Shown: piece after piece, positions 1 through 64,000 of the stretch
How positions within the stretch are numbered: the stretch's first letter is position 1
How the letters are laid out: the number at the start of each line of letters is the position of its first letter
Position numbers and translations under genes: made by a program
Assembly: GCF_039555335.1 (NCBI RefSeq)
Contig: NC_092628.1
Location: 101,144,647 to 101,208,646 of the forward strand
Direction: 5' to 3'
Length of the DNA stretch: 64,000 nt
Source of the DNA: Amphiura filiformis
Lineage: Eukaryota; Echinodermata; Ophiuroidea; Amphilepidida; Amphiuridae
The notes under the pieces: generated by a model
Databases searched by the model: none
Seen by the model: only the letters and a program-made list of their open reading frames with translations
What the model was told of the DNA's origin: nothing

Positions 1-504
1 TGGACCACAATATGATTTAGTGACCTGGCCCCTGTCGCGAATGGCAGCTTGACAAACTAAGAATAGCGTACAGGATACAATCCAAAAATTGTCACATTCC
101 TACCACCAACCTTCTTCACTTGATGGCTTCCTCAATTTTGCTATCAAAATTGTATGATATATGCCCATATTTGAACTTTCATTTGCCAAATGAAATGTCA
201 TCAATACTCTCCCTGAATTTCAGAAAACAGCGATGAAGACCTACCACTATCATGGTGACCGAGTGATGATCTTCATAGGGGTGGGAGATCCAGGGGCGCC
301 CACTGAATGTACTCCACTGATTATTGTTTGTTTTATCACCTTTAACCTGATATAGATGAAACTTGTCAAGGTCCTCATTCTGTACGGGTGTGGACCTAAT
401 TATGTCAACTGACATCAATTTTGTGCATAAAGTTTTTGGGACCCCATCGAGAAGACACCCTGGAATTCCTAAATGTTAATGTATTGGTGTTGAAAACACT
501 TACC
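1..504. other. non-coding stretch, nothing recognised
   Basis: Both strands hold only short ORFs with no recognisable family motif. No repeat boundary, tRNA or splice-bounded exon could be supported here. Confidence 0.5.
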
Positions 505-849
505 TTAAAGGGGCATTTCGTGATCCACAGCCTCATCCCCCCACTTTTCTCAAAAAAAGTTGAGATTTTTATATCACTGGATACCTCTGGCTACATAATG
601 TTTATGTACAAAATATTTCTTGCAGATTAATTCGTTTTGCAAAGATATCGTGAAATTTGAATTTCGTTCTGGTGCACCAGAACGAAATTACAACGCATTG
701 TCTATGGAGCAGTGTAATACACATAATCATGCATAACTCGCAAACGCAAAATCGGAATCAACTGAAATTTTGGGAATAGGCTTTTTCGTGGATATGTACT
801 GAAAAATGTCATAGAAAGAGGATGCTAGGATCACGAAATACTCCTTTAA
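505..849. mobile_element. TTAA-flanked MITE, copy 1
   Basis: A ~345-bp element with inverted ends: it begins TTAAAGGGGCATTTCGTGAT and ends with the complement-like ATCACGAAATACTCCTTTAA. A second, opposite-orientation copy lies at 35702-36025 with the same interior, including the CTATGGAGCAGTGTAATACA stretch. TTAA at both ends fits a piggyBac-type non-autonomous element. That assignment is inferred from the end structure; no transposase is present. Confidence 0.7.
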
Positions 850-1353
850 TAGAGATGTCATATTTTGTGGATATCCCATCGTTTTTGTTTGGTTCTTTAT
901 TCATTATCAACACCACTGTAGCAGCACATATATCATTAGTAGTGACGTCAGCAAGCCTTTTGGACCTTGGATGATCTTCATTGACGCTCGATCCTTGAAC
1001 TCCAAGGATCATTCCGTTGCTGTTGAATATCAGTGACTTCATCATCATTGACAGCAACTGTACATTGTTACATTTCATGCTAGTTTTCAACACCATCGGA
1101 AGACATTTCCATGATGATCCTGTGTTCACTTCTGGTAGTATCTGTGAATTCAAGGAGGTAGGCTTCCTCTGCAGTATCCTGTCCATATACACCGATGCAA
1201 AAATCGAATATTTTTGCAGTAATGTTTTGAAGGAACATTTTGACCGCCCCTCGTAAGAAACTCTCGGAGCATGATTTAATAAGCTTTTTAAATAGCTCCA
1301 TTTTTGTTCTCAAAAAACACCGTAATTATGAGATGGGTTGGCCCCCTATCATA
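850..1353. other. non-coding stretch between MITEs
   Basis: Overlapping short ORFs on both strands (for example 809-1192 minus and 1017-1256 plus) shadow one another and show no domain. No gene is supported. Confidence 0.4.
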
Positions 1354-1610
1354 TACCGTAGAATTCCGTCTAGAAGCATATATGCCTCTAAACGAGGTTT
1401 TTTTTTAACGAAAGATATGAAAGGCCAATACCCTTCTCAAAAACATTGCAATAGATTGGTCTTACAAATATACATGTTTATACAGCCGCCTTTATCAGTA
1501 ATATAGTTGTTCAAACTCCAAATAACGTTTTTGTTGAGAGTGGCTGCCTCTTGTCTCAAAAAAACCTCGTTTAGAGGCATATATATGCTTGTAGACGGAA
1601 TTTTACGGTA
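1354..1610. mobile_element. short TIR element (MITE)
   Basis: A pair of ~45-bp inverted repeats flanks ~160 bp. The left end reads TACCGTAGAATTCCGTCTAG and the right end is its near complement finishing in TTTTACGGTA. Each arm includes GCCTCTAAACGAGGTTTTTT. There is no coding capacity. The ends are compatible with a TA target duplication, as in mariner-like MITEs, but the superfamily is not certain. Confidence 0.65.
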
Positions 1611-3876
1611 TTAGTGTAGCTCCTTGAGGTTTTTCCCCAGAAATGTAAAACGTCTATTTTAAAAATATTTAACAGTTTCAGATCAAAGTACCAACAAATG
1701 ATCATTTTCACAGTAGCTCAAGGAACAAACGCACTGAATTATTCCATTTTCCTCTGTTTTCTTTTGATTTGATTTTTCAAAATATGCATCCCCTACATGT
1801 ACAGCAATTAACTGCTTTTCAAATGGTTAAGAAAACGTTTTTTGTTTGCTGGTAGTATTATATGTGAGCACTATGTACACACTTTTTTTTAATGATTACA
1901 CTTTTTGAGATGACAAACATATTACTGAGTCATGTGACTTTCCAATCATTTTAAATTAAGAAGTTCAATAATTTATTTCAATTAAGTTCTTCCATGCAAG
2001 TATTATGCTAAATATTCCTTTTTGGGATGACCAAATTCATTGGGTCGTCTAGTATTCCATACACCATGGTGACGTCACCAATAAAAACCTCATACCCCTC
2101 AACTTGAGGTAATTATTGAAACTAGGTGGTTTAATGCGGAATAGTGAACTTACGCTACACAATAAATTCCAATTGTAGTAAAAGTAACATCATTCCCATG
2201 GCACCAGTTCTTTAGCCTAAGGGCTCATATTGAAATTCCCTTACACAGGAAGGTGTGCACCATCCTGCAGCTTTCCTGTGCTAGCCTTCTTTTGTTAAAA
2301 TCCTGTGTGATTATAACACTGCAATTAGCCACTTCACTGACTTAAATTAGGAGCGCGCTTTCCTGTCCGAGCTTTCCTAAGGCGCGCGCTTAGCGAGGGG
2401 AATGCCGCCTTCTTTCTGTGTGAAAACGTGGTAGGGTATTTCAATATGAGCCCTAATATGTCTGTATAATAATTGAATGACCTTTGAATGTGTAAGGTAC
2501 AGACACTCATATTCCAAAACTTAAAGTCAAATTTGAGCAATAATTGGTATAATGCTGGTGAACGATATTAGTAGCTTTACCGAGATGGTGTCACTGTACC
2601 AATGAAGTTTAAATAAATTATACACATGTGAGGGACTGTGGTCACATCTAGGATACCAAAGTTTGGTAGATCAGTCAACACTACTGGCACACATCATAAT
2701 GCATGATAGACCCCCTTTTTTCTGCAAATATGCCACCCGATGACCCCCTTTTTTCATCAGTACACCCAATGACGCTTTTTTTTTTTAAATAGAAGTTTAC
2801 ACCGAACCTGTGCATTTTGAACATTTAATATTTTTGTAGACATAGCTTCAAAATTGCACATTTTCACAAGTTTTGCACATGTTTTGCTGCCAGAAAGTTA
2901 CTATTTCACAGTCAATGACGCCCAATATTTAGCGTTCCAACCCCGGGGCTCCCACACTGAATGACCCCCTTTTTTCAACAAAAATCCCCACCGATATTGT
3001 GTTGTACTCCGGTACACACACACACTGGTACATCACTTTCATATTCGAGTGCCCCACATCAAAATTACCATTTACTATTGTAGTTATGCCTTTATTCATG
3101 AACACAAGGATACCAAAAGTTTCAAAGAATGAAAGTCATACTGCAAACTTACAAAGTGTCAAGTTATCAAGGTTGTATTTGATAAATCAAGGAGACAACA
3201 AATAAAAAAACAAACACGTGAAACATTTTCACGAAAGTCACCCAGTAATAGACAATATTCATATTTGTATCATCACGTCTCGAAGTTTTAAGAGCTTCAA
3301 GGCACAACCGCAGCAACTCCCCCCCCCCTCGCACATGCCTGCCTTATATGCTCAAAGTTTGAGTCCCGCCAGTAATCGAGAAGAAGAAGATGGTAATTTG
3401 ATACATTTTGATTTCTTTACACATTCTTCTCAATCATCAAGTTGGGTTTTTTTCACACCGCAAGTGTCTTACTTGGTGATGTTAGAACACACGTGACTTA
3501 AGTCTCATTTTGTTCCTTGTCAGTAAACATTTATAGTGTTTAAAAACACTACTATAACTGTTTACTAACCAGGCAGAGTTCATCCTCTCCATACAGCCTT
3601 TGTCAACTAAAGAGAGTGCATACTGATGTGTAAATAATATGGCAGAGTTTAAATTTGATCTCGCTTCCGCTAGAGATTCATTGCCAAGGCAACTGTAAAA
3701 GAAGTAAAAAAAGTTTGTCCTCATCAGCTTCCTGTGACAAAACACCCCAAGAAAGCATGATGCATTTTGTTTGTTTTTTGGCCTTTTGCTTTCTTTTTTA
3801 GTTAAAAATGGCTATGTGGGTGCGGGTTCTATTTGTTAATTACATTTTGGCCTTTTTTTTTGCGGGCGAAACCCTC
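1611..3876. other. AT-rich non-coding stretch
   Basis: No exon or gene was recognised. The stretch around 2700-2990 holds repeated short tracts of the GACCCCCTTTTTT type that recur elsewhere in the window (28.4-29.2 kb, 30.5-31 kb), suggesting old repeat debris. Confidence 0.4.
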
Positions 3877-4480
3877 GGAGCGCATCAGACACTCCAAATT
3901 GCATTCTGAATACGAGGAATGTCCTTATCAAAAAAAATTTTGATTTTTGAAATGATTACAAAAATATTTGTGACCGTACAGCACGAATGAGCAGTAAATG
4001 TCCTCAATTGTATTCTGAGTTACAGTGTAAAATGGGCATGAAGGTCGTATTCATAGGTACCTCAATTGGGTGCTACGTGTACCTCATTTAATGAGATACA
4101 CGTAGCACCAAATTGAAATACCTATGGATATGACCTTCATGCCCATTTTACACTGTAACTCAGAATACAATTGAGGACATTTACGGCTCATTCGGTATGT
4201 ACGGGTCACATTTTGACAAAAGAATTTTTATGAAATTTCATGTATATAAGAAATGTTAAAATTTTCATATGATGGTCAGCTTTTCCTCTCAGCTACATAC
4301 ACTCTAAGTACATATCATTACATTTATCAAATTTGCTTCGAAGACTATTAAATATCAAAAATAACAATTATTAATAATTTACCGTCAAATTTGGGTTATA
4401 GCAAATTTCAAAAAATTATTTGGCAACAGAAGGACATTCCTCGTATTCAGAATGCAATTTGATGTGTCTGATGCGCTCTC
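3877..4480. mobile_element. foldback element with nested palindrome
   Basis: The outer arms are inverted repeats of ~50 bp: GGAGCGCATCAGACACTCC plus an AATGCGAATTC-like stretch on the left, and its complement ending GTCTGATGCGCTC on the right. Inside lies a second, larger palindrome (3970-4209). No open frame of interest is present. The layout suggests a foldback or MITE-type element, or one element inserted inside another. Confidence 0.7.
3970..4209. repeat. near-perfect 240-bp palindrome
   Basis: Two arms of ~110 bp are inverted copies around a centre near 4088. The motifs AAATGTCCTCAATTG and CAATTGAGGACATTT mark the outer ends, and the two GTAGCACC/GGTGCTAC blocks lie near the centre. It would fold into a long hairpin if transcribed. 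Confidence 0.8.
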
Positions 4481-4539
4481 AGGTCCCACAAAAAATACTG
4501 TGCAAAGGTGGGTAATCGTAGGACCAGCTTGAGGAATTA

Positions 4540-4662
4540 ATTCCAGTTGAAATCCAGAGACCCTCTGACCTCTACCACACAAGTGTAAATTTCAAATGGA
4601 GTTACCTAAATTTGTGAAATTCACACTAAGGTCATGTCATAGGCATGGATTTTAACTGGAAT
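4540..4662. mobile_element. ATTCCAGTTGAAATC-type MITE, copy 1
   Basis: A short element with inverted ends ATTCCAGTTGAAATC and its complement. Related copies lie at 10864-10999 and 19791-19933, and all share a core of the form AAATGGAGTTACCT...CACTCC. It is non-coding. Confidence 0.6.
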
Positions 4663-4794
4663 ACCTCAATATCTCCCTGAAGCCAGGATGATGAAAAGTG
4701 TTCACATTAACTTACCTGCTAACTCTCTACTATACTGCCAGAATAGTGCACCCTTTACCCTACAGATGTGATACAGGTTTTATTGTGTTCCTAA

Positions 4795-5024
4795 TACAGG
4801 CTGTATCAAAATGATTTGTACCCATCAATTTTGATGTTTATTGAAAGGACCGCCTCTTCCAAAGGCAACACTGGATACTCTTGAAATGTTCAGAATGTAT
4901 AGTTTATGACTTGTATACAATTTAATCTACAAATTGTTTGGATCTTATGTTGGAGTTTGATGTGTCAGACGCATCCATTATCAATGAAAACTGATGGGTA
5001 CCAATCATTTTGATACAGCTTGTA
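4795..5024. mobile_element. 230-bp TIR element (MITE)
   Basis: The inverted ends are TACAGGCTGTATCAAAATGA on the left and its near complement TCATTTTGATACAGCTTGTA on the right. The homology continues inwards through the GTACCCATCA block. It has no coding capacity. Confidence 0.7.
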
Positions 5025-5370
5025 TAATATGGATTTTGCTGCTATACCAAAACCTTTAATATCTGACACCAGTCTCATGTAACTTGTTTGGTCATGTTGG
5101 ACCACATATTTTGATCTCTTTAAGTAAAAAAATTTAAAGAATCACCAGCTCCGGAAAATTGATAGTCCATTTGGTTTCCTCCAGACGGTAGCATTCGTGT
5201 GTGATATACTTGTGATCAAAGGTACGTCACAGTCGGTTCATACCGCACCTCAAGCTACAGATGCACTGGTCTTTGATTGCATGTGTATGACACAGTACTT
5301 GAGGAAGACAAATGGACTATAGATGGTAACTTAATGGAGACTGAAAAGAGTCGTTCACTGAAGACTGCCC

Positions 5371-5506
5371 CTTGTCTACAGAGAACAAGCAGATCTTGTC
5401 GATCTGCTAATAAAGGTTTTGGTGGCTCTGAAAAGATGTACTCTTTTCAGAGCCACCAAAACCTTTATTAGCAGATAGGTGAGATCTGCTTGTTCTCTGT
5501 TGACAA
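5371..5506. repeat. 136-bp perfect-looking hairpin
   Basis: Two ~60-bp arms centred near 5436 are inverted copies. They carry AGAACAAGCAGATCTTGTC-like sequence, then TAATAAAGGTTTTGGTGGCT and its complement. The loop is only a few bases (GTAC region). Confidence 0.8.
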
Positions 5507-7059
5507 AGGCATCAGTAGACAAGAGGCGGTCTACATGTCTCATTCTTAGGTACTTTGTCCTGAAGAAGTCAGAGCTACTCCTGACGAAAGCTTGACAGTT
5601 CTAAACTTGTCCGACGGCGAACCGCTAAAACCCACTAATTGTTATGAATTCCCATCGTAAAAGCCTATCCCACAATTTAAATTTAATGGAGACACTTGAC
5701 AAAAGTAACTTTGGACAGATGTATTGAAAGCAACACTTTGAGAGTAGTTATCACTTTTTGCTGAAAAGACACAAAGTGGGTTACAATTTGCAAGGATAGG
5801 GGGCCTGTTACATGCATACAATTTGGTAGACCACAGAGACTTTGTCTTCCTCAAAGATCTCTCAGATATGTCTTCAAATTTGTATGTCCGACTCTAAATT
5901 TTATGGTACTACCACAAAAATATATCATTTAAGACTATTAAATGTCAATATTTTGTAGATTTTGATTTTAGGAGTGTTTACTCTATTAATTAATTACAAT
6001 CTTTTACAATCAATTACATAATTTCAACTTAAAACATTGGAAGAAACATACTACTAACCGGATTGGGGAATATGGACCCTGAAATTCTCCCAAAACACCT
6101 GAATTTCACTAGACCTCCAACTTTTTGGAGTGACAGAATCCCATACGTTTTTTCACCTTAACCAATGGGCAAAGGTACATCATCCCACTTGTACCTGTGA
6201 TGAGAAGTGATAAATCCAAAAAGTGATTTTACACTTTTCATCCAAATTTTTATATCGTATCAGTTAGTGGAATGCGCCCTTAAGTAGGTTTCAAAACAAA
6301 GCGGAGTGATCACTTTGAAGCTTCGCGCACACGAGCAGAAGTGCTATCTGTGGAAACTGAGATTCTAAAAACAATATTATTTCAGTTGAATTTGGGATTC
6401 GCCAGGAAGCGGGTGAAGTCAAATTTCACTCCGGTCTTTTGAGCGTATTTGGTGATTCTTCATATGATTTTATTATAAAATCAACATCATTGCTGAATAA
6501 ATATAAAATAACAAACTGGAGGTGATTTGTATGATTGTTTGACGTGTTTGCTGAGAAACTTTTTCTAATACCGCTCATAGAAAAAGGGGAATTCTCTCGC
6601 CAGGTTACCGCATCTTCTCAGTACCACTGCAAAGGAAACAACCTGTTATTCTCAATCAACATCTGTGCATGGTTTCATTTGGCCTTTTACAAGAGGCTTC
6701 CAGTGTCTGCTCTGCACACTTAGTAAATCTCTTAGCAGACAAAGATAAACATAAACACACACACACTTGTAATTTCATTTTGTGACACCATTACTCCCTT
6801 TATTTGAGTGTAATTTCAATATTGGTAAAACAATACAGATTTGTTCAAGTATTTGTGCACTCAGTGAAATTCAAACATCTGTGGCGTTGCAGAATAAGGA
6901 GACAAACCGGCCTTGCAAGGCCAATAACAATTCAACTAACACAAAAATTGATAATTTAAGTTTTATCTAGATCAAGGAGAATAATGGTCTCCCCTACCAA
7001 TATCCTTTAGATGGTCAAGCAATGGGAATTTCCAATGGATGCAAAAAATGACCAAATTT
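5507..7059. other. non-coding stretch, nothing recognised
   Basis: Short ORFs on both strands carry no recognisable motif. No repeat boundaries could be fixed. A short CA tract occurs near 6755. Confidence 0.4.
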
Positions 7060-7440
7060 TCTTTGAACAAGTTCATTTGGAATGTATTCCAACCTGTGAT
7101 GAATAAAAATATTATATTTAAAGACCTTTTCCTTGAAGGAAACCTTTTGATTTTCTAACCATGCATCATGTTTTTGAGACCTTTCTCTTTTGAGACCTTT
7201 TTGAACCATTCCAATCTGTGATGAATAAAAATATTATATTTAAAGACCTTTTCCTTGAAGGAAACCTTTTCTAACCATGCATCATGTTTTTGAGACCTTT
7301 CTCTTTTGAGACCTTTTGAACCATTCCAACCTGTGATGAATAAAAATAGTATATTTAAAGACCTTTTCCTTGAAGGAAACCTTTTCTAACCATGCATCAT
7401 GTTTTTGAGACCTTTCTCTTTTTGAATCATTTAGTCTCTC
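7060..7440. repeat. 3-copy ~120-bp minisatellite
   Basis: The block TGTGATGAATAAAAATA recurs at ~7094, 7217 and 7332 (spacings 123 and 115), together with CTTTTCCTTGAAGGAAACC and CATGCATCATGTTTTTGAGA. Degenerate pieces of the same unit (GAAGGAAACCTTT, ATCATGTTTT) continue to about 7690, so the array was once longer. It lies beyond the 3' end of the CHMP7-like gene. Confidence 0.85.
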
Positions 7441-7686
7441 ATATTGCATCAAAACAAAAGGTACTATATTTTAAGATATTCTGAATACTAGTAGCAATTT
7501 ATCTCATTCAGTATATTATGTAAAACAACATTGTCAGTCTGAAGGAAACCTTTTGATTTCCTAACTATGCATTGTGTTTTTGAGAACTATTCGCAATCAA
7601 TTTTATTTAGTATAATATGTATTCCAAGTAAAACAGAATTTTCTGAAGGAAACCTTTCAATTTTCTAACCATACATCATGTTTTAA

Positions 7687-7754
7687 GACATCTCAAAAAT
7701 ATCTTTTCCTTTGGTGTCCTGACATCTCAAAAATATCTTTTCCTTTGGTGTCCT
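7687..7754. repeat. 34-bp direct duplication
   Basis: The unit beginning GACATCTCAAAAATATCTTT and ending TTTGGTGTCCT occurs twice head to tail. Confidence 0.85.
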
Positions 7755-8093
7755 TTATTTTACTGAATTTTACGGTAAATTACAGTAGTTTACTGAAAAT
7801 TACAGGTAAAATACTAGAGGTTTATTTTACTTACTGATTTAGAACACTGATTAGCCTTGAAACTCTTTTCTTCGTATATTCTTTACGTAACAGAGCACTC
7901 TCAAATAAACAGATTTTGTTGTGTGTAGTAGCATAGGCAGGGTTCGTGAGGTTTTTGTCGAGGTGGAAAAAACCGTGGTTTTAAGCGGTTTAACCACTTG
8001 GCAAAAACAGTTTTTGCCAGCAAAAATGGCAAAACTAAAAAAGTGATAAATGGTTCACTTTTTTGATAGGGCTACCATCATACATGGCCAATA

Positions 8094-8099
8094 TTTATT
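8094..8099 (-). terminator. possible poly(A) signal of CHMP7-like gene
   Basis: An AATAAA hexamer reads on the minus strand about 250 nt after the stop codon of the CHMP7-like gene. A single hexamer in AT-rich DNA is weak evidence. Confidence 0.35.
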
Positions 8100-8350
8100 C
8101 TTTTTGTGGATATTGTTCAATTTCTCCTTGAACTTAAATTGCAAAACTTTTGCTGTGACAAGCTGCTAGAGTTCAGCTTTCATTTAAAGAATTCAAAAAT
8201 GAAATCTATTTTGCTGGTAAATGACAGTATATCCCATTAAATACAGGTCACCTATATATTGCTATACATAATTTCTTATCTACAAAGACAATCACTTTGA
8301 GAGTTGTAAAACAAATCATCAAAAATAAAGGTTATGGAATGCTTTTTACG

Positions 8351-8472
8351 TCAACTTGCTAGCAGCGTAGGTGTGTTTTCCATGGTTACGTCCGGTGATC
8401 CTATTGGCTCCGAGTCTGGCACTTCTGGCAAGTCTCGTAGCAGAGATGGTCTGGCAGTGACATCATTGGTAC
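8351..8472 (-). CDS. CHMP7: CHMP7-like exon 9 (stop codon)
   Basis: A 122-nt last coding exon, TNDVTARPSLLRDLPEVPDS onwards to TPTLLAS and a TGA stop at 8351-8353. The acceptor is CTTACCACATAG/GTA. The LLRDLPEVP stretch resembles the MIT-interacting tails of ESCRT-III proteins, by inspection only. Confidence 0.85.
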
Positions 8473-8646
8473 CTATGTGGTAAGAGATGGTGATAAAAAC
8501 AGAGATTGCTACAAAGAATATTGACACAAAAATAGCTTTTGTAAAAACAAAATTCATGCTGATGAAAATTTAAAAGGCATCATGATAACCAATCCTCCTT
8601 TCTAGACACTCACACATGGCCTGACATCAAATTGGGTACCATAGAC

Positions 8647-8717
<71 letters not shown>

Positions 8718-11700
8718 ATAGGCAATGCATCAAAACTGGCAACTGGCAAAGTCCGTCCAGCATTATCCGTTAATAAGATGAACATGATATGCCAATGTCA
8801 ACTATGAATATATTACTGCATGTTTTTCAAAGATGCTTTTTGACATCTTGCGTAAATGCATATGCATGCAATGGGCATATAATAGTTCTTGAGGTTTGCT
8901 GATCATTTGCTGCTTGATATTATATCAGAGTACAAAATAGGGTTGCTTGACTTTAACTTTATGAGTAGTCAACACCAAATAGTCATGACTAAGATGACTA
9001 TAATGACTAAAGTAAATTGTTTAATTCTTCCGTGGTGTGTGCTGCGTGTCGAGCATATACAACCGTGAACACAGCAAGTGATAAACAATCACACTGATTG
9101 GATGACCATCAGTCATGACAACAAGATGGCAAATAGAAGAGGAGGAAACCTCCCCTCTTCTACATGATTGCCAATCACTAATGAATACCCATACCACAGA
9201 AGAATTAAAAAATTTACTTTGGTACTCAAAAATGCACAAGTACACATATGTGACCCATCACATCAAAACTGACCACTTTGCAGCTGCCTTCTTTGGTAGA
9301 TAAGTGAGGAAAGAAAATGAGAAAATATAAAGAAAATAAAAAGAAATTTGAGCTTGTTTTGCCTCATAAAACATTTTTACTGTATCTGATTTCAACAAGT
9401 AAAGGTGTCATCTTATAAGCTAAAAAACAGCAGTTTATCCTAGTGTTTAAATCTCCATTTTCATTTCTGAATCAAATTAAAGTGGTTGGTTTTGATGTGA
9501 TGGGTCACATATAAGAATGGATGGTGCAAGTATCACATTATTACTATTTTTCCACACAGGGAGTGTGCATTTCGAATGGGGTTACCTGAATGGGTGACGC
9601 CATTTAAAATCTACACTCCCTGTAAATCCCATAAGCCTTTGCGAGTACACCTGAGATGTCGTCATTTGACGTCACGCCGAATTGCAATGCGCAGGAACGG
9701 TGTTCGCTAAACGATGTATGCATCGGCGCAGATCAGTGTGACATTAAATGACGACATTTGAAGTGTAAAGTGTAAATATATCCGCATTTGCTATTAAAAT
9801 TTCCCTTATGTAAATTTAAGGACGCAATAGATAGTCAACTATCAACTAGGTGACTATGTTGTGACTACAGCTGATAGTCGTAACTATAATTTGGTTCATC
9901 TCAAGTTCGGTAGTGACGTATGTGCGTATTTCCCTCGCCGCAGTATCTAATCGTACGTGTAAAGTTAAACGCCCTGAGTGTACACGCACGCGTACAGGAG
10001 CGGCTTGTGAGCACGCTTGTGGCGCAACGCGAGAGAGCATTGACGTCACTACCAAACTTGAGGTGAACCAAAATGACTACAATAGTCAACTATTAGTCAT
10101 ATCCTTACCTGGTATATGTTCAGTAGATTCATCATTAGATAAGAGATCAGCTAATTCTGCCTCCAATGCATCTGTGTCGATACCACTATCTAATGACACT
10201 GTCTCATCTATGTCTCGGTTACCCTGCGATATTGTGTCATCTATTTCACTGCACATCTCCATCACCTTGTGAGCAACAACAAATTGTAGGGTGTCAATCA
10301 AAATGCTAATATTGAGGGGTCAGTGACACAAAGACGTAACTCCATTTTGGCCATTTTGAGAAAAATGAGTTTAAAGATAATGGTCCACATTGACTTATGC
10401 AGTTAAGTCTATGTTTCACTGGCCATTGATTTCAATGGGGTACTAAATGGAGTTACTTCTATGTGTTTATTGGAAAGTGCTCATGTTTATGAAAATTTTG
10501 TTATATATCAAAATCTCATTTTTCGCTAAAAATGGAGTTACGTCTTTGTGTCACTAACCCCTCGATTATTATATTAATATATACTCTTGGCAATGCACAC
10601 TATACTAGATTCTTAATATCAAGAGTGTTTGCTATTAAATCTGACATTTAAACATTATTTTGTCCTGAACATACACTTTCAAAATTTATTTTCAAATAGT
10701 CAACTTGTTGAGATAAGGTCCAAAAACTGGGGATGGTGTAGCCCTGATCTGAAAATATCATAATTATATCTGAATCCTGATCGGATTGGAGTTGGACCAA
10801 TCTGTGAATCTTGAAATCGGAGGAGATCGGCACTGCTGATCTTGGGCTGGATCGGCCAACATTAGACAAGACTTTAATCTCCCACACAGGGGTGTAGATT
10901 TTAAATGGAGTCACACATTCAAGTAACCCATTCACACTCCCTGTGTGGGAGATTAAGATCATGTTTTTCATAGTAGGTGTCTAGATTTCAACTGGAATAG
11001 CCCATATTGACATAGCTGTAAAGGTAAGTTTTATTTATTTATAACAATAGGCTAGAAAGCCTGGACAAACCCAACAGTGAAAACACTAAATTAAAGGGAT
11101 GCCTAACCTTCAGCAAATTAAAGTTTTGAGAGACACCATATTTTTTGCGTATGAGGATCTGATCCAATTTGCCCTGGTGTTAGTAAAAATATATTTCTGA
11201 GAAACAAGGTGATGGTTTACACGGTTAACTGGCCGGATTGTGGTTCGTCTAAATGAATAGACAAATAATCATTAATTTACACCCCTAGTTGCTTTAACCT
11301 ATTTTATTGTATGCATCTTTTAAAGGTCTTCATCTTGAAATAAGGTTTGCCGACATGTTCCTGTAATTGTGAAGGCAAGCAACACTCTACTGGCGTGATT
11401 GTTAGACGCGGCACGATGGAACAATCGGCCCTCATGAATATGCGAGAATTCACAGCATACAATGCACGGGGATTTTGACTGGTGATACATGGTCTGTAGT
11501 AGTCATCTGACATACCTCTTGTACTTCACTCATAGTCTCATCCACAGACTCTGCAGTCAGCCCAGTATCAGCTAGAGTTTTCTTCAAGGCTGCAGCACCA
11601 GATTTATAGGCTTCCATTGTCTGAAAAGGTAAAATACAAAGAGATGTTATTAATCTTGATACAGTACATGGTGACAGATTCTGTAGAACCCATGTTGAGC

Positions 11701-14700
11701 CACAGCAATGGTTAGAGTGGTGTTTACATAATTGGCTCTCTTTTTCTGGTGAAATCAAAGTGATTAGATTTGACTCAGCATAGCTCTGTGTAACATCATG
11801 GTAGATAGCGTTTAGTGAATGTTATCAGCATTCCTGGTGTCAGCATCACATGCAGAATACAAACAAACATACATCATAAATTGCAGTTTGCAAGTCATCA
11901 TACAAAGGTACGCTATTATACCCTCCATCAGAGACATGCAAACATGGCGGGATCCAGACCCTTTGAGTCTGATCTCTTGGGGTGAAATCTACAGCTTTGA
12001 CTCTGAAGGCGTTAATACTTGCAAGTTGTGACAACAGAATCTGCTAACCAAGTATTGTATACACATTTTATTTTTGCATTCAGAACTTGTTTCTGCAATT
12101 TTGGGGTTTTGGGAAATTGCTCTGGTTGCTTATTTTGTGAAACCTATATCAAACAAGTGAATTTTTAAGAACACCTAAGGGTACATCATTTTAGATAAGG
12201 TAGCTCCATCCAGCACCATGGCAACCTGGCCATAGCTGTGAGCTAGAAGCAATCTTACCATCTGGTCTGTCTCCGCATTCTGTATCCTATCCATCATCTC
12301 TTGTAATGTATCTAACGTGGCTTTTCTTTCTATAGACTTCACACCATGGCAACCTGGCCATAGCTGTCAGCTAGAGTCAATCTTACCATTTGATCTGTCT
12401 CTGCATTCTGTATCCTATCCATCATCTCTTGTAATGTATCTAATGTGGCTTCTTTTCTTTCTATAGACTTCACGCCATGGCAACCTGGCCATAGCTGTGA
12501 TCTAGAGTCAATCTTACCATTTGGTCTCTCTGCATTCTGTATCCTATCCATCATCTCTTGTAATGTATCTAAGGTGGCTTCTTTTCTTTCTATAGACTTC
12601 ACACCATGGCAACCTGGCCATAGCTGTGAGTTAGAGGCAATCTTACCATCTGATCTGTCTCTGCATTCTGTATCCTATCCATCATCTCTTGTAATGTATC
12701 TAATGTGGCTTCTTTTCTTTCTATGGACTTCACACCATGGCAACCTGGCCATAGCTGTGAGTTAGAGGCAATCTTACCATTTGATCTGTCTCTGCATTCT
12801 GTATCCTATCCATCATCTCTTGTAATGTATCTAAGGTAGCTTCTTTTCTTTCTATAGACTTCACACCATGGCAACCTGGCCATAGCTGTGAGTTAGAGGC
12901 AATCTTACCATCTGATCTGTCTCTGCATTCTGTATCCTATCCATCATCTCTTGTAATGTATCTAATGTGGCTTCTTTTCTTTCTATGGACTTCACACCAT
13001 GGCCACCTGGCCATAGCTGTCAGCTAGAGTCAATCTTACCATTTGATCTGTCTCTGCATTCTGTATCCTATCCATCATCTCTTGTAATGTATCTAATGTG
13101 GCTTCTTTTCTTTCTATAGACTTCACGCCATGGCAACCTGGCCATAGCTGTGATCTAGAGTCAATCTTACCATTTGGTCTCTCTGCATTCTGTATCCTAT
13201 CCATCATCTCTTGTAATGTATCTAAGGTGGCTTCTTTTCTTTCTATAGACTTCACACCATGGCAACCTGGCCATAGCTGTGAGTTAGAGGCAATCTTACC
13301 ATCTGATCTGTCTCTGCATTCTGTATCCTATCCATCATCTCTTGTAATGTATCTAATGTGGCTTCTTTTTCTTTCTATGGACTTCACACCATGGCAACCT
13401 GGCCATAGCTGTGAGTTAGAGGCAATCTTACCATTTGATCTGTCTCTGCATTCTGTATCCTATCCATCATCTCTTGTAATGTATCTAAGGTAGCTTCTTT
13501 TCTTTCTATAGACTTCACACCATGGCAACCTGGCCATAGCTGTGATCTAGAGGCAATCTTACCATCTGGTCTGTCTCTGCATTCTGTATCCTATCCATCA
13601 TCTCTTGTAATGTATCTAAGGTGGCTTCTTTTCTTTCTATAGACTTCACACCATGGCAACCTGGCCATAGCTGTGAGTTAGAGGCAATCTTACCATTTGA
13701 TCTGTCTCCGCATTCTGTATCCTATTCATCATCTCTTGTAAATAAATAAATAAATAAATGTAGATATTTATATAGCGCTTTATGCCGTAAACAGCCTCAA
13801 AGCGCTTTACATTTATTCCGCCGTTATTAGAATATGTCAGAACCACGTGTACAAATGGCGCAGGGTTCATCAGTACAACGACTGTGACTACCCCTAACAG
13901 CTTCCCATTCCACCTGGGTGGGGTGAAGCAAGCGAGATAAAGCGCCTTGCCCAAGGGCGCAACACGGTGGCGTGAGGGGGACTCGAACCCACGCACGTAA
14001 AGCAAGCTCTCAGATTATGAGTCCAAGGCCGTAACCACTGAGCCACCGTGCCCTCACCTTGTTAAGTACAGGTTGAGTCAAAAAAAAGTGCAATAAAGCA
14101 AAGAATCAATATTTATGCAAGAAGCAAGTCAAACTTTCCCATTATTGAAAAATTTTATAAATACCACACTCAAAAGTCACCTTCTGTGAAAATATGAAGT
14201 GAATCGCGACTACCGTTTAATTTTTATAAGTCCTTTTGCTGCGATACCCAATTTCGTTATTTGTCCACGCGATAACATGTATTTTGAATGAGAGCACACA
14301 ATGCACGGTAAAGGCATTAGCTCTGAAACTGAGATCAACTTAAAAAAGGTTGATTTTTGCGTTATTTTAATTTCTTTTTTTCTGTTCAAACAAACTTTCT
14401 AACATTACTTTAAGTCCTTCATACCTCACTCGACTTCAACTCCAGTATTTTAATCCCAATATGTCCAACTTACTGGATATTTTGTAATTCACTCCACTTC
14501 AATTTGTGCACATTTTATTTTGACATTTGAAAAAACCCGCCTACAAATTTTTATGTTTTTGATTGAGAATAAACATCTTTAAAGTAAAGGTAAAATGAAA
14601 ATTACAACAAATAATGTTTCTTTTCCTTAATGGGTGCTCCATTTAATTTCAATGCTAATGAGGTTAAGAAAATGGCAGTTGTTCCAAATGTACCTTACAC

Positions 14701-17700
14701 AGAGTGCGCTGACATTCAAATTTTAGATGTCTCTTGGACAAACATTAAAATTGGGTATCGCTATAAAATGTGTCATAAAAACAAAACGGTAAATGCCAAT
14801 TCCTTTATTTCTTCACACAAGGTTGCTGAGGAATATATCATATATAAAATGTTTTCAAACCTAAAAGGTTCAACTCGTTCTTTAATAAAAATTGATTCTT
14901 TTCTCTATTGCACTTTTTTTGACTCACCCTGTATCTAAGGTGGCTTCTTTTCTATCTATTGACTTCACACCATGGCAACCTGGCCATAGCTGTGAGCTAG
15001 AGGCAATCTTACCATTTGATCTGTCTCTGCATTCTGTATCCTATCCATCATCTCTTGTAATGTATCTAAGGTGACTTCTTTTCTTTCTATAGACTTCACA
15101 CCATGGCCACCTGGCCATAGCTGTGAGCTAGAGGCAATCTTACCATTTGATCTGTCTCTGCATTCTGTATCCTATCCATCATCTCTTGTAATGTATCTAA
15201 GGTGACTTCTTTTCTTTCTATAGACTTCACGCCATGGCAACCTGGCCATAGCTGTGATCTAGAGGCAATCTTACCATTTGATCTGTCTCCGCATTCTGTA
15301 TCCTATCCATCATCTCTTGTAATGTATCTAATGTGGCTTCTTTTCTTTCTATGGACTTCACACCATGGCAACCTGGACATAGCTGTGATCTCGAGTCAAT
15401 CTTACCATTTGGTCTGTCTCTGCATTCTGTATCCTATCCATCATCTCTTGTAATGTATCTAAGGTGACTTCTTTTCTTTCTATAGACTTCACACCATGGC
15501 CACCTGGCCATAGCTGTGAGCTAGAGGCAATCTTACCATTTGATCTGTCTCTGCATTCTGTATCCTATCCATCATCTCTTGTAATGTATCTAAGGTGACT
15601 TCTTTTCTTTCTATAGACTTCACGCCATGGCAACCTGGCCATAGCTGTGATCTAGAGGCAATCTTACCATTTGATCTGTCTCCGCATTCTGTATCCTATC
15701 CATCATCTCTTGTAATGTATCTAATGTGGCTTCTTTTCTTTCTATGGACTTCACACCATGGCAACCTGGACATAGCTGTGATCTCGAGTCAATCTTACCA
15801 TTTGATCTGTCTCCGCATTCTGTATCCTATCCATCATCTCTTGTAATGTATCTAAGGTGGCTTCTTTTCTTTCTATAGACTTCACACCATGGCAACCTGG
15901 CCATAGCTGTGAGCTAGAGGCAATCTTACCATTTGGTCTGTCTCTGCATTCTGTATCCTATCCATCATCTCTTGTAATGTATCTAAGGTGGCTTCTTTTC
16001 TTTCTATAGACTTCACGCCATGGCAACCTGGCCATAGCTGTGAGCTAGAGGCAATCTTACCATTTGATCTGTCTCCGCATTCTGTATCATATCCATCATC
16101 TCTTGTAATGTATCTAATGTGGCTTCTTTTCTTTCTATAGACTTCACACCATGGCAACCTGGCCATAGCTGTGAGCTAGAGGCAATCTTACCATTTGGTC
16201 TGTCTCCGCATTCTGTATCCTATCCATCATCTCTTGTAATGTATCTAATGTGGCTTCTTTTCTTTCTATGGACTTCACACCATGGCAACCTGGACATAGC
16301 TGTGATCTCGAGTCAATCTTACCATTTGATCTGTCTCTGCATTCTGTATCCTATCCATCATCTCTTGTAATGTATCTAAGGTGGCTTCTTTTCTTTCTAT
16401 AGACTTCACACCATGGCAACCTGGCCATAGCTGTGAGCTAGAGGCAATCTTATCATTTGGTCTGTCTCTGCATTCTGTATCCTATCCATCATCTCTTGTA
16501 ATGTATCTAAGGTGGCTTCTTTTCTTTCTATGGACTTCACACCATGGTAACCTGGCCATAGCTGTGAGTTAGAAGCAATCTTACCATTTGATCTGTCTCT
16601 GCATTCTGTATCCTATCCATCATCTCTTGTAATGTATCTAACGTGGCTTCTTTTCTTTCTATGGACTTCACATAATGGCAACCTGGCCATAGCTGTGAGC
16701 TAGAGTCAATCTTACCATTTGGTCTGTCTCTGCATTCTGTATCCTATCCATCATCTCTTGTAATGTATCTAAGGTGGCTTCTTTTCTTTCTATAGACTTC
16801 ACATAATGGCAACCTGGCCATAGCTGTGAGCTAGAGTCAATCTTACCATTTGGTCTGTCTCTGCATTCTGTATCCTATCCATCATCTCTTGTAATGTATC
16901 TAACGTGGCTTCTTTTCTTTCTATGGACTTCACATAATGGCAACCTGGCCATAGCTGTGAGCTAGAGTCAATCTTACCATTTGGTCTGTCTCTGCATTCT
17001 GTATCCTATCCATCATCTCTTGTAATGTATCTAAGGTGGCTTCTTTTCTTTCTATAGACTTCTCTGCAAGCTTCTTTCTTCGTAGTGTTGATTTAGCCTT
17101 CATTAAAAACAGCAAAATAAGACAGAGTCATTCACACATAAATGACAGTTCTACAGTCCTACAACCGAGCTTATACCAAAATCTAATACCATACTGGATT
17201 AACATTTATTAAGAACAGACTTAGTTCCCTTCCAAAACAGCCCAGTGAGCATGTCAGCCCATGGCATCATACCTCAGCTGCCACATATCTGGATCTCTGG
17301 ATACGTTGTATTACATAGTTCTGATTTACAATGGTTTCAATATGCGGCCGGATATAAGGGTTTCTCAAACTTATGTCAATTTGTGTCGAAATTTCTTCAC
17401 AATGCGGTAAGCTGTATGTATTGCAGAGTACAACACTATCATATTGCAAATAATTCTCCAGTGTAAATGGCCAGCAGCGACTGCTAAAGTTTGTTCGGCT
17501 TATAATAGGCAAAAATTATTTATTTTTGTTATTGCGCGTGTCAGTACCAAAAAGTGCCAATTGATGCTCGCGTAAATTCACATAAGCGTGTACCAGTCAT
17601 GCATTACGGTGTTGCGTAAGGTTTGCACCCAACTGCATGCACACCATTCTATATCAACTAGAATACACAGTGTTATAAGCCAAACAAACTTTAACGTACA

Positions 17701-20700
17701 TAGGTTTATTTATTATTTTATTCATATCTAATCATGGTTTCAAAATTGACGGTCTCACTCATACGATAATAAAAGTATGGATATGATTAGGGATTCAATC
17801 ATGTTTTATTGTTATTCATCACCGATTAACAATGCGTCCGTGTCGTCTGTGTGGTTTACTTTGCGAGGGCAGAACAACGCAGACGTGCCAGACGCGAGTT
17901 GTTAATCGGTGATGAATAACAGTGAAACGTGATTGAATCCCTTTTAACAACAAAAAAAAGGTTAAGATCATCTAATTCACATGATTCTTTCATTCGGAAT
18001 GTCCGTTTGTCATTGCCACTCAACTTTTTTGTTATACAAGAAGATCAGTGATTCTCTCTTGATATCAGCAATAAAGCGGTAATGCTTAGCTACCTCGAAC
18101 ATAAGAGATTGTTGTTTGTTTGCGGGTTCCAGGCATGACAAATTTTACACGTAACGTGTATGCGTATCCTTGTGTTCGCATATACGCTACTGGACTGTGG
18201 ATTCATCGCCTATTAACAACGCTTGGTACCTGTACAAAGGTATAGGAAGAGTTGTTGAATCATATTTCATCTTCACTAATAACTGCCGACACCTCCTGAA
18301 AAGGTCTATTGGTGTTATGATGTGATCTTGACACTTACCGAAGATTTCAAACCCTTGCGTAGACATTGCCTAGTCTCTTCTTGTAGTCTATTTGTGTCAC
18401 ATATAAGTTGCTCTATTTGCTGCTTCAAAGAGACCCTAGTCTTTTTTAACCTAAAAAGAAAACAAAGTTGATTGAAATTGTTTGAAATTTGTATTTTGAT
18501 GTTTTTCAATACCTGTGCAATAGTAATTTGGTCAGCGTCAATATTGGTGTAAAATTTTGTGCTTCTCTAAATTTAATAACTTGGTATCCATTGCTTGGCA
18601 GGTGTTTCCTTCTATAAAGTGTGATGACCTTACGTAATGCCACTTTATAAGTCCCCTAAGTAAAGTGCGATGACCTTACGTAATGGCACTATATTATATA
18701 AGTCCGTAAGTTATTTACTTAGTCTCTTGTCTTACCTTAATATTCCTATTTCAGTTTCAGTTATCTGTGATACTCTAGTCTGGTTCTTTCCAATAAATTT
18801 GATAACCTAAGGAAGAAATCAAATAAGGTAGATATATGTTCAAATCAATTACCAATATGAAGTCCTTTTGGTTCACAATGAGGGGAGAGATATACATGTA
18901 GAGAAAGAGACAGAAAGATAGACAAAGAGCAAGTGTGAGAAAAATGGACTGAGAGAGGAGAGAGATCTATTATATGTAATTGTAAATAATGTAGTTAATA
19001 AATAATGAAGGAGGTGGCCTTTATGCTTCACCCTAGCAGGGCGTAAGACAATGCGAGACACATAGTTATTCAAAACTTTGCTGAAGAAACATTTTTTTCA
19101 CTCTCCAGAACATTTTCAAGAAATGCATCTGCCTCAAAGACAATTTCTCCAAGCAGGGTCACAAATTCGGCACAAATCAAAAGATCCTACTGTCTAATTT
19201 GTGAGAATCTACACTGATTTAGGTTTATACGCTAGTTTACAAAGGGGTGAGAATTCAAATATTTGAGCAGTTATAAAACTTCTCAAGCCAGAATTCTTGC
19301 AGTATCTAATGAAAATAACTCTGACCATGCCATCCTATAGAAAATGTAACTGTATCAGACCAATGACATGAGGCACCCAACCCGACAAGAAAGTCATGTT
19401 TGTACCCACCCATTTTCATATCATTCTAATATGTGCAAAATCAGGATACTAGAAAGAAAGAGGTAATATTGTTCATTTTTGATGTTGTCACTGCTCTACC
19501 TAATACAAACCTGTTTTTCAGGTGGTGCATCTGTGACTACAATTTTCTTAGTTTTCCTAAGATAGAGTAAGGCAAGTCTGAAGGTGTTATCATCTACACA
19601 AGTTGATCGGCAAGATTCCCTCAACGTTGTGTAATCCACTAAACGATCTAATGCATCAGAGTTGACGGATTGATGGTGGCATTCTAATGTGGCATCTGCT
19701 ATTTCCTGGTAAAATTATGAGTGAAAAATAAAAATGAAATACTGTCAGTGCTTGTGAATGATCACATAGTTACTCATGGTAAAGAAGGCTATTCCAGTTG
19801 AAATCCATACACCACTTATGGAAGACATAATCTTAATTTCAAATGGAGTCATCCTTCAGGTAACCCTATTTGAAATTCATACTCCCTGTATGGAAGATTA
19901 ATGTCATGTCTTCCATAAGAGGTGTATGGAATATCCGAATACAGACTATGGATTCTAAGCTAACTTAATTTGATTTTGCTGTAAAGTTTTCCTGATCATT
20001 ATGACCTCAACTCTACATCTTAGTGGGTCAAATTAGCTCAACTATCTAGGCAATCAACTTCGGGCTTTTACATGCAGAAAACCATCTTTGAATCTGGGCA
20101 GTATGTCTTCAAAAAAGGGTTTTTTTCTACCTGTTTACTTGAATCCTCTCGTTTTTCAAAAGCTACGCATGGCGATTTTGTTCGAGATAGGCCGGGCGAC
20201 TCAGGCTAAGCATACCATTTAGGCAATAGAAACAAATTAGTTCGATCTTTCGATCGACCATCGATGCTTGGTCGATCCTCATTATTTATGAAATCAATTA
20301 ATTTACTATTGTTAATTGTGATAAAATAGTAATTTTGACCCATAGTGACATTGGCCAATATAAATTTAGCGTTAATTCTGATTAATTAGGTGATAGTTCA
20401 TTGTAGGGAGCACGGTGGCCGAGCGGAACGGGCTAGGACTCATAATCGGAAGGTTGCGGGTTCGAGCCCCGGCGACGCCATCGTGTTGTGCCCTTGAGTA
20501 AGGCACTTTATCTCGATTACTCCTCTCCACCCAGGTGTGAAATGGGGAGCTGTTATGAATACTGTCCATTGAGCGCCGTCCAAAGGTATGAGCATGCCTT
20601 GGGCATTGTATGGCAGCTGACATATTCTAACGACGGCGGAATAAATGTAAAGCGCTTTGGTACATGTTCACATGTGAAAGGCGCTGTATAAATACCACCA

Positions 20701-23700
20701 TTTATTTTTTTATTATTATTTTAATAACAAGCATCGAAGCTACATCGACGGTCGATCCAAAGATCGAACATATTTGTTTCTGGTGCCTTACATGATATGA
20801 GATACGATAGCCCTGCCATAGAGCCTGCCGCTTAGTTTCTATTCTACGATTTGCGCATGATCACCCCCACATATGGTGTTACTATTATAGAAAATTCGAT
20901 TTGTTTTCAGGTAAAACGCAGGCTTTGTTTCCAGTACACTAACTCGAAAAGCAATACACTAATTAGCGGGGCCTTGCTGATTGCCGTGGATATCTTTAAC
21001 TGCATTTTATAAGTAAAGATTTTGAAATCCAAAGTAAAAGTTGAGATATATTCAACTATTTGAGAAATGAATTATACAAACGAACCCGTGTAAAATCCAG
21101 CTGCTGTATCTACAATACAATGTACATTTATCGACTTTCTTTATCTGCGTCAATAATAGAATATGGATTTCAATCGAATTGAATACATGTCTCCATTTTG
21201 AGTTTGTACTACACCTCTGAGTGACAAAGCGATCGATTTCTAGCCAATCAGATACGGCAGGCCTCCTTTTCTTGCGTTCGGTGAAATACCAATCGCCCGT
21301 CGTTCACCAACGGAGTATTAAGTTTATATTTATAACACTGGCTGTTGACACTGTGGAATGTTTGATGACGTAAAATCGATAATATATTTCTACCAGATAT
21401 TATACGTAACATATTATCGATTTTAAGTCATCAAACATTCGTTAGAACTTAAACATTACTGGAAATAGAATGGGACTAGATTAAATAATGTAGATATGTT
21501 ACATCAAATATTATACGTCTAATACTCGGAGTCTGCATACTGCCTAAACCTAAAGAAATATCACCTCACTGTCAACTGAAAGGTCCTTGTAATGATTGTG
21601 TATTTCTCTTAAATATTTTGTCATAAGCCTTTACCTAACTATTTGTGTACACTACATGATTTGTTTCCATGATTTCCAGCCTGCAGTAACCCCGGTCGTC
21701 AATGCAAAACTCATCAAGTATCCAAACCTATAGATGAGTTGACCTCAATGCTTATCAACAAAGGCAAGGGACTGGTATATCGATATGCTTGAGTGAACCC
21801 CATGCATTCATGCAACCCCTACACTGTTCAATAGCCTTATTGTGATGTGGCGGGAGTTTTTAAAACACGAGCCTTGAACAAAATATGATGCACGCCCATA
21901 CTGCCAGGCATTGACGTCAGAAGTCAACTCATCTTTACCTTCAACTTACCTTCAATACCTCCAATACAATGAATAAGCCCAACCTAAAGGTTTGTACACA
22001 ACTTGATTAACACCCCGTGATTTCCAGCCTGCAGTAATCCCGGCGGTAATACAAAACTCAGAAAGTATCTAAACCTACTCACCTTCAATACCTCCAATAC
22101 AATGAATGGTCCTTGTAACGATTGCACATTCCTCTTAAATATTGCACCATAAGCCCAACCTAAAGGTTTGTACACAACTTGATTAACTCCCCATGATATC
22201 CAGCCAGCTGTTACACTGGACTCAAAATCAGTCTGTCTTACTATCTCACCACACCTACAGAAAGGAAAAATACACTTGACTCAAAATCAGTCTGTCTTAC
22301 TATCTCACCACACCTACAGAAACGAAAAATACACTTGACTCAAAATCAGTCTGTCTTACTATCTCACCACACCTACAGAAACGAAAAATACACTTGACTC
22401 AAAATCAGTCTGTCTTACTATCTCACCACACCTACAGAAAGGAAAAATACACTTGACTCAAAATCAGTCTGTCTTACTATCTCACCACACCTACAGAAAG
22501 GAAAAATACACTTGACTCAAAATCAGTCTGTCTTACTATCTCACCACACCTACAGAAACAAAAAATACACTTGACTCAAAATCAGTCTGTCTTACTATCT
22601 CACCACACCTACAGAAACAAAAAATACACTTGACTCAAAATCAGTCTGTCTTACTATCTCACCACACCTACAGAAAGGAAAAATACACTTGACTCAAAAT
22701 CAGTCTGTCTTACTATCTCACCACACCTACAGAAACAAAAAATACACTTGACTCAAAATCAATCTGTCTTACTATCTCACCACACCTACAGAAACGAAAA
22801 ATACACTTGACTCAAAATCAGCCTGTCTTACTATCTCACCACACCTACAGAAAGGAAAAATACATGGTTGCTACTACTTACACTACAGTAACCTTAAACT
22901 GATCCAAACATCAAAAAACCGCAATTCACAAAGCATTGCCGCACAGATATCCCATGTGATGTGATTGCGTCATCATGCGAACTGTCATATGGTGACGAAA
23001 AGCTTGGCCGATCAAGCTACATCCCGTGGCAAGGTAGGCTCATCCACGGGGGTGGCACCCGAGGGGTTGGGGTTTAAAACCGCACCCGAGAAACAAATTT
23101 TCTCTTCTTCTCTCTTTCTTCCTTGCTTCTTTCCTTCCCCCTCGCCAAAAAGCAACTGGGACGTTAGGGCTAATCCTCTTACGAAACAGACACAAAACAA
23201 TTGTTTAAAGTCTCATAATAAATACATGTGTGTATCAAATTCTAAACTAATTATCACTCTACACACATTCTGGCCTGGGTAGCTCCATTGTGAAAGCTGA
23301 GTACTGTATAAGAAGATATTTTTGTACTTCACGCTTTGCTTTCTTTTAAGTGGTTGCAATGCAAATCAAACTTTACCTACTCCCAATTCAAGAAAATGAT
23401 AGCAATAATTTTTTTGGATTAAAAACATATTATCCTGTTTTGCCAAATGAAACATCTAAATCTTAATCTCTTTAAGGTTAAAACTAAAAAGTCAAATTTT
23501 AATATTTGGAAATTAGTCTTTGTACAAACCTTTATGCTTGATTACAATCAAAACATATGAAATACTCATGTTTTAGCCCTTACTTAAAAGAATTGGTGAA
23601 ATATTCAAATTTTACTTTTAAAACCAGTTAGGATATAGCTGTTTCATTTGGCCAAACAGGATAATATTTTTTAATCCAAATTAGTGCTGTAACACTTATA

Positions 23701-24007
23701 AGTTGCCGCTGCTGGGATTTGAACCAGGAACCCTGTGCATCTGTCATTCAACCTACCTTGCCATTTCAACAAGTACTCTATTCACCGCCACAGGTATCCT
23801 GCCTTTTCTCTTGAACATCCCAGCTACCCTCTCGCCGTCTATCACTCCCTTCTTCTCATGTTTGCATCGTTGCATGATGGCGCTCTTCCAAAATGACTGC
23901 TTGTTGTCCCAATCGTGGGGATTGACATCGCGGCTTTCTCTGAAGGCTGAGAAGAGGTAACTCATACGTTCATCATCATCCCAGCCTTGTGGCATAGGGG
24001 TGTCCAT
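8351..24007 (-). CDS. CHMP7: CHMP7-like ESCRT-III protein, complete 9-exon gene
   Basis: Nine exons joined in order (23757-24007, 22083-22254, 19511-19705, 18736-18806, 18339-18450, 16978-17097, 11516-11620, 10109-10265, 8351-8472) total 1305 nt: 434 codons plus a stop. All phases agree and all introns are GT/AG. Human CHMP7, as I recall it, is about 450 residues. The N-terminal motif WDDDERMSYLFSAF, GWISWGVNQVVYKPLGW in exon 2, the basic coiled coil AKSTLRRKK...LDTLQEMMDRIQNAETDQM and the acidic ALEAELADLL near the C terminus match CHMP7 in order. CHMP7 is the divergent ESCRT-III subunit: an N-terminal winged-helix part binds ER/nuclear-envelope membrane, and the C-terminal Snf7-like part recruits CHMP4 in nuclear-envelope sealing and endosomal sorting. 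The gene is odd in that exons 2 and 6 each sit beside a large tandem array built from their own splice-site regions. The product name is secure; splicing through the arrays is not known. Confidence 0.93.
8647..8720. repeat. (AAAT)n microsatellite
   Basis: About 18 perfect TAAA units in CHMP7-like intron 8. Confidence 0.97.
9246..9512. mobile_element. 267-bp TIR element (MITE) in CHMP7-like intron 8
   Basis: The inverted ends are ATATGTGACCCATCACATCA on the left and its complement on the right, continuing into AAACTGACCACTT/AAGTGGTTGGTTT. It is non-coding. Confidence 0.8.
10109..10265 (-). CDS. CHMP7: CHMP7-like exon 8
   Basis: A 157-nt exon, VMEMCSEIDDTISQGN onwards, with the acidic helix DTDALEAELADLLSNDE. 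The acceptor is GCTCACAAG/GTG and the donor CCAG/GTAAGG, phase 1. Confidence 0.88.
10314..10563. mobile_element. 250-bp TIR element (MITE) in CHMP7-like intron 7
   Basis: The inverted ends are GAGGGGTCAGTGACACAAAG on the left and the near complement CTTTGTGTCACTAACCCCTC on the right. The arms continue through ACGTAACTCCATTTT. It begins just upstream of exon 8. Confidence 0.8.
10864..10999. mobile_element. ATTCCAGTTGAAATC-type MITE, copy 2 (partial)
   Basis: It shares the AAATGGAGTCAC core, the CACTCCCTGTGTGGGAGATT hairpin and one terminal GATTTCAACTGGAAT with copies at 4540-4662 and 19791-19933. The outer left end is missing or diverged. Confidence 0.55.
11516..11620 (-). CDS. CHMP7: CHMP7-like exon 7
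   Basis: A 105-nt phase-0 exon encoding TMEAYKSGAAALKKTLADTG onwards to SEVQE. It has a strong acceptor with a pyrimidine tract (TTTTACCTTTTCAG/ACA) and donor GAG/GTATGT. The residues follow DQM at the end of exon 6, as in CHMP7. Confidence 0.9.
13741..14057 (-). mobile_element. tRNA-derived SINE inserted in the array
   Basis: On the minus strand the head reads GGCACGGTGGCTCAGTGG (A box) followed by GTGGGTTCGAGTCCCC (B box). A body containing AAGGCGCTTTATCTC and a tail with AGCGCTATATAAATA and ATTT repeats follow. The family is the same as the plus-strand copy at 20406-20716. Confidence 0.85.
14069..14931. mobile_element. TA-flanked DNA element inserted in the array
   Basis: The terminal inverted repeats of ~45 bp begin CAGGTTGAGTCAAAAAAAAG and end CTTTTTTTGACTCACCCTG, flanked by TA on both sides (14067-14068 and 14932-14933), as for Tc1/mariner elements. 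The interior has a 102-codon ORF (14630-14938) with no recognised domain, so it is probably non-autonomous. Confidence 0.8.
16978..17097 (-). CDS. CHMP7: CHMP7-like exon 6, parent of the 131-bp array
   Basis: A 120-nt phase-0 exon, 40 codons from AKSTLRRKK to NAETDQM. The acceptor is AATGAAG/GCT and the donor ATG/GTAAGATTG. Only this copy carries the first 13 codons; the following 81 nt plus the donor are repeated across 12213-17059. It is therefore the best candidate for the constitutive exon. Confidence 0.88.
17790..17941. mobile_element. 152-bp hairpin MITE in CHMP7-like intron 5
   Basis: Arms of ~45 bp: GGGATTCAATCATGTTTTAT...CATCACCGATTAACAA and its near complement. It is non-coding. 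Confidence 0.75.
18339..18450 (-). CDS. CHMP7: CHMP7-like exon 5
   Basis: A 112-nt exon encoding LKKTRVSLKQQIEQLICDTN onwards to KGLKSS, the first helix of the Snf7-like domain. The acceptor is TTCTTTTTAG/GTT and the donor TCG/GTAAGTG. Confidence 0.88.
18736..18806 (-). CDS. CHMP7: CHMP7-like exon 4
   Basis: A 71-nt exon encoding VIKFIGKNQTRVSQITETEI onwards. The acceptor is TTCCTTAG/GTT and the donor TTAAG/GTAAGAC; it leaves phase 2, completed by G in exon 5. Confidence 0.88.
19511..19705 (-). CDS. CHMP7: CHMP7-like exon 3
   Basis: A phase-0 exon of 195 nt (residues 142-206), starting EIADATLECHHQ and ending TDAPPEKQ. The acceptor is TTTACCAG/GAA and the donor CAG/GTTTGT. The segment RLALLYLRKTKKIVV matches the equivalent CHMP7 stretch. 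Confidence 0.9.
19791..19933. mobile_element. ATTCCAGTTGAAATC-type MITE, copy 3
   Basis: It begins ATTCCAGTTGAAATCCATAC and its other end is the near complement GTGTATGGAATAT. The core AAATGGAGTCATCC is shared with the copies at 4540 and 10864. It lies in CHMP7-like intron 2. Confidence 0.65.
20406..20716 (+). mobile_element. tRNA-derived SINE
   Basis: The head carries an A box (GGTGGCCGAGCGG) and a B box (GGGTTCGAGCCCC), like a Ser/Leu-type tRNA. The body has CTTGAGTAAGGCACTTTATC and the tail AAGGCGCTGTATAAATACC. It lies in CHMP7-like intron 2, antisense to the gene. It is not a functional tRNA gene because no acceptor stem closes after the B box. Confidence 0.85.
21358..21440. repeat. ~83-bp palindrome
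   Basis: ATGTTTGATGACGTAAAATC and its near complement GATTTTAAGTCATCAAACAT form the arms. A TTATCGATTTTA/TAAAATCGATAA block marks the inner part. Confidence 0.75.
21588..22060 (-). pseudogene. degenerate partial copies of CHMP7 exon 2
   Basis: Two decayed copies of exon 2 lie downstream of the true exon in intron 2. The nearer (about 21945-22060) keeps the GVNQVVYKPLGWAY-coding stretch but then jumps to the end of the exon, losing ~60 nt, and keeps a GTAAG donor. The farther (about 21588-21737) keeps TAGW-coding sequence and a KIFKRN-like segment with in-frame stops. Both carry GCAGGCTGGAAATCA in place of the true exon's GCTGGCTGGATATCA. They are relics of an earlier exon duplication. Confidence 0.75.
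22083..22254 (-). CDS. CHMP7: CHMP7-like exon 2
   Basis: The exon encodes residues 84-141, CGEIVRQTDFESSVTAGWIS onwards, from the winged-helix region. The acceptor is TTTCTGTAG/GTGTGG and the donor AAG/GTGAGT. The acceptor and first ~36 nt are repeated ten more times just upstream in intron 1 (22255-22866). Confidence 0.9.
22219..22866 (-). repeat. 11-copy 59-bp array carrying the exon 2 acceptor
   Basis: The unit starts at 22219 and repeats every 59 bp to 22809. Read on the minus strand, each unit has TTTCTGTAG/GTGTGGTGAG, i.e. the exon 2 acceptor plus about 36 nt of exon 2, followed by ~14 nt of filler AAGTGTATTTTTC. The unit at the low-coordinate end is the true exon 2 start. Units differ by one to three bases (for example GAAACG versus GAAAGG). 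Confidence 0.97.
23411..23684. mobile_element. 274-bp TIR element (MITE) in CHMP7-like intron 1
   Basis: The ends TTTGGATTAAAAACATATTA and TAATATTTTTTAATCCAAA are inverted copies. The arms continue through TCCTGTTTTGCCAAATGAAAC and its complement. It is non-coding. Confidence 0.8.
23757..24007 (-). CDS. CHMP7: CHMP7-like exon 1 (start codon)
   Basis: The exon encodes residues 1-83, starting MDTPMPQGWDDDER. A 24-nt 5' UTR precedes the ATG within the same exon, back to an acceptor (CAATTTCAG) at 24032-24033, so a further non-coding 5' exon must lie upstream; I could not place it. The donor is GCAAG/GTAGGT, leaving phase 2. Confidence 0.9.
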
Positions 24008-24049
24008 GCTGGAAGCTCCTGCAGATGAACTCTGAAATTGCAACAAATA

Positions 24050-24215
24050 TGGGTACACCCCCTCAGTCCGAAACACCCGTCAGTCCGAACCACAGTCAGT
24101 CCGAATCTTTAAGGTTAGGGTTCATATCCTAGCCCTAAACCTAACCCTAACAATTCGGACTGGCGGTACGTGGTTCGGACTGATGGTGTTTCAGACTGAC
24201 GGGGAGACCCCATAA
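24050..24215. mobile_element. CAGTCCGA-rich palindromic element
   Basis: Several CAGTCCGAA blocks on the left face inverted TTCGGACTG blocks on the right, around a core with GGTTAGGGTT and CTAACCCTAA. It resembles a small foldback MITE just upstream of CHMP7-like exon 1. Confidence 0.6.
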
Positions 24216-25008
24216 ATATCATGGTAACCTAGTCATGCAAATATTGATTATTTATAACACAGGTCAATTTCCTGATATTCGAACTGGCCATTGGCCCGAC
24301 GGCTGAGCACTTTCGCACGCCATTGAATATATGTAAGAGAGCTAGTTCGGGGAATATGCGAAGGGGTATCGCAGACCTCCCTAAAAATGTTTTTGCTCTT
24401 TTAATGACTAAATATCATCATCTACTTCTGGAAATGAAAAAATATAAAATAATAAAAACACATGGCTATTGCTGTTTCGAGTCAGTTTTACCGCTTGGAA
24501 CTCGGGATTGCAAATTGCAGAATTTAAGTAAATTAAACTGTCAATGCTTAAATGCTTCAAATTGTTTAATGTTTGTTACAGCAATCAGGTAAGTTTTTAG
24601 CGTAAAGGTGAGAGTCATCAGTCATATTTTATTATTCAGCTGGCAGCACTGTCAACTTACAGCATGATCGATAATGCATGCATAGCATTATCAGCTTGCA
24701 CTATTTTTGTTACATTTGCACACTTCACTGTATCTAGGGCATAAAATTGTTTCACATTTCCAAAATTGTGATTAAAATTGAGTAGTATTTTGCTCCGCGA
24801 TACCGGCTATGGCCAATGCTAGATTTGATGTATTTGCTGAATCATGTTCAGCTGGGCCTGTGCTGTATACCTACCTGTATACCTGTAGAGTTGGGCACTG
24901 CAAAAGGAAGGCTTTTTAGCCTTATAACGCCCATCCATATTCACACATAACTTAATGCAATAGTACTGAATGCAATGGAAGGAGGGATATGTGATGTGAG
25001 AGCAGGAT
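24216..25008. other. non-coding stretch upstream of CHMP7-like coding exons
   Basis: No gene was recognised. The 5' non-coding exon and promoter of the CHMP7-like gene could lie here or beyond the LINE. An 89-codon plus-strand ORF at 24323-24592 has no recognisable motif. Confidence 0.4.
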
Positions 25009-27938
25009 TTATCTGGATGTCCACGTAATTTGGTCCTGTGCTGAAAACCCGGAGAAGCTAAACATGTCAATATGTTTGGTGAGAAACTCATCAATACCAT
25101 TCTTGAAGATGTTGGTGGATTGGGCATGAACAACAGCTGCTGGGAGTTTGTTCCACACATTACACACTCTCTGTGAGAAGCAGTTTTGCCGTAACCTCGA
25201 AAAACATCTCTGCTTATTAATCTTCAGATCATGACCTCTCAGGCCTTCTACATTTCTCGTCATATCAAACATCTTCGAAACTTCAATATCTTGTAGTTCA
25301 TGCAGAATCTTGTATACTTGGATGAGGTCACCCCGAAGTCTTCTATAAGCCAGTGTCGGTAGATCCAAAAGCATCAGTCTTGTAGCATATGGCATATCTC
25401 GTAGTGATGGTACAATTTTCGTTGCCCTCCGCTGTACTTTCTCAAGTTTATCAATATCTCTCTTCAAGTAGGGCTCCATACACTATTCGTGCATACTCCA
25501 AATGCGGACGAACCATGGACTTGTATAGTGTCTTGAATACATGCTCATCCATGTGGTCAAAAGTTCTCTTAATCACACCAACAACTCTGGTTGCCTTATT
25601 TGCTATTGTTCCTATGTGCTTACCGAAGGTCAGTGTCTTATCAAACTGGACTCCAAGATCTTTTTCCTCATCAATTATCTTCAGGTCTCTCTTATCACTG
25701 CCATCATTCATAGTGTAGGTGTAGTTTTCAGCATCTTTCCCATAGTGCAGTATGCCACACTTACTAACATTAAACTGTAACTGCCATCTAGCAGACCAAT
25801 CACAAAGATGATCCAAATCTTCTTGCAGTCTATGACGATCAGCATCATTATTGACCGATGTGAACACCTTGGTATCGTCAGCAAACATCATTACTAAACT
25901 GCTCACCACATTTGGCAGGTCATTGATGTAAAGTATGAAAAGTATTGGCCCAAGGACACTGCCTTGTGGAATACCGCTTTTCACTGAGGCCCATGCTGAC
26001 TTCTCTCCATTTACCGATACTCGTTGTCTCGTCCAACCAGGAAACTTTCAATCCAGTGAATCAACTTGCCGTTTATCCCATGTGCTTTGGCTTTCTTCAA
26101 AAGGCGCTGATGGGGAACTGAGTCAAAAGCCTTGCGGAAATCTAAATACACTACATCAATGTTAGCACCTTCTTCTAGTAGTTTTGTCCAAATCTCCATA
26201 ATCTCTAGAAGTTGAGTTACGCACGAACGGCCTTGCCTAAACCCATGTTGCTCGTCTTTGATGACATTATGCTCCTTCATGAATGCCATGAGCTGGTTTC
26301 TTATCATTGATTCCATTATCTTGCACACGATTGAGGTTAGACTGACTGGTCTATAATTTCCTGCATCAGCTGCACTACCTTTCTTAAAAATAGCTGTGAC
26401 CTCTGCTTCTTTCCAAGCTTTAGGACTTCTCCTGCATCCATAGACTTCCTGAAGATTACACTCAGTGGATAGGCAATCTCATTGCTTACTTCCTTCAACA
26501 CTCTAGGGTGTAGGCCATCAGGCCCCGGCGATTTTGCCGGCTTAAGTTTCTGTAACTGCTTCAAAACTTCTTCGGCTTTAAAATCTACATCCTGGATTTT
26601 CTCTTCGCTAAACATGATATCAGGTTCTGGCATGTCATTTAAATCTTCATCAGAAAATACACTTGCAAAAAATGAGTTCAATATCTCTGCCTTTTCACTG
26701 TCTGCATGAGCGTACGAACCATCATCCTTTTTCAGGTCTTTTACACCAGACTTCACTTTACATTTTGACCTCACATATTTCCAAAATGCTTTGGGGTTAT
26801 CCTTGGTTTCCTTTGCAAGCTTGCTTTCGTACAATCTCTTGGCTTTCCTTAATACTTTGGTCGCCTCATTTCTTGCATGAGTGTAATCCACATAGTGCTG
26901 GTAGTCCTTTGTTCTGGTATAGCGCTTCCAGGCATTGTATTTTTTCTAAACCTTCTGCATAGTATCTTTGCACATCCATAGTGGCTTGAACTTCTTCTGC
27001 TCTTTCTCACATCTGTTAGGTTTGGTCTTAGGAATGTGATTATCCATTGCATTCTTAAGTTTATTCTCAAAGAATATCCACGATTCGTTAACATCAAGGT
27101 TGCATAATTCTTCATCCCAGACAATATTGCTTAGGTCCTTTCTCAGTGAATCATATGCACCTTTGTTATATACAAATCTTTCTTTATCTGTTTGGTCAGC
27201 TTCAATAGAGCAATCCATCGTGAAAAATAGGGTGACATGGTCACTCTTTCCAAGTGGGCTGCCGCTGGTTAAATTACTTATCAGTGTGTCGTCATTGGTA
27301 ATAACTAGATCCAATAGGCTGCTCCTTTGTCCTATGCGGTATCTAGTGTCAAAATTGGTTATCTGGTGGAGGTAATTATCCTGCAGGCAATCTAGAAACA
27401 GAGAGCTTTCATGGTTGTCTCCTGCACTTGAAGTCCAAGACTCCCAATCAATTTCTGGGTGGTTGAAATCACCAACAACAAGTAGGTGGGAAAATGTCCT
27501 TCCACATACATCATTGATGAGATCCCATAATTTCTTATTATTTATGTCAGTAGAGTTTGGGCTTCTGTACACACATCCAATAAGAAGTCTATCTTCACCT
27601 TGCAGTCTAACTTCACACCACACATTTTCCTCAAAATCTGAAATCGTCAAATCTTCAACTAGCTTTGCATTTAAACTCTTGCTTAAGTAAATGCATACTC
27701 CTCTTCCTGTAAGTCCTGAGATGAAACAATCATACCCATCTATTTCTAGCTCTGCTTTATCAATCTTCACCTCTACTTTGGGGTATATCTCAGTGACTGC
27801 AACTATGTCAGGCTTGGCAGAAGAGATTACTGCCATCAGTTCGCTTCTCTTGTTGAGAAGACTATCTGCATTTGTATACAAACAAGCAAGTCCATTCATA
27901 TCTTGCATTTTATCATCAGGTGCTGTGTTGTGCTTCAA
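25009..27938 (-). pseudogene. broken CR1/Jockey-like LINE (endonuclease plus RT)
   Basis: The 5' part (26946-27938) encodes an AP-type endonuclease with NADSLLNKRSEL, VVGDFNHPEIDWESW and GKSDHVTLFF. The reverse transcriptase follows in pieces at 26337-26891, 26011-26328 and 25451-25984, with FRKAFDSVPHQRL, PQGSVLGPILF and the FADDTK catalytic motif. A C-terminal part lies at 25009-25479. At least four frame changes separate the pieces, so the copy is dead. Motif order and wording fit the CR1/Jockey group; the exact clade is not determined. It lies upstream of the CHMP7-like coding exons. Confidence 0.92.
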
Positions 27939-28408
27939 AGCGGCGACACGGGGGTGCTTAAAGGTGCAACATCAATCAACTCATGTACAATGTGCTTCCC
28001 GTCGTCTCTTATTTTCTTAGAATCGTGATTAGCTTCGAAAAAGATCGCTAGCCACAGCTGTATCTTCTCCGCCACTTGAATATACTATCTCCTCCTCACT
28101 AGTATCTCCCTCTCTTTCCTTTCCATGTTTCTGCAATCTCATAACACTATGCCTCTGTGTACTTGATGTACGCTCCTTCTGCTGTTCTGTTCTAAATGTT
28201 CTGTTCTAAATGTTGATGGCACACTGAAGCACATGGAAATACATTGCTTTTCAATCCCCTTAATTTATATGGATGGAGTAAATCAATGGGGGATCATCAG
28301 GGGTAGCGCTGGCTTCAAAATTTAAGGGGTCCGAGTGATTTTTGTTGGACTCATTCAGCCCTCCAAAAGTCAAATTAAGGGGTCCAGTGGGAATTTTAAG
28401 GGGTCCCA
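27939..28408. other. LINE 5' flank and repeat debris
   Basis: No gene was recognised. Part may be the 5' end of the minus-strand LINE. GGGGTCC-rich tracts appear from ~28310. Confidence 0.4.
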
Positions 28409-29260
28409 CCCCCGGTACCCCAGGTCAACATAAAAAGTGGTAACCATGTGTGTTCTTCCTTTTTTCAAAACCCCCCTTTTCACTGATTTTTCATTGATTT
28501 TACCCCCTTTTTCAAGGTAAAACTCCCCCCTTTTTCAAGGTTTTCAATGAGAAGATTTCCAGACACCCCTTTTCAATGACTCCAAATATTTTAATATATT
28601 AAGTACAAAATGTGCAAGTATGAACATTACTTTGTGTCTGTTGTTGATTTATTTACTTCACGAACGAACCGGCGCACGCCAAACTTCAAGTGCAACAGGG
28701 GAAGAGAAACAACGATACAAAATAAAACTTACATGCATCAGAATTGAACAGAATTAAAAACCAAGGAAAAATATCACTTTCGGTCGATTCGAGAATTCGC
28801 TCCAATCACTGCCAATGTTTCCGCAATGTTTTCAATTCACCACATGGAAAAGTGTATACGGCAGCCAAAGCGGTTACATCTGACACCATCGATGTTCGCG
28901 TCGCTCATTCAGCTCTCTTCAAAAGCGTGCGGGAGCATACGTTGCAACACCCACTAGACAACTATATCGGAAACCGCCGTGCCAATAGTAAAAAGCTGCC
29001 TTCTGACGCTCTCGCTGTGACGATTGAGGGCGGAATCAATGAAATGCCAGAGGATGGAGGCTGAAGACTCGGGCTGAAGACATCGATCGAACGAACCTGT
29101 GAAATACCCTTTTTTTTAAAATTTGGCGGAGACAATGCTCAGAATACCCCCTTTTTTCGCGATTTCGCGGTCCGCGATTTCAGTCAACAAAATACCCCTT
29201 TTCCGCGAAATTTAGAACACACATGGTTACCACTTTTTATGTTGACCTGGGGTACCGGGG
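28409..29260. mobile_element. ~850-bp DNA element with ~45-bp TIRs
   Basis: The left end runs GGTACCCCAGGTCAACATAA and continues AAAGTGGTAACCATGTGTGTTCT; the right end is the complement. The interior carries a 106-codon plus-strand ORF (28744-29064) with no recognised domain, so it is probably non-autonomous. Confidence 0.75.
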
Positions 29261-32200
29261 TCCCACCGGATCATAGATTAAATCAATGGGGGATCATGGA
29301 TTTTTTAGGCCAAAAATAGCGGGGTTATAATTTTTACCACCCAAAATAGGGGGGTTATAGGGCTGGCGACTCAAAATGTATGCACTCTCCGCTTGCATGC
29401 ATTCTTTAACTTACCAATTAAAATAGTGCGTACGATCTTCAATAAGTTTAGTTTAATACAATAATGCAAAATTTTTGCGTGATCCACACACTTTCTTCGC
29501 TTATAAGTTTTGGTGCACTCCGCGCGCGCCTTTGTTCCGGCAATGTCCAATGAATAATACCCAAGATAGGAGGGGTTGTAAAACAATTTAGCCCACGATA
29601 AGGGGGTCATAAAAAATTGACTCCAGTCACCGACATATTTGGGACCCCCCCTCCTTTCGAAGAAAATGCCAGCCCTCTTACTACAACTGGTCAACTGCAT
29701 GACCACACACTGCACTCAGTGAATTACTACTCTGCACCAATTGGTCAATTGATTTCAAGGCGTCCTTGTGAATTTTTAAATGGTTAGTGGATAGGTATCA
29801 TGGTGGTACATTGTCATTGACATTGTAAAACACTGAGGCTGAACATGCTGAAGTACAATGTATAAGAGCTTATAAGCTTACTTAAAAACGATGTGTGTCA
29901 TCGATCGCACTTTCACTAAACTTGACGCTACTTTCACGGCTAAAACATGTAAAATGCCTTTTAATATCACACTTATTACATTGTCGCACTTACCATTGTA
30001 AAGAGAAACTTCTTACTCAATTAATTATCTCAGCTCTTACTTCACAATAACAATCCACAGGGCTCATAAGCTCATTGTTAATCTCTTTACCCAGTCGTGA
30101 AAAGATTCCGATTTAGGCGACCAAAAGGCCGCACAGGCCGCATGTGTTTATTGCGGGGTTTATTGGATGTGGAGTGGGATGGGGATGAAGGGACTCAGGA
30201 CTGGGAGCCTACCTGACATCTAGGCCTATAGCCGAACATACATTACAGGTGTAGACCACATCTTTTCTGAGTAGACACAGATGTAGACATCTCTAAGTAG
30301 TCTAAGTAGTGTAAGCTTTCGTTCGATATAAAAAATTCTGATTGGATAGTGAAGGGAACACTTGAGGTTTTCACAAAAACCAATCACATGTGCCTATTTT
30401 CCACTAGATCTCACACAGTTCTGAATACTTCTGATGATGCTATGCTTTCAAACGTTAGTATAACCACACTACCACAGACTGTGTAGACACCTTTTAGGGC
30501 CTATATAGAAATGGTGCCTAAAACTTATCTGTGCCAAAACTCGCTTCCTCCCCCTTTCGACCTGCCAAAACTGAACTCGCTTGACCCCCTTTTGCAGAGG
30601 CGTAACCCGGGGAGGGGGCACTCCAACTTTGGAGGTGACGCGTATGTAGGGTTGTTAAGACCTCCTTTTTCAGCATCGTTGTGGCCCAAAGACCCCATAT
30701 TTTTTTACGAGCACATGCTCTGTCACCCAAAGACCCCCTATTTTTCCATTTGATCTGTCACCCAAAGACCCTTACAAGTTCAATGCAATTTGAACAGCAA
30801 CATTCATTTTCCACTGATTTTGTTACTTATTTTGAAAAAAACAATGAAATTTGAAGCCATTTAGAACTAGAAATTCGATTTTCGAGGTTTTTGTAGCGCT
30901 GTTTCGGCTCTCACCCAAAGATTCCATTTAAAAAAAGGTCATGTTCTCACCCAATGACCCCATATTTTTTACATTTTGCTCTCACCGAATGCCCCTTAGT
31001 GCGAAAGTGCCAGCCCTATGACACCTATATCCATTTCATACTTGAAGTGCCCCCCGGGCGTAACTAAACATTTTCATGGGGGAGTGGTGGCAAACATAAT
31101 AAATGAGGATCAGGCATCGTTCATGCTGGGAAGTTGGGTTTGTAAGCGCGTCAATACCCTCGTCGCACTGGGCGACAGGGGGGACGGTCTGAACATCTGC
31201 TTGAAATGTACCTGGAACAGTGGCATAGATTTCTTTTTGACATGGGGGGGGCAGATGGGTTTGGAAAAATTGTTTGGAAGTACTCCAACTCCACAAAAGA
31301 AGTTTATGGTAGGCCAGGGCCTACAAATGCGCGAAGTGCGAAAAAAAATTGGCATATTGAAGCTAAGGGGCTGTGCAATAATTATGAGTGTAAAATTGGC
31401 GGGGGAAGAAATTTTGATGAGCTGAAAGGGGGCAAGCCGAGAGGGGGGGGAGCAAGCGATTTTTCACGGCACACATATTCATGGGGTGCCTTTTAAATAA
31501 AGCGCTTTACAGTACGGAAATGCTTATGCAACTCATGTAGGCTAGGCCTATATAGGCTACCGTACCCGGGGGGGGGGCCTATATCTAGACCACGGTTTGT
31601 AAAAATTGGGATCCCAAAAATTTGGCATGCGCAAGGGGGGTGCAAAGAATTTTTGGCGGGCCGAGAGGGGGTGGGGGCAAACAATTTTTGGCAGGCCGAA
31701 GGGGTGGGCAGGCGCGTATCCAGGGGAAGGGGGCGCGCGCCCCCCGGGTAAAAAAAAGGAGAGGGAGAGAAAGGAAAGGGGAAAGAGGGGAAGAGAGAAG
31801 GAGAAAGAGAGGAGAAATTAGTAGGCCTACTACGGGCCCACCGATATGCAGGGCCCGTCACGTCTTATAGGCCTAAAGTGTCAGTGGACCAGTGTAACAT
31901 TTAAAATTTTGCAAATTGAGTTCGGGCCCTTTTTTGTTGTTGAAAGCAATAATAGGCCTACCGGTATAAATAGTGTAAAAATGATGCACCAACCCCCCCC
32001 CGCGTATGGCGCTCAGTGGCCGTTTTCGCTACTGTATTAGACACGTGTAATGTTTTAGGTAATAACTCAATTAGGCCTACAGTAATAGTAAATAATGTAA
32101 CTTTTTCTAACTCAAATTGTACACAATAATATTGTCAAAAATCGCCCACCAAATGGCTTCAATTGGGCCTTTATTTTGCAAAATTTCGGGCAAAATTTAT

Positions 32201-33115
32201 AAAGCAATAATCATTTTATACAATAACAGTGAAACTTGACCATCAATTGGGCCCTCATTTCACAAATTTTCGACTTTTTCAAACTAAAATTTTACATAAG
32301 AATAGTGCCATGGTCCACCAAATGGCTTCAATTAGGGCTTCATTTTGTAAAAGTTTCTCACTTCTGAGGGGGGCACATCCCCCCTCAGACACCCCCCTGC
32401 GTCGCGCAAGCGCTCCGGGATGTCCGCTTCGCGGCCATACATTGTATTTTTCAAATATCTACTTTGCGCCCCCCGGTCTACGAATTCCTGGATACGCGCC
32501 TGGTGGGGGCAATCGATTTTTGTTAAGCCGGTTTGGAAATTAGTACCGCCGCGCCGCGGAGCCGTTTATTATTGCATGCTCAGGGAAGTGCCACTGCTCA
32601 GTGGAATAAATGCGCGCGAAGCATGCCAAACTATGCTCCCCCCTTTTGGCTTGCCAAATATCCCCCCCTATAATTCACTACCCGGGCCCGGATAATTATT
32701 GCACTGACCCCCGGATTGGGCCTTTTGCTTAATTTGATATTTTTTTTAACCGACTGGTAGAGAGACTATAAATTCATTCGCGACTGGAGCACTTGTGAGC
32801 GCTGTGAAATTAGTAAGGAAATCCCCGAAATTTAAATTTCTGAATTTTTCTGGCTCTGACAAACAAGTAAATTTGTTGGATTTCAAAGGTATTTTGAAAA
32901 TGGAGTGGATATCATGTGATGGTCACGGTAAGATTGTTAAACTGGCATAACACAGAAGTTAATCAATTTATTATGTATGATTCATCAGCATGACATTGAG
33001 ACTTGAGTCACCATTGTGTATTACTGCAAGCTTAACTTAAGCTTACCTCCTTGTTACCCACAACCCGGGCCTACATTTTTGTACAACAGGCTTACAACTT
33101 CTGGTTCTGGTTAGG
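29261..33115. other. non-coding, G/C-tract-rich stretch
   Basis: 30.5-32.7 kb is full of CCCCCTTTT, GGGGGG and GGCCTA-type tracts, with overlapping ORFs on several frames that are composition artefacts. No domain, exon or TIR pair could be supported. A TAGGCCTA-like motif recurs. Confidence 0.45.
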
Positions 33116-34614
33116 GTTGAGTCTAGTGTCTAACAGATAAGCCTCATATCGGTAATACCGATTACAGATATTTGGATTCCAAAATCGGCCCGATCAGATT
33201 CCGATTCCGATTTTTTTGAAATTTTTAAACAAGCTAGTGCCCTAGCCTAGGCCTAGCAGAATTTGTCGATTTAGATGGTCACTAAGGCTGGCATTTTCGG
33301 TCGGGTAAACGGGTACCGCCTGAGATTACATTACCGGGTAGGAAATACCCTCCCGGGTACCGAAAAAAAAAAAAAAAAAAAATAACAAAATATCGTGAAA
33401 TTTTTTTTTTTTTTTTTTAGGTCAAACCATGAATGATCCTGGCATTTTTTAATTTTTTTTTGCAATTTGGTACCGGTTACCCGCCGAAAATTGCGTATGG
33501 TACCCGGTACAAAATTACCCGAAAATGCCAGGCCTAATGGTCACAAAGTTAATGTTTTACTGTATTTCCTTGTGTATAAAAAGCTAACTAAAACACGTAC
33601 GTCAGATAAGCAGACAGGTCTTGAAAATATGAAATGAAATTGTATAAGCTGCACAGGTAGGCCCTATAGAAAACACATCATTCATCGTATGCAAGGGTGA
33701 CAAATTCGGAGCTTAAAACTGACATCCATTACCTGCGTTATGATGCAGAACTCATCCAAGGCTATCATATATCTTCATCAATCGAATGAATTGAACATCT
33801 CCTGAACATAATTCTTATTGAATAATATTTCTATTCTTGATTTGGGGAATTTATAATTATCAATTACGGACTTCCAACATAACCATGCAATTGGCGATTC
33901 CCGATCAAATTGACAATAACATGTGACGTGAAGGGGAATCCCTGTGATGACGATCGACGTTTGAGATACGTTTTGATGGGTTTCCCGACTTGCTCATAAG
34001 GGCGAGCACATGGCTAACGATCCCAAGACCGGAAGAGGATGCAACCTGGCGTGTGTAATGGAGATTTCAGCTCAGAATTCGTCAATTATCATTGGCATTT
34101 TGATTAAATAAAAAACATAAAAGGATACGCTATCGCTTAAAAGCTATAACTGAACTGGAATTATTTTATTAATTTGGACCGTACACAGACATTGAAGAAC
34201 AATACCCAAATAATGATCGACAAGTTACATCACGTCATGGATCAATAAATACACACGGCGCGGTGTGATGATCATGATTAGACGGGGTTATTCCCCATGT
34301 TCATGCCAAGCCAGAGGATCAAATAAAACGCCAACGTCAAGGAAATTGACCCAATTAGTAAGTTAGCAACAACATTTAAACCATTTTACTGATAAAATGT
34401 TGTCTGATGACATCAACTTTTATTTATTTTTGGCTTCTGACGATCAGTAATAATGTATTTTTAACAGATTTGAGTTACACTTCAACATTATTGAAATCGG
34501 TATAGGAAATCGGTAAATGATAAAAAAATTTCAGATACCGATCAGATACCGATAAGGTCAAAATCGGGCCGATTATTATTTTGCCGATCTTATCGGTTAG
34601 ACACTAGTTGAGTC
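33116..34614. mobile_element. hAT-type non-autonomous element with intact TSD
   Basis: The element 33124-34606 has ends TAGTGTCTAACAGATAAG and CTTATCGGTTAGACACTA, flanked on both sides by the identical 8-bp duplication GTTGAGTC (33116-33123, 34607-34614). The sub-terminal parts are full of ATCGG/CCGAT motifs. No transposase is encoded, and a smaller element is nested inside at 33286-33536. Confidence 0.88.
33286..33536. mobile_element. nested TIR element inside the hAT-type element
   Basis: The inverted ends are GGCTGGCATTTTCGGTCGGG and a complement ending CGAAAATGCCAGGCC, flanked by TAA/CTAA on both sides, which would fit a PIF/Harbinger-like 3-bp duplication. Long A and T runs lie in the middle. 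Confidence 0.65.
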
Positions 34615-35701
34615 GGCATTGCCAGATATACTGTACTTCACCAACTTATCCTGGAACCTAGGATTGGGTGCAGATATCAGAACCGGTCAACCGGGGATGC
34701 CGGATGGTCCCACCCCCTTCTCTTTTCGATTCGAATATTACAAAAACTTTTTTTGATTCTCATCAAAGTAGTCTCATATTAAAGAGCTAAATGAAAGAAA
34801 ACTGATGAGGCATAAATGAATATCATACGATATTATTGGCAAATGTCGAAAGCAGAAGCGAAAATGCCCACTTGTCAGTTTTCTTTCATTAAGCGAAGGG
34901 CCTAAACAAGCATGACAAGCCATGCTTGTTTTAATGTTTAGGCCCTTCGCACTTGATTATTTAGGTATCCCAGGCAAACCTTAGTTAACACATTTGCTAG
35001 TCAGCGAAATTCGCCGAGACCGGGACCCAAACACAATGCATTTTTACATAGAAATTTGAATTTTTTTCGAGAATTGGTCGGTGAAGGAAACCTACATAAA
35101 TATGTTTTCTATACTTCACTTGACCCAAATATATGATTTTTATGGTGATAATCAAGTCGCACATGGAATTTTAGAGGATTTTGATAGCAGTTCCATTAAA
35201 AAAAGCTGCTATCGCCATGAGACTAAGATCTAGAAACACCTCTAAATGCCGTTTTGGGGAATTTTGCTATCTGAATCTTTTTGATGAAAGTCAATCTTTG
35301 ACAAGATGTCTTTGTTACGGAAAGTGCTATGACAAAAATGTTTTCAGTTTTGGCTTTCTTTACTCGAGGGCTTTAATTTGATATGTAAAATGGTGCAGTT
35401 TGATGGCAAATTTGAATTCACCTAGCATACCTAGATTATTAGTTTCTGTTAAAAGATTTTGAAAAAAGGATGAGGACACAAGGTGACTTTTAATTATTAA
35501 TTATTAATTATCTTTTATTTTCTTTATTTAGTTTGAACTATTATAAGCAACTATTGACTCATTTTGACTAGAGTGGGCATTTAATTATTTCACAACAATA
35601 TTTGATTAGGTGAAGGTGGAGTTGTACTCTTTGTTCATTCATCATTATTGTTGATATTATTAAAGTCAGAAAATGGCAAGTAGAAGTAGTTGAAAGTTAT
35701 T
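34615..35701. other. non-coding stretch with a GCGAAGGGCCTAAAC palindrome
   Basis: Around 34893-34952, GCGAAGGGCCTAAACAAGCA faces its complement TGCTTG...GTTTAGGCCCTTCGC. Another CGAAGGGCC copy appears at ~36117. No gene was recognised. Confidence 0.45.
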
Positions 35702-36025
35702 TTAAAGGAGTATTTCGTGATCCTAGCATCCTCTATTTATGTCATTTTTCATTAGATATCCACGAAAAAAACATATTCCCAAAGTTTCAGTTGATTCCGA
35801 TTTTGCGTTCGCGAGTTATGCATGATTATGTGTATTACACTGCTCCATAGACAATGCGTTGTAATTTCAAATTCAAATTTCACGATATCTTTGCTAAACG
35901 AATTAATCTGCAAGAAATATTTTGTACACAAACATGTAGCCAGAGGTTTCCAGTGATATAAAAATCTCAACTTTTTTTGAGAAAAGTGGGGGGATGAGGC
36001 TGTGGATCACAAAATGCCCTTTTAA
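35702..36025. mobile_element. TTAA-flanked MITE, copy 2
   Basis: An inverted-orientation relative of 505-849, with TTAA at both outer ends, the same end sequence (TTAAAGGAGTATTTCGTGAT) and the same interior. Confidence 0.7.
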
Positions 36026-36263
36026 AGGAGAAAATTAGAAATTAAAATAAAATAATTAATTATTTTGAGAGTTTCAATTTTGGACGCGGGCGGTAAACAG
36101 GAAACTAATAATCAAGTGCGAAGGGCCTTATCCACTACGCAGGGGGTGTCGGACTGAGGAGGGACATTGCCCCTAGGAAATTGAAAATTTTGCAAAATGA
36201 AGGTCCAATTGAACTTGAAGCCAGCCATTTGGTGCATCCCCTCAGATTTGACTGAAAATCATT

Positions 36264-37640
36264 GCTAGCATATATATGGCTCATTCTTGTATTATGGGGT
36301 CCAATGGTGTCCGGTTATGACCGACACATAATTTGCCCTGAATTTTGAAAACTGTAACAGGTATTTGGCCTATTTGTAATTTTTTATACAAAACAAGTGG
36401 GTTATTACTAAAAACTTTCAAAAAAGAAATTGTTAACAGCTATTTTTAATTTTTATTACATGTAAGGTCTCGAAAATCATGGACACCACTTGTGACAAAA
36501 AAAGATCATCTACATCTGGTTGCCTGTTAGTTTCATTTATATATGACCATTGCTTATTTTTTTGGTCTTATTGAGTGAATAGGATGTATACTAAAATTGT
36601 ATTATGAAAGAAATGTTAGCGACAAAACATCTGTTAACAAAGACAGCGCTTACGCAAAGTACATATTTTGGTGTCCGCGTTATGCGTGACGTTATGACCG
36701 ACATGTAAAAATGCAAAATGTGCTATATTTTTTGAAAATGGGGTAATTTGTAAACAACAAATACTTCAAATGATATATTATGACATGTTTAAATATATGA
36801 CTGACAAATGGAAATTGCAAAATAAGTTGAATTAAAGTTAAAGCTGGATATTGTACGACAAACTGGACACCGAGTTATGACCGACACATGAAAATGAATA
36901 ATATGTCATAATTTTTAAAAATTGGGTATCTGATAAACAATGAATACTTAAAACAACAGTGTGATATGTTTAGATAAATTTGCAGGTCAAATACACTTTT
37001 CAAAGTATGACATAATTACAGATAGCTTGTTATTGTCAGTCATAACTGGACACCAAATATTTTGGTGTCCAGTTATCTGTGACACCACTGGGCACCTTAA
37101 ATTCTCTCATGTGCACAAAATTGATGTTATAGAAAGTCATCCACTTATCTATTATGCCACACTTGTGCTGGCCCCACATAAAAATGGCAACTTTTAATCT
37201 AAACTGACAGAAATTGTACAAAACAGGCCCAATAATTAACTTTTGGGTCAATTTTTGACCATGTATTTTGACCAAAATGCAAATATGCTGTTTTGAAGGT
37301 TACAGCAACTTCTTATAATGTTATTTTATTTTTACATTATAAAAGCTCCTAAACCACATTTAACTTGCAACTTTTAGCCATTTTGGCATTTATATTTTTT
37401 GTTTAGCAGGGGTTAAAACATGTTTGGTGTCCGGTTATGCGCGACATTTTAGAGTGATTTCTCCACATTATGTGCTTCGTACAGATTTCTGGGCAATCAT
37501 CGCTGAAAATATTTTGCAGATTTTGAAAGAGTATATAATTCCACTCAATTTAAGCTAACTTTTGACATTAATATTCAATTTTGAAAATTTGACTGTATGT
37601 CACACCATTGGACCCCATAATACAAGAATGAGCCATATAT
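36264..37640. mobile_element. 1.4-kb TIR element splitting the left arm
   Basis: The inverted ends ATATATGGCTCATTCTTGTA and TACAAGAATGAGCCATATAT continue through TTATGGGGTCCAATGGTGT. Removing it rejoins the outer arm to match its inverted partner at 44.1 kb. The interior repeats a short motif (GGTGTCCGGTTATGACCGAC and variants) at least six times in both orientations. No coding capacity was recognised. Confidence 0.8.
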
Positions 37641-39321
37641 GATATATACCTCTACTATGGCAATAATTATTAACACATGGAAAAAATTAGCGCTCAACTC
37701 CAAGCGGTTTCGGATATACGGCTTGTCAAAATTTCACCCAGACCCCCTTTTTTGCTCTCGCGAGTCGCGTCGTTGAATTTGTCGCGTTTTGGAACACTCA
37801 TATTTTGACTTTAGGAAAAAGATATTAAGCTGAAAATTTCTACCTAGAGTGACTTTCACCCAAATAAGCAGAATCTGGCCTTAAAAACAGTGTAGTGCTT
37901 CCACTTTAAAAGTTATGGGTCTCCCAAAATCCCTTTTTGTTTTGTCATATTTCACCGTGTACGGTTTTCAGAGCCCACTCGTACTCTTTAAAAATAGATA
38001 TCAGCGAATGTTCAAACTTCATAAAAATGCTTAATAGGCCAATATCTCTCCCCTGAAACAATAACAGACCATTGACACCATTAATTAGGTATTGGCTTGG
38101 ACCCAAAGTTTGCTCTGCAAAATGAAATCCTGAAAACACCGCCCTACCAGTTGACCTTTGACCCTACAGATGAAATCCGACACACTTGAAACTTACACAA
38201 CACATACTTAAACATTTGATATCTACCTATACCAAATCTTAACTATGTAACTCCACCCCTTCTGGGTTAGAGTGGATTATGAAATTTAGGTATTTTATAG
38301 AGTTGGGCGACTAAGTCGCCAATAGTCGTTAGTCGCGACTTTTACTGATAGTCGCGACTACGACTATTGAAAACCAAAAGTCGACTAATGCAATTATATT
38401 TTTGTGTTAAAAAATTACTTTAAAAGTGCCAGTTATTCGCACCAAAACCAACCAAATACTAACATATAAACTGCGAAAATGTGAAAAAATGTTAGTCATT
38501 GTCTTACCAATAGTAACACTAACCAACAAGTAATCATAATGTCCATAAATCATCATTAAATTGGTGTTATTGACTTGTTGTCGAACTACTTTCCCACAAG
38601 ATAAAAGCCGTTAAAAAACTCAAATTACTTAGAACTGTTGAACATCTCATTATGATTATAATTTATGCAGCGATAACAGGTGTAGCAGCGTCATAGCGTG
38701 CATGTACAGACCTAGGTTGGGTGTTTGTACCAACTACTGAAGGTATGAGATTATTTCAACTTTGGAAAGAAACAGCGAGAACTTCCGAGAAGTGTTTTCC
38801 AAAAGGAAAATTTAGGAAAATATTATTAGATTAGAAGTACTTTTCACGTAATTTCAAAAAGCTATGCTTATTGTGGTAACAGAATATTTAGAAAGCAACA
38901 GGAAAATAAACAAATTAGCTGACAAACAGTCGTAATGTTGCAATGCCACCCCTGTAGCGACAAATGCAGTAGTCTAGATGAGGTCAGGTGACGTAGGTCG
39001 GAGGTGAAAGTTAATCGTACATGCACGATGCAACACGTTCATGAGCATACCATGGAAAATATGCACTGCCGTAGCGGCATGTTTACATATTTTCATGCAC
39101 AGCAAAACATGGAAACGAACGAAGATCGCTATTGGAATATTGAAGGTTTGAGAAATTATATGAAGTTTCTTGTGCTGTTGCTGGAAAGTGGCAAGTGAAT
39201 TTAATTGAACAGATAAGTTAGGCCTATATTACAGCATTTTACAGTCAAATATTTAAAGTAGAAAAGGTTCTTTTTCAGATCCAATTATTCTGGTACTTAC
39301 TCAGAAATATTTCAATTCCTA

Positions 39322-39798
39322 TCAGGAATCTTGATCACTCTGTTGTGGTGTTTCTAGATGTTTGATGAAACGGCAACACTGTTTGGTCTTGATGACGTTT
39401 CCAAACTTCCTGGTTGCCGTTTGTTGATGAGTTGATCGTAGATCTTGTCTAGTTTGTAAGCCCCCCTCGTCTTTGTTCATGGTGTTCTGCCCCCTACTTC
39501 TTATCCAGATTGCCTTCTTCAGCCAGCGTGTTGTTTTGTCTGCTTCTTGGTCAATGATCTGTGCCTCCTCCCACCCAATTACGTGATTTTTTGCTGCTAC
39601 ATGTTCTGCTATTGCTGATTTATGAATTTCTGATGTTGAGGCTTTTCTTTGAGCCCTAGTAAAGCTTTTTGCACTCACTTTCTCAGTTTCTGTTTTATGT
39701 TCTGACAGTCTTGTACCGAACAAGCGACCAGTTTCACCAATATATGTTTTGGGACAGTTTTGGCACGGTATTTCGTAAATAGCCTCTGCTGTCTGCAA
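39322..39798 (-). pseudogene. GIY-YIG endonuclease domain of the Penelope-like element
   Basis: The frame encodes IYEIPCQNCPKTYIGETGR followed by LSEHK, the GIY-YIG core with its Cys-rich finger. It is out of frame with the RT upstream (the linker near 39800-39960 is broken by a stop and frame change). It ends at HLETPQQSDQDS inside the terminal copy. Confidence 0.88.
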
Positions 39799-39958
39799 TG
39801 GGTCGCGTTTGTCCTTAGGGTGTACAAGTAGGTTTCAGAGTGTGCGGTGGGGTTTGAAACAAGTGGAAAACCCGTGTTTCTTGAAAACCCTGGAAACACG
39901 TTCTGACAATCCCTCAACATAGGGAATGACCACAAAACCTTTGTTCTTTTCTTTACTG

Positions 39959-41351
39959 TCATTTGGAAGGCTTTCTCTTTGGTTTTGGATTCTCTTTTTC
40001 TTCTTTCACCTTGTTGATGGTCCATGCTGGGTATCCAGACGCTTGCGAGTGCTTGTTTGATGTGCGACTCCTCTTTTGCCGGTCTTCTGGCTCGGTGACT
40101 ATACTATCCTTCCTGTCGAGCAGGGTTCGCACTACTCCTAACTTCTGATGAAGTGGGTGGTGGGATTGGAACTGTAAGTATTGGTCTGTGTGAGTTGGTT
40201 TCCTGTATATGCAGAGTTTGGTCGTGCCGTCGGGTTTCTTGATGATGAGAGTGTCTAGGAATGGTATGCTGCCTTCCGATTCCTCCTCGTACGTGAACTT
40301 GATACTTCCTGTTGGATCCACTTGGTTGAGATGTTCTGTTAAATTGTCCACTTCCCCACGCTTGATGATCTCTAGTACGTCGTCTACGTACCTCTTCCAG
40401 AGCGTCGGCTTACAATTGAGCGGTGCTGTTGCGATGGCTTCCTCTTCCAACCATTCCATAAAGAGATCTACAGCGATCGGACTCAGAGGACTGCCCATAG
40501 CCATGCCTTTCTTCTGTTGGTATATGCTGCCCTTCGAAGTGAAGTATGTTGTGGTTAAGATGAACTTGACTAGTTCCATGAGATCATCAACATTGAGAAG
40601 TGTCCTTTTTTTTTAGATCAGGATCTTGCTCCAACTTTCGACGAATAATGTCTAAAGTGATCTCAATCGGAGTGTTGGTGAAAAGGGACACCACGTCATG
40701 AGAAATGAGGCATTCGTCTTCCTTGATGGTTACTTCCCCTAAATCGTCGGCTAACTGCTTTGAGTTAAGCACATGGTGACAAGAAGTGCCTACTATAGGG
40801 CTTATGATGTCCGCCAAAGATCGGGATACATTGTACCCGATCGAGCCTGTATAGTCGCTTATGGGACGAAGTGGGGTATCCTTCTTGTGGATTTTAGGGC
40901 TGCCGTATATCCGAGGGACAATTTCAGCAGTGGGATACAGATATTTTTTGTCCGCACTATTTATCTTACCCTCTTTCTCGAGTCTGCTGAGTATAGTCAC
41001 CAACTGCTTTTTATATTTTGGTGTAGGATCTTTGTCAAGTTTAACATATACACTGGTGTCATTCAACATGTCAGATAACTTGGTCTCATACTCAGTAGTA
41101 TCCATGATAACGGTAGCTCGACCCTTGTCAGCACCTAAAATCTTGACAGATTTCTCTTTCTGAAGTTGTTTTATAGCAACTCTTTCCTCTTTGGGTATAT
41201 TTGATTTTGGGGGTTTGGTAGATTTAATAGCTCCTACAACCTCTGATCTAAGTTGGGCTGCGACACCGCCCGGTAATTTCCAGCACGCTTTCTCACACGC
41301 GATGATGTACTCATTTGTTATGGACGAGTCTACACTGTCCGGGGATATCAA
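39959..41351 (-). pseudogene. Penelope-like reverse transcriptase, frameshifted
   Basis: The N-terminal part is 40587-41351 (ILGADKGRATVIMDTTEY, PRIYGSPKIHK, LISHDVVSLFTNTP). The frame breaks in an eight-to-nine-base T run near 40610. The rest is 39959-40579, with KKGMAMGSPLSP and the catalytic YVDDV. These are the hallmark motifs of Penelope-like RTs, which are related to telomerase. The break falls within the RT core, so no full-length enzyme is made without frameshifting. Confidence 0.9.
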
Positions 41352-42319
41352 ACATCTAGAAACACCACAACAGAGTGATCAAGATTCCTGATAGGAATTG
41401 AAATATTTCTGAGAAAGTACCAGAATAATTGGATCTGAAAAAGAACCTTTTCTACTTTAATTGAACTATGAACGATCCTGATGAATCTGTTTCAAGAGTC
41501 AAATATTTGCATCGCAAACGTGCGATACAGTGTAGCAATTTGTATCGCAACAATGCTGGTTTGTGTAGCAAACTGTGATGCGATGCCGGCAATCACGGGT
41601 CCTGTAATCATGCATTATAAATACTAAATTGCCACCAATCTTTCACCCGATTTTTCAGTCCAATTTTAACCACAGATAGTCGCGACTATAGTCGTAGTCG
41701 CGACTATTTGCTGCCGACTAGTCGACTAGGAAAAAAGTGATAGTCGCCCAACTGTAGTATTTTACCAAATTTTACACACATTGATATAGGATGCTGGCTA
41801 ATCTCTATCAAAAAAGTGTAAAATTTGTGAATTTTGAAAAGTGGAGTTACAAAGTTAGTTTCATCATTTCAATTTTATTCATAATACACATAAAACAGAT
41901 ATATTGAAAAGAATACATTTAAGGCCAGTCAGGAGGGTTGAGAAGGTACATGACCAGGCTCAAACATCCGCAAGAGGCATATTAAACAACAGGACAATAC
42001 AACACATAAATGCAGTTTATAAAGGAATACATCAATAATATTATATTATAAATTAGAAGTAATATTGCATAAAAAATGTTGACAGGGACCCGCCCCGAAA
42101 CAATTGCACAAAACGATAAAATATGGTCTAAAAGACGTCATTATGATTTAAATCGACCAGTCATGGTCATATTTTGAATAAAAAATTGAGTAAGAACATA
42201 GGATTGCACGTTGACTGAGTGATTTTGAACATTTATCAAAGACCCGTTTCATTGGTTTTTGGCTTTTTTTTTGAAACTAAGGGAAAATGGAACTCAGGTT
42301 ACACTTGTTGGAGCTTGTG

Positions 42320-43306
42320 ATGAGGCCTCTACTGCCTATTTCAATACAAAATAACTTTGAGTCATAACCCTGTTCTTGCAAATCAGCGATTAAACCGGCA
42401 TATTTATTTTGTTTGTAGTCATGGGTTTTGTGGATGTTCTGCTCGAAAGGAATGCTGAGCTCAATAACGATGATGGATTTAGAGCTTTAGATTAACGAGA
42501 ACCAGATCTGGTCTTTGCTGCGTGGGAAGAATATCAGGAGGGATTGTGGTACCAGCGATTTTAGTGGCACCATCTAAGTCACAGTAGAATTTCCAGGACT
42601 GGTCACTGATATCTTTGAGAGTATCCATGATTATGCGGAGAACAGAGTTATGACGCCAAGTATACCGACCTTGATCAAGCATGATTTTACAGTGATTAAG
42701 GACATGATGGAGGGTCTCGTGATGACCACATAAGTTACATTTGGTATTTAACTTTTTCCCCAGCGACTCAGATTATTTTTAGTGGGAAGGGTGTCAAGGA
42801 AAGCATTCAACATAAATTTCATGATGCCTTTAGGAGGATTGTAAATAAAAGATTTCCAAAGATAATCAGATTTTTCTGAGAGTGCAATATGAAACATGTC
42901 GCCCTGGACCACAAGATTTTTTAAATGGTTAACCCAGCTCTCAGTGACCTCGTCCTTGATGGATTTTGTCAAGTCAGTCTTCAGCTTCTTGTATGGCACA
43001 TTGCTGTCAGAATTATCAACATGATCAATAGCGTTTTGACAATAAGTTGTGATGGAAAATTTTTAGCCCACTTTTTCTCCCTTTCAAGGTGGAGTCAAGA
43101 GCAACATTGACCTTGGAGTCGGCTTTTGTTCTTGAAGACAAATGAGCTGAAACATGACATTCAAGGTAAAGTTGATACACTGACTTGATATCCATCAGGT
43201 GGGGAATATGAATAACCTCGGTGGCAGCGGGTCTGGCAAGACCACACCAGTTTTTAATGTACTTATGAACAACTGAATCGAGAGCAAGGAGATGTGTTTT
43301 AGTCAA
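42320..43306 (-). pseudogene. 5'-truncated LINE tail with restriction-like endonuclease domain
   Basis: Three minus-strand pieces (43025-43306, 42748-42999, 42479-42682 extended in another frame to ~42320) read as the C-terminal part of an RLE-type LINE. First comes an RT-thumb-like stretch (LARPAATEVIHIPHLMD), then ITWRH-type helices, then RPDLVLVNL followed by IIVIELSIPFEQN, which fits a PD-(D/E)XK nuclease core. A frameshift lies between the last two. The RT core is absent. A homologous domain lies at 55951-56411. Confidence 0.7.
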
Positions 43307-43537
43307 GTCATGGACGGTGAGAATGAAGCGGCAAGAGGGTACAGATGTAGAATAAGTGTTTAAGCATTCATGGTGTAAGTTTCAAGTTTGTTGGAATTCA
43401 TCTGCGGGGTCAAAGGTCAACTGGTGGGGGCGGTGTTTTCAGGATTTCATTCTGCGGAGCAAACTTTGGGTCCAAGCCACAATTTAATTAAAGGTATCAG
43501 TGGTCTGTTGTTATTTCAGGGTCGAGATATTGGCCTA

Positions 43538-43897
43538 TTAAGCATTTTTATGAAGTTTGAACATTCTCTGATATCAATTTAAGAGTACGAGTGGGGTCTG
43601 GAAACTGAACACGGTGAAATATGACAAAACGAAAAGGGGTTTTGGGAGACACATAACTTTTAAAGTGGAAGCACTACACTGTTTTTAAGGCCAGATTCTG
43701 CTTATTTGGGTGAAAAATTAAGCATTTTTATGAAGTTTGAACATTCTCTGATATCAATTTAAGTGTACGAGTGGGGTCTGGAAACTGAACACGGTGAAAT
43801 ATGACAAAACGAAAAGGGGTTTTGGGAGACCCATAACTTTTAAAGTGGAAGCACTACACTGTTTTTAAGGCCAGATTCTGCTTATTTGGGTGAAAGT
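43538..43897. repeat. 180-bp tandem duplication in the right arm
   Basis: Two head-to-tail copies with period 180, each starting TTAAGCATTTTTATGAAGTT and ending GCTTATTTGGGTGAAA. The left arm has only one copy. Confidence 0.95.
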
Positions 43898-44140
43898 CAC
43901 TGTAGGTAGCAATTTTCAGCTTAATATCTTTTTTCTAAAGTCAAAATATGAGTGATCCAAAACGCGACAAAATCAACGACGCGACTCGCGAAAGCAAAAA
44001 GGGGGGGTCTGGATGAAATTTTGACAAGCCGTATCTCCGAAACCGCTTGGAGCTGAACGCTAATTTTTTCCATGTGTTCATTATTGCCATAGAGGTATGC
44101 TAGAAATGATTTTCAGACAAATCTGATGGGGTGGCCTGCC

Positions 44141-45560
44141 AAGATTTTCAGCAAATTGGTTGATTTGACATGGAATGACTCAAGTAGGTTTTTTCACATG
44201 GAAATTATTTTGTTTAAAAAGGTGATTATTTAACTTAAAAAATGAGGGGTCAACCATGTCTGTAGCTCAAATATCAGCAAAGTTATGGGCAAATGTCCGT
44301 TTTTGAAATTTTGCATTTTTCTGCGGTCATCATTGACAATGCTTTACAATGATTTACTGTACAAAAAAGCAAGTAATGCATCATTTTTCACCATGGCGAT
44401 TCGTTTTACACAAAGGCGATTATATTTTATGAAATCTAACTATCACTGCATGATGACTTCTGTATCTGTATCAAGGATAAAGTACCAGCACTTTTTAGAC
44501 TACGTCTCCAAGTTTCTGGTGTCCAAATGTTAAAATTTTGTGTTTTCCTATGGGGATTACACAGTTAAGCCATTTACATGTACTGTGGTCGCAATTTTTT
44601 GAGCTTTTTGAGTTGAACGTCGCCCACTATAATAAGCAATGTGGACATATCTACCTTAGCTTAGCTTAGCATAGCATCATCGCATCGGCACCTCATTCGC
44701 TGGTCAAGCTACGTTACATCGTGTGACCTAGTTCTTTTGACGCGATAATGAGACAGAGCAGACAGACACCGCTAAAGTAATTTGCTGATACCTGAATGGT
44801 GAGCCCTAGCTGAGTAACCTAGCCTTCTCCACTTACGAAGGCTATCTAGAACATTGTTATATTGCAAAGTGCAGGGTTCGTCGACCCGGCAGGCCGGGTA
44901 CCAACTGAATAAACTACAACATTTACCCACTGTTTTTGGTAACATACAGTGATATTCTCCACATTAATAATATATGTTTGCTTTCATTTCAAAAAATGAT
45001 CCATTTTTGATATATTTTCCCCAAATTTCTTTTTACCCTTGAATTCAGCAGCTTGTGACGATCTTAATCTTCAAATTTCCTGATGACTTCGCGTAATGTG
45101 TTAGGCGATATCAATATGCATATTCCTGTTCAATGCTCGGGTTTCAATGGGACGTGTTCCTGGCGTGGAAGCACTAGTACTGTTTCATTGTCTATGGAGA
45201 TTTGTGTACAATTGTCCAGAATTTCGGCCATTTTGTCCGGGGTTTCCCTTTGAAGGGAATTTATGGACTGAATGTTCTTTTCAGAAAAACTAGCCTGAAA
45301 ACCCACTAAAATGTGTAAAATTATATTATTGGACCCCAAAATTTGAGACTAAAACTTAATAGCAATTTTTTTGTCTCAAATGACAGGGTCCATGTGGATC
45401 CCATTAGTTTCAAAATCTTCAAAATATGGTCTTTCACGATTTTACAATAATATCCATGTTAAATTTGTGACCACAGTGGGAGGGAACCCTGGTCAGGAGT
45501 AAGATACCTTATCTATGCTTCATCAGTTAAAATTTCCAATGCTTTCTTTGTTGTTTATAG
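44141..45560. other. non-coding stretch upstream of the TTF2-like exons
   Basis: No exon could be fixed. The first exon of the TTF2-like gene, expected to encode a short Cys/His-containing start, should lie here or further upstream. A short TTAGC repeat occurs at ~44660. Confidence 0.4.
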
Positions 45561-45669
45561 GAAAGACTTGCTATCTGAAGACGGGCACCAAGGAAGGAAG
45601 CAGCAAAGGCAAAAGTTTTTATATTTGTGGTGTTGCACACGATCGGTGCAAATTTATTAAACCAACTCA
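45561..45669 (+). CDS. TTF2-like exon: GRF-type zinc finger
   Basis: The acceptor TTGTTTATAG/GAAAG and donor ACTCA/GTAAGT bound 109 nt. CYLKTGTKEGSSKGKSFY then C-x6-C (CGVAHDRC) and KF give the GRF signature. It enters in phase 1 and leaves in phase 2. Confidence 0.8.
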
Positions 45670-48600
45670 GTAAGTATATAAATAGTCAGACTGGGTATGA
45701 CAAATATTTTATTTATATAACATAATTAACAATAAAGTTGTTTTTATAGTGCCAATATATGCATTATACAATAATAGTTTGGACAAAATTTTATCATATT
45801 TGTTGCCTTATTTATGATCAAGCAAAATGATGCGTGAGATTAAATTTTAATTTCTTTTCAAGTTTTAATATTATTAGTAATTTTTTAGCTTGATTTCAGT
45901 GAAAACTTCATGTTTCTTTATCCTAATGTTCAAGCCTTGAAATAACCAGGCACCCAGGAGCCATTTACCCAATGGTCATAACATTTTGGCTCTTGGTCCA
46001 CACCAAAATCATGTGAAACAGGCTCTACATTTTTTAAAAGAATAGAGCCTGGTAGTTAAAGCGGGATTTGTATTTTATGTGTACAATAAACATATTAGCT
46101 CTTTAAAAATGGCTCCTGGTTCACTAGATAATATGAGACCAGGAGCCACTTTTTCTAAATGTGTGGTTCCTGGTCCAGATCTGCTTATTTTGAGGCTTGC
46201 TGATGTTAGATAGTTAAAAAGGTTAAGTCATAAAAAAAGGAATAGAAATACTGGCACATCGCCAATGTCTGACTCAATTTTGCTTTCACATTATTACTGT
46301 GTAGTGGATATTTGGGCAGTATTAAGTTTTAATTAGAGAATATTAAGGTATTGTTTTTAGCCCCTGGAGTGCATCTATCGTCTCATATAACACGGGCGAC
46401 ATCATCATTTTAAGTAAAACAACGAGGCGAAGCCGAGTTGTTTTACTTAAAATAATGTGCCGCCCGTGTTATATGAGACGATAGATTAGATGCACGACAG
46501 CCGCTAAAAACAATACCTTTATTCTAATTCTTAAACACTTCAATTCAAATAAAAATATCATAGGTATAATAGGCCTAGTTACAAATTTTAATCGTTTGAA
46601 GTAAATCCTACATTTTGCAAGGAATTATACCTAGGATTTAAAATTGATCAGTCCCGTTGTTGCTATGCGCCTCCGATTGGTTCAAATTGCGAGTATGTGT
46701 ATCGCGTCGATGCACACGCGCTGACCCGTGTGATATCGTGTCATATCACGCGGGTAAGAACCAATAAGACATTCTCAAGTGTTTAAGAATGAATTTTAAG
46801 AATACTTTTAGTTTGCCATAGAAACAGGATTAACTACCTTAACAATACAGTTTTTGAATATATCGCCCTGCATTACAAGCAACATGATCAATAAATCTTT
46901 ATAAATAATGAACATAATATTAAGGTAACAAAATTATATATTTTATACAAAGTTATAAAATTTATATATAAAAATATACTCAAAATCTTATGTGCATATT
47001 TTTTGTTACAAAGGAGATAGACAAGGCACATTTCTTCTTTGTGAACGTAAATGACCTGTACGTACAATTGTCTAAAAAGTGTGAACCTTAGTAAAAACAA
47101 TGATCTTCACTTTCTTAAATCCTAAAGAAAGAGATTATACCCAAAGAGTACTGACTCAAAATGCCCTGTGTAATGCTGTGGCAGGCAAATATTGTACCTC
47201 CTGCATTTCTTGGCTGAAGCCCAAAATGGAACAGTAATTTGCGTCTTTAAGTATGAGCATTGCAAAGGTTTGTGCAAACAGTGCTTAGTTTTTGGCACAA
47301 CTTGTTGCATGCAAGATACAAACAACAACATACTTTGAATTGAAATTTGCCAGGCGAATAGCGAAATAATCCTGAGATACACTATTTTGCCTCTATGAGC
47401 AACATGTATACATGGTGGAGTCGGTACTCTTTGGTTCTACCTCATTGGGAGGTACACTATTTGCCCTCCATGAGCGATACACAAACATGCCAGGGTTGGT
47501 ACTCTTTGGTTCTACTTCATTGGTGAACTCGCAATTTATGCCTTTTAGTATCCATAGTCGGTTCTGACTCTAAAACCCTAATTAAATATACAAGCTTGAT
47601 AAACAATGCACATATATATTACTGCAAATTACTTTACCGGTGTATATTTTTGTTTTATCTTTAGTTTACCACCATCTTACTGTCTACAACATGGAGAGAA
47701 TATAGTTGAGCTCCAAGCTTTTGGAATAGCCAGTCAAACTAGAGAGAAGAGGTAAGACTTCATGCACTCTGATTTGGCTTTAAGGAACCAAGGAACAAAG
47801 CAAAAGATCGTTCATGAAAGTTCATCTGTGGTGGTATAAATCATGATTTTGATTTAAACTTTTGATCCAAACACAAGGAATACCATCTGAAAATTCCGAG
47901 GTAGGAATTAATTCCTTGTTTTTGGATCAAAAGTTTAAATCAAAAATCAAAGCAAAAGATTGTTGATGTTCGGTTTCATTGCTGACCTCTCCCTCCCCAT
48001 CTGGAAAATAGGAAATGGGTCAAACCTACACCAGTGTTTTATAATAGAGCATTAGGAGTCTAAGCGTAATCAGCATTTTAACCCCCTCCCTACCTAATTA
48101 AACTAGTTTTGTTCAAAGGACAAAGTTTAAACAATCTTTTGGTTTGTTCCGTAGCTTATAGCTATCTAAAATTTTGATCTAAACCAATTCTGAATTGCCC
48201 GGAATATGAACATTTTTGTACCCGGTTCTGTTTTTTTTGTTCTTCTGTATCAAGTACTGTATAAGCCTGTGATGAATAATGTCAAACCGTGAAATGTGTG
48301 GAAATACAATGTAAAATCACCTCATTTGTTGGCTTGTACACAGTACTATCTTCATGCTGAATGACTTGTTTCTTCTATAAACTAGAAAATGCTAGACATT
48401 TGTTCCTTCAGTGAAGAAAAATGTCACTTGCATTTGATTGAACTAGGTTATTTAACCCCATGAGAACTACCTGCTGATTGGCCAAAAAGAAGTTTTCATT
48501 ATCAATTGGCCCAATCAGCAACATTGTTAGAATAATTTCACCACACAAAAAATTGGGGTGAATTATTTGCAAAGCTCCATTCTGATTGGTGATTAAAGTG

Positions 48601-51282
48601 AAGATATCATGTAATTGACCAATGTTAGATCGGCAGGTAGTGCTCAGGGGGTTAAAACAAAGTTGAGGAACTACATTACATTATTTGAAGCTTATCATAT
48701 CACTTGCATTTTACACTGAGAATGATGAGAATACAACGTTAGATTTAAACTTTGTTCAAATCTAACAATATTAATTATTTTGTTCCTACAGACGCTATTA
48801 CCGATGCAGTCAGTATCGTGATGGTGGCAAAGGATGGTGTGGGCAAGTGGTTATAGGCCCATCAGAGGTAAGGCAATTGAGGGGTCACAAGTTGGTATCT
48901 CAGTCCTACCGATGCAGTCAGTATCGTGATGGTGGCAAAGGATGGTGTGGGCAAGTGGTTATAGGCCCATCAGAGGTAAGGCAATTCAGGGGTCACAAGT
49001 TGGTATCTCAGTCCTACCGATGCAGCCAGTATCGTGATGGTGGCAAAGGATGGTGTGGGCAAGTGGTTATAGGCCCATCAGAGGTAAGGCAATTGAGAGG
49101 TCACAAGTTGGTATCTCAGTCCTACCGGTGCAGCCAGTATCGTGATGGTGGCAAAGGATGGTGTGGGCAAGTGGTTATAGGCCCATCAGAGGTAAGGCAA
49201 TTGAGAGGTCACAAGTTGGTATCTCAGTCCTACCGATGCAGCCAGTATCGTGATGGTGGCAAAGGATGGTGTGGGCAAGTGGTTATAGGCCCATCAGAGG
49301 TAAGGCAATTGATGGGTCACAAGTTGGTATCTCAGTCCTACCGATGCAGTCAGTATCGTGATGGTGGCAAAGGATGGTGTGGGCAAGTGGTTATAGGCCC
49401 ATCAGAGGTAAGGCAATTGAGGGGTCACAAGTTGGTATCTCAGTCCTACCGATGCAGTCAGTATCGTGATGGTGGCAAAGGATGGTGTGGGCAAGTGGTT
49501 ATAGGCCCATCAGAGGTAAGGCAATTCAGGGGTCACAAGTTGGTATCTCAGTCCTACCGATGCAGCCAGTATCGTGATGGTGGCAAAGGATGGTGTGGGC
49601 AAGTGGTTATAGGCCCATCAGAGGTAAGGCAATTGAGAGGTCACAAGTTGGTATCTCAGTCCTACCGGTGCAGCCAGTATCGTGATGGTGGCAAAGGATG
49701 GTGTGGGCAAGTGGTTATAGGCCCATCAGAGGTAAGGCAATTGAGAGGTCACAAGTTGGTATCTCAGTCCTACCGATGCAGCCAGTATCGTGATGGTGGC
49801 AAAGGATGGTGTGGGCAAGTGGTTATAGGCCCATCAGAGGTAAGGCAATTGATGGGTCACAAGTTGGTATCTCAGTCCTACCGATGCAGTCAGTATCGTG
49901 ATGGTGGCAAAGGATGGTGTGGGCAAGTGGTTATAGGCCCATCAGAGGTAAGGCAATTGAGGGGTCACAAGTTGGTATCTCAGTCCTACCGATGCAGTCA
50001 GTATCATGATGGTGGCAAAGGATGGTGTGGGCAAGTGGTTATAGGCCCATCAGAGGTAAGGCAATTAAGGGGTCACAAGTTGGTATCTCAGTCCTACCGA
50101 TGCAGCCAGTATCGTGATGGTGGCAAAGGATGGTGTGGTCAAGTGGTTATAGGCCCATCAGAGGTAAGGCAATTGAGGGGTCACAAGTTGGTATCTCAGT
50201 CCTACCGATGCAGCCAGTATCGTGATGGTGGCAAAGGATGGTGTGGTCAAGTGGTTATAGGCCCATCAGAGGTAAGGCAATTGATGGGTCACAAGTTGGT
50301 ATCTCAGTCCTACCGATGCAGCCAGTATCGTGATGGTGGCAAAGGATGGTGTGGACAAGTGGTTATAGGCCCATCAGAGGTAAGGCAATTAAGGAGTCAC
50401 AAGTTGGTATCTCAGTCCTACCGATGCAGCCAGTATCGTGATGGTGGCAAAGGATGGTGTGGTCAAGTGGTTATAGGCTCATCAGAGGTAAGGCAATTAA
50501 GGGGTCACAAGTTGGTATCTCAGTCCTACCGATGCAGCCAGTATCGTGATGGTGGCAAAGGATGGTGTGGTCAAGTGGGTATAGGCCCATCAGAGGTAAG
50601 GCAATTGAGGGGTCACAAGTTGATATCTCAGTCCTACCGATGCAGCCAGTATCGTGATGGTGGCAAAGGATGGTGTGGTCAAGTGGTTATAGGCCCATCA
50701 GAGGTAAGGCAATTGATGGGTCACAAGTTGGTATCTCAGTCCTACCGATGCAGCCAGTATCGTGATGGTGGCAAAGGATGGTGTGGTCAAGTGGTTATAG
50801 GCCCATCAGAGGTAAGGCAATTAAGGGGTCACAAGTTGATATCTCAGTCCTACCGATGCAGCCAGTATCGTGATGGTGGCAAAGGATGGTGTGGTCAAGT
50901 GGTTATAGGCCCATCAGAGGTAAGGCAATTGAGGGGTCACAAGTTGGTATCTCAGTCCTACCGATGCAGCCAGTATCGTGATGGTGGCAAAGGATGGTGT
51001 GGGCAAGTGGTTATAGGCCCATCAGAGGTAAGGCAATTGAGGGGTCACAAGTTGATATCTCAGTCCTACCGATGCAGCCAGTATCGTGATGGTGGCAAAG
51101 GATGGTGTGGGCAAGTGGTTATAGGCCCATCAGAGGTAAGGCAATTGAGGGGTCACAAGTTGGTATCTCAGTCCTACCGATGCAGCCAGTATCGTGATGG
51201 TGGCAAAGGATGGTGTGGGCAAGTGGTTATAGGCCCATCAGAGGTAAGGCAATTGATGGGTCACAAGTTGATGACTGATTAA
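45561..51282 (+). CDS. TTF2-like GRF zinc-finger gene, partial, with exon array
   Basis: Three exons join in phase: 45561-45669 (KTCYLKTGTKEGSSKGKSFY onwards to KPT), 47665-47751 (LPPSYCLQHGENIVELQ onwards to TREK) and 48792-48867 (RYYRCSQYRDGGKGWCGQ onwards to GPSE). The order matches the N terminus of TTF2, as I recall it: a GRF-type finger, then C-x2-H, then C-x10-C. TTF2 is a SNF2-family ATPase that strips RNA polymerase II from DNA. The helicase part is not seen in the window. After the third exon the frame stays open through 22 further repeat copies to a TAA at 51280-51282. Either the donor at 48868 (or a later identical one) splices to distant exons, or the protein ends in a 36-residue repeat array. 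The start exon is missing. Confidence 0.78.
46345..46518. mobile_element. hairpin MITE in TTF2-like intron
   Basis: AAGGTATTGTTTTTAG and CTAAAAACAATACCTT end the arms. The inner blocks ATCGTCTCATATAACACGGG and its complement form a long stem. Confidence 0.75.
47665..47751 (+). CDS. TTF2-like exon: C-x2-H half of second finger
   Basis: The acceptor TTATCTTTAG/TTTACC and donor AAGAG/GTAAGA bound 87 nt. SYCLQHGENIVELQ supplies the first metal-ligand pair (C-x2-H). Phases match both neighbours. Confidence 0.8.
47838..47952. repeat. ~115-bp imperfect palindrome in TTF2-like intron
   Basis: GATTTAAACTTTTGATCCAA and its complement TTGGATCAAAAGTTTAAATC face each other across a short spacer with AAGGAATACC. 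Confidence 0.75.
48792..48867 (+). CDS. TTF2-like exon: C-x10-C half, parent of the 108-bp array
   Basis: The acceptor TTGTTCCTACAG/ACG and donor GAG/GTAAGG bound 76 nt. It encodes YYRCSQYRDGGKGWCGQVVI and then GPSE. Only this copy has the proper acceptor and the RRYY start, so it is the ancestral exon. Confidence 0.82.
48799..51270 (+). repeat. 23-copy 108-bp array of the TTF2-like exon core
   Basis: The block GGGCAAGTGGTTATAGGCCC recurs every 108 bp from 48841 to 51217 (23 positions). Each unit is 72 nt of exon-like sequence (SYRCSQYR to GPSE), the donor GAG/GTAAGG, and 36 nt of intron origin (VRQLRGHKLVSQ when read through) ending in CTCAG. All 23 copies are in frame with no stop. Units 1-5 recur almost identically as units 6-10 (540-bp higher-order period; variant order LRG, FRG, LRG, LRG, LMG). 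The final donor is followed by GTTGATGACTGATTAATGG, i.e. the original intron. Confidence 0.98.
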
Positions 51283-53341
51283 TGGTTTTTCAATAGGCCA
51301 TTGAAGTGCATCATAAAGTGTTAAGTTTAAAATATTGGAATATACATGTTTAATGTTCAACAAAATGCCCATGGATATTTTTACTGAGAACCTTAGAATT
51401 AAGCAAGTATAAATTTGTCAAATTGTAAAATGGGTCTAAATTAGTTGGAAGTAAGTACAAGATGTGCAATATTTAATCTTTCCCTCCACCATACCCAATA
51501 ATGCTCAAAGAGCACTTAAAGGGAAGCCCTACATACAAAACTAACAAAAAAAACACACTTTAACGTAAACAAGATAAAAAGCCTAACAAAAAGGGAATGG
51601 AATTCGAAGCAACCAGATGCAATCATTGGAGTGCTTTAAGATGGGACAACAGACATTTTCCTCATTCCACAACTTGGGACCTACATTGTAGGTGAAAGAA
51701 ACTTCTTTGACAAAGCGTGAGGTCATTTCATTTTGGGGTCATTCGGGTCATCCAAAGTCAAATCGCTATACATTTTTGCAGGTTCATGAAATTTAGTGGG
51801 AACGGCCACCCTAGCTAGACAAATGTCAAGGTCATTTTGGGGTCATCCAGTGTCAAATCGCCATAGATTGTTGCAGGTTCATCAAATTTTGTGGGAACGA
51901 CCACCGAAATGAGACAAAAATGTCAAGGTCATTTGGGGGTCATTCAGGGTCAAATGCCATAGATTGTTGCAGGTTTTTGAAATTTGGTGGGAACGACCAC
52001 CTTAGCGAGGCAAATTTGTTGAACATTGCGTCCAGCAATACAATTTTGCGTCTGGACCCAAGAATTTGCATCCAGCGGGAGTCTTGGCAAGTTTAGCCTA
52101 AAAAGTGCTAATTTTATGCGCTCTTCACACAAATTTGTTTTACTTTGCACCACAGGGCCCCTTCTCAATTTTAGCTTCAATATGGTAAAAATTTTCGCGC
52201 GCATTTGTATCATAAACTTATTCTGTCGCCAAAAGGTGCTGGATTCACTATACCTCAAGAAATTTTTCCAACCCCACCCATGTCATAAAGAAATCTATGC
52301 CACTATTTAAGAACAAGTCACTAGCAGGGCACACATCTAAATGGCTAATGGTAACATTTAAATGCTACAAGTATTAAACTTACTAGACTATCGTCTTATT
52401 TTTCACATTTATTGTAACATTATTTTCAGAAAAAAGCGACCTGTAAAATTTCTGTCAGACATGTAACTTTTTAGAGTTACACGCCCGACTAGCTAGTGTC
52501 AAAAATTTAAGATCCATCCCTGCAGATATGACAAACTAGACTTTTTCTGAATCCTAATGACTAGAGAAATACTTTGGTAATTTAAAAAGATTGTAAGCAA
52601 TTTTGACATTTGACCCCTGTATGACCTTTTCCCACCATACAAGCTTTCCACTAAGTATATTTTAGTATACTTTTGGTATAATATTCAGGTGACATGTCTA
52701 AAATGCTTTACAACAGGGAAAAAATTTAGTGGCTGGGTACACCATTTGTTTAGATTGACCTTACTAGTATTGGTAACAAAACATCCTGGCGATGGTGAGA
52801 ACTATAATCATTCCTTATTTGACTTATTTTTACATAAGAACAATTTGAGACCATTTTTGTTGAAATCTGAGCATTTTTAGTTTCTGACCACTGTGTGGCT
52901 AAAAAAACTAATCGCCTTCCCAAATTTGACCTTATTGCTTTATACTTAATGTCGCAGGTAGGTCAAACTATACTTTTTCTTGATGAGAGCAATGATTTAA
53001 TTTGCTACTGTAACAAAATTTCGGCAAGTTTGAAATTTTGAACCTTATGTTGACCTTTGATTGACCACCATGTGCTTAGGACCACTTTTTAATTTTTTTG
53101 GAATATCATGAATTTGTTTTGGGACCATGTAAGGAACCTAAAAAAGTTGGTTTGGTTTTATAATTTAGTCCTGGGGATGCAAATGTCTATGGGGTGTTGG
53201 AAAACATTGATAGCATGTGACTTCAGAAATAAGTTGATTTGGAATGTCAAATTTCAGGAAGGATCTATCAAATGATACCAAAAATCTCATCAATTATGAG
53301 GTAAGTTGGGGGGGGGTGGGGTGACAAGGCTGTCAATTGGA
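51283..53341. other. non-coding stretch between the TTF2-like array and the NLR
   Basis: No exon of either gene was recognised. If the TTF2-like gene continues, this is intron. It contains the diverged repeat at 51721-52020. Confidence 0.45.
51721..52020. repeat. diverged ~95-bp tandem repeat, 3 copies
   Basis: GGTCATTTTGGGGTCAT, then CAAATCGCCATAGATTGTTGC-like and GTGGGAACGACCACC blocks occur three times, at about 51721, 51830 and 51925. Confidence 0.75.
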
Positions 53342-55842
53342 TCAAGGATCTTTCATGATCATAGTCATGTTAAACGGTGATTGTTTTCGCCCTGCCAATG
53401 GTAGACCTTTCAAAGCAGCCCATCCTTCAAGGCCAATCAAGGGATTGCTTGTTAGATCAATGGACTTAACCGAGGGCTTGTCTTTTAGGCATTTGGCCAA
53501 AATGCAGGCTGTGTCATCTGTCAAACTAGTAGTGTTAAGAATCAATGTCTCTAAGACTGGAAGTTCTCTGAGAACTTCAACTAGATAATTCATTGAAGTT
53601 ACTGTAAACACATTCATAGAGAGATTTAAGTGTGTCAACCCTTTTGCTCTTTTCAAAATGGAAAACAGTTCCTTCAGATGACTTTCTTTGAGCTCACAGC
53701 CAACAAGACATAATCTGGTAAGTTGGGCAGCAATTGGCCTCAACTTCTTGACAGCATTACCTATTTGGTATAAACCCAACTCTAGAGCATGGAGTTTTTT
53801 AAGATCAGACAGCCATTTGATGATTTCACTTCCACTTTTGCGCTGCCCATGGATATCTATAGTGCCACCTAATATGAGTTGAACTATGGAGCCTCTCAAG
53901 TTTAACAAAAACTTGTTCATGGCTTTATCATCGTACAGAAATCCTCGTAATGTTACAGCGGAAAGGTGTATATTTCCTTGAGTGAACAAATGCAGAAGGT
54001 TTGTGATATCATATCTAGCATTTATCAAATTGTTTTGAAGGTGCAAGGTCTTAAGGTTGGTTAGTTTACTTAATGCCTTGTACATCTGGTTAAGATCAGC
54101 ATTGGTAGTTTGGGGACTTTTGTCTATAATCATTCGACAATGTACAAGGTCTTTTGTGTGTGTCAGAAGTGTTGGAATCCATGGAAGATAGCCAGTTGTA
54201 ATTTGAAGGTATTTAAAGGGGGAAAAGAATCCCTTGTCTGTAGGTGTTGACTTGAAAACTTTCAACAGGTATAAAATGCTGGGTGTGCAGAATGTGTATT
54301 GGTGGGAAACTGTAAGTGAACATTGTACTGCAAAATGGGGAACAAGTGCCAAACATTCCTTATATGATAACTGGCTTTCAAAAATATTTTGCAGGTGAAT
54401 AATTAACTCTAAATAATTGTCTGAAGGTTGTCTTTGAAGATTTTGTACATGATGCTTAATTAAAAATTCTATCACCCTAGGCTCCAATCCACAGCAGAAG
54501 CTCAGTAAATAATCTGAATATGTTACAGTACCATCTGCAGTAATGCCGAAAAATGTATCTAAGTGCTTTGTAAAATCTACCTGATTGTTACCGATACGGA
54601 ACAAATATACAAGATGCACTGCAATACAGAATTCTTGGAATAACGTATGCAAAAATGTTACAGATGAAGTTTTTTTCAGGTTTTTCCTCTTTCGTTCCCT
54701 ACTAATGATCCCCACCTGACATCCTAACCTACACACTTCACTTCCAAAATCCTTTTCACTAAACACAGCTTGGCAAGTAGTAATATGATCAAGATCAGTA
54801 TTAATGCCACGCAAATTCACTTCACCCAGCTTGTTCAACAAATCATGCAGCTCCATTCCAAATTCTTCATTATCTAAGTCTTCATCTGATGCTTCATCTG
54901 ATGAACTTTCCACCCTTCTTTTGCTTTGGAATCTTTTCCAAATGTAATTGATAGTTTTTTGCAACAGTTGGGTTTTTGTATTTGGTAAAGTACAATGGTC
55001 ATCCCAAAATAAACAAATCATCAGAAGCAAAGCTGGTATGCTTGCTAACTTCAAGATATGGGGCTCTTCCTTTAGCTTTTGAATGAGTTTCCTAACTTTT
55101 TCTGTATCTTGTCTGAAAAATTTGCCTATGTACTTAGAAATATTTTGTAATGAAAACCCCTTTAACCTGACTTGGGTGTAGTCCCCAAGATGCTCTCCTA
55201 TGTCACTAATTCTATGAGGTCGAGCTGTGAGGATAACATGACATTGGCGGAGCCTCTTGTTTTGTAGGATCTTAGTGACTTCACTTGACTTATTTTTAAG
55301 TAATCCAGAATGGCACTCATCAAGCCCATCAAATACAAATAAAACATCCTTTGCATTGGAAGTGATGTATGACTTGAGACCTTCCATAGAAACGTGGCTA
55401 TCTTCGGCTAAAATTTGGTCAAATATAAGATCTACTAAACTGGCATTGCTATCTTGTATTTCGTGCATATGGATCATAAATACCAGGGTGAACTTAAAAA
55501 GAGGGGACTCTTTATCATTCAATGCCCATTTGTAAGCAAGGTTTGCAGCTGTGGTACTTTTACCACTTCCTGCATCCCCCAGGAGAAGGACCTTAGTTAC
55601 CCTTTGACCCTGACCTGATTTTAAAGTTACTAAATCCTCATTTCTTTTTAAATCTTTTGATGACCCTGGTGATGGATCATTTCTTACAAGTTCTAGGTCC
55701 ACAAAGATGCTCTCCATTTCTTTGATTTCTTCTGGTATCCATGGTAGAAGTTGTACTTTACCCATTTTGTCCAAGTAAAACTCTCTTAGCTCCTTCTGAC
55801 ATGCTGCTAAATCAAACTTGCCAATTTCCTGTGTATTTTGTG
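53342..55842 (-). CDS. NLR exon 3: NACHT, winged helix and LRRs
   Basis: A single 2501-nt exon from acceptor CTTATTACAG/CACAA to TGA. It encodes everything from AQNTQEIGKFDLAACQ to the C terminus MTMIMKDP. Confidence 0.93.
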
Positions 55843-58800
55843 CTGTAATAAGATAGAGAAATGAGAATATTATACAAACACCGGCACTCCGGCAGTACTT
55901 AATGGTTCAAGGTTGGTCTTAACCCAAGCCCTTTTATTAGGAGAATTTGTTTGGTTTTTTTACACAATTATATAGTAATAATCTTGGAGACTGCAAAACG
56001 TCCTGATATTACAATCTATTCTGAAAGGACCAAAACAGTTATCATCATTGAGCTTACAGTCCCAATGGAAGAAAACCTGTCAAATGCCAATGCAAGAAAC
56101 AAAAGCAAATACCAAGATATTGTAGCTGACTGCGAAAATAGGGGATGGTGTACGACTACTTCCCAATTGAAATTGGATGCAGAGGTATTTACAACACATC
56201 GCTGACAAAATGCATCACTGCTCTTGGAGTACCAAGTAGAAAGAGATGTAGCATCATGGATGTGGCTTCTAAAACCGCACTCAGAACCAGCTATGTGATA
56301 TGGTTATGCCGTCAAAGCAAAGCATTCCGACAGATAGACCTGATTCAAAGCTGGAAACCGTCTCCATGTGAAGATAAAGAAGACGAACCAGCACAAGACA
56401 CTCAGACCTAAATATGCCAAGTGACACTTATAAATATTCCTCAACGACACTTTTCATAGCTATACACTAGTCCTGCCTGCTGCCGTACATCACCTCGGGT
56501 GGACCGTTGCAATGGCGTGGCACTTGCTAGTGTAACAGGCTGATTTTATTCGTTTGTTAATTAGACTGCAACAAGATGATTTTACCAATTTTGGCATCTT
56601 CCAAGAGAGAACTACACCAGGAGTGCTCATCTTAAGAAGGGTGAAATTAGACTCCGAAGATGACCGCGCTGGTGATCTACCAATGAACTACCCCTCCAAC
56701 TGGTAGTAAGACTAGGCTCCTGTGACCAGTCATTGTCCTTAACGACATTGCACACCCCAGTTCCAGCAGTGCAAACTCTTCTCAGCTGACTCTAGCCCAA
56801 AGGTCTGCTGGGCAATATGGGGCATTGACTTGACACGCTGGTTTACGCCACTCATACCAGCTATTCCTAGCTTGAAAGTAGGGTGGAGTGCCCAATCTCT
56901 GATGATGATTTAATTATATCTCTGAGGGAAGATGCTGATGGCAGCACTGGAATATGCTCTGAGGGAAGCGGGACAGTGGGACCAGAGTCTGGTCCTAAGT
57001 CCAGAGACCTCAGAGAATTGTTTGATTCCTACCCAAGACAAGGAGATATGCAGTTCAAGAAATACTTCCCAAGACACCTTCAAAGAGGCATTATAATAGA
57101 GTGCTCATCTATATAAGGGTGAAATAAGGTGCTCTACCAATGATTTACTTCTCGTACCTAAAATATGATCTCTTTCAGCTAATGAAGAATATTTTTTGGT
57201 TCAACTCAATATTTTCTCCCACTTTTGTATGGTTTTTATGGATCTTTTGAGGAGGTAAAAGTCACATGGTCTGAGCGGATCAAATTGTTTTATGCCAGCA
57301 GTACATTCCACCACCTGCATGTAAACAACTTCTGTAATGTAAAATGTTGGAACTCATGATCCAGCTAATTCGAGCTCTCAGTTCTACAAAGTCAGATTTA
57401 GGCAAAATGTGATTTTAACATTCATGCATGCTGATGGTGTTGAAAAGTGGACCAAACCATCGACATGAGTATAAATTTATTTATAATCTTAGTCCCCTGT
57501 TATAACTATGCATGCTGTGCAGACTGATTTGTTTTACGGCATGACAGTGGACCTGCTTTTCCATCTATATGTAACATCAATTTTATGCAATTTGCTAGCC
57601 ATTGCTCCTTTTAGATTCTTTAAGTGTTGATGCTCCACACTACCTGGTGCGTTCATAAGTTGGTATCCAAGTTTCATTGCCTGTCCTCGTTTGGGATGGT
57701 TAACATACACCCTCACTTCCCCTCACACCCCAAGACTCCTGAACTATAATACATTTTGAAATTTCAGCGTATGTTTTAGCATGGAGCTGGCATAATTGAG
57801 CCAAAACTTGTATTAATTCCACAAGACTTTCAGCTAGGAACCGGCGTGCTGATGACCGGTAGGGTAGACCCAGGGTTGCCAAAACTTTTCAGCCCAAGTC
57901 GCGGGTATTAGCCGTGAAATGTCGCCCAAATAGCCAAAAAATCGCCCAAAATTTTAATGTCGATTTAGGGGGGTTCTACACTAGGGTTGTCCAGAAAATC
58001 ATATTTGTTAGGAAACCTCGCCTAGTGAAGTTTTTCCCATTATACTATTCATATTAAGTCTATAAACACTTTTTACAAAATTTTTGCAAGTTATCCTGAG
58101 GTCCCTCAAAGCCCCTAAACATTTGAACCCAAGGTTGCCGAATTCGGCAGGCTTTACAATGTGTTAACACACAGGTCCAATTATGAAACTGACGTTATTA
58201 CAGGTAAACTAAGTAGTATGCTCTCTAACTGTAAAAGAGTGAAAAACACACTGTCCAAAAGAGTGAGAAGAGTGAAAATCACTCCAAAAAGAGTGAAAAT
58301 TACTCTAAAAGAGTGAAAATCACTCCAAAAAGAGTGAAAATCACTCCAAATGAGTGAAAATTAGTCCAATTTCCACTCAATCACGAAGCCATATTAGTTT
58401 ATATGGCTCCTTCATAGAGTGGAAATTGGATTTTCACTCTTTTTGGAGTGATTTGCCTAGGTTTTAACTTTGCTTGCCTTTTGCACAATTCAAAGCGGCT
58501 TGGTCAGATGTGGACAAAGAAGTTCCAATACAAATACTGCCTGTCAAGAACCCCTGGTTGTTGCAGGTTAGAAATGAGGTTGTCAAGGACTTTACTGCTC
58601 TGCTTACCTGTCAAGATTCAGCTACTTGCCCGCGTGATGACTACCGCGAGTGTGTGGAGAATACGCTAATCATCTTGGGTGAAACTCCTCCACGTGGCAT
58701 CCATTTCCTCAAGCCAGGCGCCATTCATCAAGCCCGCTGGATGGCCAACAACATCTATGCTGGAAAGATGTACATGTTTTCCAAGGCAATGCTATATGAT

Positions 58801-61800
58801 GATTGTATGGTGGCAAATCTGATGCGTATGAACAAGTTTCTGGCACTTTTCTTCACTCCAGCATGGATGAAAGCCAGCAATGGTGCTGATGCTCCAATAA
58901 CGATCTTCAGCTCATCCACGATATGATGGAATTTCGCAGAGTTGATGAGGAAGTTGCAGACATTGTCATTCAGAAACTTGGTAACCACGGGTGGTACCTC
59001 TCAGAAGAAGTCGTTCCATTTGCAATGTTCAGTAAGAGTCAGAAGATGACCGACAGCTTGAAACAACAAATGGCTGCTCGGCTGTTGGCGACACCAGTGC
59101 CTGAAAACTTACGCCTCGGTAAGCCTCTCTTCCGCAAAGTTGCTCGTGACACAACGTTGGCAGATTTGATTGGTCCCGAATCCCACTCATTGTTCCGCAT
59201 TCTGAATGTAACCACGGATTGGCTTGCTAAACCAGTCGAGCAATGGTCGTCAGATCCTGCATTTTGTGCTGCTGAACAATTTGTTCGTACAGTGAAAGTT
59301 GTAAACGATGCAGCCGAAAGCGTGGAGTCAAGTTAATATCCGACTTTGCCACAATAATTACCACTGATCCTCAGCAAAGATCTTGGCTGTTGCAGGGTGT
59401 TGAACACCACAGGAAGCAGTGCCCCAGTTTTGATAAGAAGACACTTGATATGACACTGTGAAGCACCACAAAATATATAGGCCAATAACAGTCACCACTC
59501 ATAAAATATTGAGTTGTATAAGTACTTCCTCTTCTAGGACATTACAAAGTAAGCAGGTTGGTACAGATTCATAGGCACATACTTTTATTCACTCTCAAAA
59601 TATAAAAGAAAAACTCACTATCCAAAAGGGTGAAAAGAGTAAAAATCACTCCAAAAGAGTGAAAATCCAATTTCCACTTTATCAAGGAGCCATATAAACT
59701 AATATGGAAATTGGACTAATTTTTACTCTTTTGGAGTGATTTTCACTCACTTTCTGGAGTGATTTTCACTCTTTTTAGAGTGATTTTAACTCTTTTTAGA
59801 GTAATTTTCACTCTTTTTGGAGTGATTTTCACTCTTCTCACTCTTTTGGCCAGTGTGTTTTTCACTCTTTTACATTTAGAGAGCATACTACTTAGTTTAC
59901 CTGTAATAACGTCAGTTTCATAATTGGACCTGTGTGTTAACACATTGTAAAGCCTGCCGAATTCCGCAACCTTGGGTTCAAATGTTTAGGGGCTTTGAGG
60001 GACCTCAGGATAACTTGCAAAAATTTTGTAAAAAGTGTTTATAGACTTAATATGAATAGTATAATGGGAAAAACTTCACTAGGGGAGGTTTCCTAACAAA
60101 TATGATTTTCTGGACAACCCTATTCTACACCCCCGTTTTATTTTGAAATTTTTGGAAAATGCTGAAATAAATTGCACCTTCAAAACAATTTGAAATTTAA
60201 AAAAAAAATTTAAAAAAGCGCAAGAAAATTTTAAAGTCGATTTGAGGGGGTTCTACAACCCCCTTTATTTTGGAAGTTTTGGGAAAAGCTGAAATAAATT
60301 ATAAAAACTAACAAAAAATGAAAAAAGTTTTTAAAAAAAGAGAAAAATTAAAAGACGGCTGGGGGGGTTCTACACCCTTTCTTTCTAATTTTTTTATGCT
60401 GAAATAAGTTATAAAAAATAACAAAAACTGATTTTTTGTTATAGGCCTAGGCCTACTGTAAGGAAAATTTATTTGTGAATTTTTGTGGAAATATTGAAAT
60501 AAATTACAAAAAACTAACAAAATTGAAAAAAAAAATGTTTAAACTGCAAATTGAAATAATGAAAAACTAACAAACATTTTCAAAAATTTAAGAACAAAAT
60601 AAACTGCGAGGAAAATAAAATGTTGACTTTTGATGGGGTTCTGCACTATCCTTTTAATTTTGGGGAAATGCTGAAACAAATTATAAACACACGAACAAAA
60701 ACGAATAAACAACGGCCTACAAAAAATGTTCAGCTGAGTGATAACAACATGTGTATGTACTATTTTTAATCAAATTCAAAACGGCCGGTACTTTTGACCA
60801 TCATGCTATTTCAAAAGAAAATGTGCGGTACTAGGTGTTTACACATTTTTATTTCAAAAGAACCGCCAACGGAAAAAAAAACACCTTATGTTGAAGTAGG
60901 AACTTGGCACCCCGCTGACACTAAGAAGCAACTTAAGTCGTCTTAAACCACTTGTGAGTATTTAGATGGGAATATTCTAAGGATAATCCTCCAGCTCAAG
61001 TGGTCTTTAGCAACAACATGTGATGCGATTAAGCAGCCCCCCTGTGCGTGCCATTGTTATGGGAAGCACACTGACCACAGAGTGTTTTGTAACTAGTTGC
61101 TTATTGAATTAGTTGTTTGGTGCTTTTGTTGAATGACCATTGAAAGAATTGGCAATCATGATCAAAAAATAAGTTTTGAAGTCGGCTTTGTCACAAATCG
61201 CCCAACATTCAATACATTTCGCGGGTGAGATTTTCAAAGTAGCCCAAATGTCGCGAAATCGCGGGAGCACTTTCTTTGTCGCAGGACGGAAGTTGAAAAT
61301 CGCCCAATTGGGCGCCCAAATCGCGGGTTTGGCAACCCTGGGTAGACCAGTTTCCCCTTGCTTGGACATAACCGACTGTGAAATCTTACCTGTGCCTGGT
61401 TGTGGTTGTCCATTGTCTCCTATAGTGTTAGTCTGATCTCCAGCTACTATGGTTTGCCCTCCACTTACATTGTACTGATTTTCTATATTTATAGTTTGGT
61501 GAATAGTTGGCACACCTGTAAGTAACAAAAAATCATTACGCTACATTTTAGTTAAATAGTACTTATAGGGGTTGCTTAAAGGCTCTAGTCCTCCAGGTTT
61601 ATACATCAAAAACATTTGTGACCATCCACCACAAAGTGGTAGTAAAGTCGGCTCTAGACCATTTTCTGTTTATTGCAGATTTTGTAACAATGTACTTTCA
61701 GCTTTAGAATGACACCTCAACCAGCTTCATCTGACATCTGGAAGTGAAGTTAAGGTTCATCAAAGGTCAAATTTCTTATATATTTTACATAGAAATCCAT

Positions 61801-62398
61801 ATATTGTTTTTGATTGTATCTCAAAATGGTAAGTGCCGACTTTACTTCCAGTTTGTGGTGGATGGGCACATCTTTGTAGACCCAGGATTGAAATGATAAT
61901 TATTTTGTTTTCTTACAGCCAAAATACATCTTATTTAGTCAATGTCAACATGGGCTCATTGCCAGAAATTGTTTGTAAGATATTGCTCTAATATTGCTTG
62001 AAATCTGGCAATTAAAGTTTAAACAAACATCTCTAACATACATATCTTGTCTTTTCTGTAGAATAATTCAAAATAACATCCTTTTTCTAGTTACCTGCTG
62101 CATTTCATTGATCAATATTATGTGCAACATATTGACAAATTAATTAGTATAAAATATCTGATTGTTGTGATTTTGTGCTTAGTTCTATGCTTCTGGCTGG
62201 TGTTGACGTCTTACCAGGATGGGCAGCTACTGCACTCTGTGCTAGTTGTAAGTTGCTGTCCTCTTCTGCATGGTCTACAGTTAATCTTTGAAGTTGATCC
62301 GTTTCCTGAAGCTCATCCTTCACTGCTAGTTCAGCTTGGTCTGTACTTGGTTCCTTGGTTTGATCAGGAGTTGCTGGGTTTGGATACCTTTCAGCCAT
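53342..62398 (-). CDS. NACHT-LRR (NLR) protein, complete 3-exon gene
   Basis: Exons 62215-62398, 61390-61515 and 53342-55842 join in phase to 936 codons plus TGA. The NACHT NTPase has Walker A GDAGSGKST (residues ~192-200) and Walker B VLFVFDGLDE (~270-279), then TARPHRI (sensor region) and a winged-helix part. Roughly residues 700-936 are ribonuclease-inhibitor-type leucine-rich repeats (LTNLKTLHLQNN, GLTHLNLSMN, LETLILNTTSLTDD, SVKSIDLTSN). The N terminus has no visible CARD, DEATH or DED. It is a ~60-residue acidic, low-complexity segment followed by a Q/N/G/T-rich stretch. Invertebrate NLRs of this type are cytosolic pattern-recognition candidates; ligand and partners are unknown. A 35-nt 5' UTR runs back to an acceptor (TTTTTTCCACAG) at 62434-62435, so a non-coding exon exists upstream. 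No frame damage was seen. Confidence 0.93.
55951..56411 (+). pseudogene. LINE-type restriction-like endonuclease fragment in NLR intron 2
   Basis: Plus-strand frames 55951-56205 and 56145-56411 together carry KRPDITIYSERTKTVIIIEL, TVPMEENL, then after a frame change FPIEIGCRGIYNTSLTKC. The RPD...IIIEL core and the GCRG block match the fragment at 42320-43306. It is antisense to the NLR, has no RT core and is dead. Confidence 0.68.
56412..57862. other. NLR intron 2 sequence, repeat debris
   Basis: No exon was recognised. GAGTGCTCATCT with AAGGGTGAAAT recurs at ~56615 and ~57100, suggesting an old duplicated repeat, possibly the 3' tail of the LINE fragment. Confidence 0.4.
57974..60130. mobile_element. 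nested 2.1-kb element with ~470-bp TIRs and 8-bp TSD
   Basis: The element 57982-60122 begins TAGGGTTGTCCAGAAAATCA and ends with the complement, flanked by TTCTACAC on both sides (57974-57981, 60123-60130). The arms (to ~58450, from ~59640) match over hundreds of bases and carry arrays of AGAGTGAAAATCACTCC. The central ~1.1 kb holds the plus-strand ORF at 58474-59336. Confidence 0.9.
58474..59336 (+). pseudogene. exon-like ORF of unknown family inside the nested element
   Basis: Frame one (58474-58926) reads PFAQFKAAWSDVDKE, then FLKPGAIHQARWMANNIYAG. Frame two (58923-59336) continues LIHDMMEFRRVDEE, WYLSEEVVPFAMF and FVRTVKVVNDAAESV. A single-base shift near 58898 separates them. There is no ATG at the start: an in-frame stop lies at 58465, and a CAATTCAAAG acceptor-like site follows. 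The GAIHQARWM and VKVVNDAAE stretches resemble, from memory, a family of uncharacterised proteins scattered in cnidarian and arthropod genomes, possibly transposon-borne. I assign no function. It may be the element's own protein or a captured exon. Confidence 0.6.
60123..60720. repeat. diverged ~120-bp tandem repeat in the hAT-type element
   Basis: GATTTGAGGGGGTTCTACA, then ATGCTGAAATAAATTATAAA and ACTAACAAAAA recur four to five times, at about 60123, 60240, 60355, 60480 and 60630. The left-hand piece at 57957-57981 shows that the nested element landed in one unit. Confidence 0.7.
61390..61515 (-). CDS. NLR exon 2: Q/N/G-rich segment
   Basis: 126 nt encoding VPTIHQTINIENQYNVSGGQ onwards to PQPGT. 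The acceptor is TTGTTACTTACAG/GTG and the donor CACAG/GTAAGA. It contains three spaced QT motifs (HQTI, GQTI, DQTN). Confidence 0.9.
62215..62398 (-). CDS. NLR exon 1 (start codon)
   Basis: 184 nt, MAERYPNPATPDQTKE onwards to AVAAHP. It is rich in D, E, Q and T and predicted disordered by eye. The donor is CCTG/GTAAGA, phase 1. Confidence 0.88.
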
Positions 62399-64000
62399 AC
62401 TTTGTGTGATGTAATAATAGGTCGTGTCACAATCTGTGGAAAAAATAGATTGTTGTGGTTTTTATTATTCTTGTTGGTTTCCCTCATTCAAAATAATTAC
62501 AAAGTTACATTTTAAAGAAAATTCAAGTTACTATCAATGATTGTCTAATCCAAAAAAAATAATCACACACAAACAAACATAACCTCAAATGACCTTTGAC
62601 CTCTGTATGTGACCTTGGATACCACAAATACATGAAGGTACTCATAATGTAGATGTACGATGCAAGTTTGATAAAATTGGATGCTTTATGCCCAATATTT
62701 ATTGGTCTCAATATGATTTTTAAAATATTGGACTCGACTACGTTTTCGTCCAATATTTTTACTTGCTGACAGTTTTGTCAGTGAGGCACTGACTTTATCA
62801 AAGCTTGGTGTTGTTGTGATGATCCAACAGCTGATGACTGGCGGGAAGTTATGTCACTTCCGGTAGCGATGTTAGTCTTGCTAGCAGTCTTCAGAAGAGG
62901 ATCATACACGACATATATGTGACGAAGACTAGGGTGCATCTCTTGCCCCTCATGTTACACAAATTTCTTGTCCCTAGTCTCAAAACGTTCCATTGGTCAA
63001 TATATTACCCCATACCAAATTTTAAATTATTCCGAAGTCGTTTAGGTGGGCCTCCGTGACGTTGAAATTGTTGGTCAATTGCCATACCATATGCATAAGG
63101 CAGCTATTTTGTTATACATGGTTAACATTAGAAATTACTGCTGCCTTATGTATTTTGTTCATGTAGTTAGGACTATCATGAATCAAGATGTTAAAAAAGC
63201 CCATGTCTAAAAATTAAAAACACAAGGGAGCTATCTACAAGGACCAAGTTTATGTAAACATAAATGGCTGCCCTTTGCTGTTTTTACTGTGTTATTGTGA
63301 AATTACTTCCATATTCATAACTTTCCTGTTTCCATGCCAACTTTGAAACGTTAGGCTGATAGTTACTACTACAGACTATAGTGATCACACACTTGCATCT
63401 AGACCTTGCTGAATTTGATGAGACAACACACACAGGACTGAGGTTCTTCAAATCTTGAGATTGGATATCTCCGACTGGTACTGGCATGATCATTTACCTC
63501 ATTTGGCTTTATACGTAGTCTTTGTTTTTACCGTTTAAGCCAGTGCTTCTCCTGTGTTGGTACTTTGTCACTTGTCACTGCTGAGTGCAACTGCAAAGTG
63601 TACCATTTTGTTTGGTTTTACATTGCAACTTTCTTTTATGTACTATGATTTAACTGGCATTGAAATTATAGGATTCACATACTTAAGTACTTAAAAGTAA
63701 CCTTGTATGAATATTTCCATGAGGTACATGTGTAGTTCTTGGATTGGAACCTCAATTCAAGTATAAAGCAGATCTTTATGGGGAACAAACGTTTTGCCAT
63801 TCATCTGGCCTAGCATCTACAATGCTCTGGAATCTTAAACTTAACTTCTGAGTTTGCTCACCACTACCTACAATAATGCAATTCACAACTTCGCGAAACC
63901 ATCTCTGCTGAGAACTCCGATCTGAAGATTTGAACAAAATACATAAGGCAGCAGCACAGAGGTCGGTATACACAAGAGTCGCATTAGTTTACATGTTCAC
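62399..64000. other. NLR 5' flank, no coding gene recognised
   Basis: The first 35 nt (to 62433) are NLR 5' UTR. The upstream non-coding exon and promoter were not located. Short minus-strand ORFs at 63284-63493 and 63776-63973 have no recognisable motif and no clear splice boundaries. Confidence 0.45.

Follow-up and report, generated by a model that had tools for sequence, protein, structure and literature searches.

A probable mirage-type minisatellite with 23 splice donors in a TTF2-like gene of the brittle star Amphiura filiformis, and two sister arrays in a neighbouring CHMP7-like gene

Results

A TTF2-like gene carries a 108-bp array at its fourth exon

The window, by which we mean the whole 64,000-nt stretch of DNA analysed here, holds a TTF2-like gene model on the plus strand, a 108-bp tandem array with identical splice donors at the fourth exon of that model, and two sister arrays in a neighbouring CHMP7-like gene on the minus strand. 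The TTF2-like features were as follows.

32900..32927, plus strand: exon 1, coding part (MEWISCDGH plus 1 nt), donor ACG/GTAAGA, joining in phase
45561..45669, plus strand: exon 2, GRF zinc finger (Pfam Zn_ribbon_GRF), with canonical acceptor and donor and fitting phases
47665..47751, plus strand: exon 3, first half of a second finger (C-x2-H), phases fitting both neighbours
48792..48867, plus strand: exon 4, completing the second finger (C-x10-C), acceptor TTGTTCCTACAG, donor GAG/GTAAGG
48799..51270, plus strand: 108-bp array of 22.9 copies, made of the end of exon 4 (69 nt) and the start of intron 4 with junction sequence (39 nt)

Exon 1 was sought upstream as the motif M..C..H before a donor; there were two candidates, and the one at 32900 fitted. 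It lies 12.6 kb from exon 2, and its assignment is supported by the GRF score, which rose from 27.3 bits without exon 1 to 32.7 bits with it. The junctions of the four exons are all canonical and the phases all fit, giving a joined reading of 100 residues (MEWISCDGHGKTCYLKTG...GPSE). Pfam Zn_ribbon_GRF matched residues 5-41 of this model (32.7 bits; cutoff 25.9), with the finger adjoining the start methionine, and the solved structures nearest to the protein by sequence were the GRF fingers of NEIL3 (Endonuclease 8-like 3). An earlier reading of the sequence alone had noticed a C-x10-C half-finger and suggested TTF2; both held. Exons 3 and 4 complete a C-x2-H/C-x10-C finger. The model has lysines at residues 16 and 20. 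The GRF finger at the start methionine, the second finger and K16 point to TTF2, and we take the exons in the window, including exon 3 and the second finger, to resemble human TTF2.

In Xenopus, the TTF2 finger is described as residues 1-94 and the POLE2-binding motif as residues 120-125; phosphorylated TRAIP is predicted to be held by K16 and R20 (passages of PMC11623681). The window protein shares with the N-terminal domain of Xenopus and human TTF2 an N-terminal GRF finger, then a second finger, and a lysine at position 16. Unlike Xenopus TTF2, it has K in place of R20, and compared with TTF2 of both species the window carries just the first 100 residues. No SNF2 domain was found in the three plus-strand frames of 51280-64000, and the remainder of the gene lies outside the window or is absent. 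A search for the POLE2-binding motif, with query letters from human TTF2, gave only weak strings, none of them downstream of the 108-bp array. Downstream of the array, the minus strand holds an uninterrupted 854-residue frame (53345-55906) that contains a NACHT domain (4.1e-29) and matches leucine-rich repeats weakly; it is possibly nested in a TTF2 intron.

Tandem Repeats Finder gave period 108, 22.9 copies, 97% matches, 0% indels and a score of 4678 for 48799-51270, comprising 22 complete copies plus a 96-bp one. The 13 variant types are confined to 11 of the 108 columns, and the donor GAG/GTAAGG is identical in 23/23 copies, from the native donor at 48868 to the last at 51244. Exon 4 is the native copy of the repeated exon sequence. 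Read from TCC, the unit consists of 72 exon-like nt (TCC plus 69 nt) followed by a 36-nt GT...AG stretch ending CTCAG, and in this register the sequence-only reading had described it correctly. Copy 1 has TAT where the other copies have TCC, because it follows the true acceptor (48790-48791), and the sequence common to all copies is therefore 69 nt of exon plus 39 nt. That reading was also right that the boundaries are in phase 0 and that any choice of donor keeps the frame, and its array of 23 in-frame copies, each with a donor, is real. The open frame, claimed to exceed 800 codons, is 835 residues from stop to stop (48775-51282), with the stop codon at 51280 just 3' of the array; the remaining five frames contain 23 to 81 stops each.

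Units 1-5 equal units 6-10, a 667-bp exact match at a five-unit shift that we read as a recent block duplication. The 12-nt junction sequence (GTATCTCAGTCC) had only two-mismatch matches outside the array, none of them nearby. Three units folded as RNA no better than expected for shuffled sequence (z = -0.82; 24/100 shuffles equally good), indicating no special structure, and an exact 26-base pattern from the unit had 0 matches in viral and prokaryote contigs and none in phage records. Among Pfam matches in the read-through array, GlfB_C and ketoacyl-synt were rejected as domains since no single stretch passes alone. Zn_ribbon_recom, which passes its cutoff in 13 stretches of the read-through, was rejected as well, the single-copy protein scoring 17.7 to 20.5 bits against a cutoff of 25.3.

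Two further arrays lie at splice junctions of a CHMP7-like gene

On the minus strand we identified two more arrays and the exons that belong to them.

12214..17062, minus strand: 131-bp splice-junction array, 28 copies by pattern search, the unit running from the last 84 nt of an exon through the donor into 47 nt of intron
16978..17097, minus strand: CHMP7/Snf7-like exon (AKSTLRR...AETDQM), native source of the 131-bp array; Pfam Snf7 when joined to the next exon
11516..11620, minus strand: next CHMP7/Snf7-like exon (TMEAYKSGAAALKK...), at which the Snf7 match spans the junction gap-free
22212..22864, minus strand: 59-bp splice-junction array, 11 copies, each joining an acceptor (16 intronic nt, ending CTGTAG) to the 43 nt that open an exon
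22083..22254, minus strand: native exon of the 59-bp array, with the acceptor that the array repeats (CGEIVRQTDFESSVTAGWISWGV...EVLK); its frame stays open in phase between the last acceptor and GTGAGT

When the two CHMP7-like exons were joined, they matched Pfam Snf7 at 3.6e-10 and yeast Snf7 at 1.4e-7, with no residues inserted at the junction. Across the 2061 nt examined, read-through of the 131-bp array ran into 37-39 stops in each frame. Given these stops and the gap-free Snf7 junction, a single copy is expected in the CHMP7-like protein, despite a donor (GTAAGA) that is intact in 27 of the 28 copies defined by pattern and lost in one. Exon-part indels that break the frame occur in copies 20, 21 and 26, and copy 28 has a 3-nt deletion. 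Copy 17 carries an insertion of about 1.2 kb, within which lies a tRNA-Met-like sequence (13966-14052, minus strand). The intron part varied more than the exon part, with 13/47 against 8/84 variable columns.

The 11 copies of the 59-bp array are spaced exactly 59 bp apart, with 11/11 acceptors present, these being pattern matches by construction. The exon at 22083-22254 had no Pfam match; we take it to resemble human CHMP7, which is set apart from other ESCRT-III proteins by an N-terminal winged-helix region. Exon order on the minus strand, together with this likeness, suggests that both arrays lie in one CHMP7-like gene. Just downstream, at about 21950-22035 on the minus strand, a partial second copy of the same exon was read by eye. 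Internally deleted and with a GTAAGT donor of its own, it adds a further exon-boundary duplication to the CHMP7-like gene.

Also on the minus strand of the window are remains of a non-LTR retroelement whose endonuclease and reverse transcriptase domains lie in different frames (25009-27971), and element frames with a sub-threshold GIY-YIG match (39322-41378), presumably from a Penelope-like element.

All high-copy arrays in the window straddle splice junctions

Tandem Repeats Finder detected three arrays in the window with at least 10 copies and a unit of at least 50 bp, and all three straddle coding splice junctions. The unit spans an exon-intron boundary, the hallmark of the mirages described in amphioxus, at the TTF2-like donor, a CHMP7-like donor and a CHMP7-like acceptor. 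With 13 modelled junctions, the probability that a random segment of 108, 131 or 59 bp contains a junction is 0.021, 0.024 and 0.012, respectively (product 6e-6, rising to 1.6e-4 if the number of junctions is tripled); the test was devised after the arrays had been seen, so the values serve as a guide. The low-copy arrays at 7086, 43537, 47374 and 51745 (75 to 180 bp) had no GT[AG]AG motif and lay off the modelled junctions. Concerted evolution was seen in the exact duplication of the five-unit block of the TTF2 array and in variants shared along arrays. One of the three unit lengths (108, 131 and 59 bp) is a multiple of three.

The open frame is weak evidence of coding use

The sequence-only reading held that a fully open array was unlikely to be neutral unless very young. 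This was not confirmed: chance alone would produce openness and a length divisible by three often enough. A stop-free unit whose length is a multiple of three makes each copy automatically open, and the unbroken 835-residue frame is thus weak evidence of coding use. At 29,523 of 61,417 window positions, 39 nt can be read in a given frame without meeting a stop. On the plus strand, the 39 nt after a GTAAG site are open in 27/43 cases; the minus-strand figure, 61/90, includes many copies from the other two arrays, which are not independent. Thirteen random substitutions in the 108-bp array would leave it without a stop with a probability of 0.41. We also rejected donor invariance in this array as a sign of selection, since it has a probability of 0.37 by chance. 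Four of the seven exon variants in the TTF2 array were synonymous, a weak excess (1.7 expected; P = 0.06), as were two of the six variants in its 39-nt part (1.6 expected, from few variants). The sister units of 131 and 59 bp indicate, moreover, that frame is not a condition for such arrays. We read the unbroken TTF2-array frame as a coincidence of unit length, 108 being divisible by three, and the frame itself is the one positive support for in-frame use of the array.

Shared and private variants differ in the exon parts

Over the three arrays, 12/19 exon-part variants were synonymous where 24% were expected (P = 3e-4), and some selection has therefore acted on the exon-part sequence, which counts against the reading that we favour below. 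Pooled substitutions shared by at least two copies were synonymous in ten cases and not in one (expected share 0.24; P = 5e-6), whereas private variants were synonymous in two cases and not in six (Fisher P = 0.006 against shared). As some variants are shared only through duplication of a block of copies, we also collapsed duplicated blocks, which gave 8:1 for shared variants (P = 8e-5 against expectation) and 4:6 for private ones (Fisher P = 0.04). These counts omit 5 of the 28 copies of the 131-bp array (17, 20, 21, 26 and 28), which have the insertion or indels or are incomplete.

Single-copy variants of the TTF2 array occur in copies 12, 15, 16 and 17, with none in copies 1-11 or 18-23. 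In the 59-bp array, single-copy exon variants fall in copies 1 and 2 and in the native copy 11. The exon indels of the 131-bp array sit in the far copies 20, 21, 26 and 28, and substitutions per copy in that array did not rise with distance from the true exon; on these substitution counts we rejected a simple decay of copies with distance from the exon.

The contrast between shared and private variants is consistent with selection acting at the native exon, suggesting that the arrays may have grown from it. On a further reading, coding splice junctions would be preferred birth sites of minisatellites in this genome, and the native exon the source for repeated regrowth. We hold this double proposal only tentatively and consider it rather unlikely as it stands; our initial, already low estimate was reduced slightly because the collapsed test was weaker and the gradient was absent. 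Under the rival account every copy would be directly selected, which is unlikely in the 131-bp array because its unit shifts the frame.

Discussion

Comparison with described arrays

The sequence-only reading knew of no described case of such an array in this family. Our literature search found no report of one in TTF2 itself; the kind, on the other hand, has been described as the mirages of amphioxus. These are minisatellite-like tandem duplications over an exon-intron boundary, on the donor or acceptor side, with AG/GT signals in many copies (passages of PMC3087553 and PMC3902484). The hosts described in those passages are Adh3, the globins BflGb6 and BflGb9, troponin C and PGBD5, all cephalochordate. 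Mirages are reported there not to disturb splicing and to vary in copy number (PMC3087553, PMC3902484), and the mechanism that generates them is called unclear (PMC3087553). In lancelet PGBD5, splice sites carry repeats of 60 bp (2 or 7 copies, according to the assembly) and of 108 bp (3 or 6 copies), part of which was predicted as an exon adding 57 residues (PMC3902484).

The window arrays have both the boundary-spanning unit and the many copies with splice signals that mark amphioxus mirages. In contrast to those mirages, the hosts are TTF2-like and CHMP7-like, and the TTF2 array is open in frame throughout. The copy numbers of the window arrays, 23, 28 and 11, also exceed the 2 to 7 copies given for the globin and PGBD5 mirages in the passages cited.

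The minisatellite of human IFI6 (6-16, G1P3), with a unit of 12 nt, is likewise located at an exon end with a donor in the repeat units. That unit is far shorter than 108 bp. In contrast to the single exit that we favour below, downstream donors are reported to be used: the units supply several splice donors, giving three mRNAs (PMC4526556, citing Turri et al. 1995). In intron gain by AGGT-containing tandem duplication, as in the TTF2 array, duplication over a splice signal creates extra potential sites, and mirages have been proposed as an intermediate in intron gain (PMC3087553). Unlike an intron gained in this way, the 36-nt GT...AG stretch of the TTF2 array is probably too short to be an intron.

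A probable mirage-type minisatellite, likely removed with intron 4

We consider the TTF2 array to be a mirage-type minisatellite that arose from the end of exon 4 and the start of intron 4 and is predicted to be removed with intron 4 (probability roughly 0.85). The array would have grown by tandem duplication and unequal exchange, perhaps with the native exon as repeated source. Splicing would normally exit at the first donor (48868), the array would leave with intron 4, and the protein would keep one copy; the 108-bp array thus probably leaves the protein unchanged. Copy number would be unstable between individuals, and the array is apparently young. A neutral young minisatellite had been the alternative, not the favoured choice, of the sequence-only reading, and we find it the better one. 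Judging from the CHMP7-like arrays, numerous intact sites may persist even though one alone gives the expected protein.

Use of the distal donors would instead yield TTF2 isoforms that gain n x 36 residues, with array length tuning the bridge between TRAIP, TTF2 and pol epsilon. All 23 donors are identical and each keeps the frame, and exon 4 ends at model residue 100, so that units would fall between the Xenopus finger (1-94) and the POLE2 motif (120-125; PMC11623681). K16 is present, with R20 replaced by K at the same number. IFI6 gives a precedent for downstream repeat units as donors (PMC4526556), and the globin paper states that mirage signals could act as cryptic sites (PMC3087553). Yet the amphioxus mirages in the reports cited leave splicing undisturbed, and the CHMP7-like sister arrays are not readable through in frame. 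The search with the human letters gave no POLE2-like motif downstream of the array, and the 39-nt part looks neutral, with 2/6 variants synonymous against 1.6 expected, from few variants. We therefore regard this as improbable. Still less probable, at close to negligible odds, is that the repeats serve as mini-exons, each 36-nt GT...AG stretch being spliced out to leave a protein with 23 x 24 residues. Every full unit does begin this stretch with GT and end it with CTCAG, and both parts of the unit are multiples of three; 36 nt is nevertheless below the 43-nt intron given as spliced in a report on unusually short human introns (PMC4463651). Moreover, the CTCAG site has 9/17 pyrimidines against 12-14 at the gene's own three acceptors, a count matched by 45% of 1070 background AGs.

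Assembly error, either the expansion of a shorter array or the joining of haplotypes, would fit the 667-bp exact repeat, and a globin-gene mirage is reported to have been misassembled in a draft genome (PMC3087553). Against this, copies 12-23 bear several distinct variant combinations and two sister arrays have the same architecture. The copy number may be off, but the array itself is not, and we rate an artefact as a slim prospect, a little below the use of distal donors.

Implications

For genome annotation, an open array of this kind is a hazard: a gene caller could turn it into a false insert of 800 residues, much as with the 57 residues of lancelet PGBD5 (PMC3902484). Within 40 kb, two neighbouring genes carry three splice-junction arrays, a pattern and not a one-gene curiosity, and this is more interesting than the in-frame reading of the TTF2 array. 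If the native exon is indeed the source of regrowth, the copies hold a record of the exon's past alleles. Arrays of 11 to 28 copies whose putative source exon is under selection allow direct tests of where such arrays start, how they grow and how the spliceosome chooses among 23 identical donors.
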